From the NCBI RefSeq assembly GCF_004005845.1, contig NZ_SADE01000001.1:1612001-1676000 (forward strand): a stretch of 64,000 bases of DNA. The letters run 5' to 3'. Numbering within the stretch: the stretch's first letter is position 1; every line of letters starts with the position of its first letter. This DNA comes from Hwanghaeella grinnelliae (lineage in GTDB: Bacteria > Pseudomonadota > Alphaproteobacteria > UBA8366 > Aestuariispiraceae). Below the pieces are notes generated by a model. That model was not told the origin of the DNA. It did not search any database and worked only from the letters and a program-made list of their open reading frames with translations. Below, one piece after another: positions 1-64,000 of this stretch. The position numbers were made by a program, and so were the translations under genes.

Positions 1-800
1 TAGCCGTTCAGGCCGAAATGGTCGGCCCGCGCAGTTTCGCCGACGACCAGAATGACCAGGTCATGCGCCTCATCCTCGGTCGGAATGGCCGCATCGGTCA
101 GGCGCGTTTCCACAAGATGGTTCGCGGTGTTTTCTCGGCCCTGTGTTAAGGCGAATTTGCCTGCCGAATAGATCGGATATGTCGGGTTGCTGTAATAGCG
201 CAGCGGTTTGTGTTCCCGAAAGTAGCTGGCATAGGTGTCGGAAAAGGGCGCCATCACCGCGATGGCAAACACCAGTGACCCTGCCGCCGACGCCAAAAGT
301 TTGATTTGCCTGCGCGGAAGACTGACCGGGCGCAGGGGGATGAGCCAAAGGAGCGCCGACGGCAAAATTCCGAGCAATAAAAACCGTATCCCAAAAGTGG
401 CGGTGATGAGGTCACCCGCCTCATCCATATCGGTACCCAGCGCATTGCGGATCATTTCCGTGTCGATGGCGATTCCCATCGTGTCGGAGAAATGGCCCGC
501 GGCTGCGGCCAACAGGATTAAAACCGTTCCAACCACGCGTATCGGCAGGAAGAATGAAAAGATTGAGATGACCAGGGCCATGACGCAAGTGAGCACCACG
601 GCTGCCGAGGTCAGAAAAGCGGCTTGTTCAGCAAGGGGATAGACGGCCTCCGTCTCTTGGAAAAACCGGATGTTCCCGGTTGCTGTCAAGAACAAGGCGA
701 TGATGCAGACCAGCGTGACGTGGCCCGCCTTTGGGAAACGAGACAAAGGGGTACTTTCTATTCGAACCGTAAAGGGGATACGGGCACCGCTGATGGCCAT
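1..800 (-). CDS. eptA: Lipid A phosphoethanolamine transferase, EptA-type, 3'-truncated by window edge
   Basis: An open frame runs on the minus strand from an ATG at 800 off the left edge, so only about 266 N-terminal residues are present. The N-terminal part holds several hydrophobic segments (for example around residues 25-40, 60-80 and 85-105). After these comes the periplasmic linker with the family signature FREHKPLRYYSNPTYPIYS, then LVILVVGETARADHFGLNGY, the start of the sulfatase-like catalytic domain whose Thr nucleophile would lie beyond the edge. EptA enzymes move phosphoethanolamine from phosphatidylethanolamine to lipid A in the inner membrane, often giving polymyxin resistance. 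There is no in-frame ATG further upstream, because a TAG comes first. It lies 82 bp downstream of the iron-sulfur gene on the same strand and may be transcribed separately. Confidence 0.85.
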   Translation of the reverse strand, partial: MAISGARIPFTVRIESTPLSRFPKAGHVTLVCIIALFLTATGNIRFFQETEAVYPLAEQAAFLTSAAVVLTCVMALVISIFSFFLPIRVVGTVLILLAAAAGHFSDTMGIAIDTEMIRNALGTDMDEAGDLITATFGIRFLLLGILPSALLWLIPLRPVSLPRRQIKLLASAAGSLVFAIAVMAPFSDTYASYFREHKPLRYYSNPTYPIYSAGKFALTQGRENTANHLVETRLTDAAIPTEDEAHDLVILVVGETARADHFGLNG

Positions 801-882
801 GCCAAAGCGATCCTGTAGACTTGTTCTTGGTAACTAAGCCGGAATTCTTACCGGAACCTGACAAGTCTGTGCGGACGGGATG

Positions 883-1677
883 TTATTTTTCGCCGCTCAA
901 CCGAAATGTCTGCAGGACGGAGCGCCGCTTCAGCCCCGCAATGCCGGCAGTGGGGTTCAATCCGATCGGACAGTGTTCCACGCAGCTTCCGTGACTGTGA
1001 CAGGAATGGCAGCCGCCGGCGGCGGAAACCTTTTTCATCGTTTCCCGCTTTTCCGCGTGACGCTCGTCGTTGACCAGGGTCCAGGCCCGGTTCAAGGCCG
1101 CCGGGCCAAGATAATCCTCGTCCCAAGTCACGACATCGCAGGCGGAATAACAAACCGCGCAATTGATGCATTCAATCCCGGCATCCACGGCTTTCCGTCC
1201 GGGGCTTTCCGGATCGATACGGGCCAAAGGCCCAGTGCGGTCCGTTTTACCGGCAAACCGGCCGCCCGCTTGCTGCCACTTTTCGAAGAATGCGGACATG
1301 TCGGCCGCAAGATCCTTGATCCGCGGCAGGTTGCGCAGCGGTTCGATCGTCAGTGACCGTTCTTTCCCGATCACTTTGGAAACATGGGTGCGGCAGGTCC
1401 AACGCGGCTTGCCGTTGACGGTCATGGCGCAGGACCCGCAGACACCGACGCGGCAGGCGAAGCGATAGGACAGGGCCGGGTCCGCGTTGCGTTGGATCCA
1501 GGTGACGATGTCCAGAACCGTTTGGTTTTCCCGTCTTGGGACTTGGAATTCCTCGTATCTGTTTTCTGGTCCCTTTCCGCGAGAGACACGCACGGTCAGG
1601 TAATCGCCCAAGGGGACGTCAGGCTTGGTGCGATCAGGCTCTGTGCTATCAGGCTGGGGAGCTGTGCCGGTTTCCAT
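883..1677 (-). CDS. Orphan SdhB/FrdB-like iron-sulfur subunit
   Basis: A 264-residue ferredoxin-type protein. The N-terminal 2Fe-2S domain carries CRVGVCGSCAMTVNG followed by a further Cys (RWTC). The C-terminal helical domain has CINCAVCYSAC and CHSCHSHGSCVEHCPIGLNP, the usual ligands for the 4Fe-4S and 3Fe-4S clusters of succinate dehydrogenase/fumarate reductase. This subunit normally passes electrons between an FAD subunit and a quinone-binding membrane anchor. Neither partner is adjacent: upstream on the same strand is a thioesterase and downstream is eptA. It may serve another flavoprotein, for example the divergently placed OYE, but that is inference. The N-terminus is a poorly conserved Pro/Asp-rich stretch. 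The DNA there has a 15-bp imperfect tandem repeat. Confidence 0.85.
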   Translation of the reverse strand: METGTAPQPDSTEPDRTKPDVPLGDYLTVRVSRGKGPENRYEEFQVPRRENQTVLDIVTWIQRNADPALSYRFACRVGVCGSCAMTVNGKPRWTCRTHVSKVIGKERSLTIEPLRNLPRIKDLAADMSAFFEKWQQAGGRFAGKTDRTGPLARIDPESPGRKAVDAGIECINCAVCYSACDVVTWDEDYLGPAALNRAWTLVNDERHAEKRETMKKVSAAGGCHSCHSHGSCVEHCPIGLNPTAGIAGLKRRSVLQTFRLSGEK

Positions 1678-1761
1678 ATGTATTGCTTCTCGTGACCGAT
1701 GAAAGCGCGTTTACGCGGCGCCGGGCCGAATGCCGGGCAGCGCCGCCTTCGGGTTCAACGG

Positions 1762-2214
1762 TCAGTCGATCGTGTCCACCGTAATGGTATGTTTAGCGGC
1801 TTTCTGGGTTTGCTCATCGGGCAGGGGGACTGTCTTGCCGTTTTTCAGGCTGGCCTGCACGGCCGTGACATCGCTGGTCGCGACCAGATCGCCGGTTTCG
1901 ACATCGAACATCCGGTGCAGAAAGCGGAAATGCTTCTTGCCGACGGCGATGAAGCCGCTTTCGATGCGGACAAGTTCACCGCCGCGAAGCTCCCGCACGT
2001 ATTGGAAAACCTGACGGACCACGGCGATGCGGCGGCCGTCGGACTTGATTGTGCGGGGCGTGATCCCGATGGCATGCATCAGAAACCACGTCGCCTGATC
2101 GAAACGCTCGATATACAGGCGTGAATTCATGCTCGATTCCGGGTCGTATTCAGCGGCCAGCACCGCACCCTTGAAGGTCTCTACCCAGCTTCCGCCGTTT
2201 TCCTTCTCACTCAT
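1762..2214 (-). CDS. Hot-dog fold acyl-CoA thioesterase (4HBT/YbgC-like)
   Basis: A 150-residue protein with the layout of single-domain hot-dog thioesterases. The pattern DPESSMNSRLYIERFDQATWFLM fits the Asp and central helix region of 4-hydroxybenzoyl-CoA thioesterase relatives, followed by beta strands (VVRQVFQYVRELRGGELVRIES and LHRMFDVETGDLVATSDVTAV). Such enzymes hydrolyse acyl- or aroyl-CoA thioesters in the cytosol. It lies upstream of the iron-sulfur gene on the same strand and is divergent from the OYE gene across a 150-bp region that holds an AT-rich palindrome. Because the same palindrome occurs beside the gentisate/ABC cluster, gentisyl-CoA or another aroyl-CoA is a reasonable substrate guess. 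It is not shown by the sequence. Confidence 0.75.
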   Translation of the reverse strand: MSEKENGGSWVETFKGAVLAAEYDPESSMNSRLYIERFDQATWFLMHAIGITPRTIKSDGRRIAVVRQVFQYVRELRGGELVRIESGFIAVGKKHFRFLHRMFDVETGDLVATSDVTAVQASLKNGKTVPLPDEQTQKAAKHTITVDTID

Positions 2215-2331
2215 TTTCTTTCCTCACCGGCTGATTTGGTGTCGGTTTCTCGTTCCCGTCAGTTTAACGCCAGGGACTAGCGTACCGCCATTTAAATCCG
2301 GGACCATTGCGCCCGAAAACAATTTCATCTA

Positions 2332-2352
2332 TAAATATTTTATATATAAAGT
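2332..2352. promoter_or_regulatory. AT-rich palindromic operator candidate upstream of the OYE gene
   Basis: The perfect palindrome TTTATATATAAA lies at 2339-2350 in the divergent region between the thioesterase and OYE genes. Its 19-bp surrounding sequence recurs inverted at about 15411-15429. The palindrome ends 14 bp before the OYE ATG, so a bound regulator would block initiation. Part of it also resembles a -10 element. The size and symmetry suit a MarR-type dimer; the protein is not identified. Confidence 0.55.
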
Positions 2353-2364
2353 AAATGGTGCGCT

Positions 2365-3813
2365 ATGTGGAAACCTCCTCAGAAAATCCAATTCCAGGCC
2401 GATCCCGGCCCGTCGCCGACCGAAGCCGAAGCGGCTGGCTCCCTGCTGTTTTCGCCGATCAGGCATGGCTGTTTTGCCTTGGAAACACGAACCTGGATCC
2501 CGGCCATGGTGCCATGGCGCGCAACCAATGAAGGTGAGGTCACGCGCGACGTTTTGGACTGGTACGAGGCGATGGCGAAGGGCAGGCCCGGCGGTCTTGT
2601 CCTCGAAGCGACGGGCATCCGTGACGTTCCGTCCGGTCCGCTGCTGCGCATCGGTCATGATCGGTTCATCCCCGGACTGAAGGAGTTGTCGAGCCGGGTC
2701 CGCGAGGCGAGCAACGGGGAAACGAAGTTGTTCATCCAGTTGATCGATTTCCTGGCCATCAAGCGGAGGCCCGATAAGGAGAAATTCATCCGGCGCTTCC
2801 TGGCCGTGACCGACGACCTGCGGTCGCGCATCGGCGGTTCGGAATGGCCTGATGACAAGGTTCGGGATCACCTGCTGGAAATGCCGGACGAAGACCTGGA
2901 TGCGGTTTTGGACGAACGGACGCGGGAATCCCTGCGCATGGGCTATCGCGAGCGGGTGACCGACATGGACCTGCCGCATATCGCGGATCTGCCTACTGTT
3001 TTGCCGGACCTGTTCGCGCTGGCCGCGCAACGCGCCAAGGCGGCCGATATCGACGGTGTCGAACTGCACTATGCCCATGCCTATACGATGGCTTCGTTCC
3101 TGTCCGCGAAGAACACGCGGGAAGACGGTTACGGGGGATCGCGGGAAAACCGAGTGCGCCTGCCGTTGGAGGTGTTCCGTGCCGTGCGGGACGCCGTCGG
3201 GGAAGACTATCCCGTCGGTTGCCGGTTTCTGGCGGACGAATGCATCGATGGTGGTGGCACTGTCGAAGATGCGGCTTACTTCGGGACCGAGTTTGCGCGG
3301 GCCGGGATGGATTTCTTGTCGACCTCGCGCGGCGGTAAGTTCGACGATGCGAAGCAGCCCGGCGTGGGGCAGGCGGCCTATCCGTATACCGGGCGCAGCG
3401 GCTATGAGTGCATGCCGCAATATATCTCAGACGCATTCGGACCGTTCGGTCGGAATATCGAGCCGACCGCCGCGGTTCGCGACGCGGTCCGGGCGGCGGG
3501 TTTCGAAACGCCGGTCATCGTGACCGGCGGTATTCATGGTTTCCGGCAGGCGGAAGACATTCTGCAAGCCGGCAAGGCAGATGTGATCGGGTCCGCGCGC
3601 CAGGCGCTGGCCGATCCGGTCTGGTTTCGGAAGGTCCGTCTGGGGCGGGGCAACGAAGTCCGGGTCTGCGAATACACGAATTACTGCGAAGGCCTGGACC
3701 AGAAACACAAGATGGTCACCTGTAAGCTTTGGGATCGGATAGATCTAGAACCGGATACGCCGCGTACACCGGATGGAAAGCGCCGGACCATCGCCCCCGC
3801 CTGGGAGGAGTAA
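2365..3813 (+). CDS. Old Yellow Enzyme-family NADH:flavin oxidoreductase
   Basis: A 482-residue FMN TIM-barrel protein. The N-terminal family start is LLFSPIRHGCFALETRTWIPAM. Near the middle are the substrate-binding histidine pair and following motif (GVELHYAHAYTMASFLSAKNTREDGYGGSRENR), and near the end the phosphate-binding strand (PVIVTGGIHGF...IGSARQALADP). A charged insertion of about 60 residues precedes the histidine motif. The tail CEYTNYCEGLDQKHKMVTC keeps three cysteine positions of the iron-sulfur loop of 2,4-dienoyl-CoA-reductase relatives but has Thr where the second Cys is expected, so a 4Fe-4S cluster is doubtful. OYE domains reduce activated C=C bonds; in 2-aminobenzoyl-CoA monooxygenase/reductase such a domain is fused to a flavin monooxygenase. 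The ATG at 2365 has a weak ribosome site. An SDR gene follows after 34 bp. Confidence 0.85.
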   Translation: MWKPPQKIQFQADPGPSPTEAEAAGSLLFSPIRHGCFALETRTWIPAMVPWRATNEGEVTRDVLDWYEAMAKGRPGGLVLEATGIRDVPSGPLLRIGHDRFIPGLKELSSRVREASNGETKLFIQLIDFLAIKRRPDKEKFIRRFLAVTDDLRSRIGGSEWPDDKVRDHLLEMPDEDLDAVLDERTRESLRMGYRERVTDMDLPHIADLPTVLPDLFALAAQRAKAADIDGVELHYAHAYTMASFLSAKNTREDGYGGSRENRVRLPLEVFRAVRDAVGEDYPVGCRFLADECIDGGGTVEDAAYFGTEFARAGMDFLSTSRGGKFDDAKQPGVGQAAYPYTGRSGYECMPQYISDAFGPFGRNIEPTAAVRDAVRAAGFETPVIVTGGIHGFRQAEDILQAGKADVIGSARQALADPVWFRKVRLGRGNEVRVCEYTNYCEGLDQKHKMVTCKLWDRIDLEPDTPRTPDGKRRTIAPAWEE

Positions 3814-3847
3814 CCCGCCGGCGCGGAACGGGACGGAGGTGGCCGAT

Positions 3848-4597
3848 ATGAGCGGCCTGTTGCCGAGTTTCGGCGTTGGAATCAGGGCCGCCGTCATCGG
3901 GGCAAACGGCGGCATCGGCGCCGCTGTGGTGGAACTGCTTGCGGCCGACCCTGACGTTGAGGTGGTGTATGCCTATTCCCGGTCCAGCGGGGGGTTGGAC
4001 GGTGCCAAAATCCGAACAGGCCACATCGATATCCAGTCCGAAACAAGCATAGAACAAGCTGCGGCGGGGACTGCTGAACAGCCGCTGCATCTCGTCTTCA
4101 TGGCGACCGGTTTGCTGCATGACGACGCGCGCGACCTTTCTCCTGAGAAATCCTGGAGGGCGCTGAATCCATCCGCGATGGCGGCCTCTTACGCGATAAA
4201 CACCATCGGCCCGGCGCTGGTCGCGAAACACTTTCTGCCGCGCTTGGACAAGAAAAGGCGGGCCGCCTTTTCCGCGATTTCCGCCAGGGTTGGCAGCATA
4301 TCGGATAACCAGCTAGGCGGTTGGTACAGCTATCGCGCCTCCAAGGCGGCTCTGAATCAAGTGATCAAGACCTGCGCGATCGAACTGGCTCGTAAAAATC
4401 CATCTGCGCTCTGCGTCGGGCTGCATCCGGGCACCGTGGATACCGGGCTGTCGAAACCGTTTCAGCGTGGGGTCCCGTCAGAAAAGCTTTTCACGCCCGA
4501 CTATTCGGCGCGCGCCATGCTTGGTGTGCTCGACGGCATCGACGCGCGGCAAAGCGGCAGCCTGTTCGCCTGGGACGGGCAGAAAATCCCCTTTTAA
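3848..4597 (+). CDS. SDR-family oxidoreductase (C-factor/CsgA-like)
   Basis: A 249-residue Rossmann-fold protein. The nucleotide motif is VIGANGGIGAAV near the N-terminus, and the catalytic Ser and Tyr-x3-Lys fall in SAISARVGSISDN and YSYRASKAAL. The C-terminal GLHPGTVDTGLSKPF is typical of the C-factor branch of short-chain dehydrogenases. Start ATG 3848 is chosen because GGAGG lies 8 nt upstream; a longer frame would begin inside the OYE gene. It probably shares the OYE transcript. The substrate cannot be told, but co-transcription suggests a carbonyl or alcohol formed from a ring-reduced or aliphatic intermediate. Confidence 0.8.
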   Translation: MSGLLPSFGVGIRAAVIGANGGIGAAVVELLAADPDVEVVYAYSRSSGGLDGAKIRTGHIDIQSETSIEQAAAGTAEQPLHLVFMATGLLHDDARDLSPEKSWRALNPSAMAASYAINTIGPALVAKHFLPRLDKKRRAAFSAISARVGSISDNQLGGWYSYRASKAALNQVIKTCAIELARKNPSALCVGLHPGTVDTGLSKPFQRGVPSEKLFTPDYSARAMLGVLDGIDARQSGSLFAWDGQKIPF

Positions 4598-4615
4598 GGC
4601 GGTACCCGTTCCGCG

Positions 4616-5581
4616 TTACCTGGAGTGTGACGCTGCGGATTTCGATTTCGGCGTTTGCCTGACGGAGACGATCCCCGCGAGGACGATCAACGCGATGCCT
4701 GCCAGGGAGAGCGTTCCTGGCACCTCGCCGAACCAAAGCAGGCCCCAGATGGTGGAAAAGGCCACATAGGCAAAGTCGAAAGTGCCGATGACGGAAGGCG
4801 GCGCGTTCTGATAGGCGACGGCGGCGCCGATACTCCCGATCAGAATAGACCCGGCCAGCAGTCCCATGGTCAGCCAATCCAGCCCGTTCATCGCGGCCCA
4901 GGGGGCCAGCAGGCCGCTCGGTTCCGGATCCCCTTCCGGGGACGCTCCCCACGTTACGGTCAGTGCGGTTGCCGCCAGTCCGACGATAATGAAAGCGAGG
5001 TTCAGGTGGAGGGACAAGACGAGTGGGTTTTCCGCGCGGCATTTCGTTCGGGTCAACAGCATGGCGCCCCCATAGAGCATGGCCGCGACCAGGGGCAACA
5101 GGGCGTGGATGCCGAACCCGTCAGCATCGGGACGTAAAATCAACAGGACGCCGACAAACCCGGCGCTTACCGCGACCCATCCCAAGGTGGTTATCCTATC
5201 GCCGGTGAACAGCGCCGCGAACAAGGTGATGAACAAGGGCAGCGTATAGTAGGCAGCCGCGGCGACGGAAAGCTGAAGATGGGGCAGGGAAGCGTAGTAG
5301 CACACCCACATTGCGACCAGCATCAGGCTGCGCAATGCCACCCAACCAGGATTGCCGGGCAGCAGTCCATGCGAATGATTGGTCGTGCGCAGGATTGCCA
5401 GCAGAACCGGCACCGCGATGATTGATCGCAAGACGAAAACCTGCCAAAGCGCGAAATGGCCGCTTGTCAGCTTGATCGCCGCGTCGCCGAGGGAAAGGGC
5501 GAAGACCGTGAAGACAATGGTGCCTACCGCAAGCGGCAGATTGTCTTCGGCGGATCGGAAGACGCCGGTTCGTCCCGTCAT
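4616..5581 (-). CDS. DMT-superfamily EamA transporter
   Basis: A 321-residue integral membrane protein with about ten hydrophobic helices arranged as two EamA repeats (for example FTVFALSLGDAAIKL in repeat one and FDFAYVAFSTIWGLLWFGEVP in repeat two). The start at 5581 is preferred over the ATG at 5590 because AAGGA lies at proper spacing upstream. EamA proteins export amino acids, metabolites or drugs, and sequence does not fix the substrate. It is convergent with the SDR gene (18-bp gap). A beta-hydroxyacid dehydrogenase gene lies just upstream on the same strand. Confidence 0.85.
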   Translation of the reverse strand: MTGRTGVFRSAEDNLPLAVGTIVFTVFALSLGDAAIKLTSGHFALWQVFVLRSIIAVPVLLAILRTTNHSHGLLPGNPGWVALRSLMLVAMWVCYYASLPHLQLSVAAAAYYTLPLFITLFAALFTGDRITTLGWVAVSAGFVGVLLILRPDADGFGIHALLPLVAAMLYGGAMLLTRTKCRAENPLVLSLHLNLAFIIVGLAATALTVTWGASPEGDPEPSGLLAPWAAMNGLDWLTMGLLAGSILIGSIGAAVAYQNAPPSVIGTFDFAYVAFSTIWGLLWFGEVPGTLSLAGIALIVLAGIVSVRQTPKSKSAASHSR

Positions 5582-5689
5582 GTGTCCCATCCTTATTGTG
5601 CCAGGAATGGGAACATAATGGGAACAAAATTGAAAGGCAAGCGCTGGGAAGGAAGACCCTGCGGCTATCGCTGTTTCTTGGCCGACGCC

Positions 5690-6616
5690 TTATTCCTGAG
5701 GAGGGTCTTCCGGTTTATCCAAAACCTTCGCGACGACCGGCCAATAGTTTTCGCCATAGCCTTGTTCCGCGGCTTTTTCGAAGAGCTGGCGGACGTTTTC
5801 CGCCCCCGGCATCGTCACGCCGGCGCTTTTCGCCAAGTCCAGGGCGTATTCCAGATCCTTGGTCGCATACAGGGTTGAGAAGGCCTTTTCCGGAAACTCG
5901 CCGGGCAGCAGGGCTTTCATGCCGTGATTGCGGAGTGCGAAACTGTCCGCGGACCCGTTCGCCAGCGCCTTGAACAGGATTTCGCCGTCCATCCCCGATT
6001 TGCGGGCGACGCTCAGTGCCTCGGCCAGGGCGGCAACCGTTTCGAACAGGATCATATTGTTCAGGATTTTCACCATCTGGCCGGAACCCGAACCGCCGCA
6101 ATAGGTGATATCCGTCGCGAAGCAGTTCAGGATCGGCTCAACCTTCGCGAACACATCCTCAGCGCCGCCGACACTGATGGCCAAGGTGCCCTGTTCAGCC
6201 GCTTGCCTAGTGCGGGCGACCGGCGCGTCCATGTATCCCACGTTTTTCGAGGCGAACTTTTCCGCAAGTGACCGCGTCAGGTCTACCGGCGTGGTGCCGA
6301 GGTCGATGATGGTGGCCCCGGACTTTACATGCGCAAATACCCCGTTGGCTGCATTGCAGGTCTCTTCGACCTGTTTCCCGCCGGGAAGCGACATCAGGAT
6401 CAAATCCGACTGGTTGGCCAATTCGGCCAGCGATAACGCGGCCTCGACCCCTTGCGCGGTCACCCGTTTCAACCGGTCGTTGTCCAAGTCGTAGGCGATC
6501 ATGCGCGGGGCACCGATATCGTTACGGCGGACGGCCAGATTACGGCACATCGGCTCCCCCATGACTCCTAACCCGATGAAGCCGATTGTCTTTGGAGCCT
6601 TGTTGTCGGTCGTCAT
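5690..6616 (-). CDS. NAD(P)-dependent beta-hydroxyacid dehydrogenase (3-hydroxyisobutyrate dehydrogenase family)
   Basis: A 308-residue protein with the family N-terminal signature IGFIGLGVMGEPMCRNL (GxGxxG nucleotide site) and the substrate-binding stretch YMDAPVARTRQAAEQGTL. The catalytic-lysine region is GSGSGQMVKILNNMILF, where Lys sits as expected. Family members oxidise 3-hydroxyisobutyrate, tartronate semialdehyde, glyoxylate or related acids. Start ATG 6616 has AGGA eight bases upstream. It is followed by the EamA transporter on the same strand (108-bp gap) and preceded by the PhyH gene across about 210 bp. Confidence 0.85.
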   Translation of the reverse strand: MTTDNKAPKTIGFIGLGVMGEPMCRNLAVRRNDIGAPRMIAYDLDNDRLKRVTAQGVEAALSLAELANQSDLILMSLPGGKQVEETCNAANGVFAHVKSGATIIDLGTTPVDLTRSLAEKFASKNVGYMDAPVARTRQAAEQGTLAISVGGAEDVFAKVEPILNCFATDITYCGGSGSGQMVKILNNMILFETVAALAEALSVARKSGMDGEILFKALANGSADSFALRNHGMKALLPGEFPEKAFSTLYATKDLEYALDLAKSAGVTMPGAENVRQLFEKAAEQGYGENYWPVVAKVLDKPEDPPQE

Positions 6617-6824
6617 GAACAAATCCTAGAACGGGAGTAATCGGTAAACGTGTATAGGTTTTATTACAGTGATCTCCGCATATTGGCCAGGCGATTTGCC
6701 GTCATAGGGCGCGTGGCTCCGCTAAGGCCACTCTAATGCACGAAAGTTATTGAAGGCACAATGTATGTGCCTGTGTCCAACTGTGTTATGAATATGACGC
6801 CGGAGTGGGGAATGCCAGTCGATT

Positions 6825-7673
6825 TCAGCTATAAATGGCAACCGTTTTTTCCGCACCCTGCGTCATGATTTTCGCGTGTTCGGCCATTACCTCGTCGTAT
6901 AGGGCCAGTGACGCCGGTGAAAAGGCGCTTTCCGGATCCGGAATATACTCGAAATGCCGGTATGGATCGTCGCCGCAAATCGGCATTGCATAATCGCGGC
7001 CGGCATTCTGTTGCTTCATCTCCGGCGTGATATAGCGGATGACGAGGCCCATGCGGCGGTCGTCCGAGACATTCGGGCCGGATGCATGGAACATCCGCCC
7101 GTGGTGCAGGGACATCTGGCCCGGCATCAGCACGACGGGGACTGCGTCCGCTTCGTCCACCTTGACGGCCATTTCCTGTCCCCGTGACAGCAGATTGTTT
7201 TCATCGAACGTGTCCACATGCGGCAGGATCTCGTTCGTATGGGACCCCGGAACGAATTTCATGCAGCCGGACGCTTCCGTGGCGGGGGAAAGCGCGATCC
7301 ACGCCGTGACTTCCTGGTCGCCGTGACCGATCCCCCAGTAGGTCAGGTCCTGGTGCCAGGTTACGACCTTGTTCGTATGGGCTTCCTTGGTGAAAAACTC
7401 CGCCCCCCAGCACAGCAGATCCGGGCCCAGGGTCTGTTTTACGATGTCGACGATCTTCGGGTGCCGCGCAAGTTTTGCAACGGTGGGCAGGACGATATGC
7501 ACATTGGTGCGCAAGTATTTCGCCAGAGGGCGGGTAAGGTCCGCAGGCGGCGATGCCTCTATTGCTTCAAGCTCAGCCCTGATGCTTTGCGCCTCTTCCG
7601 CGGTCAGAACGTCGATCGGAAAGGCAAAACCGTCCCGCCAATAGTCGCTGCTTTTATACTCGGATGTTTGCAT
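6825..7673 (-). CDS. Phytanoyl-CoA dioxygenase (PhyH) family Fe(II)/2-oxoglutarate oxygenase
   Basis: A 282-residue protein of the double-stranded beta-helix oxygenase fold. The iron ligands are visible as the HxD motif in VVTWHQDLTYWG and the distal His in MSLHHGRMFHASGPNVSDDRR, where the following Arg would bind 2-oxoglutarate. A Trp/Phe-rich core and the phrase GCMKFVPGSHTNEILPH are typical of the family. These enzymes hydroxylate diverse small molecules and the substrate here is unknown. ATG 7673 is chosen because GGAGGAAAAAAC precedes it. It is divergent from the protease-nuclease gene, with 300 bp between the starts that hold no recognisable gene or clear operator. Confidence 0.85.
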   Translation of the reverse strand: MQTSEYKSSDYWRDGFAFPIDVLTAEEAQSIRAELEAIEASPPADLTRPLAKYLRTNVHIVLPTVAKLARHPKIVDIVKQTLGPDLLCWGAEFFTKEAHTNKVVTWHQDLTYWGIGHGDQEVTAWIALSPATEASGCMKFVPGSHTNEILPHVDTFDENNLLSRGQEMAVKVDEADAVPVVLMPGQMSLHHGRMFHASGPNVSDDRRMGLVIRYITPEMKQQNAGRDYAMPICGDDPYRHFEYIPDPESAFSPASLALYDEVMAEHAKIMTQGAEKTVAIYS

Positions 7674-7975
7674 GTTTTTTCCTCCCAATCAGTTGTCTGA
7701 CAATGCCAGATCTCACCAACATTTACAGGGGGAATCGAACACGGCCTCGGGAGCAGCGAGGCGTGACGGCAGGAAAAATAGGCACTGCCTCCCCACGCTT
7801 CTACGCGGTGATTTGGCGGGATATCGGGGTTGGTAAGATCTGCTGATTGTATTGGGATTAGCGATAATCGTACGACTGTCATAAGAGGGCGGTAATATGA
7901 TATGTTGAGCGGCAGGCCGGCGATGGACGCATCGTGAAAAAGGTCGGTCGATGGAATTCCGAGGAGGGTTTGAAC

Positions 7976-9907
7976 ATGGCTGAAAAGAGAAGCGGCAAGA
8001 AGGCCGGGGCGAAAAAGGCGAAGGCCAAAAAGGTCGGCGCCGTGAAACCCAAAGCGGCGGACGAACAGGCCCTGCGGGCCTTCGTCAGGGCAAGAGCGGA
8101 GGATTTCCTGAACGACCCCAATATCACCTCCGTCGGGATCGGTTTGAAGAACGGGGATGGGGAAATCTGCCTACAATTCACGGTCGGACAAAAAGGTGAG
8201 TCCGCGATTGAATCACTGGGCAGCAATCGCATTCCCGAGACGATAGAAGTCGATGGAAAGACATTTTCGACTGACGTGTTGGAGCGCTCCTACAAACCGT
8301 CCTACAAGTTGGTCGATGCCGAGCAGTTGAACCAAAGGCGCCAGCGTGTCGACCCGCTGGTACCGGGCGTCAGCGTCGCGCATCGTTCGGGCAGCGCCGG
8401 CACGTTGGGGCTCGTGGTTTTCGACCGCAGCACCGGTGCGCCTTGTATCCTCTCAAATTGGCACGTCTTGAACGGCAATGGTGGCCGGATCGGGGATGTC
8501 GTCGTTCAACCCGGCCCTTATGACGACAACAGCATCAATCAAAACGCCGCGGGGATATTGCTGCGCAGCCATCTGGGGGCGGCAGGCGATTGCGCCTTGG
8601 CCCGCATTCTACATCGTGATTTCGAGCGCGCCGTGCTGGATGTGGGAACCACGCCGAAGCGGATGGCGCGCGTATCGCTGGGGGACAAGGTCATCAAGTC
8701 GGGCCGGACAACCGCGGTGACGCGGGGTAGGGTCCGTCGGATCGACGTGATGGTTCGTATCGACTATGGTCCGCCGACTGGCGCGCAGCCCATCGGTTGT
8801 TTCGAGATCGGCCCCGATCCGGATCACATTCCCGGCAATGGGGAAATCAGCATGGGCGGCGATTCAGGCTCTGCCTGGCTGATCCATGGGGACAATGGCC
8901 CGACCGATATTTTCGCGGGTTTGCATTTCGCGGGCGAGGTCGGTGATGCGGACGAACATGCCCTGGCATGCTACCCGCTATCGGTTCAGAAAAAGCTCGA
9001 TTTTGTACTCGAACCGCCTGTTTCCACGGCGACGGTTCACCCTGACATGGAATCGGTGGTGGCGCGCACCGGATACGACCCGCAGTTCCTGGGCGTGCCT
9101 GTGCCGGAACCGGAGCTCTCCCGCGCCCAGCGCCGAGATGCCCTGGAATTCGACGGAAGACGAACCATTCCCTACACCCATTTTTCGGTTTGCTTGAGCA
9201 AGAGCAGAAGAATGGCCCGGTATGCCGCTTGGAACATAGACGGTTCCCGACGCGTCATCGTCGGCAGCAAGTCCTTCAAACTCGATCCGCGCATCGACGA
9301 CCGTTACCAGATCGGCGAAGACCTTTATTCCCGCAATCCGGTAGATCGCGGTCATGTGGCGCGCCGGGCAGAATTGTGTTGGGGGCCGGTCCCCGAAGCG
9401 AGGCAGGCCAATGCGGATTCGTTCTATTTCACGAACATCGCGCCGCAGCACGAGCGTTTCAACCGCTCCTCCTATGGCGGGTTATGGGGGAAACTTGAGA
9501 ACCTTGTCTTCGAACAAGCGGATGTTCAGGACCTCAGAATATCCGTCATTGGCGGTCCCGTTCTGCGTGAGGACGACATCGAGTATCGCGGCGTGCAAAT
9601 CCCGGATGCGTTCTGGAAGGTCATTGCCTATGTCGGAACGGACGGGGTGCTTCGGTGTTCGGCCTTCGTCCTGTCGCAAACCGATTTGCTGAACCGGTTG
9701 GAAGCCTTGGACCTTAGTGAATTCCATTTATACCAGCTTTCGCTCAATGAACTGGCGGGAATGACGGGCTTGGGCTTTGCCGAGTTGTATGGCGCGGACA
9801 CGAAAGCGAACCCGGAACTGGCGACACCGCTGCGCGATATCGAGGCGGTTGGGCAGGCCGAGCCGACCATGCTCGAAATCCGGTCCGCAAGCGACATACT
9901 GATCTGA
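7976..9907 (+). CDS. Trypsin-like protease / NUC1 (DNA/RNA non-specific) endonuclease fusion with lysine-rich tail
   Basis: A 643-residue protein. Residues 2-25 are a Lys/Ala-rich, histone-H1-like tail (KRSGKKAGAKKAKAKKVG). The first half is a PA-clan serine protease with all triad members: His163 in SNWHVLN, Asp205 in GDCALARI, Ser297 in GGDSGSAW. The second half is a beta-beta-alpha metal (NUC1) nuclease: DRGH at 457-460 with His460 as general base, Asn487 in NIAPQ and Asn496 in ERFN as metal-site residues, and WGKLENL with a conserved Glu. No signal peptide or membrane segment is seen, so it should stay in the cytosol. Start ATG 7976 has GAGGAGGG upstream; an earlier in-frame GTG lacks this. 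The role is unknown. Protease-gated nucleases are a known style of conflict or suicide effector, so a defence role is a guess. Confidence 0.85.
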   Translation: MAEKRSGKKAGAKKAKAKKVGAVKPKAADEQALRAFVRARAEDFLNDPNITSVGIGLKNGDGEICLQFTVGQKGESAIESLGSNRIPETIEVDGKTFSTDVLERSYKPSYKLVDAEQLNQRRQRVDPLVPGVSVAHRSGSAGTLGLVVFDRSTGAPCILSNWHVLNGNGGRIGDVVVQPGPYDDNSINQNAAGILLRSHLGAAGDCALARILHRDFERAVLDVGTTPKRMARVSLGDKVIKSGRTTAVTRGRVRRIDVMVRIDYGPPTGAQPIGCFEIGPDPDHIPGNGEISMGGDSGSAWLIHGDNGPTDIFAGLHFAGEVGDADEHALACYPLSVQKKLDFVLEPPVSTATVHPDMESVVARTGYDPQFLGVPVPEPELSRAQRRDALEFDGRRTIPYTHFSVCLSKSRRMARYAAWNIDGSRRVIVGSKSFKLDPRIDDRYQIGEDLYSRNPVDRGHVARRAELCWGPVPEARQANADSFYFTNIAPQHERFNRSSYGGLWGKLENLVFEQADVQDLRISVIGGPVLREDDIEYRGVQIPDAFWKVIAYVGTDGVLRCSAFVLSQTDLLNRLEALDLSEFHLYQLSLNELAGMTGLGFAELYGADTKANPELATPLRDIEAVGQAEPTMLEIRSASDILI

Positions 9908-9981
9908 CGGAGTCAGGCACAGTCGGGTCAAAGTGATCCGGCGGCCACTTTCGAACGAATACCGTTCGAGAGGAGGCTGTT

Positions 9982-10557
9982 ATGATCCGTCTTGCGTTCA
10001 AAGCCTTGATTGCGGCGAAGGTGTTCATAATCGCCTCGGTGGTGACGCCGGGGGTGGCTTGGGCCGACCTCGAGCTTATGAAGGCACCGGGGCATGTACT
10101 GATGCTACGCCATGCCTATGCGCCGGGTACCGGCGACCCGGCGAATTTCGATGTCGACCGATGCGAAACCCAGCGCAATCTGAACGACCGGGGCAGGGAT
10201 CAGTCCAGGGATTGGGGTGACCGCTTTCGGGAAGCGGGGATAGAGCCCAGCCGTCTTCTTTCCAGTCAATGGTGCCGCTGCCTGGAAACCGCCCGGTTGA
10301 TGGCAATGGGCGATGTGGAACCCTTCTGGCCGCTGAACTCCTTCTTCACGCTGCGGGAAGACCGAGAGAAGAATCTGGAGGCGCTGCGCGACGCGTTCTC
10401 GGCCATGCCGACGGACGGCAACGTCATCGTCATGGTGACGCATCAGGTGACGATCACGGCAATCACGGGGCGGGGCGTCTCATCCGGGGAAGGTTGGGTG
10501 CTGAAGTTGAACGGCACGCGGGAACCGGAAGTGGTCGGCTCAATCCCCGCGCCGTAG
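9982..10557 (+). CDS. Periplasmic histidine phosphatase family protein
   Basis: A 191-residue protein with an N-terminal signal sequence ending near VAWA. The phosphohistidine motif appears as LMLRHAYAPG (RHA rather than the usual RHG). Later family elements are NLNDRGRDQSRDWGDRF, SSQWCRCLETA and the second catalytic His in VIVMVTHQVTITAI. This is the branch-2-like secreted phosphatase form found in many proteobacteria, of unknown substrate. The start has GGAGG seven bases upstream. It lies 74 bp after the protease-nuclease gene on the same strand and may be co-transcribed. It converges on the ABC transporter genes with a 20-bp gap. Confidence 0.85.
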   Translation: MIRLAFKALIAAKVFIIASVVTPGVAWADLELMKAPGHVLMLRHAYAPGTGDPANFDVDRCETQRNLNDRGRDQSRDWGDRFREAGIEPSRLLSSQWCRCLETARLMAMGDVEPFWPLNSFFTLREDREKNLEALRDAFSAMPTDGNVIVMVTHQVTITAITGRGVSSGEGWVLKLNGTREPEVVGSIPAP

Positions 10558-10577
10558 CCCGAACCCCAACAGGACGC

Positions 10578-11279
10578 TTAAACTCCCAGATAGCGTTCCG
10601 TCAGCGCTTCGTCGGCCATCAGGGTTTTGGAGTCGCCGCTCCAGACCACGGCGCCTTTTTCCACGATGTAGTGGCGGTCGGCGATGCGGGCGAGGTCGAC
10701 GATGTTCTTGTCGATCACCAGGATCGATTGCCCCGCATGTTTCAACCGTTCCAGCACGTTCCAGATATCCTGCCGAATGAGAGGCGCGAGGCCCTCGGTC
10801 GCTTCGTCCAGGATCAGAAGCTTGGGGTTGGTCATCAGTGCCCGGCCGATCGCCAGCATCTGTTGTTCCCCGCCCGAAAGCAGGTTCGCCATGCTGCTGC
10901 GGCGTTCCTTCAGCGAGGGAAAGAAGGTGAATATGCTGTCCAGCGTCCAGGGATCTTTGCGTCCGGTCCGATTGGCCGAGGTCGCAACCAGGTTTTCCGT
11001 CACGGTCAGGTTGGGGAAGACTTGCCGACCTTCTGGCACCAGGCCCAGTCCGGCCTGCGCCATGGCGTAAGACGGCTGACCGGTCATGTCTTTGCCATCG
11101 AACTCGATGGTTCCGCTGGCCGGTTGGGTGATGCCCATGACCGAGTGGACGGTCGTCGTCTTGCCCATTCCATTACGGCCGATCAGGGTGACGACCTCGC
11201 CCGCATTGACTTCAAGCGCCATGCCGAACAAGGCCTGGCTGGCGCCATAATAGGTTTCCAGTGCTTCGACACGCAGCAT
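10578..11279 (-). CDS. livF: Branched-chain-type ABC transporter ATP-binding protein (LivF family)
   Basis: A 233-residue ATPase with Walker A GRNGMGKTT, signature LLSGGEQQML and Walker B LLILDEATEG. The opening MLRVEALETYYGASQALFG is characteristic of LivF. Start 11279 is used because the upstream in-frame extension lies inside livG, whose stop is at 11281-11283. It is the last gene of a five-gene HAAT-type importer. Its place downstream of gentisate-pathway genes suggests an aromatic acid as cargo rather than leucine. Confidence 0.92.
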   Translation of the reverse strand: MLRVEALETYYGASQALFGMALEVNAGEVVTLIGRNGMGKTTTVHSVMGITQPASGTIEFDGKDMTGQPSYAMAQAGLGLVPEGRQVFPNLTVTENLVATSANRTGRKDPWTLDSIFTFFPSLKERRSSMANLLSGGEQQMLAIGRALMTNPKLLILDEATEGLAPLIRQDIWNVLERLKHAGQSILVIDKNIVDLARIADRHYIVEKGAVVWSGDSKTLMADEALTERYLGV

Positions 11280-11280
11280 G

Positions 11281-12027
11281 TCAGGCGGCCTCCTCACCAA
11301 GATAGGCGCGTTTGACTTCTTCGTTGGAACGGATCGCGTCGGGTGTGTCGGTCGCGATGATCGCGCCGTAAACCAGAACGGAAATGCGATCCGCCAAGGC
11401 GAAGACAGCGTCCATGTCATGTTCGATCAGCAGCATCGTCTTGGACCCTTTGAACTTGTTCAGGATCTCCACCATGCGGCTGGATTCTTCCTGGCCCATG
11501 CCTGCCATCGGTTCGTCCAGAAGCAACAGCTTGGGATCGGTGGCGAGCGCCATGGCGATTTCCAATTGCCGGTGTTCCCCATGGCTGACGGCGTTGGCGA
11601 GACTGTTCGCCTTATCTTTCAGACCGACCTGCGCCAGATATTCCATCGCCGGTTCGAACAGGGAGCTGTCCTTCGCCGTCGGTTTCCAGAAGCGGAAGGA
11701 ATGGCCCTGGTGCGCCTGGATCGCCAAGGCTACGTTTTCCAGCATCGTCATGTCCTGGAACACGCTGGTGATCTGAAACGACCGGGCCAGGCCCATATGC
11801 GACCGTGCATGCATGGGGTGGTTCGTGATGTTCCGTCCGGCGAACAGAATTTCACCGGAATCGGGAAGCATCTCTCCCGAAAGCTGTGAGATCAGCGTCG
11901 TCTTGCCGGCACCGTTCGGACCGATGATGGCGTGCAACTCGCCTTCGGCGACATCCAGACTGACATGGGAGGTGGCGTGAACCCCACCAAAGCTCTTGTT
12001 CAGGTCGCGGACTTCCATCAAGGCCAT
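11281..12027 (-). CDS. livG: Branched-chain-type ABC transporter ATP-binding protein (LivG family)
   Basis: A 248-residue ATPase with Walker A GPNGAGKTT, a signature of the LivG form (VSHGEHRQLE) and Walker B LLLLDEPMAGM. The start at 12027 overlaps the livM stop by one base (TAATG), so the two are translationally coupled. One base separates it from livF. Together with LivF it would power import through the LivH/LivM pore. Confidence 0.92.
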   Translation of the reverse strand: MALMEVRDLNKSFGGVHATSHVSLDVAEGELHAIIGPNGAGKTTLISQLSGEMLPDSGEILFAGRNITNHPMHARSHMGLARSFQITSVFQDMTMLENVALAIQAHQGHSFRFWKPTAKDSSLFEPAMEYLAQVGLKDKANSLANAVSHGEHRQLEIAMALATDPKLLLLDEPMAGMGQEESSRMVEILNKFKGSKTMLLIEHDMDAVFALADRISVLVYGAIIATDTPDAIRSNEEVKRAYLGEEAA

Positions 12028-13007
12028 TACACCGCCTCCTTCTTCTTGGAGAACCACCTGCGCAGAAGGCCCGCGATACCGCCTTGGACGAACAGGACCA
12101 CCAATACCAACAGCAAGCCGAATATCAGGTGCCAATAGGTCGTGATGGCGGACAAAATTTCCTCGATCACCAGGAAGGCGAGGACGCCGTAGACCGGGCC
12201 GAAGATGGTGGCCGTACCACCGAGGACGACCATGAAGATCAACTCGCCTGACCGGGTCCAGTCCATCATTTCCGGGCTGATGAATTCGGTGAAGTTGCCC
12301 AGCAACGCGCCGGCATAGCCGCAGATTGCGCCGGAAATGACATAGGCGGTCAACCGGTAGCGATAGGTCGGGAAGCCCAGCGCGCCCATTCTGCGTTCGT
12401 TGGACTTCGACCCTTTGACCACCATGCCGAAGCGCGAATTGACCAACCGATGCACGATGAATAGCACGACGGCCAGCGAGACGAGGCAGACATAATAGAA
12501 TGTCGTGTCGTCATACATATCGATCAGGTCGCCGAAATTACTGCGCTCATAAATGATCAGGCCGTCATCGCCGCCGTATTCTTCCAAGGAAACGAAGCCG
12601 TAGAACATCATTTGGCCGAAGGCCATGGTGATCATGATGAAGTGCACGCCCTTGGTCCGCAGACTGATCGCGCCGGTGATCAGGGCGTAAAGGGCCGCAC
12701 AGGCGACGGCCAACAGAATATGCAGGAAGCCGCTGTATTCGTCGTAATAGGCGGGAATGCCGACCGCATAGGCGCCGATCCCCAGGAAAGCCGCATGCCC
12801 GAAACTGACCATGCCGCCGAAACCCAGGATCAGGTTAAGGCTGGCCGCCGCGATCGACAGGATCAACATGCGGGTGAAAACGTCCAGCCAGAATGCTTGG
12901 TCCAGCGCTTCGATAATTGGTGGGGCGAAGGCCAACAGCACCATGACGACAACGCCGATGATGAGCCAGCGCGGTGCGGAGAAAATGGAATTAGGACGAG
13001 ATGACAT
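12027..13007 (-). CDS. livM: Branched-chain-type ABC transporter permease (LivM family)
   Basis: A 326-residue membrane protein with about eight to ten helices. It carries the family phrases SLNLILGFGGMVSFGHAAFLGIGAY and ISLRTKGVHFIMITMAFGQM, and the cytoplasmic coupling segment NERRMGALGFPTYRYRL. The C-terminus is basic (RRWFSKKKEAV). It lies 14 bp downstream of livH and overlaps livG by one base. Confidence 0.92.
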   Translation of the reverse strand: MSSRPNSIFSAPRWLIIGVVVMVLLAFAPPIIEALDQAFWLDVFTRMLILSIAAASLNLILGFGGMVSFGHAAFLGIGAYAVGIPAYYDEYSGFLHILLAVACAALYALITGAISLRTKGVHFIMITMAFGQMMFYGFVSLEEYGGDDGLIIYERSNFGDLIDMYDDTTFYYVCLVSLAVVLFIVHRLVNSRFGMVVKGSKSNERRMGALGFPTYRYRLTAYVISGAICGYAGALLGNFTEFISPEMMDWTRSGELIFMVVLGGTATIFGPVYGVLAFLVIEEILSAITTYWHLIFGLLLVLVVLFVQGGIAGLLRRWFSKKKEAV

Positions 13008-13021
13008 GATGGACGGACCGT

Positions 13022-13945
13022 TTATCGAACTTTGGGCGGGAAAAGGCCTTGCGGACGCACGGCCAGGACGATCGCCATCAGGATATAGACAAGCATGGCG
13101 GAGATGGCTGGCGCCGCCGTCTCCGCATTTTCAGCACCCATGAACAACTTCAGGAACTGGTCCAGATAAGACCGTCCCAGCGTGTCGATCAGGCCGACGA
13201 TCAGCGCACCGACGAAGGCGCCTTTGATTGAGCCGATGCCGCCGATGATGATAACGACGAAGGCGACGATGATGATTTCGTTCCCCATGCCGATGCTGGC
13301 CTCGGTGATCGGGGAAATCATCATCCCCGCGACGCCCGCGATGGCGGCGCCGGCCGCGAAGACCAAGGTGAACAGCTTTTTGATGTCCACGCCGAGCGCT
13401 TCGACCATCGTGCGGTTTGAGGCGCCCGCACGGATCAGCATGCCGACACGCGTTTTCGTAACGACATAGTAGAGGCCGCCGGCCACGGCCAGGCCGACCA
13501 CAATGATCGCAACCCGGTAGGTTGGAATGACGATGTCTTCGGCCGGGCGGATCTGGCTGTCCAGCCATTGCGGCAGCGGGATTGCCATGCCGCCGGCACC
13601 CCAGATCAGGTGGACGCCGGTATCGAAAATCAGGATCAGGCCGAATGTCGCCAACACATGGTCGAGATGGTCGCGTTGATACAATCGCCGCACCACCGTC
13701 AATTCCGTCAGATACCCGACCGCAAGCGTCAAGGGTATGCCAAGAAGGACGCCGATCAGGAAGCTGTCGGTGATCATCGTGACCGTGCCGCACATATAGG
13801 CGCCGATCATATAGAACGAGCCATGGGCAAGGTTGATGAAATCCATGATACCGAACACGAGCGTAAGGCCCGCGCAGACCAAGAACAGCAGCACGCCGAG
13901 CTGCATGCCGTTCAGCAATTGGGTTATGACTAGGGATGCATCCAT
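13022..13945 (-). CDS. livH: Branched-chain-type ABC transporter permease (LivH family)
   Basis: A 307-residue membrane protein with the LivH hallmarks LVFGIMDFINLAHGSFYMIGAY near the N-terminus, the coupling loop RAGASNRTMVEALGVDIKKLF, and GGIGSIKGAFVGALIVGLID. It pairs with LivM to form the translocation pore. It is separated from the binding-protein gene by 129 bp, which may hold a processing site; no strong terminator was seen. Confidence 0.92.
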   Translation of the reverse strand: MDASLVITQLLNGMQLGVLLFLVCAGLTLVFGIMDFINLAHGSFYMIGAYMCGTVTMITDSFLIGVLLGIPLTLAVGYLTELTVVRRLYQRDHLDHVLATFGLILIFDTGVHLIWGAGGMAIPLPQWLDSQIRPAEDIVIPTYRVAIIVVGLAVAGGLYYVVTKTRVGMLIRAGASNRTMVEALGVDIKKLFTLVFAAGAAIAGVAGMMISPITEASIGMGNEIIIVAFVVIIIGGIGSIKGAFVGALIVGLIDTLGRSYLDQFLKLFMGAENAETAAPAISAMLVYILMAIVLAVRPQGLFPPKVR

Positions 13946-14074
13946 TTCGGGCTCAAATACCGGCTCGTTCTTTGGGAAGGGGCGGGGTCGGCGGAATACT
14001 CATCCGCGGCGACCGTCAAGGAAAGCGGCGGGGCTGTAAGGCCGCCGCCGCCTTCTATCACGATCGCGAAGCGA

Positions 14075-15256
14075 CTACATTTTGCATTCGGACGCATAGA
14101 CGTCCTGGTGCATGTCATAGACGGTGGAGACGATCTTAGTCGTCCAATTGCCGTCCGCATCAGCGACGGTTTCGCGCAGATACAGGTTCGAAATCGGGAA
14201 GTGGTTGTTGCCGATCTTGATGTTGCCACGTGTGGGCAGATAGGTGGTTTCTTTCATCGCCTTGCGCAGCGCGTCCTTATCGGTGAGATTCCCGCCGACT
14301 TTTTCGACCGCTTGTTTGATGAAGAACATCGCGTCATAGGCCTGCGCGCCGTAGAAGGACGGGTAGGTGCCGTATTTCGCTTTGAAGTCGCTGACGAACT
14401 TCTTGTTCTCCGGCGTGTCCAGGTCCGGCGACCAGGTCTGCGTGGCGAAGGAGCCCAAAACCCCGGTCAGTCCACCTTCCTGCAGTCGCGGCAGTGACAG
14501 CGCGTCGACGGTGAAGACGGTGTAGAGCTTCATGCTGTCGGCCAGTCCGGCTTGTTCGAACTGTTTGATGAAAGCGCCGCCGGCTTTTCCCGGATAGAAG
14601 ACCCAGATCGCTTCCGCGCCGGATGCCTTTGCCTTTGCCAATTCGGCGGAGAAGTCGAGCTGCGCGTCCTTACCCCATTTGGTCAGGTCCTTGCCCTTGA
14701 TTTCGCCCTTGAAGGTGCGTTCCACGCCCGCGGCCATGTCCTTACCCGCGGCATAGTTCGGGGCCATGATATAGACTGATTTCACACCGTTCTGGTTCAG
14801 CACTTCACCCAGCGCCATCGGCGTCTGGTCGTTTTGCCACGAGACGGAGAAGAAGTTCTTGTCGCAGCGGTTGCCGGCCAATTGGGACGGGCCCGCATTG
14901 GCGGAGATCAGGAACGTGTCGGCGCCGAGCGCCGCGCGGGACGAGGCCAGCAGCACGTGGCTCCAGATGAAGCCGGTCACGAAGTCGACTTCGTCCTGCT
15001 TCACCAGTTTTTCGGTTTTCTGCTTGCCGATTTCCGGTTTGAAACCATCGTCTTCGAAGATGACTTCAAGGTCGAGGTTACCCATCTTGCCGCCCATATG
15101 CTCAACAGCGAGCTCCGCGGCATTTTTCATGTCGTTGCCGATGACCGCAGCCGGCGTCGTCAACGTGGTCACGAATCCGACCTTTACGCTGTCCGCAAGG
15201 ACCGGCGTTGCCATCATCGTGGCGGCCAAGGCCGCGCTAATAAAACTCTTCTTCAT
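14075..15256 (-). CDS. Periplasmic substrate-binding protein of the HAAT ABC transporter
   Basis: A 393-residue type-I periplasmic binding protein. The signal peptide is residues 1-21 (MKKSFISAALAATMMATPVLA). The mature start DSVKVGFVTTLTTPAAVIGNDM and the lobe phrases VDFVTGFIWSHVLLASSRAAL and VKSVYIMAPNYAAGKDMAAG fit the branched-chain/aromatic-acid binding family. The start has GGGAGA seven bases upstream. Its promoter region (15257-15500) carries the AT-rich palindrome shared with the OYE gene, so expression is probably induced with aromatic catabolism. Cargo such as a hydroxybenzoate is inferred from context only. Confidence 0.88.
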   Translation of the reverse strand: MKKSFISAALAATMMATPVLADSVKVGFVTTLTTPAAVIGNDMKNAAELAVEHMGGKMGNLDLEVIFEDDGFKPEIGKQKTEKLVKQDEVDFVTGFIWSHVLLASSRAALGADTFLISANAGPSQLAGNRCDKNFFSVSWQNDQTPMALGEVLNQNGVKSVYIMAPNYAAGKDMAAGVERTFKGEIKGKDLTKWGKDAQLDFSAELAKAKASGAEAIWVFYPGKAGGAFIKQFEQAGLADSMKLYTVFTVDALSLPRLQEGGLTGVLGSFATQTWSPDLDTPENKKFVSDFKAKYGTYPSFYGAQAYDAMFFIKQAVEKVGGNLTDKDALRKAMKETTYLPTRGNIKIGNNHFPISNLYLRETVADADGNWTTKIVSTVYDMHQDVYASECKM

Positions 15257-15410
15257 ATGCTTTCTCCCAGATGCCAGAGCGCAATCTGTTTAGTTAATGA
15301 CCCTGTTCCCGCAGCCTTTGCGGCCATCTTATTCTCGGTTCTTAGGAACGCTTCTTCACGGGCCAGAATGGCGCATTAACGCCGGTACTTCCAGCCCGCG
15401 ATTCATGGAA

Positions 15411-15429
15411 ACTTTATATATAAAATATT
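15411..15429. promoter_or_regulatory. AT-rich palindromic operator candidate upstream of the ABC binding protein
   Basis: TTTATATATAAA lies at 15413-15424 inside a 19-bp stretch identical, in inverted orientation, to the one at about 2334-2352. It is about 160 bp upstream of the binding-protein ATG and 75 bp downstream of the fumarylpyruvate hydrolase stop, so a separate regulated promoter for the transporter is likely. Confidence 0.55.
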
Positions 15430-15500
15430 CCCATGTGAAGCATTCGCTTTGCCGAGCATTACATTAGGAAACGGCAGTTTTCCTTATGCCTTGCGTCTTC

Positions 15501-16202
15501 CTAATCTGTGTAGCGGACCGAGATTTCCCCCAATCCATCGACGCCGCCTTTCAGGGTGTCGCCGGATACCACAGGGCCGACACCGGCCGGCGTTCCCGTG
15601 TAGATCAGGTCGCCCGGATAGAGGCGGTGAAACTTGGAAAGATCGGCGATCGTTTCTTCGACATTCCAGATCATTTCGGCCAAGTCGGCATCCTGTTTCA
15701 TCTCGTCATTGACCGAGACCCAGATGCGGCCCTTGTTCATCGCAGCACCGCCGTCGGCCTTGGTGATGGCGCCGATCGGCGCGCCGTATTGGAAGTTCTT
15801 GCCGTTGTCCCAGGGGCGGCCCTTTTCACGCATCTTGATCTGCAAGTCGCGCCGGGTCATGTCCAAGCCGACTGCATAACCGTAGATATAGCTGGCGGTT
15901 TCTTCCTGTGGGATTTCGAAGCCTTCCTTGCCGATGGCCACGACCAGTTCGATTTCGTGATGGAAATTGCTGGTCTGCGGCGGGTAGGGCAGGGGAACGG
16001 TTTCGCCATCCGGGCAATTGACGATGGAATAGCGTCCCTTCTTGAAGAAGAACGGCGGGTCGCGGTCTTCGCCAAAACCCATTTCCTTGCGGTGTTCCCA
16101 GTAATTGCGCCCCACGCAATAGATTTCCCCGACGGGGAAGAATTCATCGGTGCCGCGGATCGGAACGGCGGTGGTGGCGGGCGGGTCGAAGCAGAATTGC
16201 AT
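15501..16202 (-). CDS. Fumarylacetoacetate hydrolase family protein, probable fumarylpyruvate hydrolase
   Basis: A 233-residue FAH-fold enzyme. Visible motifs are the opening YCVGRNYWEHRKEMG, the metal ligands in FHHEIELVVAIGKEG and YGYAVGLDMTRRDLQ, and the C-terminal GDLIYTGTPAGVGPVVSGD. This small form matches the NagK type that splits fumarylpyruvate into fumarate and pyruvate in the gentisate pathway. Position directly after gentisate dioxygenase supports that. The start at 16202 is preferred: a frame reaching 16409 would overlap the dioxygenase gene, and its extra residues look non-coding. No maleylpyruvate isomerase is next to it. Confidence 0.85.
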   Translation of the reverse strand: MQFCFDPPATTAVPIRGTDEFFPVGEIYCVGRNYWEHRKEMGFGEDRDPPFFFKKGRYSIVNCPDGETVPLPYPPQTSNFHHEIELVVAIGKEGFEIPQEETASYIYGYAVGLDMTRRDLQIKMREKGRPWDNGKNFQYGAPIGAITKADGGAAMNKGRIWVSVNDEMKQDADLAEMIWNVEETIADLSKFHRLYPGDLIYTGTPAGVGPVVSGDTLKGGVDGLGEISVRYTD

Positions 16203-16275
16203 TATCGATTTCCTCGGTTTTGGCGTGTTGTTGATTGGCTGACATATACCAGGCCGGCCAAAGGTAAGATCAGTC

Positions 16276-17319
16276 TCAGGCGCTGTCCCGTTGTTCGTTC
16301 CAGATGCCAAGTTTTTCCTGCATGCCTTTGTCCGAATAGACAAACAAGACAAGGTCGTCCTGGGCTTCGAATGCATGGCGATGCCAGCTTGGAATGACGA
16401 AGATGTCACGCGGTTTCAAGTCATAGGTGACATCGCCGATGGCGACCTTGCCGGTTCCTTCCACGACGGTGACGACCATCGAGTCCGTCGCCTTGTAGCC
16501 CGCGGTCTTGAAGCCCTTCGGCAGCATTTGCACGAAGGCGGCGATGGTCGGCATGACCGGGCCGCCGTCGGCCGGATTGATGAACTGAAGCTTCAAGCCC
16601 AGATTCGGGTCCCATTCAGTGCCGCCCCGCATCTGTTCCAAGGCCTCGCGGTATTCCGCATAGGGGTAATGGAAGACGGGGGAGGATTTCGACGGCGCCT
16701 CGAACCCGACCGGCAGCATGTTGGAACCGAAGCGCTTCCGGCTGTCGCCCGGCGGGCGGCGGTCCAATTGGTATTCGTCATTGCCTTGTTGGGCGAAACT
16801 GGCGTCGAAGAAGCGGATCGTCGGAATGTCCAATCCGTCCAGCCAGACCATCGGGCCGTCGCTTTCGTTGCCGTGGTCGTGCCACTGCCAACTTGGCGTC
16901 AGGATCAGGTCCCATTCCTTCATGATCGCGCGTTCGCCGTCCACGGCGGTATAGGCGCCATCGCCTTCCATCACGAAGCGCAGGGCGCATTGCGTATGAC
17001 GGTGGCAGGGCGCGATCTCCCCCGGCATGATCAATTGCAGGCCGGCATAGAGCGATTGCGTGACCGCCGATTGCCCCGGCAGGCCCGGGTTTTCCAGTAT
17101 CAAGACCCGGCGTTCCGCTTCCTTCGCGGTGATCAGGTCAGCCGATGCCATGACGTATGAGCGCACGTCGTCATACCGCCACCGGACGGTCTGGACCGGG
17201 CTGACCGGTTCCTTGGCGACAAGGGCGTGCAAGACTTCCCATAGCGGCGCCATGTTGTGCGGGCGGATCTCGTCATAGAAGGCCTTGCGGTCGTCGGGTA
17301 TCGCTTTTTCGGTGCTCAT
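16276..17319 (-). CDS. Gentisate 1,2-dioxygenase
   Basis: A 347-residue bicupin. The first cupin carries the iron-binding histidines in APCHRHTQCALRFVMEG and WDLILTPSWQWHDHGNE; the following phrase VWLDGLDIPTIRFFDASFAQ is characteristic of gentisate dioxygenases. The second cupin (VVTVVEGTGKVAIGD, DIFVIPSWHRHAFEA) completes the fold. The enzyme opens gentisate between C1 and C2 to give maleylpyruvate using Fe(II) and O2. It lies 10 bp downstream of the 5'-nucleotidase stop and 73 bp upstream of the hydrolase start, all on one strand. Confidence 0.92.
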   Translation of the reverse strand: MSTEKAIPDDRKAFYDEIRPHNMAPLWEVLHALVAKEPVSPVQTVRWRYDDVRSYVMASADLITAKEAERRVLILENPGLPGQSAVTQSLYAGLQLIMPGEIAPCHRHTQCALRFVMEGDGAYTAVDGERAIMKEWDLILTPSWQWHDHGNESDGPMVWLDGLDIPTIRFFDASFAQQGNDEYQLDRRPPGDSRKRFGSNMLPVGFEAPSKSSPVFHYPYAEYREALEQMRGGTEWDPNLGLKLQFINPADGGPVMPTIAAFVQMLPKGFKTAGYKATDSMVVTVVEGTGKVAIGDVTYDLKPRDIFVIPSWHRHAFEAQDDLVLFVYSDKGMQEKLGIWNEQRDSA

Positions 17320-17329
17320 CCCTGCTTCC

Positions 17330-19153
17330 CTATTTCTCGATGGATTGGGTTGAATAGTCTTCGACCGGCAGTTTCCCGACGGTGCCGCGCTGCTTCACGA
17401 AATCGACGAAACTTTGCGCGTAGTCCAGATAGGTGTTCAAAGACCGCCCGTCTTCCGTCACGGTCTTGAAGGTGGCGTAGCCGTCGCGGCCGGCGCCGAT
17501 ATAGTCGTTGGTGATCACCTTGTAGGATCGTGACGGGTCGAGGGGCGCCCAGGTCCGGTCCGATGGACCCTTGAATTCCACATCCGTGAAGCGGCTGCCT
17601 TTCCCGGCGGACAAGTCGACATTCCAGCGCAACCCCGCGGCATACGGATAGGCCCCGGTAGAGCCGTCCGGCAGCAGCGCGTAGTCCAAGGCGTCTTCCA
17701 GAACCGCATGGATTTCCGCACCGGTCATGGTCAATTCGACAAGGGTGTTTGAGAAGGGCAGCAGTTCATAGGCGGTGCCGATGCTGATCGGTCCGGCGGG
17801 AATGTCTATACGCACACCGCCGCCGTTCTGAATGGCGATATCGCCGGTCTTGGACATTTCGCGGAAGGCATAAGCCACCAGCATGGTTATGTCTGACCCA
17901 TGCCCGGCGGTATCCGATTTCGAACAGACCTTCGACCGGCCCTGACCGGGGATGCGTTCCAGGCACAAATCATCGCTGGTCTCGCCTATGATTTCACCCT
18001 TCCGCGCGTCGACCGTTTTCGCAAATCTCTCGAAGACAGCCTTGGTTGCCGCGTCTTCCTTGCCCAGCGTCAAATAAGGATGGTCCGCGACGGCGGCGAG
18101 GACGGCATCGCGGTCCGATCCGTTCAATTCAACCCGCTCGCCGTCCGCATTTTTCCGTTTGAAACTGTCGGCCAGCTGCAAATGAGGCTTGCCCGAACAG
18201 GCGGCGACCGTGCCGTCCGCGTTGAAGTCGACTGCAAGCTCGCCGAGGATGCGGGCATACTCCCAGGCATGGGCCACGCAGACCATGTTGCCGCCGTCAC
18301 CGGAAATAACGGTCGGGTAGGGGCCCCTGGCGTTCAAGCCAATATCGTCGAAGTCCTCGCCAAGCAGCGTGTGGCTGTCGCCGCCGACGATCACGTCGAC
18401 GCCCCTCAGCTTCTGCGCCAGCGCGATATCGTTGCCATAGCCGAAATGGGTCAGCAGCACGATGCGCTCCACGCCCGCGGCAGTCAGTTCGTCGATGTAT
18501 TTTTGGGCGGTTTCGGCCTCGTCCAGGAATTGCGTCGTCGGATCGGGGCTGGAGGAATTCTTGGTCTTGGACGCGATGTCGATACCAATGATGCCGACCT
18601 TCGCACCCCCGACCTGTTTGATCACGTAGGGCAGGATATAGTCGTCGGGGTTATTCGGCGCCAAGGGGGATCCCCCAACTTCCGGCACGACATTCGCACC
18701 CAGGACCGGTGTTCCGCAGTCGCCTTTGCGGAGGAAGTCGATGAAGTTCTTTAACCCCGCATCGCCCAGGTCGAATTCATGATTACCCAGCGCGAAGGCG
18801 TCGAAACATATGGAATTCATCAAGGCCGCATCGGCCTCACCCTTGAACAAGGTGAAGAACAGGTCGCCCATCATCGCGTCCCCGGCATGCAGCTTCAGGA
18901 CATTTTCCCTGCTTTCGGAAAGTGTCTTGAATTGGTTTGCCAGCATGGGAAACCCGCCGCCCGAAACCCGGGTCCGCTCACCGGCCAGGATCAAGTCTAT
19001 CGAACCGTCCGCCGCCAGATGGGAATGGTGGTCGTTGATATGCAGGATCGTCAGATCGGCCGCCTTTACCGACAAGGGGGCGGTCATGGCGGCGCATATG
19101 GCCAAGCCCGCCAGGGCATTTGTCAGAAAACGGGACGGCCGTGTGTAGGTCAC
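17330..19153 (-). CDS. Periplasmic bifunctional metallophosphatase/5'-nucleotidase
   Basis: A 607-residue protein with a signal peptide (LTNALAGLAICAAMTAPLSVKA). The N-terminal metallophosphatase domain has LTILHINDHHSHL, LKLHAGDAMMGD, DAFALGNHEFDLG and VDVIVGGDSHTLL. The C-terminal 5'-nucleotidase domain has DIAIQNGGGVRIDIPAGPIS and the substrate-stacking region ITNDYIGAGRDGYATF. Such enzymes dephosphorylate nucleotides or split NAD in the periplasm. It starts with GTG overlapping the CoA-ligase stop by 4 nt (GTGA), so it is coupled to the aromatic operon. Why a periplasmic nucleotidase sits there is unclear. Confidence 0.88.
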   Translation of the reverse strand: MTYTRPSRFLTNALAGLAICAAMTAPLSVKAADLTILHINDHHSHLAADGSIDLILAGERTRVSGGGFPMLANQFKTLSESRENVLKLHAGDAMMGDLFFTLFKGEADAALMNSICFDAFALGNHEFDLGDAGLKNFIDFLRKGDCGTPVLGANVVPEVGGSPLAPNNPDDYILPYVIKQVGGAKVGIIGIDIASKTKNSSSPDPTTQFLDEAETAQKYIDELTAAGVERIVLLTHFGYGNDIALAQKLRGVDVIVGGDSHTLLGEDFDDIGLNARGPYPTVISGDGGNMVCVAHAWEYARILGELAVDFNADGTVAACSGKPHLQLADSFKRKNADGERVELNGSDRDAVLAAVADHPYLTLGKEDAATKAVFERFAKTVDARKGEIIGETSDDLCLERIPGQGRSKVCSKSDTAGHGSDITMLVAYAFREMSKTGDIAIQNGGGVRIDIPAGPISIGTAYELLPFSNTLVELTMTGAEIHAVLEDALDYALLPDGSTGAYPYAAGLRWNVDLSAGKGSRFTDVEFKGPSDRTWAPLDPSRSYKVITNDYIGAGRDGYATFKTVTEDGRSLNTYLDYAQSFVDFVKQRGTVGKLPVEDYSTQSIEK

Positions 19154-20817
19154 TGCTGAAGGGTCTCCTCAAGTGCCCGCTTGCAAGCTTGCCGGTCGAT
19201 CTTGTCGGTGCCTGTCTTCGGCAGGGTGTTCATATAGATCACCTGGCGGGCGTATTTGTAGGGCAGCAGCTTGTCCTGGGTGTAGGCTTTCAGTTCCTTG
19301 CCCAGGGCGTCGCCGCCCTCAATGCCCGGCATCGGGGCGATAGCGGCGGCCAGTGTCATGCGACCATCCGCCAACGGCAAGCCCATCACCGCGCATTCCA
19401 TCACCTTTGGATGTTCGTTGAGGCAAAGTTCCACTTCCAGCGGATAGACCCATTGGCCGCTGACCTTGATCAGATCATCCGCGCGGCCTTTGAAGAAGAA
19501 GAAGCCGTCCTCGTCCATGACGAACCGGTCGCCGGTCCAGATCCACCCGTCGCGCATGGTCTCGGCGGTCTTGTCCGGGCGGTTCCAATAGCAGGGCGCG
19601 TTTGAATCGCCGCGGACCCAAAGGATACCTTCCTCGCCGGTCGCGACCGGATTGCCGTCCCGATCGGTCAACTTCGTTTCATAACCCGGTACGCGCTGGC
19701 CCGCCGATCCCGGTTTTTGCTGCTCAATGGTGTTGGACAGATAGATGTGCAGCACTTCGGTGGAGCCCAGCCCCTCGATGATGCGGTGACCGAACCGGTT
19801 CTCCCAGGCACCGAAAACGTCCTGCGACAGGATTTCCGCGGCGGAAATGCAGCGGCGGACCGAGGCCAGATCCGCGCCTTCCGACTCGGGCGCCTTGATC
19901 ATGGCGGTATAAACCGTCGGCAGGGCGAAGAAGAGTGTGGGGCGGTGGCGCGCGATCTGTTCAAAGATCTTGTCCGGCGTCGGCCGGCCCGCGAACAGCA
20001 TGGTGCTGGCGCCGGCATGGAAGGGGAAGGTGATGCTGTTGCCGAAGCCATAGGCGAAATAGATCTTCGGAACCGAAAAGCAGATGTCGTCCGGCTCGAT
20101 GCCGAGGACCCGGTCGGCGTAGGAAATCGCCGTATAGAGCATGTCGTGATGCAGGTGAACGACAGCCTTCGGGCGCCCTGTGGAGCCGGAGGAATACATC
20201 CAGAACGCCATGTCGTCGCGGCCGGTATCGGCGGCGTCCAGTTGGTCGGATGCGCCGGTCACTGCATCCGGCCCCAGGATCGAGATGTTCGCCGAAGCCA
20301 AGCCCGGAACGGTCTCTGTACCCGTGCCTTCGGTCAGGATCACGGCCTCCAGACTCGTCGTCGACCAGTCTTCCGACCCGAAAGCGTCTAGGAACTCGGG
20401 TTGGGTGACACAGGCGCGCGCACCGGAATTTTCCGCGTAATAGTGCAACAGGTCGGGCGGGGACTGCGTGTTCAGAAAGACCGGTGCCAGCCCCGCGCGG
20501 ATTGCGCCGAAGGCGGCAGCGGGATAGGCAGGACCGTCGTTCAGAACGATAAGGACGCGATCCCCTCGCATAAGACCGAGAGAGAGCATCGCGTTGCCGT
20601 AGCGGCAGGCATCCCGGCACAGCGCGCCATAGGTTATGTTCCCCGCGTCGGAATAGACGGCAACCTTGTCCGCCAGTCCCTTGTCCATATTGTCGAACAG
20701 AATGGCGGACGCATTATAGACCTCAGGAACTGTGAAGCCGATTTCCCGTGCCGCTTCGCCATCGCGCGGGACGAGGTCCTTGATCTGAACGGATTCTTGC
20801 AACGTCATCTCGTTCAT
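19150..20817 (-). CDS. Benzoate-CoA ligase family aryl-CoA synthetase
   Basis: A 555-residue ANL enzyme. The phosphate loop is MYSSGSTGRPKAVVHLHHD, followed by VPKIYFAYGFGNSITFPFHAG and LGSTEVLHIYLSN, which are typical of benzoate-CoA ligases. The hinge and adenylate motifs are WIWTGDRFVMDEDG and GRADDLIKVSGQWVYPLEVE, and the C-terminal catalytic Lys lies in PKTGTDKIDRQ. It activates an aromatic acid to its CoA thioester via an aryl-AMP. Because a salicylyl-CoA-5-hydroxylase-like gene overlaps it by 4 nt upstream and gentisate dioxygenase lies downstream, salicylate (or 3-hydroxybenzoate or 2-aminobenzoate) is the likely substrate class. Confidence 0.88.
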   Translation of the reverse strand: MNEMTLQESVQIKDLVPRDGEAAREIGFTVPEVYNASAILFDNMDKGLADKVAVYSDAGNITYGALCRDACRYGNAMLSLGLMRGDRVLIVLNDGPAYPAAAFGAIRAGLAPVFLNTQSPPDLLHYYAENSGARACVTQPEFLDAFGSEDWSTTSLEAVILTEGTGTETVPGLASANISILGPDAVTGASDQLDAADTGRDDMAFWMYSSGSTGRPKAVVHLHHDMLYTAISYADRVLGIEPDDICFSVPKIYFAYGFGNSITFPFHAGASTMLFAGRPTPDKIFEQIARHRPTLFFALPTVYTAMIKAPESEGADLASVRRCISAAEILSQDVFGAWENRFGHRIIEGLGSTEVLHIYLSNTIEQQKPGSAGQRVPGYETKLTDRDGNPVATGEEGILWVRGDSNAPCYWNRPDKTAETMRDGWIWTGDRFVMDEDGFFFFKGRADDLIKVSGQWVYPLEVELCLNEHPKVMECAVMGLPLADGRMTLAAAIAPMPGIEGGDALGKELKAYTQDKLLPYKYARQVIYMNTLPKTGTDKIDRQACKRALEETLQQ

Positions 20818-21956
20818 CCCGCAACCCTTTTCTTGGCCGCGTCGTATTGCGCCATGAATTTCGGTGCATTGGCACGCAGTTTGTCGTCATCCATCCGTCC
20901 GGCACGTTTGATGTAGCCATGAGCGAAGTCCAGTGGCGGCATCTCCATATGGGCGACGAACTGCTCGTACCAATTGGCACTCTCCTCAGCGGCGCGGACC
21001 AGTTTCGCGACAATCGGTTTGCGGTCGTCCTGATAGGCCTGCAACGCCGCCTGCATATCGCTTGGGTTCTCGCGGATCGATTTGGCGAGGGAAATTGCAT
21101 CTTCCATCGCCAGGCGTGTGCCCGAACCGATGGAAAAATGCGCAGTATGCAGGGCATCGCCGATCAGCACCTTGTTTCCACTATACCATGTCTCGTTCCA
21201 GACCTTGGGGAAGACGCGCCAGATCGATTTATTGGAAATCAGCGGGTGGCCGTCCAGGACGTCGGCGAAGACGGCTTCGCATATCTCGCGGCTTTCGTCA
21301 TCGCCGGCTTGGTCCAAGCCGGCATTCCTCCAAACTTCTTCTGTCGTCTCCACGATGAAGGTGCTCATATTCGGCGCATAGCGGTAGTGGTGCGCGTTGA
21401 ACGGGCCCCATTCCGATCGTCTGAAGGTCTGAGTCAGGGTCGGGAAGGTTTTGGTCGTGCCGTACCAGGCAAACCGGTTGGTCAGGTTGTCGACGCTGGC
21501 GCCGAAACCTTCCGGGTCGCCGTTGCGGATGACGGAATTGACTCCATCCGCGGCGATGACCAGGTCTGCGCTTTCCGCATCGACCGTATAGGCATCCGGT
21601 GCGCTGCCGAATTTCAATTCTACGCCAACGTCTTCGGCGCGTTGGGTGAGAATTTGGATTAGTTTCAGGCGGGCAACCGCGGCAAAGCCGACACCGTCTA
21701 TGGCTGTCTTGTCGCCCATCAAGTCGATGGTGATGTCTTGCCAGGTTTCCAATTGTCCGGCGAAGGCGCGGTAGGTATCGGGATCATCCGCTTCCAGGAA
21801 GGACAGGGCGCGGTCGGAAAATACCACGCCGAAACCCCAGGTTACGTCCCGTGGATTTTGTTCGTAAACGGTGACTGTTGCCGCAGGGTTGTCACGTTTC
21901 AGCAGGGTGGCTGAATACAGGCCGGCCGGCCCGCCGCCTAGGACGGTGATCCGCAT
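20814..21956 (-). CDS. FAD-dependent aryl-CoA monooxygenase (salicylyl-CoA 5-hydroxylase-like)
   Basis: A 380-residue group-A flavoprotein hydroxylase. The FAD dinucleotide motif is ITVLGGGPAGLYSATLL at residues 3-19, then the DG motif VIAADGVNSVIR and the GD motif VLIGDALHTAHFSIGSGTR. The sequence style (VTWGFGVVFSDRALSFLEADD, FNAHHYRYAPNMSTFIVE) is that of the N-terminal half of 2-aminobenzoyl-CoA monooxygenase/reductase and of the SdgC-type salicylyl-CoA 5-hydroxylase. Start ATG 21956 follows GGGAG by six bases; an ATG at 21974 lacks this. It is the first gene of the aromatic operon and overlaps the ligase by 4 nt. The product would be gentisyl-CoA if the substrate is salicylyl-CoA. Confidence 0.8.
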   Translation of the reverse strand: MRITVLGGGPAGLYSATLLKRDNPAATVTVYEQNPRDVTWGFGVVFSDRALSFLEADDPDTYRAFAGQLETWQDITIDLMGDKTAIDGVGFAAVARLKLIQILTQRAEDVGVELKFGSAPDAYTVDAESADLVIAADGVNSVIRNGDPEGFGASVDNLTNRFAWYGTTKTFPTLTQTFRRSEWGPFNAHHYRYAPNMSTFIVETTEEVWRNAGLDQAGDDESREICEAVFADVLDGHPLISNKSIWRVFPKVWNETWYSGNKVLIGDALHTAHFSIGSGTRLAMEDAISLAKSIRENPSDMQAALQAYQDDRKPIVAKLVRAAEESANWYEQFVAHMEMPPLDFAHGYIKRAGRMDDDKLRANAPKFMAQYDAAKKRVAG

Positions 21957-22168
21957 GGGTCGCTCCCTCTCCAAATCCGGTTGGCATTCCGTACCCGGTT
22001 TACCCAGGTTTTTATTTTTCCGTTATATACAATAAATTCACGGATATGCAATTCACCAAAACAACCAAGGCAATTCGTACGAGAAACCGTCTGGATGCTT
22101 GAGCCATCAGGGATACGCACATAACGATATGCGCAAGAAGGCAGGGAACACATTGCGGGGCGAACGGA

Positions 22169-22969
22169 ATGGAAATGGAAAAAGGCGGGCCGGAACGGAA
22201 CGGCACGCGGCGTGGCATTCAGTCTTTTGACATCGGCCTGTCGGTGTTGGAGGCCTTCGTCGCGGCGCAGGGCCCCCTGACCCTGACGCAATTGGGTGAT
22301 AACCTGGGCATGCCGGCCAGCAAGCTTCACCGATATGTTTCCAGCCTGGTCTCGGCGGGGTTTCTGGACCAACCGCGTCGGTCTGGCGCTTATGATCTTG
22401 GACCGCGGGCCCTTGCGGTAGGGCTGGCCGCGCTCAACCGAAACGATTTCGTCAACCGGGCGGTGTCGGCGACGGAAGAACTCGTCGCGCGCACAGGGGT
22501 AACCGGCACGATTGCGGTTTGGGGCAATTACGGGCCAACGCTGGTCCGGTGGGAACGCGGCACCGACGCATTGACGACCGCACTTGGTCTGGGCTCGGTG
22601 ATGGACCTGTTCAGATCCGCGACAGGCCGGATCTTCGCGTCTTATCTTCCCGAAGGGTCGGTAAAGGCCTTCCTGTCTTCCGGGATCGGTGCAGCCAGCG
22701 GCGCAGTGACCGGTGACGGTGAATACGGCCGGCTTGACGCAATGCGCGGGGAGATCAGACGAATTGGTTATGCCTGTGCGGATGGCGAATACATTCCGGG
22801 CCTTTATGCTGCTTCCGCGCCGGTTCTGAACTGGCAAGGGGATGTGGAAGTGGCGGTGACCCTGGTCGGGCGTACGACGGCGGTCACGGACCCGGAAGGC
22901 GAGATATTGCCGATGCTGGTAGAGACGGCCAGGAACCTCTCGGTCCTCGATCCGGCGTCCGGGAATTAA
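22169..22969 (+). CDS. IclR-family transcriptional regulator
   Basis: A 266-residue regulator. The N-terminal winged helix is GIQSFDIGLSVLEAFVAAQGPLTLTQLGDNLGM, with recognition helix ASKLHRYVSSLVSAGFL. The C-terminal ligand-binding IclR domain spans about residues 90-260 (YDLGPRALAVGLAAL, YGPTLVRWERGTDA, LFRSATGRIFASYLPEG). It is divergent from the monooxygenase operon with 212 bp between starts, so it most likely controls that operon in response to an aromatic effector. The intergenic DNA has an imperfect AT-rich symmetry near 22021-22045 (CCGT...ACGG arms) that could be its site. A second possible start is two codons downstream. Confidence 0.88.
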   Translation: MEMEKGGPERNGTRRGIQSFDIGLSVLEAFVAAQGPLTLTQLGDNLGMPASKLHRYVSSLVSAGFLDQPRRSGAYDLGPRALAVGLAALNRNDFVNRAVSATEELVARTGVTGTIAVWGNYGPTLVRWERGTDALTTALGLGSVMDLFRSATGRIFASYLPEGSVKAFLSSGIGAASGAVTGDGEYGRLDAMRGEIRRIGYACADGEYIPGLYAASAPVLNWQGDVEVAVTLVGRTTAVTDPEGEILPMLVETARNLSVLDPASGN

Positions 22970-22993
22970 GCGGTGGGTTCGGGGGAAAGTTTG

Positions 22994-23659
22994 ATGGCCA
23001 GTGCGCAAAAGGGAAATGGATCGCCCGGAAACAGATCGCGCGGAGACGGATCGCGCGGCAATGGATTGCATGACGACACGCCAAGCGCGGGCGCGGAGGG
23101 GGCGGAAGCGAGCGAGTCGGGTCGCGACCACCAAGGTCCGGCGGCAGGGAAGTCTGACCGACTTTTGGCCGGTATCGCAGTCGGCGGCGGCATGGTGGAT
23201 AGCGACGGCATCGTCCGCATCAGTCTGGGCAATATGCCGGACCTGATCGGATATAATCTGCGCCTTGCGCAGTTGCGGGTTTTCGATCATTTCCGGGAAA
23301 CGCTGAAGGTCAGCGGCGACCCCGTGCTTGCGACGATTACGCCGGGGCTTTTCCGCATCCTGGTTCTTGTGCGTGACAATCCCGGCCTGAACCAAAGTCG
23401 GTTGGCAGCCGCGGTCGGTATCGATCGGTCGACATTGGTGCCGATCCTCAACAGGCTCAGCAAACTCGGTTTGATCGAACGGCGGCAGTCCCGAAACGAT
23501 GGGCGCGCCCATTCGGTTCATCTGACCTTCGATGGCGCCAGTACGGTCGGCCGAATGGAGGACTTGGTCGATCAGCATGAGCAGGAAATCGCCAAATCGC
23601 TGACGAAGCGGGAGAAGACGCAACTGATCGGCTTGCTCCGCAAGCTCGGTAACAGTTGA
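22994..23659 (+). CDS. MarR-family transcriptional regulator with long disordered N-terminus
   Basis: A 221-residue protein. Residues 1 to about 65 are low-complexity, Gly/Arg/Asp/Ser-rich and encoded in part by a 15-bp tandem repeat. From about residue 75 on it is a MarR winged helix: IGYNLRLAQLRVFDHFRE, then PGLFRILVLVRDNPGLNQSRLAAAVGIDRSTLVPILNRL (helix-turn-helix) and the wing GLIERRQSRNDGRAHSVHLT. Start ATG 22994 has GGGGGAAAG upstream; a GTG at 22973 is less likely. It follows the IclR gene by 24 bp, so both regulators are probably co-transcribed. It is a good candidate to bind the AT-rich palindromes at 2.3 and 15.4 kb, though this is inference. Confidence 0.85.
   Translation: MASAQKGNGSPGNRSRGDGSRGNGLHDDTPSAGAEGAEASESGRDHQGPAAGKSDRLLAGIAVGGGMVDSDGIVRISLGNMPDLIGYNLRLAQLRVFDHFRETLKVSGDPVLATITPGLFRILVLVRDNPGLNQSRLAAAVGIDRSTLVPILNRLSKLGLIERRQSRNDGRAHSVHLTFDGASTVGRMEDLVDQHEQEIAKSLTKREKTQLIGLLRKLGNS
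23018..23062 (+). repeat. 15-bp tandem repeat, three imperfect copies
   Basis: Copies at 23018-23032, 23033-23047 and 23048-23062 follow the pattern rGATCGCsCGGmrAy. They lie in the MarR coding region and give a Gly/Asn/Arg/Ser-rich five-residue repeat. Replication slippage in a disordered tail is the simple explanation. Confidence 0.7.
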
Positions 23660-23712
23660 TCTGCTTCCATCCGCATCGTCTTGTTCCTCGGTTCCAGGCC
23701 TGTTCCTGTTCC

Positions 23713-24828
23713 CTAGAAGTGCAATTCCTGCACCGCCTCATCTTCGATTCCGATGGTTCTGGCGTGACGCTTCTGCCCGTAAAGCACGGTGCCGTCGGAC
23801 TGCGTTTCGATTGTCATTTCACCGCTTCGAACAAGATGCTCCAAATGGGCGACGGTCTCGCCGATGGCGAAGACGAAGTTCCCCGCTTCTTCAATCCTGG
23901 GAAACAGGATCTTTTTCGCCTGCAAGGTGGTCAAAGCCCCGGTTTCGCGCAGGCCGTCCCGCAACTCCTGCAATCGGTCGCGGTGATGGTCCAGTAATTC
24001 GTCGATGCGCCGGTGCAGGCTTCTGAAGGGCTGCCTGTGCGACGGCAGAACAAGGGCGTCAGCGGGCAGGGAGCGGCATTTGCTGATGCTGGCCAGGAAA
24101 TCGGGCAACGGCGACACGCCGCTGCGGTACCACCAGACGGAAACGATCGGGCTGATCTGCGGCAGAATTTGGTCGCCGGAGATGAGGACATTGGTTTGCG
24201 CGCAATACAGGATGGCCTGTGCCGGCGTGTGACCGCCGACCGTGATGACACGCCAGTCACGCCCGCCAATCGGCAGGATATCGCCGTCATCGATCGGCAG
24301 GAACATTTCCGGTGGGCGGCCGACGCCCATGTTGTAAGCGTTCCCGCGCTTGAGGTGAAAATCCCGGATTTCCCGGGGCACGCTGTGCCGGGCAAGGAAT
24401 CTGTCCTGACTAGTGGCGAATTCCTCCCCGGTGACGCGCCATAACAGCGTCGCGGTCGTCCATTCGCGGTCCGTCATCCGGAATGTCAGGCCAAAGGTAT
24501 CCACCAACCAGCCGGCAAGGCCGAAGTGATCCGGGTGATAATGGGTGCAGATCAATTGCGCCGGCCGGCGACCGGCGGCGGGGCCTTCGAAAATCTTGTT
24601 CCAAAGATCCTTGGTCAGGTTGCTCGCCATGCCTGTATCGATGATCGTCCAGGTCGGCGTGCCGTCTTCCGGATCGAAATCCTCAAGAAGCCAAAGGTTG
24701 ATATGATCGAGCGCCATCGGCAGCGGCATGCGGATCCAATGAACGCCGGGCGCGACCTCCACGATCTCTCCGTGTTCGGGTGGCGGAATGTCCAGATAGT
24801 CCATCCCGTCCTGTCGCATATGCGTCAT
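23713..24828 (-). CDS. MBL-fold metallo-hydrolase
   Basis: A 371-residue metallo-beta-lactamase-fold protein. Metal ligands appear in ICTHYHPDHFGLAGWL, VGGHTPAQAILYC, NVLISGDQILPQ and VLPSHRQPF. The C-terminal region (about 280-371) is helical and may be the winged-helix tail found in this glyoxalase-II-like branch. These proteins hydrolyse thioesters or other esters. Beside CoA ligases, an aroyl-CoA thioesterase role is plausible but not shown. The start has AGGGG seven bases upstream. It lies 10 bp after the alpha/beta hydrolase gene and is convergent with the MarR gene. Confidence 0.82.
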   Translation of the reverse strand: MTHMRQDGMDYLDIPPPEHGEIVEVAPGVHWIRMPLPMALDHINLWLLEDFDPEDGTPTWTIIDTGMASNLTKDLWNKIFEGPAAGRRPAQLICTHYHPDHFGLAGWLVDTFGLTFRMTDREWTTATLLWRVTGEEFATSQDRFLARHSVPREIRDFHLKRGNAYNMGVGRPPEMFLPIDDGDILPIGGRDWRVITVGGHTPAQAILYCAQTNVLISGDQILPQISPIVSVWWYRSGVSPLPDFLASISKCRSLPADALVLPSHRQPFRSLHRRIDELLDHHRDRLQELRDGLRETGALTTLQAKKILFPRIEEAGNFVFAIGETVAHLEHLVRSGEMTIETQSDGTVLYGQKRHARTIGIEDEAVQELHF

Positions 24829-24838
24829 TGTTTTCCCC

Positions 24839-25666
24839 TCACAGCCGTCCGACGAATTCGCCGATGGCGTCTAGTACCTGGTCTCGCTGGTCACGGTGCG
24901 GCGAATGCCCGCAATTCGGAAGCATCAATGTCGTGCATGGACCTGACACGCCTTGTTCGACGGCTACGATCTGCTCGGCGCTGCCGTATTCGTCGTCTTC
25001 ACCCTGAATGACCAGGACAGGGCAGTCTATCACCGGCAGGCAGTTTTCAATATTCCAGTCCCGAAAGGCGGGGTGCAGCCATATGTCGTTCCAGCCGCGG
25101 AAAGTACGGCGGGAGTCGCGATGATAGCGGCCCAATTTTTCAGCCATGTCGGATTCGTCGAACAACGCCGCGATCTTTGCGATGGAATTCACCGAAATCT
25201 GTTCCACGAAGACATGTGGCGCCATCAGAACCAGACCGGCAATTTTCCGGCCGGAAAGACCGGCATGGAGCAGGGCGATGGAAGCGCCGTCGCTATGCCC
25301 GATCAGGATGGGATTTTCCATGCTCAGCGCGTCGAGCAAGCCGGGCAGGGCAACGGTGCCCTCGTCATGCATATAGGCGGTGTCGAACGGTTCCTGCAGA
25401 ATATCGGATTGGCCGTATCCATAGCGGGAATAGACCAGAGCCCGACGATCGGTGGCGGCAGATACGGCGGCCGGAAAGTCACGCCACATTGCCACTGAGC
25501 CCAAACCTTCATGCAGGAAGACGAGCGGCGGTGCGTTCGATGCCGCCTCGTCGTTGAGCATCGCGCATTCCAGCATGCGCCCGGCGGCGGGCTGCATGAA
25601 GTTGCGCGCGTTCGCCATGATTGCCGCGATGCTTCTCGCTTGGTTGCGGGGATTGTTCGACGACAT
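24839..25666 (-). CDS. Alpha/beta hydrolase
   Basis: A 275-residue alpha/beta-hydrolase-fold protein. The oxyanion region is PLVFLHEGLGSVAMWRDFP. The nucleophile elbow reads LIGHSDGASIAL with Ser in G-H-S-D-G, the acid lies in VLVIQGEDDEYGS, and the catalytic His in LMLPNCGHSPHRDQ. Relatives of this type often sit beside benzoate-CoA ligase genes and may hydrolyse ring-fission or ester intermediates. It begins 9 bp after the ligase stop and is followed by the MBL hydrolase after 10 bp, forming a tight minus-strand set. Confidence 0.85.
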   Translation of the reverse strand: MSSNNPRNQARSIAAIMANARNFMQPAAGRMLECAMLNDEAASNAPPLVFLHEGLGSVAMWRDFPAAVSAATDRRALVYSRYGYGQSDILQEPFDTAYMHDEGTVALPGLLDALSMENPILIGHSDGASIALLHAGLSGRKIAGLVLMAPHVFVEQISVNSIAKIAALFDESDMAEKLGRYHRDSRRTFRGWNDIWLHPAFRDWNIENCLPVIDCPVLVIQGEDDEYGSAEQIVAVEQGVSGPCTTLMLPNCGHSPHRDQRDQVLDAIGEFVGRL

Positions 25667-25675
25667 CGTTCAGTC

Positions 25676-27226
25676 CTAAAGGCGCAGTTTGTAGCGCTGG
25701 ATTTTGCCGGTCGCGGTTTTTGGCAGTTCTTCCACGAACTCGATCCAACGCGGGCGCTTGAACGCGGCCAGTTCGGCCTTGGCGTGGTCGATCAGCGCCT
25801 GGGCCAGATCGTCGCTCGCCGAATGGCCCTGGTTCAGAACCACATAGGCCTTTGGCTTGACCAGGTCGTCCTGGTCAGGTTGCCCGACGACGGCGACTTC
25901 CAGTACGCATTCGTGCGTCAGAACCGCCGTTTCGACTTCGAAAGGCGATACATAGATGCCGCCGACCTTCATCATATCGTCGGTCCGGCCGGCATAGGTG
26001 TAATAGCCGTCGGCGTCGACGGTGTATTTGTCGCCGGTCCGGGTCCAGGGCCCGCGGAAGGTATCGCGGCTCTTTTCCCGCTGGTTCCAATACATGATCG
26101 CGCTTGTCGGGCCCGACACTTCAAGCGTGCCCATTTCCCCGGCAGGGACGGGATTGCCGTCCTCATCCACAAGGCGCAGGTCATAGCCCGGAATCGGTTT
26201 CCCCGTGGTGCCCGGTTTGATGTCGTCGGCGCTGTTCGAGAGGAAGATGTGCAGCATCTCCGTCGTGCCGATGCCGTCCAGGATGTCCGTACCGGTCGCT
26301 TCCTTCCAACGGCGCATCAATTCGGCCGGCAGCGCTTCGCCGGCGGAAGTGCAAAGCCGCAGGGCGTGTTCGCCCTGTTTTGGCAATTGTCCGCTTGCCA
26401 GCAGCATCCCGTACAGCGTCGGGACGCCGTAAAAGATCGTGGGATTCTTGTCGCGCAGGATTGAAACCACCGCCGCCGCGTCGGGTGGGCCGGCGTGAAG
26501 AATCGCCGTGGCGCCGGCCGCCATCGGAAATGTCAGGCCGTTGCCAAGACCATACGCGAAGAACAGTTTCGCGGCGGAATAAACGACATCGTCCTCTTTG
26601 ATCCCCAGGATTGGTTTGGCGTAGAGGTTCGCCGTTTCGATAAGGTGGCTGTGCAGATGTACCGCGCCCTTGGGCATGCCCGTGGTGCCGGAGGTGTAGA
26701 GCCAGAAGCACATGTCGTCGAGCCGGGTCCGTTCCGGTTCAAAACTGTCCGACGCCCCGGCGATCAGGTCCGACAGGCTCTTGTGGCCCAGACTGTCCGC
26801 GCCTGAGACGATGACCTTCTCCAGATCCGGATGGGCGTCGATATCCTTCTCGAAAAGTGGATAAAGCGGTTCGGAGACGACGAGCGCCGCCGCGCGGCTG
26901 TCGTCCAGCATGAAGCTGTAATCCTTGGCCGTCAGGCGCGTATTCACAGGCACGGGAACGATGCCGGCCTTGATGCAGCCCAGGAAGACGGCGACGAAAT
27001 CCACCGTATCCAGCATGCACATCAGGACGCGTTGTTCGCGTCGCACGCCCAAACCGGTCATCGCGTTGGCGACCTTGTTGGACAGCCGCTCCACGTCACC
27101 ATAAGTGTGCGTGCCGTTGATATCGATGAAGGCGGGCTTGTCGGCCCGGCCGGCGGCCAGATTGCGGGCGATCAGGTCCACCGCCGCGTTGTATTCGTCG
27201 TCAAACCGGGTGCCGGTTTCCGCCAT
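25676..27226 (-). CDS. Benzoate-CoA ligase
   Basis: A 516-residue ANL ligase. Motifs are LYTSGTTGMPKGAVHLHSHL (phosphate loop), AAKLFFAYGLGNGLTFPMAAG, IGTTEMLHIFLSN, RTGDKYTVDADG, GRTDDMMKVGGIYVSPFEVE and the final PKTATGKIQRYKLRL with the catalytic Lys. The close match to BclA/BadA-type enzymes suggests benzoate or a simple substituted benzoate as substrate, forming benzoyl-CoA in the cytosol. Start 27226 follows GGGAGGA. It is the second benzoate-type ligase in the window; this one lies in the group near the BoxR-type regulator, whose known inducer is benzoyl-CoA. Confidence 0.88.
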   Translation of the reverse strand: MAETGTRFDDEYNAAVDLIARNLAAGRADKPAFIDINGTHTYGDVERLSNKVANAMTGLGVRREQRVLMCMLDTVDFVAVFLGCIKAGIVPVPVNTRLTAKDYSFMLDDSRAAALVVSEPLYPLFEKDIDAHPDLEKVIVSGADSLGHKSLSDLIAGASDSFEPERTRLDDMCFWLYTSGTTGMPKGAVHLHSHLIETANLYAKPILGIKEDDVVYSAAKLFFAYGLGNGLTFPMAAGATAILHAGPPDAAAVVSILRDKNPTIFYGVPTLYGMLLASGQLPKQGEHALRLCTSAGEALPAELMRRWKEATGTDILDGIGTTEMLHIFLSNSADDIKPGTTGKPIPGYDLRLVDEDGNPVPAGEMGTLEVSGPTSAIMYWNQREKSRDTFRGPWTRTGDKYTVDADGYYTYAGRTDDMMKVGGIYVSPFEVETAVLTHECVLEVAVVGQPDQDDLVKPKAYVVLNQGHSASDDLAQALIDHAKAELAAFKRPRWIEFVEELPKTATGKIQRYKLRL

Positions 27227-27403
27227 AACGTCCTCCCTATACATCTTTGTCGCGGGTCCGGTTCGGCTGACTGTGGCGCCGTCCGGCTTCTCTTATTCTT
27301 TGTGCGTCCCAAATAGGCGTTCCAGATGGGGTCCGCCCCCGGTATCCCATATGGTTGTTCCATACGGGGTGTTTGCCCCGCCGGGTCTTTGGTCTGCTAT
27401 CTG

Positions 27404-27862
27404 CTAGGCGACCAGTTCATCGAACCAATCAGCCGCCCAGTCCGCGGCCTCATCCTCCGGCAGGGAGCCGGCGGATGCGTCGTGAAGGCGGACATCGCCC
27501 ACCCGTTTCGCGCCCAATTCCTGAAGCGTGTCGTCGAATTGCTTGCCGCCGAAACAGAAGGTTTGCGCATAGGTCATGTCGCCCAGGGCGAAGACCCCGT
27601 AGCGCAGTGCGGATAAATCCGGTTTTGCTTCCTTCAGCGATTCCAGCAATGCCTGGGCATTGTCGGGCACGTCGCCCTGGCCATAGGTGGAGGTGCAGAT
27701 GATGATGGTGTCCGCTGAGGAAACCGCATCCGCGCGCAGATCGTCCATCAAGGAGATTTCCGCATCCGCGCCCTTGTCCACCAATGTGTCGAGGATTTCG
27801 TCGGCGACAAGCTCCGCCGTGCCGGTCATCGTGCCGACCAGAATATGTATGTTTTCGCCCAT
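27404..27862 (-). CDS. Short-chain flavodoxin (MioC-like)
   Basis: A 152-residue FMN-binding electron carrier. The phosphate loop is ILVGTMTGTAELVADEI; the second and third FMN loops are CTSTYGQGDVPDNA and VFALGDMTYAQTFCFGGK. The length fits MioC or short flavodoxins. It would pass single electrons to an oxygenase or reductase. The gene is divergent from the BoxR-type regulator and lies 177 bp upstream of the benzoate-CoA ligase, so it may feed electrons into aromatic metabolism. The partner is unknown. Confidence 0.88.
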   Translation of the reverse strand: MGENIHILVGTMTGTAELVADEILDTLVDKGADAEISLMDDLRADAVSSADTIIICTSTYGQGDVPDNAQALLESLKEAKPDLSALRYGVFALGDMTYAQTFCFGGKQFDDTLQELGAKRVGDVRLHDASAGSLPEDEAADWAADWFDELVA

Positions 27863-27960
27863 GCGTTTACCCTGATGCCAAGCGCCTCGTTATCACGGAC
27901 CCTGTTTACGGGCCTTGTTTCAGGGGCAACTTTAGAATGGATGCTCCCGGTGACCGGCAA

Positions 27961-27995
27961 TATAATGCCGACACTTCCGGCTGAAAAGCATTATA
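27961..27995. promoter_or_regulatory. Inverted-repeat operator candidate between flavodoxin and BoxR-type genes
   Basis: TATAATGC at 27961-27968 pairs with GCATTATA at 27988-27995, centres 27 bp apart. A TGCA follows at 27997-28000. It lies in the divergent region of a BoxR/BzdR-type regulator; BzdR operators are described as TGCA-containing repeats. This is a candidate site only. Confidence 0.45.
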
Positions 27996-28127
27996 CTGCA
28001 TCTTATCCGCAACATTTATCATAGTATGTCTGTTGGGAATTGTCCGTAGCTTGCTGTAGATGAAGCGGCAGTTGGCATAAAGACGGGCCGGAACGGGAAG
28101 AAACGATAACTTTTTAGGTTGGTGACG

Positions 28128-29021
28128 GTGAAGAACGAAGAAGATACGGCGCTTGTCGAATATCTCACCCGTCTTGGTGAACGCGTTCGGGCCGAACGCG
28201 CCAAGCGGGGAATGACACGCCGGATTCTCGCCCGGGATTCGGGCGTGTCCGAACGCTATCTGGCGCAATTGGAAGGCGGGACTGGAAATCCGTCGATTGC
28301 TTTGCTGCGGCAGGTATCCATGGCGATGGATGTTCCCTTGGCCGCCCTGGTGGCGGGGGAGGCGGAAGCGACCGAGCCGGTCGCCTCCCTCATCCCATTG
28401 CTGGAACGGGCCAGTGCGGAGGAGTTGGACGCGATCCGCCGCGCGGCACTGAAAATCATGCGCCCGGCCGGGGAAGACATGAAGGCCCGGCGAATCTCGC
28501 TGATCGGTTTGCGGGGCGGCGGCAAATCCACTTTGGGCCGGATGCTGGCTGAGGAAATGGGCGTTCCCTTCGTGGAACTGAACCGCGTGATCGAACAGGA
28601 ATACGGCGGCAGCATCGGCGAGATCCTGGCGCTGAACGGGCAACCGGCTTTCCGCCGCTATGAACGGCGCTGCCTTGAAGCGGTGATCCGTGATCACGAA
28701 GGGGTCGTTCTTTCCACCGCCGGTGGGATCGTGTCGGAACCGTCGACCTTTGCCTATCTGCTGGACCATTCGCATGCGGTTTGGGTGCAGGCGACGCCGG
28801 AAGAACATATGTCGCGTGTCGTCGCCCAGGGGGATCTGCGGCCGATGGCCCAGAACCGGGAGGCGATGGACGACTTAAAGGCGATCCTCGCGGCGCGTGA
28901 GGCGGATTATCGCCGCGCCGATGCCGTGTTGGACACCAGCGGGAAGGCGGTGGAGGAGAGCCGAAAGGATCTCTCCTCACTGGTCCGCGAGATACTCGGT
29001 TCGGAAAAGGCTTTGGCCTAG
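28128..29021 (+). CDS. boxR: BoxR/BzdR-type regulator (HTH plus shikimate-kinase-like domain)
   Basis: About 297 residues. The N-terminal XRE helix-turn-helix (GERVRAERAKRGMTRRILARDSGVSERYLAQLE) is joined by a linker to a C-terminal shikimate-kinase-like domain (ISLIGLRGGGKSTLGRMLAEEMG with P-loop GLRGGGKST, then ELNRVIEQEYGGSIGEIL). This architecture defines BzdR and BoxR, repressors that respond to benzoyl-CoA. GTG 28128 is chosen with AGG upstream; TTG 28119 and GTG 28122 are alternatives. It is divergent from flavodoxin and benzoate-CoA ligase. No boxA, boxB or boxC gene is present in the window. Its stop overlaps the stop of the convergent cupin gene in a CTAG tetramer. Confidence 0.88.
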   Translation: MKNEEDTALVEYLTRLGERVRAERAKRGMTRRILARDSGVSERYLAQLEGGTGNPSIALLRQVSMAMDVPLAALVAGEAEATEPVASLIPLLERASAEELDAIRRAALKIMRPAGEDMKARRISLIGLRGGGKSTLGRMLAEEMGVPFVELNRVIEQEYGGSIGEILALNGQPAFRRYERRCLEAVIRDHEGVVLSTAGGIVSEPSTFAYLLDHSHAVWVQATPEEHMSRVVAQGDLRPMAQNREAMDDLKAILAAREADYRRADAVLDTSGKAVEESRKDLSSLVREILGSEKALA

Positions 29022-29479
29022 GCAGCAGCGGCTGCCGACCCCAGTGCGATCGGTGTAAGGTTCCTTTCCTTGCAAAATGCCAGATATTGATCGCGAAGTT
29101 TCGGCGTATCGGTGTAGTCGATTTCGTTCCCTTGTTGATCCACATAGGTCAGGCGTCCAGACATGACGATGTGGATGATGCAGGGCTCGTCGCCGACGCA
29201 TGCCCAACTGTCCTCGTTCCCGACCGGTTCAAATATGTAGTCCCCCGGTCCGGCGATTTCGCCGCTTCCCAATTGTCGTTTGCCCGAAATGTTCAGGGCA
29301 TGCACGAAGCCTTCATGCTTGTGCCTTCCTACGACAGTGCCTGGAAGAACTTTCAGTCGCAGCGTTCTTTCCGTGCCATCGAAACGAAGTGGCATCGCCC
29401 AAACGCCCTCTCCAAGGGGTATCCAGTATCGGTCGTCGGCGGGAATGGGGGTGGAAGTATGGTTCAAGGTTGTGGTCAC
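29018..29479 (-). CDS. Cupin, 2,4'-dihydroxyacetophenone dioxygenase family
   Basis: A 153-residue single-domain cupin with the metal motif LPGTVVGRHKHEGFVHALN and a second half ending in CIIHIVMSGRLTYVDQQGNEID. This matches the ChrR-like/2,4'-dihydroxyacetophenone dioxygenase family, which cleaves aromatic side-chain C-C bonds using non-haem iron. The GTG start at 29479 has AGGAGG eight bases upstream. It is divergent from a MarR gene across two strong palindromes, so control by that MarR protein is likely. The true substrate is unknown. Confidence 0.8.
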   Translation of the reverse strand: MTTTLNHTSTPIPADDRYWIPLGEGVWAMPLRFDGTERTLRLKVLPGTVVGRHKHEGFVHALNISGKRQLGSGEIAGPGDYIFEPVGNEDSWACVGDEPCIIHIVMSGRLTYVDQQGNEIDYTDTPKLRDQYLAFCKERNLTPIALGSAAAAA

Positions 29480-29496
29480 GAGATCGGCCTCCTAAT

Positions 29497-29541
29497 TATC
29501 TCGGCATCGAGATATCATCATAATATCTCGACGTCGAGATA
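29497..29541. promoter_or_regulatory. Twin palindromic operators of the divergent MarR/cupin pair
   Basis: Two 18-bp palindromes, TATCTCGGCATCGAGATA at 29497-29514 and the perfect TATCTCGACGTCGAGATA at 29524-29541, lie with centres 27 bp apart. They sit between the divergent cupin and MarR starts. Symmetry, length and position fit autoregulated MarR operators controlling both genes. Confidence 0.8.
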
Positions 29542-29595
29542 AAAATATGAAAATATGAAGACCGGTTTTCTAAATGTCATCTATGAGGTTTCGAA

Positions 29596-30102
29596 ATGGC
29601 GGATCATGTCGCGCGGATTGAGGCGCAATGGGGCAGGGAAAGGCCGGATGTGCCACTCGATGGTCTGCCAATCATCGCGCGTGCCAGGCGAATAACCCTG
29701 TTGACCCGCGGCCCGATTGAAAGCCTGTTCGAGGAGCATGGACTGAACGCGGGAGAGTTCGACGTCCTTGCCACCCTGCGCCGCAGTGGAAAGCCCTATA
29801 CAGTGCGGCCGACGGAACTGTTCACACAATTAATGATCAATTCCAGTTCATTGACGGATCGGCTCAACCGGCTGGAGAAGGCCGGGTTGATCGATAGGCC
29901 GGTGAACCGGGAAGACGGGCGCAGTCGATTGGTACAATTGAGCCGCCACGGCGTTCAGGTGATCGATACGGTTTTCGCAAAAGACATGGCGTTGGAAAAC
30001 GAGATCGTCGGATGCCTGACCATGGACGAGCGTAAGGCCTTGGCGGGATTGCTCCGGAAACTTGCTGTCGGGGTTGAGGCTAAATACGCGGGTACCGACT
30101 GA
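29596..30102 (+). CDS. MarR-family transcriptional regulator
   Basis: A 168-residue winged-helix regulator. The dimerisation helix is PIIARARRITLLTRGPIESLF. The DNA-binding unit is GEFDVLATLRRSGKPYTVRPTELFTQLMINSSSLTDRLNRLEKAG, followed by the wing RPVNREDGRSRLVQLS. It is divergent from the dihydroxyacetophenone-dioxygenase-like cupin, with two 18-bp palindromes between them, the usual arrangement for a repressor released by a phenolic ligand. Confidence 0.88.
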   Translation: MADHVARIEAQWGRERPDVPLDGLPIIARARRITLLTRGPIESLFEEHGLNAGEFDVLATLRRSGKPYTVRPTELFTQLMINSSSLTDRLNRLEKAGLIDRPVNREDGRSRLVQLSRHGVQVIDTVFAKDMALENEIVGCLTMDERKALAGLLRKLAVGVEAKYAGTD

Positions 30103-30166
30103 AAGCCCTAGTTTGGTTGGAGCCGGGTTGAGCCGGCCGGGCGGACATGCAGGTTGATGCCGGCTT

Positions 30167-30544
30167 TTATTCCCCGGCGGCCCAGGTCCGGGCCTGCTCA
30201 ATGTTCATAAGGATTCTCCGTTTCCGTTTGTCCTTGTGCAACCCGGCTTCCTGCCACAATTGCAGTAGAATTTGCTCCTGTCGCCCGGCTGCGACGACCG
30301 CGATACGGGCTTCTTCCGGCAATGTAACGGCTGGCCAATTGTCGAGGGTTCCCTGGATGATCTTGAGATTGAGTTGGCTCAGATCCGCCGTTCTCAGATC
30401 CCAAACGACATTCTCAACACCGTGCTGTCGACAGGCACTTTCAATTTGCCGAACGCCCCAGGACAATTCGGGCTCGCCGATCACGCCGCTCAATCGGATT
30501 TCGATTTGGGCTCGTTCGCTGTTTATGCCAGCGTCGGCGTTCAT
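30167..30544 (-). CDS. SpoIIAA/STAS-like domain protein
   Basis: A 125-residue soluble protein. It starts with a strand-rich segment (AQIEIRLSGVIGEPEL) and ends with helices and RRILMNIEQARTWAAG, the pattern of SpoIIAA-like (STAS fold) proteins. The middle VVWDLRTADLSQLNLKIIQG fits the central strand and helix. No phosphorylatable Ser/Thr site can be assigned with confidence. It overlaps the RND permease stop by 4 nt, so it is the last gene of the efflux operon and may act as an accessory regulator of it. Confidence 0.6.
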   Translation of the reverse strand: MNADAGINSERAQIEIRLSGVIGEPELSWGVRQIESACRQHGVENVVWDLRTADLSQLNLKIIQGTLDNWPAVTLPEEARIAVVAAGRQEQILLQLWQEAGLHKDKRKRRILMNIEQARTWAAGE

Positions 30545-33500
30545 TCCGCAGGGGCTTCCTTCGTGCCGGTCGCTTCACGCAGGTTGTGGCCGGCTGCGTG
30601 ACGCAATTGGTTCTGCAATTCCTGTCCTTCCTGGCTGCGCGGTTTCGAGTAGCCGGCAATCCGGGAATAGACGACCGGTGCCAAAAATAGCGTCACGAAA
30701 CCCGCGATGCCAAGGCCGCCGAAGATCACCCAGCCAATGGTAGTGCGGGATTCGGCGCCGGCGCCGGACCCGAAAATTAACGGCAGGCCCGCGAAGACCG
30801 TAGATACCATCGTCATCATGATCGGCCGCAACCGGACGAGGGAGGCATGGCGTGCGGCCTGGACCGGGGACATACCGTCTTCCCGGCATTGATCGGCGAA
30901 TTCGACCATCAAAATCGCGTTCTTTGCCATGATGCCTATCAGCAGCAACACACCAATCTGGGAATAAATATTGATCGACGTGCCGGAAAGGTACAGCGCA
31001 AAGATCGCCGCGCAAATACCGAACGGAACCGTGATGATGACGACAAGCGCGCTGGTCAAGCTCTCGAACTGGGCAACCAGTACCAGGAAGACGACCACGA
31101 AAGCGATGACATAGGTGATCATCAGATCGGCGGAGGTTTCATTCAACGCCTTGGCTTCGCCAAGGAATATAAGCCCGGTATCCGGCGGCAGCATTTCGGT
31201 GGCCAAGGCGCGGATCGAATCCGCCGCTTCCCGCAATGTTCTCTCTGGCGCGATATCGGCGCTGACCTCAATGGCGCGGCGCTGGGCGTGACGGTCCAAT
31301 TCAGCGGCGACGGAACTTTCGGAAAAGACCACCAATTGGCCGAGTGGAACCAATCGCCCGTTTGCCGCGGGAACATACAGGTTCGCGATGTCCTCGGGCT
31401 GTTTGATGGCGCCTTCCGTGGCCTGAAGCATGATCGGCAGGGTGATGTCGTCGACCGTCAGTTCCGCCACTTCAAATTCATCTATAAGCACTTGGATGAT
31501 AGTGCCGAGGTCGGCGATATCGACGCCCAAATCGGTGGCGCGCTGCCGGTCGATATTGATGGATAGTTCAGGCTGCGTGGCGCGGAATTCGACGCGCGTG
31601 TTGGTGAGCCAAGGCAGCCGCTCTTCCATCGCCAATACAAATCTGTTCGTTTGGGTGAAAATTTCCCGATAGTTCGTGCCGATCAGGGCAAAATCCAATC
31701 CCCCGTCGGCATTGCGAAGGTTCAGGCTGTTGCCGCGGCTGACGCGCGCTTGAGCCCCGGGGATACCGCTCAATTGCCGATTCACGGCATTGGCGATTTC
31801 GCTTTCGGTGATCGATCTTTCCGACCAGTCGACAAGCTGGGCGTCGACCTGTCCGCGGTTCAGGTCGTATCGTCCTGTGACGGTGTAGAGGCTCTTTGCC
31901 ACCCCCTGGTCGAGATAAGGCTGAAGGATATTCTCGACCGCTTCCACCTGACGGTCCGTATAGGTAAGTCCGACGCCGTCGGGCCCGGTCAGGCGAACCC
32001 TGATCGTGCCGCGATCCTCTTCGGGTACGAGTTCTTCCCGCAACCCGCCATAGACTTGCCAGGCAGACCCGATAATCACGACACAGGTTGCAAAGACCAG
32101 GACCGGATGCCGCAGGGCGAGGTCGAGAGGCACGGTATAACCGCGCACCAACCAGCCGCCGAATTTGCAGCAAAGTCCGTACAAACCGCTCGGCGCCGTG
32201 TGTTTGCGGTTCGGCAGTTTGGACACCATCATCGGCACCAGCGACAAGGCGACGAAGGAAGAGATCGCGACCGTCACCGCCAGAACGAAGCCGAATTCCT
32301 GAAACAGCCGCCCTGCCTGGGAGGGCAGAAAACTGATCGGGACGAAGACGGAAATAAGGGTCGCGGTCGTCGCCAATACGGCGAAGAATACTTGTCGTGT
32401 ACCCAGCACGGCCGCTGCCTTGGTTTTCAACCCTTCGCCGCGCAGCCGTTGAATGTTCTCCAACACGACGATGGCGTCATCGACGACGATGCCGGTCGCC
32501 AACACCATGGCCAAAAGGGTCACAAGGTTGATGGAAAAGCCAAGCAGCCAGATTGCGGCGAGCGACCCGATCAATGCCACTGGAATGGCGATGGTCGGGA
32601 TGATCGATGCGCGCCATTGGCCGGTGAAAAGCGCGATCACCAGCACGACGATCAAAATGGTATAACCAAGTGTGACGAGCAGTTCCCGTATCGAGCTTTT
32701 GATGAAGAGACTGTCGTCCGAAATCGTCTCGATATGCACATGGGGCAGGCGGTCGCTCAGTTCCCCAATCGCCCTTTGCACGCCTTCCGCGATGGCGATG
32801 GTGTTCGAGCTGGATTGCCGAATGACGCCCATTCCGATGACCTGTCGGCCATTTAACCGGACCCAGCTTTCCGCTTCCGCGGGGCCGAAAAAGACATTCG
32901 CGACATCGCCGATCCGCACCGGTTCGCGGATGAACAGATCCATGATCTTCTCCGGATCGATCACCGAAGCATTGGCGCGGACAAGGACTTCCTGTTCTTC
33001 GGATTTGAAACTGCCGGCTGGAATGTCGAACCGTGTATTCCGCATGACATCGGCCACATCTGCGACCGAAAGGCCGTAGCTGGCCAGTTTCAACGGGTCC
33101 AACTTCACGCGCAGAACCGTCTCCCGCTCACCGAAGATATTGACGTCGGCGACGCCTTCCACGGCGGTCAACTCGGGCAGGATTTGATCTTCGACGACCT
33201 TCGTCAGTGCGTCGATCTCCAGCGTCTCGCTCCAGACAGCCAGCGACACGATGGAACCGGCATCGGCATCGGCCTTGATGACAGCCAGGTTCTCGACCCG
33301 GTCGGGCAATTGGCGTTCGATCCGGCTGACCGCTTCACGGACATCGGTTGCGGCATCGGCCAAATCGATCGTAGGGCCGAAGGTTGCGTGGATGCGGAAA
33401 TTGTTCTCCTCGCTGGACGACCGGACCTCGACAATTCCGTTCACCCGCGCGACGGCGGCTTCGACAATGCTGGTCACTTCCGCATCAAGGGTTTCGGGGG

Positions 33501-33714
33501 AGGCGCCTGGATAGTTGCCGCGGACGGAGACAACCGGCCTGTCGACATCCGGCAGTTCGCGAACCTCCACGCCCAGCAGGGCACCGAACCCCGCAATCAT
33601 GATCAGCAAATTGAGCACGACGGCCAGATAAGGCCGCCGGACGCTGATTGCCGGCAGGTCGTTCACCGATTTGCCGTTGGCTAGGTCTTCCTCGTCGGTT
33701 CGAACCTCGGTCAT
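30541..33714 (-). CDS. RND-family efflux permease (HAE1/AcrB-like)
   Basis: A 1057-residue inner-membrane pump with the two-fold RND layout: TM1 (YLAVVLNLLIMIAGFG), a large periplasmic loop, TM2-6 with the proton relay region GIVVDDAIVVLENIQR, a second periplasmic loop (REELVPEEDRGTIRVR), and TM8-12 with IGVLLLIGIMAKNAILMVEFADQ. Start 33714 is chosen because it lies one base past the MFP stop. It would work with the membrane-fusion protein encoded just upstream and an outer-membrane channel encoded elsewhere. The substrate is unknown. Confidence 0.92.
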   Translation of the reverse strand: MTEVRTDEEDLANGKSVNDLPAISVRRPYLAVVLNLLIMIAGFGALLGVEVRELPDVDRPVVSVRGNYPGASPETLDAEVTSIVEAAVARVNGIVEVRSSSEENNFRIHATFGPTIDLADAATDVREAVSRIERQLPDRVENLAVIKADADAGSIVSLAVWSETLEIDALTKVVEDQILPELTAVEGVADVNIFGERETVLRVKLDPLKLASYGLSVADVADVMRNTRFDIPAGSFKSEEQEVLVRANASVIDPEKIMDLFIREPVRIGDVANVFFGPAEAESWVRLNGRQVIGMGVIRQSSSNTIAIAEGVQRAIGELSDRLPHVHIETISDDSLFIKSSIRELLVTLGYTILIVVLVIALFTGQWRASIIPTIAIPVALIGSLAAIWLLGFSINLVTLLAMVLATGIVVDDAIVVLENIQRLRGEGLKTKAAAVLGTRQVFFAVLATTATLISVFVPISFLPSQAGRLFQEFGFVLAVTVAISSFVALSLVPMMVSKLPNRKHTAPSGLYGLCCKFGGWLVRGYTVPLDLALRHPVLVFATCVVIIGSAWQVYGGLREELVPEEDRGTIRVRLTGPDGVGLTYTDRQVEAVENILQPYLDQGVAKSLYTVTGRYDLNRGQVDAQLVDWSERSITESEIANAVNRQLSGIPGAQARVSRGNSLNLRNADGGLDFALIGTNYREIFTQTNRFVLAMEERLPWLTNTRVEFRATQPELSINIDRQRATDLGVDIADLGTIIQVLIDEFEVAELTVDDITLPIMLQATEGAIKQPEDIANLYVPAANGRLVPLGQLVVFSESSVAAELDRHAQRRAIEVSADIAPERTLREAADSIRALATEMLPPDTGLIFLGEAKALNETSADLMITYVIAFVVVFLVLVAQFESLTSALVVIITVPFGICAAIFALYLSGTSINIYSQIGVLLLIGIMAKNAILMVEFADQCREDGMSPVQAARHASLVRLRPIMMTMVSTVFAGLPLIFGSGAGAESRTTIGWVIFGGLGIAGFVTLFLAPVVYSRIAGYSKPRSQEGQELQNQLRHAAGHNLREATGTKEAPAE

Positions 33715-33715
33715 A

Positions 33716-34867
33716 TCAGCTGCCTTCGTTGACCGAGATTTCGACATGACGGCCGTCGCGTAGGCGCTGAACGCCTTCGACCACGACAAGATCGCCCGGG
33801 GCGATGTCCCCTTCGACAAGGACCGTGTCGTTCAACCGGCGGCGGGCAATCACATCCACCCGTTTGGTCGTGCCCTCGTCAATCTTCCAAACGAAGCTTG
33901 TGCCATCCCGCCATTGAAGGGCCAGTTCGGGAACGGTCGGCATGACCGGACCGGGAAGGATAAGGGTCACGAAAAACGACATGCCCGGGCGCAGGATATC
34001 TTCGGCATTCGGAAAGGCTGCGCGGATCAACACGGTGCGGGATACAGGATCGACGCGGCTGTCGATTTCGTCGACCGTACCGTCGATTCGACGGTCCGGG
34101 AAAGTTGGGGTGCGCGCGTCCAACGACATGCCCAGCGTCAAGCGTGACAGATAGCGTTCCGCGACTTCGAATTCGACCAGCAAAGTCGACCGGTCGTCGA
34201 GGGTCACGATTTCCATGGTTGAGTTCACCCGGTCGCCGATTTCGATCTTTGGAATGCCGACAATGCCGTCGAAGGGCGCGCGCAGTGTTCGGTCGTCGAG
34301 GGCTTCCCGTGCCTGTTCCAACTCCAGTGTTGCGCGTTCCAGTATAACTTCCGCATCCTCAACATTGGCGGGTGAGCGGACATTCGTCTTCCGCAGCTTG
34401 TCCGCGCGGGCAAGGGCGCTTTTCGCTTCCCGGACCCGCGTTTCGGCAACACGGACGGATAGCGTTGCCGAGCGGTCCCCCAATTTCATCATCACCTGGT
34501 TCGCCTTGACGCGCTGACCGGATTGGATCGGCAAGGCGACGACCTCGCCCTCGACTTCCGGATACAGCGTGACCGACCGGACGGCGCGTGCCGTGCCGAT
34601 CGCTTCGATGGTGACTTGATCGGGAGCCTCACCGGCGGCTTCCACCAAAACAGGGACGGTCTGGATATTTCTTGGCTGTGCCGTTGCGGCGGCGGGTTTG
34701 CTGTTCCCGGTTTTGCCGGAGACGATTTCGTCTTCGGGCCCGATGGCAAGTCCCATCGTGTCGAGATAGGGCTGCCAGCGGTCCTGCGTTCCCCAGGCGA
34801 CGATCCCGACCAGGATCAGGATTGCGATAATCCGCGCAAAGCCGCCAATTGACCTTTTCGAACTCAG
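33716..34867 (-). CDS. RND efflux periplasmic adaptor (membrane-fusion protein), probable CTG start
   Basis: About 383 residues. The adaptor core is clear: the lipoyl half-motifs ARAVRSVTLYPEVEGEVV and LRAPFDGIVGIPKIEIGD, an alpha-hairpin between them (ETRVREAKSALARADKLRKT), and a beta-barrel (LVEFEVAERYLSRLTLG). The first ATG in frame (34756) would cut off a membrane anchor. The frame stays open upstream and encodes RIIAILILVGIVAWG preceded by basic residues. It holds no ATG, GTG or TTG before a TAG. A CTG at 34867 has GGAG eight bases upstream and is the best start. Translation from 34756 would give a 346-residue form without an anchor. Confidence 0.8.
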   Translation of the reverse strand: MSSKRSIGGFARIIAILILVGIVAWGTQDRWQPYLDTMGLAIGPEDEIVSGKTGNSKPAAATAQPRNIQTVPVLVEAAGEAPDQVTIEAIGTARAVRSVTLYPEVEGEVVALPIQSGQRVKANQVMMKLGDRSATLSVRVAETRVREAKSALARADKLRKTNVRSPANVEDAEVILERATLELEQAREALDDRTLRAPFDGIVGIPKIEIGDRVNSTMEIVTLDDRSTLLVEFEVAERYLSRLTLGMSLDARTPTFPDRRIDGTVDEIDSRVDPVSRTVLIRAAFPNAEDILRPGMSFFVTLILPGPVMPTVPELALQWRDGTSFVWKIDEGTTKRVDVIARRRLNDTVLVEGDIAPGDLVVVEGVQRLRDGRHVEISVNEGS

Positions 34868-35038
34868 TGTTTTCGCTCCAATAGTAAAAAGTCGTTTTGA
34901 TTTCGCGCGACGCTAGATTTTCGGTATGGCTCTTAATTTTGTCGAAACATAGAGCATCCGCTGCCAAATAGTTAACACTATTGTTTGGCTAGGCAATGGC
35001 CGGTGCGGCAACACTATTTGTGCCTACTCGTCCGCAAC

Positions 35039-35560
35039 TCAGCTGCAGGCGCCTTGGGTCAGTATCGCCTGACCGTCGGTGTCGAAATAACCGGTCGCAC
35101 GGTAGGTCTGGCCATGCTTGTCGGTGAAGACGCCCATAACAGCCCCGCCGGCAATTTCGGTGCCGCTGACAATGGTTTGGCCGTGATCGGAATCCTGAAG
35201 CTGGTCGTCCAAGTCTATTTCGAAGGCGAAGCTGTCGCCGCGCGCGAAACGGTCGAAGACGAGGCTCAATTGCTGATATCCGTCCAGGCCGGAAGATGCG
35301 GCGCGGAGGACGGCGGTAGAGGCGAGGGGCTGGAAGGGCTGATAGGCGCTCCATCCCGCGCCGCCGTAATCGGTATCGAAAATCACGCCGCCCGCACTGG
35401 AGGAAAGGTCGATCGCCATTTGCTGGAGGCTCAGGCCGATGACGCTGTTGTTTTCGATTAGGAAAGTGTCGTCCGACCCTTCGGTGAACTGAACCCTGGT
35501 ATCCGGTCCGCAGGCCTGTGCTTGGCAGGCGAAGAAACCCAAAGCGAAACCGGCCGCCAA
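35039..35560 (-). CDS. Small secreted protein of unknown function
   Basis: About 173 residues from a TTG at 35560. The start encodes a hydrophobic stretch and signal-cleavage-like LGFFACQAQA. The mature part is acidic and strand-rich (VQFTEGSDDTFLIENNSVIGLSLQQM, GGVIFDTDYGGAGWSAYQPF, DKHGQTYRATGYFDTDGQAILTQ), with a cysteine near each end that could pair. The frame continues upstream of TTG through KRRKGTTAKAS, which would complete a normal signal peptide. The only possible start there is an ATA at 35608 that overlaps the preceding gene's stop and lies 9 nt after GGAGGA. Function is not recognised. Confidence 0.6.
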   Translation of the reverse strand: MAAGFALGFFACQAQACGPDTRVQFTEGSDDTFLIENNSVIGLSLQQMAIDLSSSAGGVIFDTDYGGAGWSAYQPFQPLASTAVLRAASSGLDGYQQLSLVFDRFARGDSFAFEIDLDDQLQDSDHGQTIVSGTEIAGGAVMGVFTDKHGQTYRATGYFDTDGQAILTQGACS

Positions 35561-35604
35561 CGACGCCTTGGCGGTCGTGCCTTTTCGTCTCTTTGCAGTT
35601 TGGC

Positions 35605-36114
35605 TTATTGCTTCACGTCCTCCGGTATGGCGGCGCCAATGACCTTGTCCACCGTAACACCGTCGCCGGCCAGTGGATAGAATGCGCGGTATACCGAGAC
35701 CAGGAATTCCTGCTTGTGAGGTAACCCAGCCTTTGTAAACACCGGCTTTCCCGTCAGAACCACGTCATCGAACGACTTTCTTATGATCGCTACGTCCGCG
35801 GCGTCCAGGTTATCGCTCAAGCGCGCGCCGGTCCGGTCAATGCCCAGCAGAGTGACGTTCGCGGTTCCGATAAGCCGGTATCTGTAATCCACGTCGTTGC
35901 CCGACCGCAGAACATCCAGAATCACGATCCAGGGAAGCACCCGTGCGCCGAGCTCCACGGGATCGATATGAGCGCGTGAGGGGATACGACCGTCGGACGC
36001 GTATTTCATCCAACAGTCATTCAGTCGATTGAGCGGTGAATGGGCGGGAATATCCTCAAACCCTACGGGCTTAACCCAAAGGAAGGCCCCATGTGTGTCT
36101 GTCGATGCTTCCAA
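35605..36114 (-). CDS. PAS-domain protein (alphaproteobacterial PAS_5 type)
   Basis: A 169-residue single-domain protein. The opening SPLNRLNDCWMKYASDGRIPSRAHIDPVELGARVLPWIVILDVL and the later DVDYRYRLIGTANVTLLGIDRTGARLSD are typical of the short stand-alone PAS proteins common in Rhodospirillales. These lack an output domain and are probably small-molecule or redox sensors. The gene is followed by the small secreted-protein gene. A hairpin with AAGAGTT/AACTCTT arms lies just upstream. Confidence 0.75.
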   Translation of the reverse strand: MEASTDTHGAFLWVKPVGFEDIPAHSPLNRLNDCWMKYASDGRIPSRAHIDPVELGARVLPWIVILDVLRSGNDVDYRYRLIGTANVTLLGIDRTGARLSDNLDAADVAIIRKSFDDVVLTGKPVFTKAGLPHKQEFLVSVYRAFYPLAGDGVTVDKVIGAAIPEDVKQ

Positions 36115-36129
36115 AATGAAAAATGCCTA

Positions 36130-36154
36130 AAGAGTTCTTTATCAGAAAACTCTT
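36130..36154. promoter_or_regulatory. Inverted repeat upstream of the PAS gene
   Basis: AAGAGTT at 36130-36136 pairs with AACTCTT at 36148-36154, leaving an 11-base loop. It lies 15 bp upstream of the PAS start and about 45 bp downstream of the TRAP permease stop. It could be an operator or a weak terminator-like hairpin. Confidence 0.35.
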
Positions 36155-36198
36155 GTTAACACCTGACGTATGAAAGCAAAGCAAAAAAAACTCGCCCT

Positions 36199-38184
36199 TT
36201 ATGTCGCTGGAACCAGCCGTCCGTTGCGCCAGGCGACCAGCAGTGCAGGCGCGCTGACTGCCGCGCCGATCAGGCTGAACGCCCAATGGGACAAGCCCCA
36301 ACTGTCGACGCCCGGGAAGGCGAACAGAATGCCGCCCGTGAACAAAAGGATCCGGTAAAGGAAACCCGAAACCCCGTCACCCAAACCGCCCAGGAAACTG
36401 AGATGGCCTTGCAAGGCGCAGCTTAGGAACCAAACGCCGATAAGGGCGGTGGCCAGCACGCCTATGACTTCCAAGGTCGGGGCTTCGCCGACCAAGGCCG
36501 GATTGAGCACGAAGAAGAAGGGCGCGATATAGATCACACCGCCCAAACGCATCGCTTCAAGACCGGTCTTGAACGGGTTGGAACCTGCAAGTGTCGAGGC
36601 CGCGAAGGCACCCAGCGCGACCGGTGGGGTGATGTAGCTGACCATGCCCCAATACAGAATGAAAAGATGTACGGCGAGGACGTTGAGCCCCGCCTGTTCC
36701 AAAGCTGGGGCAAGTACGACGGCCAGGAAGATGTAACAAGCAGTAACCGTCATCCCCATGCCGAAGATGAAGGCGGTGACCGCGCCCATGATCAGCAGCA
36801 TGATCGTCGATCCGCCGGCCAGGAAGATCAGGTCGTTCACCAAAGTTCCGGCAAGTCCAGTGGCGGAAAAGGCGCCGACGATCAGGCCCACCCCAAGCAG
36901 GATGGCGACCAGTTCGGACAATGCCCGGCCGATCCCGACAATCAGGTTGATGCCGGTCCGCAGGGTGAAGCGGTGACTGCGCACGAATTGGTTTATGACC
37001 AGCAGCAAAGCGGTCGCATAGAAGGGGGCCAGCGTATCCTGGCGCAGAGCGACCATCATAAAGATCAACAGCGCGAAGACGAAAAGGTACATCCACCCCT
37101 CGCGCGCCGCCGTGGCGAGGGAAGGGACTTCCGACGCCTTCAGGCCCTTCAGGCCGCGCTTCGCCGCATAGGCGTCGATCTGTGCGAACAGGCCGAAATA
37201 GTAAAGGATTGAGGGAATGGCCGCAGCGACGGCGATTTCCACATAGGGTCGGGACAGGAAGGATGCCATGACGAAGGCGGTCGCCCCCATGATCGGCGGC
37301 ATCAGCACCCCGCCGGTCGAGGCGCAGGCTTCCGTCGCGGCGGCGTAGCGCGCGGTGAAGCCGGTTTTTTTCATCGCAGGAATGGAAACCGCACCGGTCG
37401 TCAGCACGTTCGAGATGACTGATCCCGACATTGAGCCCATGAAGCCGCTGGCGAAGATAGCGACCTTGGCGGCGCCGCCGCGGTAACGCCCGACCAGGGC
37501 GAGGGCAAGGTCGTTGAAGAATTTGCCGCCGCCGGTGTGCTGCAGCACGGCACCGAATAGGATGAACCCGATCACCAGGTTGCCGAAGGCTTTCATCGGA
37601 ATGCCGAACGAGCTTTCGGCGGAAATAATATGATAGGGAATGACGTCCATGAAAGGCTGGGCGAAGCCCGAAATAGGCCCAGGCATCGAATCCGCGAAGG
37701 TTGGATAAAGCGAAAAGGCGAAGACGAAACAGAACAGCACCCATCCGCCGGCGCGGCGGGTCGCTTCCAAGGTCAGTGCCCACATTAAGATTGAGAACCA
37801 CCGGGCCGTATCCGGCGGGGCGTATTCCCAACCCAGATCCAGGCTGACTTCCGCAGTCCATGCGAAATAGGCTGCGCCGCCGATGGCAGCCAAGGCCAAA
37901 AGAGCATCCCACCATTTTACCCCCGGTTCCCGTTGTGGAACGGCGGAGAATACCAGGAAGGCCATGGCCAGGAATATTCCCGCCAGCACATAGAGGTACC
38001 GACCTTCGAGCACGACGATGCCGAAGAGCTGTAAGTTGAACAGCTGGTGGATGGAAAGCATAACGGCGAGCAGCGTGCCGATGACGACGACGTAACGGGA
38101 AATTGGTCCCAGTTCCCGGCGTAGTCCGGTTTCGTCGACGTCAGGCGACGTCGTTGCGCCATTGCTGTTGGCGGCCTCAGTCAT
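36199..38184 (-). CDS. TRAP transporter fused permease (DctQM type, TAXI partner)
   Basis: A 661-residue membrane protein. The first about 200 residues hold the four-helix DctQ-like part (ISRYVVVIGTLLAVMLSIHQLF, YLYVLAGIFLAMAFLVFSA). The rest is the DctM-like part with about 12 helices (GFILFGAVLQHTGGGKFFNDLALALVGRYRGGAAKVAIFASGFMG, and FGMGMTVTACYIFLAVVLAPAL). Start 38184 is preferred over an in-frame extension lacking typical features. It partners the TAXI-type binding protein encoded 110 bp upstream. It imports an organic acid of unknown identity using an ion gradient. Confidence 0.92.
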   Translation of the reverse strand: MTEAANSNGATTSPDVDETGLRRELGPISRYVVVIGTLLAVMLSIHQLFNLQLFGIVVLEGRYLYVLAGIFLAMAFLVFSAVPQREPGVKWWDALLALAAIGGAAYFAWTAEVSLDLGWEYAPPDTARWFSILMWALTLEATRRAGGWVLFCFVFAFSLYPTFADSMPGPISGFAQPFMDVIPYHIISAESSFGIPMKAFGNLVIGFILFGAVLQHTGGGKFFNDLALALVGRYRGGAAKVAIFASGFMGSMSGSVISNVLTTGAVSIPAMKKTGFTARYAAATEACASTGGVLMPPIMGATAFVMASFLSRPYVEIAVAAAIPSILYYFGLFAQIDAYAAKRGLKGLKASEVPSLATAAREGWMYLFVFALLIFMMVALRQDTLAPFYATALLLVINQFVRSHRFTLRTGINLIVGIGRALSELVAILLGVGLIVGAFSATGLAGTLVNDLIFLAGGSTIMLLIMGAVTAFIFGMGMTVTACYIFLAVVLAPALEQAGLNVLAVHLFILYWGMVSYITPPVALGAFAASTLAGSNPFKTGLEAMRLGGVIYIAPFFFVLNPALVGEAPTLEVIGVLATALIGVWFLSCALQGHLSFLGGLGDGVSGFLYRILLFTGGILFAFPGVDSWGLSHWAFSLIGAAVSAPALLVAWRNGRLVPAT

Positions 38185-38242
38185 GATGGTGGGTATCCGA
38201 AGCGCAAAACAGGCCCGGGCAAAAAAGGCACGGACCCTGAAA

Positions 38243-38283
38243 TTCCACCGGGCCGGCAACAAATGCCGGCCGGCCCGGTGGAA
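38243..38283 (-). terminator. Strong intercistronic stem-loop between TAXI and TRAP permease genes
   Basis: A perfect 15-bp inverted repeat (38243-38257 with 38269-38283) around an 11-base loop, starting 11 bp downstream of the binding-protein stop. A T-run occurs only about 15 bases further on, so it probably acts as a partial terminator or 3' mRNA-protecting hairpin. That would favour more binding protein than permease. Confidence 0.75.
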
Positions 38284-38294
38284 GGGTTAGGAAC

Positions 38295-39449
38295 TTAGAA
38301 GACGACGTCGAAGCCGCCGTCGGCCAAGGCCTTGCGGCGCGTTTCCGCCCAGGTTTCATCCCAGGCATCATCCGCAACGCCCGACGCTTCCAGCTTCGCC
38401 CAAGCGTCCTGCAGGGCCGTTTGACGCGCGATCAGCTTGTCGTTGTGGGCCTGATCGGCGTCGGTCCACTTGCCGATTTCCTTGTAGTATTTGATGGCCC
38501 CGTCGTGATAGGGCGCAACCCATTGGAAGTTCTGCTTGTCCAGGGCCCATCCGCCGATGCCCGGCGCTTTGCCGTCATATTCGGGGAACAGTTCAACCAT
38601 CGCCTTGGTCATGTTGTAGACGAGGTCAGCGTCCTGATCCGCCATGGCGACCAGGACCGGATAGGAATAGCCGGCGCCTTCATAGGCGGGACCACCGTCG
38701 ATGTTCGCGCCGACCTTTGCCATGTTGGGCTGGAAGAACGGAGCGACCGCCTGCATGCGGGCGATGCCTTCCTTGTCGTCATGATGGATTTTCGGCCAGA
38801 TCAGACCGCGGGGCGAAGCGGCGGCTTCATAGGCCTTGCCGGAATTGGTCGACGCGAAGACGGCATCCACCTGATCATTGATCAAGCCTTTCCAGGAATC
38901 ACCGAAGCCACCGAATTCGACTTTCGTGACATCGTCCCAGGTCAAGCCGGCATAAGCCAGATATGCCGTGACGTTGACGTTCAGCGCCGGTGCGCCTTTA
39001 ACCCAAGCGACGCGCTTGCCTTTCAAATCGGCATATTCCTTTACGCCGATATCGCCTGCCACGCCGACCGCCAGATTGATGGCGCCGCCGTTATTGGCCA
39101 ACAGCACGCGGACCGGTTGCGGTCCCCAGTTCTTTTTGCCGAAGGCGAAGGCGCCTTCCTGGGCCATGAAGGATCCACCGACCCCGGTCGCCGAAAATTG
39201 TACCTTACCCTGGCGGAGCGGTTCCGTCCGCGCGATGTCGTTCTTGCCGGGAAGGACCCGCAGGTCGATGCCGGCGGCATTCTTTAAGGCGGCGCCTACG
39301 GCAACCGATTGGTTATACCCGGCTGACCCCGTGCCATAAGCGGTCCAGGCGATTTGCCCGGGCAGGTTCACGTCCGCGGCGAAGGCCTGTCCAGCCATCG
39401 ACGCAGCGGCGATTCCCGCCACTGCGAGCGTTTTCAAAGTCCAATTCAT
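38295..39449 (-). CDS. TAXI-family TRAP transporter solute-binding protein
   Basis: A 384-residue periplasmic protein. The signal peptide is LKTLAVAGIAAASMAGQAFA. The mature protein has the TAXI pattern IAWTAYGTGSAGYNQSVAVGAAL, LRVLPGKNDIARTEPLRQGKVQFSATGVGG and DQVDAVFASTNSGKAYEAAA. Start 39449 matches the signal peptide; a longer upstream frame does not look coding. It is paired with the fused TRAP permease downstream. The ligand is unknown. Confidence 0.92.
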   Translation of the reverse strand: MNWTLKTLAVAGIAAASMAGQAFAADVNLPGQIAWTAYGTGSAGYNQSVAVGAALKNAAGIDLRVLPGKNDIARTEPLRQGKVQFSATGVGGSFMAQEGAFAFGKKNWGPQPVRVLLANNGGAINLAVGVAGDIGVKEYADLKGKRVAWVKGAPALNVNVTAYLAYAGLTWDDVTKVEFGGFGDSWKGLINDQVDAVFASTNSGKAYEAAASPRGLIWPKIHHDDKEGIARMQAVAPFFQPNMAKVGANIDGGPAYEGAGYSYPVLVAMADQDADLVYNMTKAMVELFPEYDGKAPGIGGWALDKQNFQWVAPYHDGAIKYYKEIGKWTDADQAHNDKLIARQTALQDAWAKLEASGVADDAWDETWAETRRKALADGGFDVVF

Positions 39450-39738
39450 ATGTTTCCTCCCAAGCCGGCGTATCTGCCGGTCTGATCCTGTTTGGTGACT
39501 CACCTGCATGGGATGAGCCTTGTCGTTTGTCGATCGAGGGGAGGGTAGGGCAAATTGGACCGGACCTACAAGCAAGCAAAAGCTGATGTTCTAGTATTCT
39601 TACAGGAATTCGATTTCCAGCTGGTACTGGACCGGCGTGGACGCTAGGAATTTAGCCCGCGCCGTGCCGTTGAAATAAAATGGCACGGGCCGCGTCAGCT
39701 GCGCCAAGTGTGTTTCCAAGGGAGTGAAAGCGGTGGGT

Positions 39739-41247
39739 ATGAAAAAGATCGATGCCACGGACTATACGGTCGGGGTCGTTGGGGCCGGGGCCATGGGACA
39801 AGGAATCGCGCAGGTTTCCGCGCAGGGCGGCATGCGCACGATCATTCTCGACGCGAAGCCGGGCGCAGCCGAATCCGCCAAGGCGACGATCGCCGGACGC
39901 TTGGACCGGATGGTCGAAAAGGGCCGCATGTCCGATACCGCCGCCGCCGCCGCGAAGGACTGCATAGAGTTCGTGGAAGAAGTTTCCGGCTTGGCCGATT
40001 GTGACACGGTTGTCGAAGCGGTGTTCGAAGACCTGGACGTTAAGCAATCCCTGTTCAAGCAGATCGAGGACGTGGTTTCCGACGATTGCATCATTGCATC
40101 GAACACCTCATCCATCCCAATCGCGTCGATCGCGCGGGCCTGCCGGGTGAAGGGTCGGGTCGCCGGCTTACATTTCTTCAATCCGGTACCGATCATGAAA
40201 TTGGTTGAAGTGATTCGCGGGCCGGAAACGGAAGACGCAGTGGCCGCGAACTTGTCCGAGCTTGGCAAACGGATGACACGGATTCCGGTAACCGTGAAGG
40301 ACGCCCCCGGTTTTCTGGTGAACCTGGGCGGACGAGCCTTCACAACCGAAGGCTTGCGGGTCGTTCACGATGCCGTGGCGACCCCGGCACAGGTCGACGC
40401 GATCATGCGCGACTGCCGGCATTTCCGCATGGGACCGTTCGAATTGATGGATCTGACGGGGATCGACGTGAATTATCCGGTCAGCCTGATCGTCTATGAA
40501 GGCTATATGCAGGACCCGCGTTTGAAGACCTCGCCGATCCACAAGGCGCTGCACGACGCCGGCCGGTTGGGCCGAAAGACGGGCGGCGGCTGGTTCCAAT
40601 ACGGGGAAGGCGGCAAGCCGGTCCCGGGCGAGTCGCCGGATCATGAAACGAATGCTGCGCCGGCGAAACAGGTGGCCTTGGCGGAGGACGATCCGGTCCT
40701 TGCGGCCTTTTGCGCCGACATTGGCCTGGCGGTCGGAACCGATGATGGCACCTGCCCGATTTTGGCCGCCCCGGTCGGGGAGGACGCAACGACGGTCGCC
40801 GTGCGCACCGGTGCGGATTTTCGACGGCTCGTGGCGGTCGACCTGCTTTGTGACACCGCGACCCGTGTGACGGTGATGACGGCGCCTGGGGCCGATTTGT
40901 CCGCACGCGACGCCGTCGCGGCAACGATTGTCGCGTCAGGCCGAAAAGTCACGGCGATCAAGGATTCCCCCGGCTTCGTCTCCCAACGGATCAGCGCGAT
41001 GGTCGCCAATTTGGGTACTTTCATGGCGGAAATCGGCTTGGCCAGCCCGGACGATATTGACCTGGCGATGAAACTTGGCCTGAACTATCCGATGGGGCCG
41101 CTGGAATTGAGTTCGGACCTTGGTTTGAAGAATCATGTTGAGATTCTGGAGGCGCTGCAGGCAATGACGGGCGAGGATCGGTATCGGCCTACCTCATGGC
41201 TGCGACGCCGCGCTGCGCTTGATTTGCCAATAGATACGCCTTCCTGA
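39739..41247 (+). CDS. 3-hydroxyacyl-CoA dehydrogenase (PaaH/PaaC-like, long form)
   Basis: A 502-residue dehydrogenase. The NAD domain opens with VGVVGAGAMGQGIAQVSAQGG. The catalytic region is VAGLHFFNPVPIMKLVEVIRG with His of the HFFNP motif. The C-terminal helical domain appears twice: residues about 190-285 (KDAPGFLVNLGGRAF...) and about 400-495 (KDSPGFVSQRISAMVANLG...). This doubled layout is that of the PaaH type used in phenylacetate and other beta-oxidation-like routes. ATG 39739 is chosen; a GTG at 39724 has its ribosome site too close. It could act on CoA intermediates from the aromatic gene clusters, but they are 10 kb away. Confidence 0.88.
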   Translation: MKKIDATDYTVGVVGAGAMGQGIAQVSAQGGMRTIILDAKPGAAESAKATIAGRLDRMVEKGRMSDTAAAAAKDCIEFVEEVSGLADCDTVVEAVFEDLDVKQSLFKQIEDVVSDDCIIASNTSSIPIASIARACRVKGRVAGLHFFNPVPIMKLVEVIRGPETEDAVAANLSELGKRMTRIPVTVKDAPGFLVNLGGRAFTTEGLRVVHDAVATPAQVDAIMRDCRHFRMGPFELMDLTGIDVNYPVSLIVYEGYMQDPRLKTSPIHKALHDAGRLGRKTGGGWFQYGEGGKPVPGESPDHETNAAPAKQVALAEDDPVLAAFCADIGLAVGTDDGTCPILAAPVGEDATTVAVRTGADFRRLVAVDLLCDTATRVTVMTAPGADLSARDAVAATIVASGRKVTAIKDSPGFVSQRISAMVANLGTFMAEIGLASPDDIDLAMKLGLNYPMGPLELSSDLGLKNHVEILEALQAMTGEDRYRPTSWLRRRAALDLPIDTPS

Positions 41248-41359
41248 CCCCTGTAATCACAAAACTTTGCGTGGTTTTGGTGAATTAGCGACTATTGCTG
41301 CGATGCAACTTCGCTCTATACTTGCATCAATGCCGTGGGGTACTGAAAGGCATAGGTGA

Positions 41360-43450
41360 ATGAAGATCGGATCTCCTGCCCGCGATACCGAAGTCGTTCG
41401 GCGCGCACGGGCGGTATTGGCTGAGGCCAGGGAAGATCCGGCTTTGCTGCTTTCCGTCTTGACCGATTTGACCGAGGCGCATGAGCGGACCCTTGCGCGC
41501 GCCGGAATCACCGGACCGGCGCATGGTCAGCCGGTCGACCCGTTGCAGGCCGCGAAGGAAATGATCGCGCAGCAGCAACTGGAAATCCAGGAGTTGAAGC
41601 GGGAATTGGCGGCCCAGACGCGGCGCCTGAACCAATCCGCCGATGCCCAGCACAAGGAACTGGTTTTTGAACGCGCCAAGCTGGAGCGGTTGGTTCGCCT
41701 TGGTATCGCGATGGCGTCGGAACGGGATGAAACGCGCCTGTTGAGTTTGATACTTGAAGGCGCGATGGAACTGACCAATGCGGATGGCGCGACTTTCTAC
41801 CTGATGACCGAGGAAGAAGACGCGCTGGAATTCCAGATCATCCGCAACCGGTCGCTCAATATCTCCATGGCGAGCACACCGGACGAGTCGCTGCCCTTCC
41901 CAAACGTGCACCTTTTTGACCTGCAAACCGGCGTCCCGAACGAGAAGAACGTCGTTTCAAAGGCCGTGCTGCTGCGGCAAACCTTCAATATTCCTGATGC
42001 TTATAACGCCGGGGATTTCGATTTTGCGGGTACGAAGAAATTCGACGAGGCGAATGGATACCGGTCCGTCTCCTTCCTGACCGTGCCGCTGATCCCGCGT
42101 GGCGGATCGGTTATCGGGGCGCTGCAGCTGATCAATGCGACCAATTCCGAAACGGGCGAAGTGATCCCCTTTGACGGTGAGTTGCAGGGTTTCGTCGAGG
42201 CCTTGGCCGCGCAAGGCGCGGTGACGATCGAAAACCAGAAACTACTGCATTCCCAACGCGAGTTGATCGACGCGATCATCGAACTGACGGCATCCGCCAT
42301 TGATGCGAAAAGCCCCTATACCGGCGGGCACTGCAACCGCGTGCCGGAAATAGCCATGATGCTGGGCCAGGCCGCGCATGACGCGAAGCGCGGTCCATTC
42401 GCCGATTTCGGGTTCGCGGATGATGAGGAATGGCGCGAATTCCGCATCGCTGCCTGGCTGCACGATTGCGGCAAGGTCACGACGCCGGAATACGTCGTCG
42501 ATAAGGCAACCAAGCTGGAAACGATCTATAATCGGATCCATGAAATCCGCACGCGGTTCGAAGTCATCCATCGTGAGCTGACCGTCGACTATCTGTCGCG
42601 GAAGGTGAAGGAATTGGGCGGCGACCCGGCGCCGGATGCGGAGCTGATGGCTGAATACGATCGGCTTCAGGCGGATTTCGACGTTGTGGCCGACTGTAAC
42701 GTCGGGGGCGAATTCCTGGATCAGGAAAAGATTGATCGCATCAGGGAAATAGCCAAGCGCACCTGGACCCGCAATTTCGATAACCGCAAGGGCTTGTCAC
42801 AGGACGAGCATTTGCGCCTGAAAGGCATTCAAGGGCGCCCGCCGCCCGCCGTCGAGAACCTGCTGGCTGACAAGCCGACCCATGTGGTCACCCGCGACCC
42901 GGGGGATATCGAGCGCTTCAAGACAAGCGGCTTCAAGATGGATATTCCCAAGAACCTCACCAATTTGGGCGAGATTTATAATCTTACCATCCAACGCGGC
43001 ACGTTGACCGAGGAAGAACGGTTCAAGATCAACGAGCATATCATCCAGACGATCATCATGCTTGAGACGATGCCCTTCCCGAAAAACATGCAGCGCGTGC
43101 CCGAATATGCCGGCGGCCATCATGAGACGATGGACGGTAAGGGCTATCCCCGTCGCCTGACGCGGGAGGAAATGTCCGTTCCGTCGCGGATCATGGCGAT
43201 CGCGGATATTTTCGAGGCACTGACCGCATCGGACCGGCCTTACAAGAAGCCGAAACCGTTGAGCGAGTCCCTGAAGATCCTTGGCTTCATGTGCCGGGAT
43301 CACCATATCGATCCGGACGTTTTCCAACTGTTTTTGGAAAAGCAGATCTACCTGCGCTACGCGGAGGAATATCTCGACCCGTCCCAGATCGACGAAGTCG
43401 ATATCGAGCCGCTGCTGGAGATTGCCCGCGAAGCGTCCGCCACGTATTGA
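41360..43450 (+). CDS. GAF/HD-GYP-domain protein (putative cyclic-di-GMP phosphodiesterase)
   Basis: A 696-residue cytosolic signalling protein. Residues 70-115 form a coiled coil (MIAQQQLEIQELKRELAAQTRRL). Residues about 115-295 are a GAF domain (MASERDETRLLSLILEGAMEL, VSFLTVPLIPRGGSVIGALQLIN). The HD-GYP domain has WLHDCGKV with His368-Asp369 and the full HHETMDGKGYP motif at 587-597. Between these lies an insertion of roughly 130 residues beyond the usual spacing. Intact HD and GYP motifs suggest cyclic-di-GMP hydrolysis. The GAF ligand is unknown. slyX follows after 50 bp. Confidence 0.88.
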   Translation: MKIGSPARDTEVVRRARAVLAEAREDPALLLSVLTDLTEAHERTLARAGITGPAHGQPVDPLQAAKEMIAQQQLEIQELKRELAAQTRRLNQSADAQHKELVFERAKLERLVRLGIAMASERDETRLLSLILEGAMELTNADGATFYLMTEEEDALEFQIIRNRSLNISMASTPDESLPFPNVHLFDLQTGVPNEKNVVSKAVLLRQTFNIPDAYNAGDFDFAGTKKFDEANGYRSVSFLTVPLIPRGGSVIGALQLINATNSETGEVIPFDGELQGFVEALAAQGAVTIENQKLLHSQRELIDAIIELTASAIDAKSPYTGGHCNRVPEIAMMLGQAAHDAKRGPFADFGFADDEEWREFRIAAWLHDCGKVTTPEYVVDKATKLETIYNRIHEIRTRFEVIHRELTVDYLSRKVKELGGDPAPDAELMAEYDRLQADFDVVADCNVGGEFLDQEKIDRIREIAKRTWTRNFDNRKGLSQDEHLRLKGIQGRPPPAVENLLADKPTHVVTRDPGDIERFKTSGFKMDIPKNLTNLGEIYNLTIQRGTLTEEERFKINEHIIQTIIMLETMPFPKNMQRVPEYAGGHHETMDGKGYPRRLTREEMSVPSRIMAIADIFEALTASDRPYKKPKPLSESLKILGFMCRDHHIDPDVFQLFLEKQIYLRYAEEYLDPSQIDEVDIEPLLEIAREASATY

Positions 43451-43500
43451 GGTGGGCGGGCATTCGGCGCGTCAATCAATCACACGGATGGAGTTTTCCC

Positions 43501-43716
43501 ATGGATGAGGATCTGGCCATGCGCTTGGCCGACATGGAAGCCCGCCTTGCCCATTTCGAGCGCCTGAGCGAGGACCTCTCGGACATCGTCGCCCGGCAGG
43601 CCAAGGACATCGACCGCCTGAAACAACAAGTCAGCGCCTTGTCATCGCGCGTGTTGGACATGCAGCAGGACTGGCGTCCCGGCGCGTCGGACGACAAACC
43701 GCCGCCGCACTACTGA
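43501..43716 (+). CDS. slyX: SlyX family protein
   Basis: A 71-residue coiled-coil protein: LAMRLADMEARLAHFERLSEDLSDIVARQAKDIDRLKQQVSALSSRV, ending in a proline-rich tail with PPPHY. This composition and ending are characteristic of SlyX, a small conserved protein of unknown function. ATG 43501 is the start; the upstream open frame lies inside the HD-GYP gene in another phase. Confidence 0.88.
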   Translation: MDEDLAMRLADMEARLAHFERLSEDLSDIVARQAKDIDRLKQQVSALSSRVLDMQQDWRPGASDDKPPPHY

Positions 43717-43859
43717 CTATTGGGGAAAAACCGGATTCTTGGCGGCCGGCTCCGTTTGGAGATTTGTGAAATTTTCGCCCCTTGGGCTTGTCATCGCCGT
43801 GCCGGATTTCCTAGACCTGAATTGTCACTTCAACCAGACGAGCGAAAAGGGGTTCATTG

Positions 43860-45158
43860 ATGGCGAAACCGAACCTGTTGATTGTCGGCGCCGGCGGTGT
43901 GGGCGCGGTCGCGGCCCATAAGGCGGCACAGTTCGCGGAAGACTTCGGGTCGATCGCACTGGCCAGCCGGACGGAAGCGAAACTTCAACAGGTCGCCCAG
44001 GATGTCGTGGACCGAAACCCGGATATCACCTTGGGCGAGGATATCGTTACCGAAACAGTGGACGCCCGGAACAAGGAAGAGGTTGCCAGCCTGATCCGCA
44101 AGGTGGACGCGGGCATCGTCCTCAACCTCGCCACGCCTTATTGCAACACGGCGATCATGGATGCCTGCATTGAAACGGGTGCGGATTACCTCGACACGGC
44201 CGTGGCGGAAGAAGAGCATGTCGAAAATGTGCCCGCCCCTTGGTACGCCAATTTCGAATGGCCGCGAAAGCCCGACTTCGACAAGGCCGACACCAATGCG
44301 GTGCTGGGCATCGGTTTCGATCCCGGGGTCGTCAACGTCTTCTGCGCCTATGCGAAGCGCCATTTGTTGGATGCGATCGACAGCATCGACATCATCGATG
44401 TGAATGGCGGCGATCACGGCCGCTATTTCGCCACCAACTTCGACCCGGATACGAACCTGCGGGAAATCCGTGAGGACGTGATTTATTGGGAAGACGGCGA
44501 ATTCAAGACCATCCCGCATCATTCCCGCAAGATGACGGTCGACCTGCCGGTAGTGGGCGAACACGACGTCTATTCCATGGGGCATGACGAACTGCACTCG
44601 CTGCCCAGGGCATTTCCCGAAGCGAAGCGTATTGAATTCTGGATGGGCTTCGGGGAACGGTATTTGCGGGTCTTCGACGTGCTCGAAAACCTTGGTCTGA
44701 TCTCCTCTATCCCGGTTGAAGTGGAGGGTGTGGAAATGGCGCCGCTGAAAATGGTGAAAGCCGTCCTGCCCGATCCGGCCACATTGGCCGAAGGCTATAC
44801 GGGCGAGGTTTGCATCGGTTGTGATATCCGCGGCACCAAGAACGGAAAGCCGCGCCGGGTGTTCATCTATTCCACTTGCGATCACACGGAATGCTTCCGG
44901 GAGGTCGGCTCTCAGGCGATTTCCTACACGACGGGCGTGCCGGCGATTGCCGCGGCGCTGATGCTGGCGCGCGGGGAATGGGACCCTAAAACCATGGTGA
45001 ATGTGGAAGAACTCAACCCGGACCCCTTTCTGGACGTGATGCCGAAAGTCGGCATCGACTGGAAGGTGATGGATCTGCCGGTGGACGGCAGTTGGCCGGA
45101 AACCTCCGGTCATAACAGTGCCGGGTCCGATGCATCCGCAGGGCAGGGCAGGGCGTGA
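43860..45158 (+). CDS. Carboxynorspermidine/carboxyspermidine dehydrogenase
   Basis: A 432-residue saccharopine-dehydrogenase-family enzyme. The NADPH site is LLIVGAGGVGAVAAHKAAQF; later parts include VLNLATPYCNTAIMDACIETGADYLDTA and VLGIGFDPGVVNVFCAYAKRH. It condenses aspartate semialdehyde with a diamine to a carboxylated polyamine. The directly overlapping downstream gene encodes the matching decarboxylase, which makes the assignment firm. ATG 43860 has AAGGGG upstream. Spermidine is the likely end product in this kind of bacterium. Confidence 0.92.
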   Translation: MAKPNLLIVGAGGVGAVAAHKAAQFAEDFGSIALASRTEAKLQQVAQDVVDRNPDITLGEDIVTETVDARNKEEVASLIRKVDAGIVLNLATPYCNTAIMDACIETGADYLDTAVAEEEHVENVPAPWYANFEWPRKPDFDKADTNAVLGIGFDPGVVNVFCAYAKRHLLDAIDSIDIIDVNGGDHGRYFATNFDPDTNLREIREDVIYWEDGEFKTIPHHSRKMTVDLPVVGEHDVYSMGHDELHSLPRAFPEAKRIEFWMGFGERYLRVFDVLENLGLISSIPVEVEGVEMAPLKMVKAVLPDPATLAEGYTGEVCIGCDIRGTKNGKPRRVFIYSTCDHTECFREVGSQAISYTTGVPAIAAALMLARGEWDPKTMVNVEELNPDPFLDVMPKVGIDWKVMDLPVDGSWPETSGHNSAGSDASAGQGRA

Positions 45159-46354
45159 CCGTTTCCATGGCGCGGGACGAAGTTGCCGGCAACTTCGCCA
45201 ATTTCGATCCTTTCCGGGTGCCGTCGCCGTGCTACGTCATCGATATTGCCAAACTTGAGGATAACCTGCGCATCCTGTCGGATGTATCGGCCAAAGCGGA
45301 CGCTAGGGTTCTGTTGGCGTTGAAGGCGTTTTCCTGTTTCGCATTGGCGGAGATGATCGGCGGTTTCTTGCACGGAACGGCGGCCAGCGGTTTATGGGAA
45401 GCCCGCCTGGGACGGACACGGTTCCAGGGCGCGGTGCATACTTTCGCGCCGGGCTTGAAGCAGGATCACCTGGCCGAGCTTCAGACCCTGTCTGACCACC
45501 TTATTTTCAATACGATCGGGCAGTGGAAACGGTTCAAGCCCTCGCTGCGGATGAATGACGATTGCGCCTTCGGGCTGCGGATCAACCCGCGCCATAGTGA
45601 GGCCGAAAATCCGCTATACGATCCCTGCGCCGCCTGGTCGCGGCTCGGCTCCCCGATCCCGCAATTGGAAGGGGAAGACCTGGAAGGACTGACCGGGTTC
45701 CATATCCACGCGCTGTGCGACCAGGGCTTCGAGCCCTTCGACCGCCTGCTGGGCGCAACGGAGGAAAAGGCGTCGGGTCTTTTGGAACGGATCAATTGGC
45801 TGAACCTGGGCGGCGGACAAATGATCACGGCGCAGGGGTTCGACCGCGCCGCGCTGATCGGGCGGCTGCGCGACCTGCGCCGGCGTACCGAGCTGGATCT
45901 CTATCTGGAACCGGGCACCGCTGTCGCCCTGAATGCCGGTGCCTTGGTGACGGAGGTGCTCGACACGTTCTGGAACGACGGCCATGTCGCAGTGATGGAC
46001 TGTTCCGCCACCTGTCACATGCCCGACGTGATCGAGGCGCCCTATACCCCGGCGCTGCTGGGGACGGAGACGCTGGACCGGGCCGAGGACATGGATCCCA
46101 GGGACGAGCACGTCGTCCGCGTCGGCGGGCCGACCTGCCTGGCGGGTGACGTCATCGGCACCTATCGCTTCGACAAAGCGCCCAAGACCGGCGACCGGCG
46201 ACTGTTCCTGGACCAGGCCTATTACACGATGGTGAAGACGACGACCTTCAACGGCACGCCGCTGCCCTCCATCGCGCTCTGGGACCCACGCACCGACGAC
46301 GTCCGCGTCATCAAACAATTCGGCTACGAGGATTTCGAGGGTCGATTGAGCTGA
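45155..46354 (+). CDS. nspC: Carboxynorspermidine/carboxyspermidine decarboxylase
   Basis: A 399-residue PLP fold-III decarboxylase. The PLP-lysine region is VLLALKAFSCFALAEMIGGFLHGTAASGLWEARLG. Further motifs are GFHIHALCDQGFEPFDRLL, LNLGGGQMIT and LYLEPGTAVALNAGAL, and the C-terminal VGGPTCLAGDVIGTY. It removes the carboxyl group from carboxyspermidine. The GTG start overlaps the dehydrogenase stop by 4 nt (GTGA); an ATG six codons... further downstream is an alternative. It converges on the LysR gene with a 7-bp gap. Confidence 0.92.
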   Translation: MTVSMARDEVAGNFANFDPFRVPSPCYVIDIAKLEDNLRILSDVSAKADARVLLALKAFSCFALAEMIGGFLHGTAASGLWEARLGRTRFQGAVHTFAPGLKQDHLAELQTLSDHLIFNTIGQWKRFKPSLRMNDDCAFGLRINPRHSEAENPLYDPCAAWSRLGSPIPQLEGEDLEGLTGFHIHALCDQGFEPFDRLLGATEEKASGLLERINWLNLGGGQMITAQGFDRAALIGRLRDLRRRTELDLYLEPGTAVALNAGALVTEVLDTFWNDGHVAVMDCSATCHMPDVIEAPYTPALLGTETLDRAEDMDPRDEHVVRVGGPTCLAGDVIGTYRFDKAPKTGDRRLFLDQAYYTMVKTTTFNGTPLPSIALWDPRTDDVRVIKQFGYEDFEGRLS

Positions 46355-46361
46355 TTATTGG

Positions 46362-47255
46362 TCAACCGCCCGCAATCCGATCCTTCAGAAAATCGATCAT
46401 CACGCGTGTTTTGCGGGGCAGGAAGGATCGGCTTGGATAGATCAGCCAGGCGGCGGTATCGAATGTGGTCGCCGTGACGGCGTGGTCCGGGAACAGATCG
46501 ACCAACCGGCCGGATTTGATGTCCTTGTCGACGAGCCAATCGGCCAGCAGAGCCGGGCCCAGACCCGCGAGCGCCGCGTCGCGCAGCGCGAGCGCGCTGG
46601 AAACTTTCATGCGCGGCCGGACGGGAACCTCCTGAACCCCATCCTTGCGGAACAACCAGGTTCTATCGAAGCCGGGCAGGTCGAAACACAAACATGGCTG
46701 GGCCGACAGGTCTTCGGGCGCGGCGAGGGGCGGGGCTGTCTTAAGATAGTCTGGTGTCGCGCATATCCGATAATGCGTATCCATCAGTTTGGTGGTGATG
46801 ACATCGCCGGTGACTTGGGGCCCCAGGCGAAGAGCGAGGTCGATCCGCTCGGCCACCAGATCGACGTTGCGGTCGGTGAAACGCAGCGTCAGGTCGATAT
46901 CGGGATACTGGGCCAGGAAGTCGGGAATATGCGGCATCACACACGCCTGCCCGAAAGCGACGGAGGCGCTGACGGTCAGGGCACCGCTGGGGAAGGCTTC
47001 GGCATCGCGCAGGTCTTCCCGTGCTTCTTCCAATTCGGCCAGGATCGGTTCGACCTTGGCCAGAAAGCGCGCACCTGCATCGGTTAGGGCGACCCGGCGC
47101 GTGGTGCGTTGGAAAAGCCGTGCGCCCAGGTCTTCCTCCAATGTCGCGACCGCGCGCGAAACGGCCGACGGGTCTAGGTTCAGCACCCGCGCCGCCGCGG
47201 CGAAACCGCCAGCTCGTGCAGCTTCTGCATAAATACTTAAGAGTTTTGTATTCAT
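46362..47255 (-). CDS. LysR-family transcriptional regulator
   Basis: A 297-residue LysR protein. The N-terminal helix-turn-helix is SIYAEAARAGGFAAAARVLNLDPSAVSRAVATLEEDLGARLFQR. The rest is the effector domain (LTVSASVAFGQACVMPHIPDFLAQYPDIDLTL). Start 47255 fits the family N-terminus; an upstream in-frame extension would run into the divergent promoter. It belongs to the CrgA/DsdC-like large group and is divergent from an SDR gene, its likely target. Confidence 0.88.
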   Translation of the reverse strand: MNTKLLSIYAEAARAGGFAAAARVLNLDPSAVSRAVATLEEDLGARLFQRTTRRVALTDAGARFLAKVEPILAELEEAREDLRDAEAFPSGALTVSASVAFGQACVMPHIPDFLAQYPDIDLTLRFTDRNVDLVAERIDLALRLGPQVTGDVITTKLMDTHYRICATPDYLKTAPPLAAPEDLSAQPCLCFDLPGFDRTWLFRKDGVQEVPVRPRMKVSSALALRDAALAGLGPALLADWLVDKDIKSGRLVDLFPDHAVTATTFDTAAWLIYPSRSFLPRKTRVMIDFLKDRIAGG

Positions 47256-47261
47256 TAATGT

Positions 47262-47278
47262 GATATATGCATCATATC
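47262..47278. promoter_or_regulatory. LysR-type operator candidate
   Basis: GATAT at 47262-47266 and ATATC at 47274-47278 form an inverted repeat with a 7-bp spacer, immediately upstream of the LysR start and about 80 bp upstream of the SDR start. The geometry fits the T-N11-A LysR recognition pattern and autoregulation. Confidence 0.45.
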
Positions 47279-47356
47279 GGTGCGCAATGGGAGGTTTAAT
47301 ACCGCCTGAATGCTCAATAGGGTGCCTGGCAGAACAATCGAACCCAGGAGAACCCC

Positions 47357-48130
47357 ATGACGACCGAGCTTTCGAACAAGACAATCCTGGTCACGGGCGC
47401 CAGCCGCGGCATCGGCGAGGCGACGGCGCGCCATTTTGCAGCCGAGGGTGCGAATGTGGTGATGATGGCGCGCAGTGCCGCCCGTCTTGAGGAAATAGAG
47501 GTGGAAATCCGTGCGGGTGGTGGCGCGGTCACGGTCTGCACCGGCGATGTCAGCGCCTATGGCGATGTCGCCGCGGCGGTGGATGGAGCCGTGAAGGAAT
47601 ATGGCGGGTTGGACGTGCTGGTGAACAATGCGGGTGTCATTGACCCGATTGCCCGGTTGGCGGACAGCGACCCGACGGAATGGGACAAGGTCGTCGATAT
47701 CAACGTGAAGGGCGTCTATCACGGGCTGCGCGCGGCCATCCCCGCAATGCTGGAAAGCGGCGGCGGCACCGTCATCAACATCAGTTCGGGCGCGGCGACC
47801 AATGCGCTTGAAGGGTGGAGCCATTATTGCTGCACCAAGGCGGCCGTCCTCTCGCTTACCGCATGCGCCGACAAGGAATACGGGTCGCAGGGCATTCGCG
47901 TGGTGGGGCTTAGCCCGGGCACGGTGGCGACGGAAATGCAGGTCTCGATCAAGGCGTCGGGCATCAATCCGGTCAGCCAGTTGGACCCCTCCGTCCATAT
48001 CCCGACAGAATGGGTCGCCAAGGCCGCGGCCTATCTGGTGGGTGATGGCGGGGCTGCCTATGCCGGGCGTGACTTTTCGATCAAGACCGATGAGGGCCGC
48101 AAGGCTGTGGGCTTGCCGGCGGTTTCCTAG
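47357..48130 (+). CDS. SDR-family oxidoreductase
   Basis: A 257-residue classical short-chain dehydrogenase. Visible are ILVTGASRGIGEATARHF (cofactor), VLVNNAGVIDP, the catalytic Ser in INISSGAATN, and YCCTKAAV (Tyr-x3-Lys). A C-terminal KTDEGRKAVGLP is normal for the family. It is divergent from the LysR regulator and followed after 58 bp by a tautomerase-like gene. The substrate is unknown. Confidence 0.88.
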   Translation: MTTELSNKTILVTGASRGIGEATARHFAAEGANVVMMARSAARLEEIEVEIRAGGGAVTVCTGDVSAYGDVAAAVDGAVKEYGGLDVLVNNAGVIDPIARLADSDPTEWDKVVDINVKGVYHGLRAAIPAMLESGGGTVINISSGAATNALEGWSHYCCTKAAVLSLTACADKEYGSQGIRVVGLSPGTVATEMQVSIKASGINPVSQLDPSVHIPTEWVAKAAAYLVGDGGAAYAGRDFSIKTDEGRKAVGLPAVS

Positions 48131-48188
48131 TCAGGCCCGGTCCGACTATGGTTCACTGCATCGGGTTCAACTCAAGTGGGAGACGACG

Positions 48189-48407
48189 ATGCCGCTGATC
48201 GATATTCAGGTCATGGAAGGGGTGTTCACCGATGAGGAAAAGGGCGCGATGATCGCCAAGGTCAGCGACGCGTTCGGCGAGGTCGTCGGGGCCACATTGC
48301 GGGATGCGACATCGATCCGCGTGCACGAGGTGAAGAGCGGGTCCTGGGGCTATGGCGGGAAGCCGCTTACCACGGAGGATGCGAAGGCGATGCGCGCGAG
48401 GGGATAA
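48189..48407 (+). CDS. Tautomerase (4-oxalocrotonate tautomerase family)
   Basis: A 72-residue protein beginning MPLIDIQVMEGVFTDEEKGAMI, so processing exposes the catalytic Pro1. The later VHEVKSGSWGYGGKPL matches the short tautomerase family; the C-terminus is slightly extended. It is probably co-transcribed with the SDR gene. The function is likely keto-enol tautomerisation of a small carboxylic acid. Confidence 0.85.
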   Translation: MPLIDIQVMEGVFTDEEKGAMIAKVSDAFGEVVGATLRDATSIRVHEVKSGSWGYGGKPLTTEDAKAMRARG

Positions 48408-48408
48408 G

Positions 48409-48888
48409 CTAAGCTTTCGACGCCTGCCAATCGGCAAGGATATCCCGCGCGCCGTTCAGGGCGGGGTTCATGCCGGCGTCGTGGCTCGTGGCCTTGGCAG
48501 CCAGTTCGATGACATAGCCGTTCGGGTCGCGAAAATAGATCGACTCAAAATGCTTGTGGTCGGAGATGCCGCGGGTCTCGATGCCCAGAGCCTCGGCCTT
48601 CTTCATCATCGGTTCGAACACGCCGCGGTCGACCTCCAACGCGATATGCAGGTCGAAGTCGTGTTGCTCCTTGAAGTCGAAAGGCCGGTCGGGGGCTTCG
48701 AAAAAGGCGAGGAAACTGCCGTCGTCCAGACGGTAGAAACTGTGCAGCACTTTTGTATCGCGCCCGGTTAGGGTCGTCTTGATTTCGAATGCATTCGCCA
48801 GCGGCAGGCCCAGGAAATCCTCATAGAACTTCCGGGTCTCCTCGGAGTCTCGGCAGCGATAGGCGTTGTGGTGCAGTCCCTTTATCAT
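48409..48888 (-). CDS. VOC-family (glyoxalase/extradiol-like) protein
   Basis: A 159-residue protein with one vicinal-oxygen-chelate module pair. The metal positions are suggested by KGLHHNAYRCRDSEETRKFYEDFLG (His), DLHIALEVDR (His) and FRDPNGYVIELAAKA (Glu). It may act as lyase, isomerase or dioxygenase, and the substrate cannot be assigned. It converges on the tautomerase gene with one base between stops. Confidence 0.82.
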   Translation of the reverse strand: MIKGLHHNAYRCRDSEETRKFYEDFLGLPLANAFEIKTTLTGRDTKVLHSFYRLDDGSFLAFFEAPDRPFDFKEQHDFDLHIALEVDRGVFEPMMKKAEALGIETRGISDHKHFESIYFRDPNGYVIELAAKATSHDAGMNPALNGARDILADWQASKA

Positions 48889-48989
48889 ATCGACCTCCCG
48901 TCTGGTCTCTTCTTGGTTCCGTTGGCCAGACTAACATAGGCGGCGGACAAGCAGGTTCCAGACACCTTTCAGACACGGGGTCGTGAGGC

Positions 48990-49463
48990 CTATCGCTTCG
49001 CCACGTCGCCCACCGTGCCGTCGGTCAGCATGGGCAGGTCCTGGGGTTTCAGTTCGAAGACGGCGTTCGGGGTGCCGGCGCTGGCCCAGACCGTGTCGAA
49101 CTGCATCAGCTCCTCGTCAATGAAAGCCACGGGTTTTACGACATGGCCGACGGGCGAGACGCCGCCAATCACATAGCCGCTTTTTTCCAGGACATAGTCC
49201 GGCTGGGCGCTTTTCACCTTCTGGCCCAACAGGTCGCGGACCTTCTTGTCATCCACCCGGTTTGGGCCTGAGGCGACGACCAGCACCGGGTCGCCCTCCT
49301 TGGTTTTGAACAGGACCGACTTGGCGATCTGCGCCACGGTACAGCCGATGGCGGCGGCGGCTTGTTCCGAGGTGGCGGTGGTTTCCTCGAATTCCAGAAC
49401 TGTGTAGCCAGGGCCGAGCACGTCCTGAACGTGAAGCGCTTTTTCCTCGGTTGCTTTTCTCAT
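48990..49463 (-). CDS. YbaK/EbsC-family aminoacyl-tRNA deacylase-like protein
   Basis: A 157-residue YbaK-fold protein. Typical features are TSEQAAAAIGCTVAQIAKSVLFKTK (with the conserved Lys) and SGYVIGGVSPVGHVVKPVAFIDEEL (GxxP-type motif). Family members hydrolyse mischarged Cys-tRNA(Pro) or related species. It lies 12 bp downstream of an EamA transporter gene on the same strand. Confidence 0.88.
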   Translation of the reverse strand: MRKATEEKALHVQDVLGPGYTVLEFEETTATSEQAAAAIGCTVAQIAKSVLFKTKEGDPVLVVASGPNRVDDKKVRDLLGQKVKSAQPDYVLEKSGYVIGGVSPVGHVVKPVAFIDEELMQFDTVWASAGTPNAVFELKPQDLPMLTDGTVGDVAKR

Positions 49464-49475
49464 GGGGCGACTCCG

Positions 49476-50456
49476 TCAATCCAGCTTCGGTCTGGTATCC
49501 GCGGCGCGCGGTCGGCTGATCGGACGGCTGCGGCGCACTTCACGATAGACGATGAACAATCCGGCGCCGACGATCAACGCCATGCCGGTCCAGGTGGTTG
49601 CATCGGGCACCTCGTCGAAGATCATGAAACCCCAGAACACCGCCAGCGGAACGGCGATGTATTCAAAGGGGGCGATCAGGCCGGCTTCGCCCATGCGATA
49701 GGCCTGCGCCAGCATATAGCCGATCATGCCCGAGAGAACGCCGATCCCGCCAAGTGCCGGCCAGTCCGAGACCGGCGGGATCTTCCAGGGCAGGAACAGG
49801 AAGTTGAGCGCCGGATGAACCTTGTCCACGAAACGCCCGTCACCGCAGATCAAAAACATCAAGGTGCAGACAATGATGAAGGTAACATAGATCGAAATCG
49901 CCAGGACTGAAGCGCTTTCGGTCACGCCCAACCGGCGGGTCAACATCTGCATCATGGCATAGGTGAAGGCCGCCAAGACGGGCAGCAGGGCGGTGATCTT
50001 GATGATGCCGTCGCCAGGTCGAAGCATGACGACAATGCCAGTGAAGCCGACGAAGACCGCGCCCCAGCGCCACGGGCCGACCTGTTCGCCCAGCATCGGG
50101 ATGGACAGCACGGTGATGAAAAGCGGGGCGACGAAAAAGATTGCGTTGGCTTCCGCAAGCGGCATCCCGGCAAGGGCCGCGAAATAGGCGGAATTGGAAA
50201 CGACGATGAACAGCGCGCGGACAAGCAGCAGGGGCATGCGCTTGCTCAACAGGCGCCTCCATCCCCCTTCAAACTGCAGGATGACGAACATAAAGGGCAG
50301 GGCGACCAGGGACCGGATGAGGACGAGTTCATGCAGCGGATACGAACCGCTGAACCCCTTGATCAAGGCATCCTGAATTGAAATCGCAAACATTCCTACA
50401 AGAATGCAGAGAATGCCGATTCCTTGCTTGTCGGGCAGTCGTGCCGACGCGGTCAC
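49476..50456 (-). CDS. DMT-superfamily EamA transporter
   Basis: A 326-residue membrane protein with about ten helices and two EamA repeats (GILCILVGMFAISIQDALIKG; GMIGYMLAQAYRMGEAGLIAPFEYIAVPLAVFWGFMIF). The C-terminus is basic (REVRRSRPISRPRAADTR). It is a different gene from the EamA protein at 4.6 kb. The substrate is unknown. It precedes the YbaK gene on the same strand. Confidence 0.88.
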   Translation of the reverse strand: MTASARLPDKQGIGILCILVGMFAISIQDALIKGFSGSYPLHELVLIRSLVALPFMFVILQFEGGWRRLLSKRMPLLLVRALFIVVSNSAYFAALAGMPLAEANAIFFVAPLFITVLSIPMLGEQVGPWRWGAVFVGFTGIVVMLRPGDGIIKITALLPVLAAFTYAMMQMLTRRLGVTESASVLAISIYVTFIIVCTLMFLICGDGRFVDKVHPALNFLFLPWKIPPVSDWPALGGIGVLSGMIGYMLAQAYRMGEAGLIAPFEYIAVPLAVFWGFMIFDEVPDATTWTGMALIVGAGLFIVYREVRRSRPISRPRAADTRPKLD

Positions 50457-50641
50457 CGTGGTACCCCCCGTTCGTCTAGTTGAGCGTTCTGGGCGAACGC
50501 GCTGTTTTGCGCCCGGATGCGGTTTGAATTTTGCGGCGTGACACCGCGGTGGGACAATGCTTCGAACCTGATCTCAACCGCCACGTGGATCAAGCTTGTT
50601 TTTCCAACCCGTCGAACGCCCGCCAGGTAAACTGTTCCGGA

Positions 50642-51439
50642 TCAATCCCGATAACTGGTATCGATCTTGTCGAGCTTGCGCATCAATGCCGCGAATTCGA
50701 CCGCGCCGACGCCTTCATTGGTTTCACGTTCGGAGAAGGCGTCCATGTCCCGGCCGCTGCGCGCGGAAACTTCGGGCGGGATGACGGCCATCGTTCCCGC
50801 GGACCCTGCATCGACCTGGATTTGGCAGGCGCGTTCCAGACGATAGAGGCGCAGGAAGGTCTCCGGGATCGATTGTCCCACGGTCAGGATGCCGTGGTTG
50901 CGCAGGATCATCGCGCGCTTGTCCCCCAGATTGGCCAGCAGGCGTTCCCGTTCGTCCAGATACAGGCTGACGCCCTCATAGTCGTGATAGGCGATCCGGT
51001 CGTGGAAGGCGGTCGACATCATGCTGATCTGTTGCAGGCCTTCCTGTGTGCCCGCGACGGCCATACCCGCCCTGGTATGGGTGTGCATCACGCATTTATT
51101 CACCGACTTGGCCATATGGATCGCGGAATGGATGACGAAGCCGGCATAGTTCACCGGATGATCGCTGTGCCCGATGATGTTGCCGTCCAGGTCAATCTTC
51201 ACAAGATTGGATGCGGTCACCTCGTCATAATTCAGGCCATAGGGATTGATCAGGAAATGGCTTTCGTCCCCCGGCAGCTTGTAGGTCAGGTGCCCGTAGA
51301 TCAGTTCCGTCCAACCGAAATAGTCCACCAAGCGGTAGGCGGCGGCGAGTTGAATGCGCGCGACCCGTTCATGCTCCTCGGGTGAGGTGTGGGCAAAAGT
51401 CGTGACCGTATCGATCCGTTGAGGCGACGATTGGGACAT
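50642..51439 (-). CDS. Class II aldolase/adducin family protein
   Basis: A 265-residue protein of the fuculose-aldolase fold. Motifs are ELIYGHLTYKLPGDESHFLINPYG, the metal histidines in KCVMHTHTRAGMAVAG, and MILRNHGILTVGQSIPETFLRLY. Members act as aldolases or decarboxylases. The substrate is not evident. It stands alone between the transporter and sterol-desaturase genes. Confidence 0.88.
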   Translation of the reverse strand: MSQSSPQRIDTVTTFAHTSPEEHERVARIQLAAAYRLVDYFGWTELIYGHLTYKLPGDESHFLINPYGLNYDEVTASNLVKIDLDGNIIGHSDHPVNYAGFVIHSAIHMAKSVNKCVMHTHTRAGMAVAGTQEGLQQISMMSTAFHDRIAYHDYEGVSLYLDERERLLANLGDKRAMILRNHGILTVGQSIPETFLRLYRLERACQIQVDAGSAGTMAVIPPEVSARSGRDMDAFSERETNEGVGAVEFAALMRKLDKIDTSYRD

Positions 51440-51614
51440 TTTTCCGTTTCCATCCGCTATGACGACCAGCCCCTTTTTGGGCCGTTCTTTTCACGAATGG
51501 TACAGCAAAGCCGATTACCGGTGAACCACGCGCGGTGACGAATGCCGGAAAGTCACTTGGTCCGAGGGGGAAGAAGCACATCCATCGCCGTCTATCCGAC
51601 CCAAAATCGGCCCA

Positions 51615-52508
51615 TCATTCGGCCGGAATGGAGTCGGGTGCCGATGCTTTTTGTTTCTTGAACGGATGGATGACCTGCTGAATGAAGCTCGGCGGCATGT
51701 ATTCCTTGATGCCGATATCCGCTGGCGGCCGGTATTTGCCGCGGAAATAGGTGCCGAACAACTGGTCGAAGATCATCAGGTTCTCACCGTAGTTCTTGTT
51801 GCCTTCGTCCAGGTTCTTGGAGTGGTGCCAGCGATGCAGTTCGGGTGTGTTGAAAATCAGGCTCAGGAAACCGAACCGCATTTCCACATTGCAATGGGTC
51901 AGGATGCCGATGAAGGCGGTGATCGCGCTGACCCATTTGAAGATATCGACCGGCGCGCCGACAAGGAACAGCAGCGGCTGACTCAGGATGATGCTGGCGC
52001 CTGTGTCGAAGAAGTGGAAGCGGCCGGTATTGATAATGGTCAGGCGCGGCGCGCTGTGGTGAATGGCGTGGAATTTCCAAAGCCATCCCCATTCGTGACC
52101 CAGCCTGTGCGCGCAATACAGGCCCGCTTCGGCGATCACGAGTCCCAGAACCACTTGCGCGGCCATTGGCCAGTCGGACGGCCAGATCGGGCTCGATTCC
52201 GACACGAAAGCTTCCGCAGCGCCGAAAACGGTGCCGACGATTACCAATACCTGAACGATCCCCTTATTGAAGAAGGTGTGCAGCAAATCGGCCGGAATCT
52301 GTCCGTCATTCGGCAGCCAGGTTTTTTCGAACGGGCGGGCGCGTTCCAGGAAAAACAGGGAAACGGCCAATGTCAGGTAGAGCAGGTTGAACCAGATGAA
52401 CGGGCTTTCCTGCTGCATCGCCCAATAGTTCGCGGCGATGCAGGCCGACAGGATGACTGGCCACAGCAAATAGGATACGGCGGTGGAGGTAGCCGTTCGG
52501 ACGCTCAT
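51615..52508 (-). CDS. Sterol desaturase/fatty acid hydroxylase family protein
   Basis: A 297-residue membrane protein with four to five hydrophobic segments and the di-iron histidine boxes HRLGHE, HAIHH and HRWHH (in LYCAHRLGHEWGWLWKFHAIHHSAPRL and ELHRWHHSKN). This superfamily hydroxylates or desaturates lipids and carotenoids. ATG 52508 is chosen; a GTG five codons earlier is possible. No partner genes indicate the substrate. Confidence 0.88.
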   Translation of the reverse strand: MSVRTATSTAVSYLLWPVILSACIAANYWAMQQESPFIWFNLLYLTLAVSLFFLERARPFEKTWLPNDGQIPADLLHTFFNKGIVQVLVIVGTVFGAAEAFVSESSPIWPSDWPMAAQVVLGLVIAEAGLYCAHRLGHEWGWLWKFHAIHHSAPRLTIINTGRFHFFDTGASIILSQPLLFLVGAPVDIFKWVSAITAFIGILTHCNVEMRFGFLSLIFNTPELHRWHHSKNLDEGNKNYGENLMIFDQLFGTYFRGKYRPPADIGIKEYMPPSFIQQVIHPFKKQKASAPDSIPAE

Positions 52509-52746
52509 TCGGGGGGTCCCCACAGTTCTTCAGGTTCTGATCAAGTAATGCTTATGGCCTGTATAGGTGATTTTCCGCAAGGGGGTAAGGGTGCGTCCAA
52601 TTCTTCTTGCGCCGCCGACTGTTCGACCGGCAATTGGCGGCGAATTGATATGAAATACTGGCGCTATCCTTGCGAAACCGTGTAGTCCTTCCATTAGCGT
52701 TTGGTTCGCGTCATTTCGCGGGTTACCGCAAGCCTGGGAGGGTTCA

Positions 52747-53394
52747 GTGCTTATATCGGGACAGGTACGGTTCTTGGCCGTTGCCATTTTGGCGGTCATG
52801 CTGGTCACGGCTGGTTCGGTTGCACGTGCGAATGATCGCGCTGGCGCCACGGAAGTGGTCGAGCATTTCCAGAACGGTTTGCTGTATACGCTGCTTCATC
52901 AGCGCGAAATGGACTATGACACCCGCATCCAGGCCCTTGAAGCGCTGATAGCGGAGACTTTCGATGTCGAGCGCGTGGCGCGCAAGGTCATCGGTGGTGA
53001 GCGGTTCCACGAATTATCCGTTTCCGAACAGCGGCGCTATCAGACCCTTTTCACGCGCTATGTGGTCGCGACCCAGTCCCGTAGGCTTGGATCGTTGGAG
53101 GGCAAGGACTTCGTCCCGCTCGGCCGGCGATACGGACCCAACGGCACCGTCGTCGTCGATGTATCCTTTCGCGAACAGGGGCGGGAGATTACCACCGTCG
53201 CTTATATCCTGCTGCCGACCGGCAAGGGCTGGCGGATTGTGGATGTCATCATTGATGGTGGCGTCAGCGAATTGACTTTGCGGCGGTCGGAATTCTCCTC
53301 CGTCGTGCGCGCGAAGGGTGTCGATGGGTTGATGGCTGCCCTGGATGAGAAAATTGGCGAATTGGCGCGCGCGGGGGGCCGTCGGACCTATTGA
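52747..53394 (+). CDS. MlaC/Ttg2D-family periplasmic phospholipid-binding protein
   Basis: A 215-residue exported protein. The signal sequence is FLAVAILAVMLVTAGSVARA. The family pattern follows: LIAETFDVERVARKVIGGERFHELSVSEQRRYQTLFTRYV and AYILLPTGKGWRIVDVIIDGGVSELTLRRSEFSSVV. MlaC carries phospholipids between outer and inner membrane complexes. The MlaD, E, F and B partners are not adjacent. The GTG start at 52747 has GGGAGG upstream. Confidence 0.85.
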   Translation: MLISGQVRFLAVAILAVMLVTAGSVARANDRAGATEVVEHFQNGLLYTLLHQREMDYDTRIQALEALIAETFDVERVARKVIGGERFHELSVSEQRRYQTLFTRYVVATQSRRLGSLEGKDFVPLGRRYGPNGTVVVDVSFREQGREITTVAYILLPTGKGWRIVDVIIDGGVSELTLRRSEFSSVVRAKGVDGLMAALDEKIGELARAGGRRTY

Positions 53395-53432
53395 CCGACC
53401 CCTTGATCCACCTTTGTTTCAGCCTGGGGCCA

Positions 53433-54014
53433 TCATTCGGGGCCGAACAAGGCGCCGACATCCGTCAGTGCCAGTATACCCATCACGGCGAATATGACCG
53501 CCGCGATCGCATGGGCGGCTTTCATGGGAATCTTGGTGGCTGCGGCTTTTCCGATTAGGACGACGGGGACGTTCGCCAGCATCATGCCCATGGTTGTGCC
53601 TGCGGTGACGGCGATGAGGGCATCGAACCGGGCCGCGAGCGCAATTGTAGCGATTTGCGTCTTGTCGCCCATCTCTGCCAGAAAGAACACGACCAGGGTC
53701 GCCAGGAACGGCCCATAACGGCGCGGTGTTTTCGTCTCGTCGTCATCGACCTTGTCAGGGATCATCACCCAGACCGCCATGGCCAGGAAGGACAGTCCGA
53801 GCGCCCTGCGTAAAATGTCGGGCCCCAGAACGTCTGCCACCAGCACTCCCAGCGAGGCGGCTAGCGCATGGTTCGCGATGGTCGCGATCAGGATGCCCAG
53901 AATGATGGGCAACGGCGCGCGGTACCGCGCCGCGAGCACCAGTGCTAGCAATTGCGTCTTGTCGCCGATTTCGGCCACTGCGACGACACCGGTCGATATA
54001 AGGAAAGATTCCAT
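53433..54014 (-). CDS. TMEM165/GDT1 (UPF0016) family manganese exporter
   Basis: A 193-residue membrane protein with six helices in two repeats, each with the metal-binding ExGDKT signature (VVAVAEIGDKTQLLALVLAARY and VVFFLAEMGDKTQIATIALAARF). Bacterial relatives (MneA type) export Mn(II). ATG 54014 is the start; an open frame continues upstream only because the leader has no stop, and that DNA is a riboswitch. The yybP-ykoY element in the leader supports manganese-induced expression. It converges on the mlaC-like gene. Confidence 0.88.
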   Translation of the reverse strand: MESFLISTGVVAVAEIGDKTQLLALVLAARYRAPLPIILGILIATIANHALAASLGVLVADVLGPDILRRALGLSFLAMAVWVMIPDKVDDDETKTPRRYGPFLATLVVFFLAEMGDKTQIATIALAARFDALIAVTAGTTMGMMLANVPVVLIGKAAATKIPMKAAHAIAAVIFAVMGILALTDVGALFGPE

Positions 54015-54081
54015 GAAAAACCCTGGGAAACAGACACTCGAGGCAGGCGGACAAACCAATGGCCGGACCGCCCGCCCAGCC

Positions 54082-54235
54082 CCTTTGAGACAGCAGCCGC
54101 AGCCAAAGGTCTCGCCAAGCGCTCTATCGGTAAACCGACGGGCTGAATACGCCACGGGTTCGGGACCATGGTCCAATACCCGAGTCTGTTGACGCATCCC
54201 CTTCTCAAAACGGAAGGCGGCTACTCCCCAATGAC
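54082..54235 (-). ncRNA. yybP-ykoY manganese riboswitch
   Basis: In the transcript direction the leader of the GDT1 gene contains the class hallmarks in order: GGGGAGTAG (54229-54221), GTCAACAGACTCG (ending 54181) and GGCGAGACCTTTGG (54116-54103). These form the conserved Mn-sensing loops of the yybP-ykoY family. Downstream, GAGAC (54113-54109) can pair with GTCTC (54091-54087), while CCTTTG (54109-54104) can instead pair with CAAAGG (54087-54082). The two pairings exclude each other and look like the switch. The P1 stem was not drawn with certainty. Confidence 0.82.
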
Positions 54236-54448
54236 ACGGGGAATTTAGGCAGCGGCGGTGTGACAAGCAACCGTCATTCGCGTTCCGTAAATTACGCTCA
54301 GTACAATCCTTTACCGTCACAACTTCCTTGACCACCGTGCCGCTTGGCGCGCGGTTTTGCGCGGGGTATAGCGCGACGGTAGAACAATAGTCGGTTGCAT
54401 GACGCGAAAACCGCCATGGTTGGAAACCGACGGGCTGGGGAAACGACG

Positions 54449-55726
54449 ATGTCAGTGAAGAACGGTGCTTCAACCGATAGTTCGGCGGGCGGCAGCACGG
54501 GTAGCCTGCGTGCCGTCCTGGCCTTTTCGCTGGGATGTACTTTCTTCGCCTATGCTTTCGTCCAACGCGTCGCCCCCAGTGTCATGGTGGACGAGTTGAT
54601 GCGGGACTTCGCCGTCGGTGGCGCGCTGCTGGGCAACCTGTCGGCTTTTTACTTCTATGCCTATGCGGGCATTCAAATTCCCGTCGGGATCATGATGGAC
54701 CGCTTCGGGCCGCGTAGGTTGCTGACTTTCACCCTGCTTCTTTGCGTCGTCGGCAGCACGCTCTTTGCTTTCAGTGACACACTCGCCTCCGCCTCGATCG
54801 CCCGTGCGATTATCGGGGGCAGCGTCGCCTTCGGATTTGTCGGCACGATGACCATTGCCGCGCAACAGTTCTCCCCGAAACGCTTCGCCCTTTGCGTCGG
54901 GATATTGCAGGGCATCGGCATGGTCGGCGCGGTTTTGGGACAGGCACCCTATCGCGTGTTGCTCGACGTCACCGGTTGGCGTGAGGCTCTGCTTTGGACC
55001 GGTGGCGCGGCGGCGGTTCTCGCTCTTGCGATCTGGATCACGGTTCGGGACGGTGAACGCCATACCGGCGGCGGGGCGCGGCTGCTGGACGGAATCCGCT
55101 TTGCACTTCGAAATCGGGAGACTTGGCTGAACGCGGTGGTGGGGTTGTCCTTGACGGCGCCGATGCTCGCTTTCGCCGGTTTGTGGGCGGTGCCGTATCT
55201 GACCACGATCTACCAAATCCCCACGCGGGAGGCCGGTGCCCTAGCCTCCATGCTGTTCATCGGTTGGGGAGTCGCGTCGCCGTTCGTCGGCGGCTTATCG
55301 GACAAGATTGGGCGGCGAAAGCCGCTGGTCATCGCAGGGGTTTTGATGTCCATGTCCGGATTGGCACTTGTCGGCCTGGTTCCCGGACTGCCCGTCCCCT
55401 TGCTTTACGTGATCTTTTTCCTGACCGGTGTGGGGGGCTGCACGATGATCCTGGCCTTCGCGCTGTGTCGGGAGACGACCCCCCTTTGGGCGCGCGGCGC
55501 GGCGCTGGGCGTGGTCAACGGTGCCGTCACGGGAAGTGGCGCTTTGTTTCAACCGATGCTGGGCTGGATCCTCGACAGCCATTGGCAAGGCGTGGAAGTG
55601 GCCGGCGCGCGGATCTATACGGCGGATGGGTACCAAGCTGCGATCCTGGCCCTTGTCGCGACCAACGCGGTCGGCCTCGTGGCGGCGCTCTGCCTCCGGG
55701 AAACACGCGGTCAGCAATTGGCCTGA
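54449..55726 (+). CDS. MFS transporter
   Basis: A 425-residue protein with 12 predicted helices. It carries the MFS A-motif-like GIMMDRFGPRRLL after TM2 and a second copy GGLSDKIGRRKPL after TM8. The N-terminal about 20 residues are Ser/Gly-rich. It belongs to the sugar-phosphate/nitrate-porter-like MFS group. The substrate is unknown. The stop codon lies in a 13-bp tandem repeat. Confidence 0.88.
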   Translation: MSVKNGASTDSSAGGSTGSLRAVLAFSLGCTFFAYAFVQRVAPSVMVDELMRDFAVGGALLGNLSAFYFYAYAGIQIPVGIMMDRFGPRRLLTFTLLLCVVGSTLFAFSDTLASASIARAIIGGSVAFGFVGTMTIAAQQFSPKRFALCVGILQGIGMVGAVLGQAPYRVLLDVTGWREALLWTGGAAAVLALAIWITVRDGERHTGGGARLLDGIRFALRNRETWLNAVVGLSLTAPMLAFAGLWAVPYLTTIYQIPTREAGALASMLFIGWGVASPFVGGLSDKIGRRKPLVIAGVLMSMSGLALVGLVPGLPVPLLYVIFFLTGVGGCTMILAFALCRETTPLWARGAALGVVNGAVTGSGALFQPMLGWILDSHWQGVEVAGARIYTADGYQAAILALVATNAVGLVAALCLRETRGQQLA

Positions 55727-55752
55727 CGGATTGGCCTGACGGTTTGGCCTGG
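55718..55752 (+). repeat. 13-bp tandem repeat over the MFS stop codon
   Basis: TTGGCCTGACGGN at 55718-55730 and 55731-55743, followed by a partial third copy to 55752. The first copy contains the TGA stop of the MFS gene and the second supplies another TGA. It looks like a slippage duplication. Confidence 0.7.
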
Positions 55753-55852
55753 TGAATAAAGGCGGCAGGGCTGGAATCCTGCGGCGCAGTGTGCCAAAAC
55801 CCCGCAGCGTTTACCGCCGATAGATTATACCCAACAAGACCGGAACAGCCGC

Positions 55853-56566
55853 GTGGCCACATCGTCAACAGAACCGTCCTCACAATCCGCGCCGGGCGCC
55901 GCGGGACAATCAAATGAACCGATTGTCCTGGCCGTGCCGAAAGGGCGGATTTTGAAGGAGTTGCGTCCCTTGCTGAGCAAGGCCGGGATCGAGCCGGAAC
56001 CGGCCTTCGACGACCCGTCCGCGCGTCAGCTCACCTTCGGGACGAACATCCCGCATTTCAGCATCATCCGCGTGCGCAGTTTCGACGTAGCGACCTTCGT
56101 CGCTTTCGGCGCCGCCCATCTGGGCGTTGCCGGTAACGACGTATTGATGGAATTCGACTATTCCGAACTGTATGCCCCGGTGGACCTGAATATCGGCCAT
56201 TGCCGTCTTTCTGTCGCGGAGCCGGAAGAGATGATCGGCAGTGACGATCCCAGCCGGTGGAGTCATATCCGTATCGCGACCAAATACCCGGGCGTGACGC
56301 GAAAGCATTTTTCGGCCCGTGGCGTGCAGGCGGAATGCATCAAGCTGAATGGGGCTATGGAATTGGCGCCGGGCATGGGATTGTGCCGCCGCATCGTCGA
56401 TTTGGTATCGACCGGCAAGACGTTGAAGGACAACGGTCTGGTGGAAATTGAGAAGATCGCCGATGTGACCAGCCGCCTAATCGTGAATCGCGCCGCGTTG
56501 AAGACCCGCCCGACGGAAATGACGCCCTGGATCGACCGCTTCCGGGAGGTCGCCAATGCCGCGTAA
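55853..56566 (+). CDS. hisG: ATP phosphoribosyltransferase, short form
   Basis: A 237-residue catalytic subunit. The motifs are [22 protein letters not shown], the substrate stretch [19 protein letters not shown] and [15 protein letters not shown], and the PRPP loop [21 protein letters not shown]. The short form lacks the C-terminal regulatory domain and normally needs HisZ, which is not in the window. It performs the first step of histidine synthesis. The GTG start gives a 20-residue Ser/Gly/Ala-rich leader. It overlaps hisD by 11 bp. Confidence 0.93.
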
Positions 56567-57854
56567 ATTGGACGCCGGCGCGCCGGGGTTCGAAAAGGAC
56601 TTCGACACTTTCCTTAATTCCAAGCGCGAGATGGAAGAAGACGTCGATCAGGCGGTCGCCGCCATCTTGAAAGATGTGCGGGAACGAGGCGACGAGGCTG
56701 TCGTCGAATATACCAACCGGTTCGACCGCGTATCCTTCACGACCGACGATATTCTGCTGCCGAAGGCGCGGATCGCCGAGGAAGCCGCGAAATGCGACCC
56801 GGCGACCGTGGCGGCGCTGCAAGTGGCCGCAAAGCGGATCGCGTCCTATCACGAACGGATGCTGCCGGAGTCTTTCGAATATACCGATGAGATTGGGGTT
56901 CGCCTCGGGTCGCGCTGGTCGGCGGTCGGTGCGGCGGGCCTCTACGTGCCCGGCGGTACGGCGGCCTATCCTAGTTCCGTTTTGATGAACGCGCTGCCGG
57001 CCAAGGTTGCTGGCGTGAAGCGGTTGGTCATGGTCGTGCCGACGCCGGATGGGGTGATCAATCCGCTGGTCATGGCGGCGGCGCAATTGGTCGGGGTAGA
57101 CGAAGTTTACCGGATCGGTGGGGCGCAGGCCGTGGGCGCATTGGCCTATGGCACGCAAAGCATCACGCAGGTGGACAAGATCGTCGGCCCCGGCAACGCC
57201 TTTGTCGCGGCCGCGAAACGCCGGGTTTTCGGCACGGTCGGGATCGATATGATCGCCGGCCCCTCGGAAATTCTGGTCGTGGCGGATGCTGAAAACGACC
57301 CGGACTGGATCGCGGTGGACCTGTTGTCCCAGGCCGAACACGATACCAGCGCGCAGTCGATCCTGATCACCGATGACGCGGGTTTCGCCGACGCGGTGGA
57401 AGCCGCGGTTATCCGTCGGCTCGAGACATTGCCGCGCAAGGATATCGCCGCGGCCAGTTGGGCGCAGCACGGCGCTGTCATCCTGGTGCCAAGTCTGGAC
57501 CACGCGGTGCCCCTGGTCGACAGGGTGGCGCCGGAACATTTGGAACTGGCGGTCGCGGACCCGGATACCCTGGCGGGCAAGATTTCCAATGCCGGGGCGA
57601 TCTTCTTGGGCCGGTATACGCCGGAAGCGATCGGCGATTACATCGCCGGCCCCAACCACGTCCTGCCGACATCGCGGAGCGCTCGATTCTCCAGCGGCCT
57701 GGGCGTGTTGGATTTCATGAAACGGACCTCTCTGGTCGCCTGCGACGCCGCCAGCCTCGCGGAAATCGGCGGTTCGGCGGTCGCTTTGGCGGAAGCCGAG
57801 GGGCTGCAGGCGCATGCGCGGTCTATCGACATTCGTTTGAATCGCGCTTCCTGA
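56556..57854 (+). CDS. hisD: Histidinol dehydrogenase
   Basis: A 432-residue enzyme with the family motifs [46 protein letters not shown], zinc ligands in [11 protein letters not shown] and catalytic Glu-His in APEHLEL, and [26 protein letters not shown]. It does the last two oxidations of histidine synthesis. The 11-bp overlap with hisG indicates coupled translation. Confidence 0.95.
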
Positions 57855-57957
57855 TAATCCTGTATAGGTTAGATGGGACAGAAGCCGGGCCGCGGCGGGG
57901 CGGGCCGGACGTTGGACTTGCGAGTTTCAGGCGGCGCCGGACGGGCGCATGCGTGCC

Positions 57958-57991
57958 GGGCTTGCGACTGAACAGGGCTTGCGACTGAACA
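57958..57991 (+). repeat. Exact 17-bp tandem duplication upstream of the UPF0262 gene
   Basis: GGGCTTGCGACTGAACA occurs at 57958-57974 and again at 57975-57991, ending 10 bp before the UPF0262 start and overlapping its ribosome-binding region (the trailing GGGG). It could alter spacing of the leader or be a recent slippage event. Confidence 0.75.
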
Positions 57992-58001
57992 GGGGAACGC
58001 C

Positions 58002-58493
58002 ATGACGGAGTTCGCGGAAACCGACCGTATTCTTGATCTGAAGCTGGACGAAAAGAACGTCATTCGCCGAAGCCGGGATATCGAGCATGAGCGTTCTGTC
58101 GCGATGTACGATCTTTTGGATCGAAACCGCTTCAAGCTGGTGGAGGGTCGAACTGGCCCCTATGTCGTCCATTTAGGTCTGGATGAAGACGGAAAACGCC
58201 TCGTCTTCACCATCAATGACGAAAAGGATGAGGAATTGCTGGAGCAGGGCAACCTGCACCTGACTCCCTTTCGGCGTATTATTCGCGACTATTTCCAAAT
58301 CTGCGAAAGCTATTACGACGCGATCAAGAAGCTGTCGCCCAGTCAGATCGAAACGATCGATATGGCGCGCCGTGGGCTGCATAACGAGGGATCAGATGTC
58401 CTTCGGGAGAGGTTGGAGCCCAAAATGGTAATGGACAAGGCGACGGCGCGGCGGTTGTTCACGCTGGTCTGCGTCCTGCACATTCGCGGCTGA
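58002..58493 (+). CDS. UPF0262 family protein
   Basis: A 163-residue protein matching UPF0262 by context and content: ILDLKLDEKNVIRRSRDIEHERSVAMYDLL, LHLTPFRRIIRDYFQICESYYDAIKKLSPSQIE and a C-terminal HNEGSDVLRERL. The family is conserved in Alphaproteobacteria beside hisD and of unknown function. The neighbours are hisD upstream and a phosphatase downstream. Confidence 0.88.
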   Translation: MTEFAETDRILDLKLDEKNVIRRSRDIEHERSVAMYDLLDRNRFKLVEGRTGPYVVHLGLDEDGKRLVFTINDEKDEELLEQGNLHLTPFRRIIRDYFQICESYYDAIKKLSPSQIETIDMARRGLHNEGSDVLRERLEPKMVMDKATARRLFTLVCVLHIRG

Positions 58494-58515
58494 GTCCACG
58501 GAAGGGCCGACGCGG

Positions 58516-58953
58516 ATGATGGTGGGGGATGAGATTCCGGATGCGGTATTGTTCTGCTGTACGCAGAACGCCGTCCGCTCACCCATGGCCGAAGGTATTC
58601 TGAAATCCTTGATGGGGACGAAAATCTATGTCGACTCCGTCGGCGCGCGTGAAGGCGAACCCGACGGGTTCATCACCGAAGTAATGGCGGAAATCGGCAT
58701 CGACGTTTCCAAGCATCGGCCGAAAAGCTTCGACATGCTGGAAGACAATTATTTCGATTTGATCATCGCCTTGTCGCCGGAAGCGCAGCACCATGCGGTG
58801 GAACTGACGCGTACGATGGCGTGCGACGTCGAATTCTGGAATACCTTCGATCCGACGATCGTGGAAGGCAATCGGGAAGTCCGGCTGGATGCGTACAGGC
58901 AGGTACGCGATCAATTAATGATGCGCATCAAGAAGCGCTTCGGGGTGGAGTAA
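58516..58953 (+). CDS. Low-molecular-weight protein-tyrosine-phosphatase-like / arsenate-reductase-like protein
   Basis: A 145-residue protein with the CX5R loop FCCTQNAVRSPMAEGILKSL and the later general-acid region EFWNTFDPTIVEGN (Asp). The conserved place between UPF0262 and maf is typical of alphaproteobacteria. It may be a phosphatase; resistance to arsenate is not indicated by nearby genes. Confidence 0.85.
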   Translation: MMVGDEIPDAVLFCCTQNAVRSPMAEGILKSLMGTKIYVDSVGAREGEPDGFITEVMAEIGIDVSKHRPKSFDMLEDNYFDLIIALSPEAQHHAVELTRTMACDVEFWNTFDPTIVEGNREVRLDAYRQVRDQLMMRIKKRFGVE

Positions 58954-58957
58954 CGCG

Positions 58958-59587
58958 GTGCAAGGCGAAAAAGTGACTGAAATTAAACCGCGTTTTGTTC
59001 TCGGCTCGGCCAGTCCGCGCCGATTGGACTTGCTGGCGCGATTGGGCCTGACGCCCGATGCGGTCGACCCGGCGGAAATCGACGAGACCCCGGAAAAGGA
59101 TGAACTGCCCGCGGCCTATGCGGCGCGCATGGCGGCGGAAAAGGCGCGTACGGTGGCGGCCCGTCATCCCGATGCCGTTGTGCTGGCGGCGGATACGGTC
59201 GTGGCCGTCGGGCGGCGCATTCTGCCCAAGGCGGAAGACCCGGTCACCGCGCGGGCCTGTCTGAAACTGCTGTCGGGTCGCCGTCACCGCGTCTTTGGCG
59301 GGGTGATGATCATCCGGCCCGTGGGCGCAATGGGCGCGATGGGCACGGGCGAACCCGCAGAACACGACCGTTTGGTGCAGACCACGGTCAGTTTCAAAAG
59401 GTTGGAGGCGCAGGAGGTCGACAGCTATATCGAGTCGGACGAATGGCGCGGCAAGGCGGGCGGTTATGCCATCCAGGGTCGGGCCGAGGGGCTGGTCCGG
59501 TTCGTCAGCGGATCCTACAGCAATATCGTGGGTCTGCCCTTGTTCGAAGTCCGGCAGATTCTGCGTCCTCTCGGTCTAATCGAATGA
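58958..59587 (+). CDS. maf: Maf-family nucleoside triphosphate pyrophosphatase
   Basis: A 209-residue enzyme with the Maf signature FVLGSASPRRLDLLARLGL, the catalytic Asp region VVLAADTVVAVGRRILPK, and SYIESDEWRGKAGGYAIQG. It hydrolyses non-canonical or excess NTPs such as dTTP/UTP. GTG 58958 is used; GTG 58973 is an alternative. infA, often found just before maf in this block, is absent. Confidence 0.92.
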   Translation: MQGEKVTEIKPRFVLGSASPRRLDLLARLGLTPDAVDPAEIDETPEKDELPAAYAARMAAEKARTVAARHPDAVVLAADTVVAVGRRILPKAEDPVTARACLKLLSGRRHRVFGGVMIIRPVGAMGAMGTGEPAEHDRLVQTTVSFKRLEAQEVDSYIESDEWRGKAGGYAIQGRAEGLVRFVSGSYSNIVGLPLFEVRQILRPLGLIE

Positions 59588-59665
59588 CCCGCGGGCTAAT
59601 TGATTGACCTGCGGGGCTGGGGTTGTATGTCTCCGTCCCCGAACCTCGAACCGACCGGAAACCGA

Positions 59666-61090
59666 ATGAAACTCGACACCTTGATAGAAGTCTCGCCCGC
59701 CGAAACGCGGGTCGCCCTTGTCGACGAGGAGGGTGTTCTGCATCGCCTGGACGTCCACCGTGCCGGGCGGCCGCCGCTGCAGGGGGCTATCCTGCGGGGC
59801 AGGGTGTCGCGTGTCGAGAAAAGCATGAAGGCGGCCTTCCTGGACCTGGGCGCGTTGGGCGAGGCGCTATTGCCTCGAGCGCATGACGGTCGCGGGCGTC
59901 CGCTGACCGAAGGTCAATGGATGGTGGTGCAGGTATCCCGCGACGCGCAAGGCGGGAAGGGCCCCGCCGTTACCGCTCGGCCCGTTCTGCAGGACCGCTA
60001 TCTCTCCTTCATGCCCTTCGGCCTTCCCAACGATATGCGGGTCGATTTCGACCGGGGGTTGGGCAAGGGCCGTGATCTTGCGCGGGTCAAACGCATGGCC
60101 GAAGCCTTCGATCCGGGCGAAAGCGGGGGCTGGCTTTTCCGTCCCGCCGCCGCCGCGTTGACGCAGGATAGGGACATGTCGGTCCTGACGCGTTGCCGGG
60201 ATGCGCTGCTGGCGCGCTGGCAGGCAGCCCAATCGGCGAATGACGGGACCGCGCCGAAACTGCTTGAAGAAGCGCCGTCTTATTGGGAGGCGTTGGTCCG
60301 CGACGCCCCGCCGACCGGGCGGATCGCAACCGACGACCGCCTTCTGCATGCCAAGATCAAAGCGCTGGCGGAAGAACGTTATCCCGATCTGTTGGACGGG
60401 TTGGTTTTCCACAATGACCGGGAAACCCTGTTCGACGCCACCGCAGTGGAAGACCAGATAGAGGAAGCGACGACCCGGAGGGTACCCTTGACCGGCGGCG
60501 GGGAACTGGTGATCGACGAGACGGAAGCAATGGTCGTCATCGACGTCAATCTGGCCGATGGGGCGTTGGCTCTTCAAGGCGGGGATGCGGCGGTACGCCT
60601 GAATGTGCGCGCGGCGGAAGCGGCCGGACGCCAGATCGTTCTGCGGAACCTGGCCGGCCTGATCGTCATCGATTTCGTGAAGATGAAACAGCGCAGCGAC
60701 GGCAAGCGCGTGATAGAGGCCCTGCGGCGGGGCTTGAAGGGATCCGGCGGTCCCGGCGGCGGGATGGCCGACGTTCTGGGCATGACGGCAGCTGGGCTGG
60801 TCGAAGTGACGCGCCAGCGGTCCGGCCCTAGTCTGACCGAGCAATTGCTCGGCCCCGTTCCGGGCGACAGACCGTTGAGCATCGATAGTCAGGCCTGTGC
60901 CTTGCTGCGCCGGGCGATCCGTCAGACCGGCGGCGGGCGGCCTACGGTTTATGGGCCGAAACCCTTGCTGGACGCGATTAGAACCCGGTTCAAGGAGGCG
61001 CTGGCCGAAACGGAAACGCGCCTGGGACAACCGCTCGATCTGGTCGAACGGGAAGGGCGCGCGGCGGAAATAGTGATGGAGAAGCGCTGA
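59666..61090 (+). CDS. rng: Ribonuclease E/G family protein (RNase G-like, no zinc-link motif)
   Basis: A 474-residue enzyme. Residues about 30-110 hold the S1-like domain ([22 protein letters not shown]). The catalytic DNase-I-like part has [12 protein letters not shown]-type [15 protein letters not shown] and [21 protein letters not shown], so both conserved Asp residues are present, though the normal IDFIDM reads IDFVKM. The CPxCxG zinc-link that follows [18 protein letters not shown] in typical RNase E/G is missing, so tetramer assembly may differ. Start 59666 (MKLDTLIE) fits best; earlier starts are possible. yacG overlaps the stop by 1 base. Confidence 0.88.
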
Positions 61091-61314
61091 TGGCGGGAAA
61101 GGACACCGGGAAAGGCAAGAACCGGCCGATGAATGAAGCGGATTTGGTTGATGAACGGCCGTGCGCGGTCTGCAATCGCCCCGCGAAACCGGAATACCGG
61201 CCTTTCTGTTCCAAGCGTTGCGCGGATGTGGACCTTAACCGGTGGCTCAGTGAACAATACCGCATTCCGACCGAGGAACCGCCGGATGGAGAAGAACCGC
61301 CGCCTGATGCGTGA
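61090..61314 (+). CDS. yacG: DNA gyrase inhibitor YacG
   Basis: A 74-residue zinc-finger protein: the ligands lie in [21 protein letters not shown], followed by [16 protein letters not shown], the YacG signature. E. coli YacG binds GyrB and inhibits gyrase. It starts on the last base of the rng stop (TGATG), so it is coupled to it. The tail is acidic and proline-rich. Confidence 0.93.
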
Positions 61315-61476
61315 GGCCGCGCGGGCGGTTCGCCACGGCTGACCCGGGTTCCGGATGAGATGCGCCGCCGCAGGAAAAAAATCTTTCACATTTATGCATT
61401 AGGGCTCTGGACACTCCCCCCCGATTTCATTATTCAACCATCTCCTTCGGGCCGCTGGTTCCCAGCGGCGCAATGG

Positions 61477-61552
61477 GCCCAGATAGCTCAGTTGGTAGAG
61501 CATGCGACTGAAAATCGCAGTGTCGGTGGTTCGAATCCTCCTCTGGGCACCA
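61477..61552 (+). tRNA. tRNA-Phe (GAA)
   Basis: 76 nt including the encoded CCA. The acceptor stem is GCCCAGA with TCTGGGC, the D arm TAGCTCAGTTGGTAGAGCA is standard, the anticodon loop CTGAAAA gives GAA, and the T arm contains GGTTCGAATCC. It follows yacG, the usual alphaproteobacterial order. A perfect 8-bp hairpin (61451-61469) lies just upstream. Confidence 0.97.
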
Positions 61553-61636
61553 TTCTCCCTCTCTTCTAAATCCAGGTTGAACCGCTGCACCTGTCGCGGC
61601 CGGTCGTTTTTGTGCTTGTGCCCGTCTCTTAGCCGG

Positions 61637-62959
61637 TCAATAGAGATAGCCGACGGCGCAACTGCCGATGCCCGCTGTCGGTATTGCATAGGTTGCCTTG
61701 TGGGAGCTGCCGGGCTTGACCTTCAAGGTGACTTTTGCGCCTTCGGAATGGGCATGGAGCACGGCGATGCCGTCATCCCGCAGCCGGTCGTGTTGTACAA
61801 ACTGCATGGTCATGCCGTCTGACATACGGACTAGTTGCGCATGCCAGGTTTCGCTGACCAACTGCAGGGTCATTCGGTAGCCGACGGTGGCCCCGCAATC
61901 ATGCCGATACAGGTTTCCCCAGCCAGTGGCATCGGTCCCCGCCAGGACCGCGGTGTAACGGTTGCTGTTCGCCGCCGATGTGCCGCTGGTCGAGGCATCC
62001 CGCGGTCTTGGTTTCTTCGCCTGTATTGCCGCCAGTTGCTGGCCCAGAGTCGGCGTCGTCGATGGTTTGGCGGGTTCTTGGGCGGACGGGGTCGCTGCGG
62101 CGCGCCCCGGCGCGGCCTTCAGTTCGTTAAGCCGTGCCTGCGCATCATCGGCGTAGTCGCTGTCTGGAAAGCGGTCCAGGTATTCCGCAATGACGGTTTC
62201 GTCCGTGGATGCCCTGATCGCGTTCCATACAATGCCTTCCAGGCTGGTGTCCGCCGCGGTGGCGTCGTTTTGGTTTGCTTGAGGCTGGCTGGGAGAAAAC
62301 GTTCCTTGGGCAATGGCGGGTCCCGGACCGCCACGGTCCGTCCGCTCGAAGACTTGGCGCAAGGTGAGGCCCGGCGATGTGATGGCTTGGACGAATTCGG
62401 AAGACATTGTGGCCTCTTGTGCCGCATCTCGCGACCGGCAATCGGCGATCAATACATTCGGCGACTCCGGAATTGGAGCCGTGAACTTGGTTTCAACGCC
62501 GTCTTCCCCCTCGTTTTTGCATAGATCCAGAACGAGCCCGATATTGCTGCTATTCAAACCGGAGAGCGCGCTTAGCAAATCACGGATTGCGTATCCATCG
62601 GCAGCGATATTACCGTCTTCCTCCAAGACTGCTTTGGAGGGGAGAAGATAACTCTCTCCATCGGAAGAAGCGCCGGGAAGTCTGGCGTAAACGATGCCGA
62701 CGGTGTCCGGTCCGGATCTGCCTAATTTGCGGGCGAACACGTCCACAGACCAGGCTATGCCATCGCGATTGGCGACACCGGGATCGATGACCGAATAACC
62801 CGCCCCTCGGAGCGCTGTCCGGAGGGGGGCGCTGTCTTCATCTGGTTCGCTTTCCAGCACCAGGGCCAGCCGTCCCTGCGCATGAGCCGATTGGACAGTG
62901 CACAGAAGTGCTGCCGCGAAAGCCAATTGAAAAAACAGACGCAAAAATCGATAGATCAT
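61637..62959 (-). CDS. Secreted caspase-like (peptidase C14) protein, catalytically degenerate
   Basis: A 440-residue exported protein with signal peptide FFQLAFAAALLCTVQSAHA (cleavage near residue 28). Residues 29-210 follow the caspase p20-like fold: GRLALVLESEPDEDSAPLRTALRGAGYSVI, then IVYARLPGASSDGESYLLPSKA where active relatives have FYYSGHGxQ, then IGLVLDLCKNE with Cys147. The catalytic His is thus replaced while Cys remains. A helical segment WNAIRASTDETVIAEYLDRFPDSDYADDAQARL (typical of caspase-family linkers), a Pro/Ala linker and a C-terminal beta-domain of about 105 residues follow, ending AGIGSCAVGYLY. Start 62959 fits the signal peptide. Confidence 0.78.
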   Translation of the reverse strand: MIYRFLRLFFQLAFAAALLCTVQSAHAQGRLALVLESEPDEDSAPLRTALRGAGYSVIDPGVANRDGIAWSVDVFARKLGRSGPDTVGIVYARLPGASSDGESYLLPSKAVLEEDGNIAADGYAIRDLLSALSGLNSSNIGLVLDLCKNEGEDGVETKFTAPIPESPNVLIADCRSRDAAQEATMSSEFVQAITSPGLTLRQVFERTDRGGPGPAIAQGTFSPSQPQANQNDATAADTSLEGIVWNAIRASTDETVIAEYLDRFPDSDYADDAQARLNELKAAPGRAAATPSAQEPAKPSTTPTLGQQLAAIQAKKPRPRDASTSGTSAANSNRYTAVLAGTDATGWGNLYRHDCGATVGYRMTLQLVSETWHAQLVRMSDGMTMQFVQHDRLRDDGIAVLHAHSEGAKVTLKVKPGSSHKATYAIPTAGIGSCAVGYLY

Positions 62960-63011
62960 TTGAGGCCCTGACCCTTTTCCCCATGTGGCGACCAAGAAAG
63001 TATTTTGCCGA

Positions 63012-63452
63012 CTATTCCAACTGGCCTAAAGCGCAGACCCCAATGTTCGGGATGTTTAGTGAGACACGACCGTTCCTCTTTGGCGACACTTGCAGAACGA
63101 ATTTGTTTCGTGTGCCGCCTTCAAGTCCGTATCTGCCATACATGACGGCCTGGCCGGCTCCCATCCCGGTTTCCGGTTGTTTGAACGTTACCGTATCGTT
63201 GGTGTTCAGGTTTAGGAGTTCGGCTGACCAGGAGCCGTTCCGTTCCTCGATCGTCTTGTATCCGGCCGCCTCCAAGGCGTTCTTGATTAGCGCTGTCCCC
63301 TCGACGAAGGCGGCGTCGGGCACCCTGCTGTACTTTCCGTCACCAAGGATCAGGGCGATCTTGCCGTTTGCCTGTGCGATGGCCGGCGTCATAAGCAGGA
63401 GCGCTGACACAAGGGTGAACCATGCAAATCGTCTTTGCAGAATGTAATACAT
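63012..63452 (-). CDS. Short secreted caspase-like paralogue, apparently internally deleted
   Basis: A 146-residue protein. After a signal peptide (FTLVSALLLMTPAIAQA) come about 40 residues of the caspase N-terminal unit (GKIALILGDGKYSRVPDAAFVEGTALIKNALEAAGYKTI). These join directly to the latter part of the C-terminal beta-domain of the family (GSWSAELLNLN, then FVLQVSPKRNGRVSLNIPNIGVCALGQLE). The catalytic and linker parts of the neighbour are absent. It may be a decayed gene still in frame or a small secreted product. Start 63452 matches the signal peptide. It precedes the larger paralogue by 52 bp. Confidence 0.65.
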   Translation of the reverse strand: MYYILQRRFAWFTLVSALLLMTPAIAQANGKIALILGDGKYSRVPDAAFVEGTALIKNALEAAGYKTIEERNGSWSAELLNLNTNDTVTFKQPETGMGAGQAVMYGRYGLEGGTRNKFVLQVSPKRNGRVSLNIPNIGVCALGQLE

Positions 63453-63634
63453 GCCGGCTCGACCCCTTCCAGACGCTTGAATCGGATAACGGCCAAGCGT
63501 TGCCCAGGGCAAATATCTAGCAATCCGTGTGCGTTCGGGAAAGGCCGTCGTGACGCTATCTGTTGGGCGTTAGCAGACTTGATGCGGTCCTAGCAGCCGT
63601 GTTCTGCGCTGGAGAAAGAGGATTGTTCCCGGGT

Positions 63635-64000
63635 TCAACTCGCATAGCCGAAGGCACAGTTTCCGATACCGGAGATCGGAATGGATAGGGTGATTTTTCC
63701 CTTTTTGACGGGATTGACGCGCAAAAACATTTTTCTCGCTGCGAATGAATCGTAGGTCAGAAAACCGTGCAGCATCACCGTGCCATCCGCGTTCGATTCT
63801 TCGCGTTGCTTGAAATCGAATACGATTTTTCCATCGGAATGAAACAGCTGTGCCACCCACTGGCCCTCCTGGCCTTTCAGGTTCATTCGGTAGGTGATGT
63901 CGGCACCACATATCGGAAGGTAGTAACCGGCAAAGCCCGGTGCATCCGTGCCGGTCAAAATTGCAGTGAGCTTGCTGGCTGTTTGCCGGTCATCTCTACT
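63635..64000 (-). CDS. C-terminal part of a third caspase-like-family paralogue, runs off the window
   Basis: The frame is open to the right edge, so only the C-terminal about 121 residues are seen. They match the shared C-terminal beta-domain: TAILTGTDAPGFAGYYLPICGADITYRMNL, QWVAQLFHSDGKIVFDFKQRE and ITLSIPISGIGNCAFGYAS, aligning with the first paralogue (TAVLAGTDATGWGNLYRHDCGATVGYRMTL and so on). Whether a caspase-like domain lies upstream cannot be seen. The domain has two conserved cysteines that could form a disulfide. Confidence 0.7.
   Translation of the reverse strand, partial: SRDDRQTASKLTAILTGTDAPGFAGYYLPICGADITYRMNLKGQEGQWVAQLFHSDGKIVFDFKQREESNADGTVMLHGFLTYDSFAARKMFLRVNPVKKGKITLSIPISGIGNCAFGYAS

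Follow-up and report, generated by a model that had tools for sequence, protein, structure and literature searches.

A predicted NAD nucleotidase of the NadN type encoded within a salicylyl-CoA/gentisate-type operon of Hwanghaeella grinnelliae

The window, by which we mean the whole stretch of 64,000 nucleotides that was analysed, carries on its minus strand a set of genes in the order salicylyl-CoA 5-hydroxylase-like flavoprotein, CoA ligase, nadN, gentisate dioxygenase, fumarylacetoacetate-hydrolase (FAH)-family hydrolase, LivK, LivH, LivM, LivG and LivF, with the gene for an IclR-type regulator divergent from it:

22973-23659, after the IclR gene: MarR-type open reading frame; its best models score below their cut-offs.
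22169-22969, plus strand: IclR-type regulator, divergent, 266 aa; its best models score below their cut-offs.
20814-21974, minus strand: single-domain salicylyl-CoA 5-hydroxylase-like flavoprotein, 386 aa from the listed TTG; the true start may be slightly downstream.
19150-20817, minus strand: benzoate-CoA-ligase-family protein, 555 aa; TIGR02262, 471 bits against a cut-off of 375.
17330-19153, minus strand: predicted NadN-type periplasmic NAD nucleotidase/5'-nucleotidase, 607 aa, GTG start, probable signal peptide in residues 1-31.
16276-17319, minus strand: gentisate 1,2-dioxygenase, 347 aa; TIGR02272, 527 bits, above the equivalog cut-off of 442.
15501-16202, minus strand: FAH-family protein, 233 aa; best model NF007967, 144.8 bits, below the cut-off of 201.
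14075-15256, minus strand: LivK-type periplasmic binding protein (Peripla_BP_6).
13022-13945, minus strand: LivH of a branched-chain-type ABC transporter (10578-13945), named by reading of the translation.
12027-13007, minus strand: LivM of the same transporter, named by reading of the translation.
About 11281-12027, minus strand: LivG of the same transporter, named by the translation, start set by eye.
About 10578-11279, minus strand: LivF of the same transporter, named by the translation and by NCBIfam matches below cut-off, start set by eye.

The hydroxylase-like protein aligned to the first 383 of the 768 positions of NF006101, the model for the bifunctional salicylyl-CoA 5-hydroxylase/oxidoreductase, with 398 bits against a cut-off of 1078, and thus covers the first half of that model only and falls short of the bifunctional type. 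A second member of the hydroxylase family lies elsewhere in the same genome (G000:C1:2059263-2060378) in an 822-aa frame, as two-domain forms do. The FAH-family protein is probably a fumaryl- or maleylpyruvate hydrolase. On the same strand, 23713-27244 holds a second aromatic-looking set, composed of an MBL-fold hydrolase, an alpha/beta hydrolase and a benzoate-CoA ligase (748 bits against the TIGR02262 cut-off of 375), and this trio is also present in the congener in our sample.

The nadN frame occupies exactly 17330-19153 on the minus strand and encodes 607 aa from a GTG start codon. The GTG start and the TGA stop of the CoA-ligase gene share the tetranucleotide GTGA (4-nt overlap), a GAGGAG stretch is located 11 nt upstream of the GTG within the ligase gene, and 10 bp (17320-17329) separate the nadN stop from the ATG of the gentisate 1,2-dioxygenase gene, in full agreement with the position and spacing reported in an earlier sequence-only reading of this DNA. 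The signal peptide proposed in that reading is probable: judged by eye, the N-terminus looks like a signal peptide with an A-x-A-like site (VKA/AD), suggesting that NadN is exported to the periplasm. A scan of 15300-22300 for consensus promoters returned a single site, at 15411-15439 (2.4 expected by chance), and none in front of nadN, a result that is compatible with one transcript for the operon but is no proof of it. An intact 607-aa frame whose product shares 72-73% identity with a protein from another genus is far beyond chance. A recent foreign insertion of nadN is unsupported, as its base composition (GC 59.8%, GC3 75.8%) resembles that of its operon neighbours.

Several lines of evidence bear on the identity of the nadN product. 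Pfam recognised Metallophos (PF00149) and 5_nucleotid_C (PF02872) in it, both over their cut-offs, which is the domain architecture of NadN. The product passed the equivalog model TIGR01530 (nadN, NAD nucleotidase) narrowly, with 450.8 bits against a cut-off of 436 (3% above), while the 13 other NCBIfam models listed for it all scored far under their cut-offs; its operon-borne relative from Pacificispira spongiicola scored 448.7 bits on TIGR01530, and among ten further proteins scanned with this model, five passed and five failed (one of the failures being a fragment and one an outgroup protein). The nearest solved chain is H. influenzae NadN 3ztv (E 1.6e-111, and 7.3e-164 with the family profile). 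A predicted structural model with a mean pLDDT of 89.9, in which residues 1-30 are the sole stretch with pLDDT under 50, gave Z scores of 48.5 to NadN 3zu0 and 48.4 to NadN 3ztv, followed by 42.9 to the T. thermophilus 5'-nucleotidase 2z1a, mostly about 41 (41.6) to CD73, about 34 (34.4) to UshA and about 33 (32.9) to SoxB, so that the closest solved fold to the predicted model is that of NadN, ahead of CD73, UshA and SoxB. The rmsd to NadN is large, at 7.5 to 8.6 A over 501-555 residues (3zu0: 7.5 A, 501 aligned), probably reflecting a different hinge between the two domains of the model. UshA was rejected as the identity of the protein (NF007109, 120.7 bits against a cut-off of 600, and a lower structural Z), and SoxB was rejected by its scores. 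Elsewhere, the genome encodes another, distinct protein that has a 5_nucleotid_C domain.

At the second metal site the protein has G-D-S-H, as does H. influenzae NadN, where a venom 5'-nucleotidase has GHTN and the T. thermophilus enzyme GHSH; GDSH was present in 45 of the 48 proteins compared (that of the window included), the three others being more distant outgroup proteins with GHSH/GHTH. We used GDSH in place of G-H-S-x as a mark of NadN on the basis of our own reading of these alignments, and it is an unpublished criterion. The residues that we take to be the metal- and substrate-binding residues of the family are all present (NDHH, GD at 91-92, GNHE, H236, GDSH, NGGGVR and PFSNT). Where the sequence-only reading saw a 5'-nucleotidase, the nucleotidase family stands and the plain 5'-nucleotidase does not, because the TIGR01530 cut-off is passed and the fold is closest to NadN. 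On these sequence and model comparisons, the product is likely an NAD nucleotidase rather than a generic 5'-nucleotidase; because the passing margin is thin and five of the ten further proteins fail TIGR01530, specificity for NAD is likely but not certain. According to PMC8038981, the H. influenzae enzyme is active on NAD, NMN and AMP, and PMC8475336 names AMP, NAD and UDP-sugars.

To place the arrangement in a wider setting, we used a sample of 14 Aestuariispiraceae genomes, in which G000 is the genome of the window, G001 its congener and G010 P. spongiicola. A relative of the single-domain hydroxylase (at least 50% identity) was present in ten of these (G000, G001, G003, G005 and G008-G013), and in all ten its gene adjoins that of the CoA ligase. 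NadN lies inside the cluster in two of the ten, the genome of the window and P. spongiicola, and was absent from the cluster in the other eight within the region fetched. In the P. spongiicola cluster (L040:4519-11953), the hydroxylase and ligase genes are followed by one for a LysE-type translocator and, 108 bp after this, by nadN, with FAH, two LivK and LivHMGF next in order; this cluster is without a gentisate dioxygenase, the best matches elsewhere in that genome having only 39% and 36% identity. The congener has the same operon with an empty site: the stop codon of the ligase gene and the ATG of the dioxygenase gene overlap (ATGA) and no NadN lies between them, which localises the insertion. 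The dioxygenase gene likewise directly follows the ligase gene in G003, G008, G009 and G011, and G005, G012 and G013 have it near FAH and LivK, at a distance of some 5-7 kb from the hydroxylase gene. A whole-genome NadN search of the 14 genomes (E 1e-30) returned nothing beyond the two operon copies except a separate copy in the congener and, in G002, a distant protein at 37%; three of the ten cluster-bearing genomes thus have NadN of the GDSH type. At the level of the class, none of 12 regions with the hydroxylase (L146-L157, mostly with the ligase, one of only 3.6 kb) contained NadN, and among 385 sampled genomes, the present one included, three had NadN (E 1e-60 or better) and 80 had a member of the hydroxylase family, two-domain forms being counted. 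The placement of nadN in the operon is real but patchy. Uniqueness to this strain, part of what the sequence-only reading named as refuting its view, is half borne out: the placement recurs in P. spongiicola and hence is not unique, but a congener with the same operon lacks it. The statement that the gene is locked into the operon is too strong.

The two operon-borne NadN are sisters (support 100/98 in a careful tree and 98 in a quick one) with 73% identity, the other operon genes of the two genomes having 59-78% and IclR 52%; this divergence, similar to that of the remaining operon, fits an old insertion followed by losses. In trees of the ligase, hydroxylase, FAH and LivG, the genome of the window groups with its congener (SH-aLRT 95, 100, 97 and 98) and P. 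spongiicola with its own genus (94, 87, 66 and 98), and because all four gene trees show these pairings, the operon was largely inherited by descent. Pairwise identities tie (the ligase of the window has 68% to that of the congener and 69% to that of P. spongiicola, and LivG has 75% to both). The simplest account of these trees would be one nadN insertion before the two genera parted, with later losses at least in the congener and in other genomes of the Pacificispira genus; branching within the latter is weakly defined, so the number of losses is not fixed. Alternatively, nadN may have been transferred from one genus to the other, into the same position. Over its last 60 or so columns (L138:9674-9850, coordinates approximate, just upstream of the site of nadN or the inserted stretch), the ligase of the congener is 40% identical to that of the window and 45% to that of P. 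spongiicola, while those two are 72% alike, and this divergent end may be a scar of nadN loss. The separate NadN of the congener (62-63% identity) stands apart from the operon pair in the tree, a single clade not being rejected (p-AU 0.118), and its gene may have moved out of the operon; this copy is weak evidence, as the genome is listed as 7% contaminated and the gene is split over two contig ends.

Beyond the window, we collected 43 NadN-type loci by a pattern search, which returns only relatives sharing exact peptide patterns, several of them on short contigs. Only the P. spongiicola locus had homologues of the operon hydroxylase, the FAH gene and the main ligase nearby, and a dioxygenase homologue lay beside NadN in none of the 43; a relative, at 26%, of the second ligase occurs at L076, and several loci have matches to generic ABC components. 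Clustering of open reading frames from 42 of the 43 loci (L082 excluded), the window and five other regions revealed no nadN partner common across lineages beyond ABC ATPases, only smaller partner groups of at most seven loci each; Pfam was used to check two of these, pst-phoU and phn. Four loci, from SAR116-type bacteria, are near phosphate or phosphonate genes: at L045 and L050 a pst-type transporter and phoU precede nadN, and at L053 and L055 phnGHIJ (C-P lyase) start one gene downstream of it. Pfam scans cover the genes of L045 and L055; L050 and L053 contain homologues of these according to the clustering. The two scanned regions are:

L045:2323-9788, SAR116-type nadN region with pst-phoU beside nadN.
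L055:7917-13398, SAR116-type nadN region with phn near nadN.

A metagenome-assembled genome of the Comamonadaceae has three nadN-type genes within 12 kb (L070:5829-17039).

We also considered how the host obtains NAD. Searches of its genome (7 contigs, completeness 97.85%) for PnuC, NadA, NadC and the NAPRTase/NAMPT family (PF04095) yielded no match. Three of the 14 family genomes (G002, G004 and G006) have both NadA and NadC, and one (G004) has PF04095; no match to NadA, NadC or PF04095 was found in the remaining 11, namely the ten cluster-bearing genomes and G007 (G000, G001, G003, G005 and G007-G013). PnuC was searched for in the genome of the window alone. In 14 control genomes, matches were obtained for NadA in 12, NadC in 12, PF04095 in six and PnuC in five; the absences of PF04095 and PnuC are the weakest of the four because those models are silent in many controls, and other NAPRTase types could be missed. 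Some of the control genomes silent for PF04095, for example Corynebacterium, have a nicotinate phosphoribosyltransferase. To our knowledge, neither aspartate nor tryptophan leads to NAD by known routes without NadC. Because NadC appears to be absent, these bacteria should need pyridine from outside, and on these genome searches their NAD precursors should be external. An enzyme that converts external NAD to nicotinamide riboside fits such a need by analogy with H. influenzae, as described in PMC8038981 and PMC10694654. NadN cannot be the general answer, because seven of the ten cluster-bearing genomes are without NadN of the GDSH type, and how 11 of the 14 family genomes get NAD is a testable gap.

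Taking these observations together, we consider it probable that nadN encodes a periplasmic passenger enzyme that scavenges NAD and nucleotides, is made with the operon and performs no chemical step of the aromatic pathway. As the third cistron of a salicylyl-CoA/gentisate-type operon, nadN would probably be co-produced with its neighbours and its product exported to the periplasm, where, by homology to H. influenzae NadN, a two-metal centre would split NAD into NMN and AMP; dephosphorylation of both would yield nicotinamide riboside, adenosine and phosphate and so supply the cell with pyridine, purine and phosphate. The gene would be an accessory salvage gene that was inserted between the CoA-ligase and ring-cleavage genes before Hwanghaeella and Pacificispira split and that subsequently disappeared from this place in most relatives. 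Among the three ideas of the sequence-only reading, the scavenging of nucleotides is the best. Counting against NAD scavenging are the margin of only 3% on TIGR01530 and the lack of a match to a PnuC-family NMN/nicotinamide riboside importer in this genome, because of which the fate of the nicotinamide riboside is unexplained. Moreover, the seven cluster-bearing genomes without NadN, NadA or NadC matches are evidently alive, so NadN is not the sole source of NAD precursors.

The enzyme could instead act as a general phosphomonoesterase of the periplasm that serves the cell by releasing phosphate, its place in an aromatic operon being accidental. The four SAR116-type loci near phosphate or phosphonate genes favour phosphate as the product that matters, and PMC8475336 assigns some nucleotidases to phosphate-starvation regulons. 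At the present locus, however, the neighbouring genes that were scanned include none recognisable as serving phosphate uptake. We also scanned the window with a Pho-box consensus, which gave three matches against 2.57 expected and none between 11099 and 36002, and hence none near the promoter end of the operon; with no excess of sites, Pho-box control of the operon was rejected. We regard this alternative as rather unlikely. The two other ideas of the sequence-only reading, a recruited phosphatase for phosphorylated aromatics and the splitting of extracellular CoA or aryl-nucleotide conjugates, are not supported; they amount to a direct aromatic role in which the enzyme would release aryl acids extracellularly from conjugates with phosphate, AMP or CoA, for uptake of the acid by the Liv-type transporter. 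The tight spacing with the ligase and dioxygenase genes would suit such a role, as would the position of nadN between the ligase and FAH genes in a second genus, but eight of the ten family clusters and the 12 class-level hydroxylase regions do without NadN, P. spongiicola keeps NadN with no dioxygenase in the operon, and hydroxylase or FAH homologues accompany NadN at one and dioxygenase homologues at none of the 43 loci, a comparison that covers the genes of this operon and includes several short contigs. In addition, we know of no aryl-phosphate step in the salicylyl-CoA/gentisate pathway, which counts against this role, and we judge it highly improbable.

A further alternative is a functional link between NAD scavenging and the pathway, in that the operon would tie scavenging of external NAD to an aromatic pathway that consumes reductant and flavin in a host that cannot make NAD de novo. 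Consistent with this idea, all ten cluster-bearing genomes lack NadA and NadC matches, the three genomes with both are without the single-domain hydroxylase, and NadN of the GDSH type is found in three of the ten cluster-bearing genomes and none of the three NadA-positive ones. This pattern may nevertheless simply follow the family tree; G007 is without NadA, NadC and the cluster alike, and NadN is outside the operon or absent in eight of the ten, that of the congener lying on other contigs. Such coupling is distinctly unlikely. In its boldest form, an alphaproteobacterial lineage without matches to NadA, NadC and PF04095 (and, in the genome of the window, PnuC) would have wired periplasmic NAD hydrolysis into an aromatic-acid operon, and cells that live on the aromatics of dying cells or hosts would thereby collect the NAD of these as well, through a new uptake route; we hold this to be very unlikely. 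The reading that we prefer, a NAD- and nucleotide-scavenging passenger, changes the gene from a 5'-nucleotidase of an aromatic pathway to a likely NAD nucleotidase riding in an aromatic operon. In the open-licence literature, we found no paper on a nucleotidase in a gentisate dioxygenase operon or a salicylate/gentisate gene cluster, nor on a marine NAD nucleotidase.

Among characterised enzymes, H. influenzae NadN (TIGR01530; 3ztv and 3zu0) is alike in its two-domain fold, the GNHE and GDSH motifs and about 40% identity along almost its full length, and differs in that the present gene sits in an aromatic catabolic operon. H. influenzae, according to PMC10694654, imports the resulting nicotinamide riboside, whereas the present genome has no match to a PnuC-family transporter. 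The 5'-nucleotidases of the CD73 and UshA types share the superfamily and fold (Z about 41 and 34) but are less similar, the venom 5'-nucleotidase of the CD73 kind having GHTN where the present protein has GDSH and the UshA cut-off being missed by far. Operons for degradation through salicylyl-CoA and gentisate (sdg-type) are known from Streptomyces and others. They have in common with the operon described here a CoA ligase, a salicylyl-CoA 5-hydroxylase-like protein, a gentisate 1,2-dioxygenase and an FAH-family hydrolase, and the present operon differs from them in its single-domain hydroxylase, the inserted nadN and the Liv-type ABC transporter downstream.
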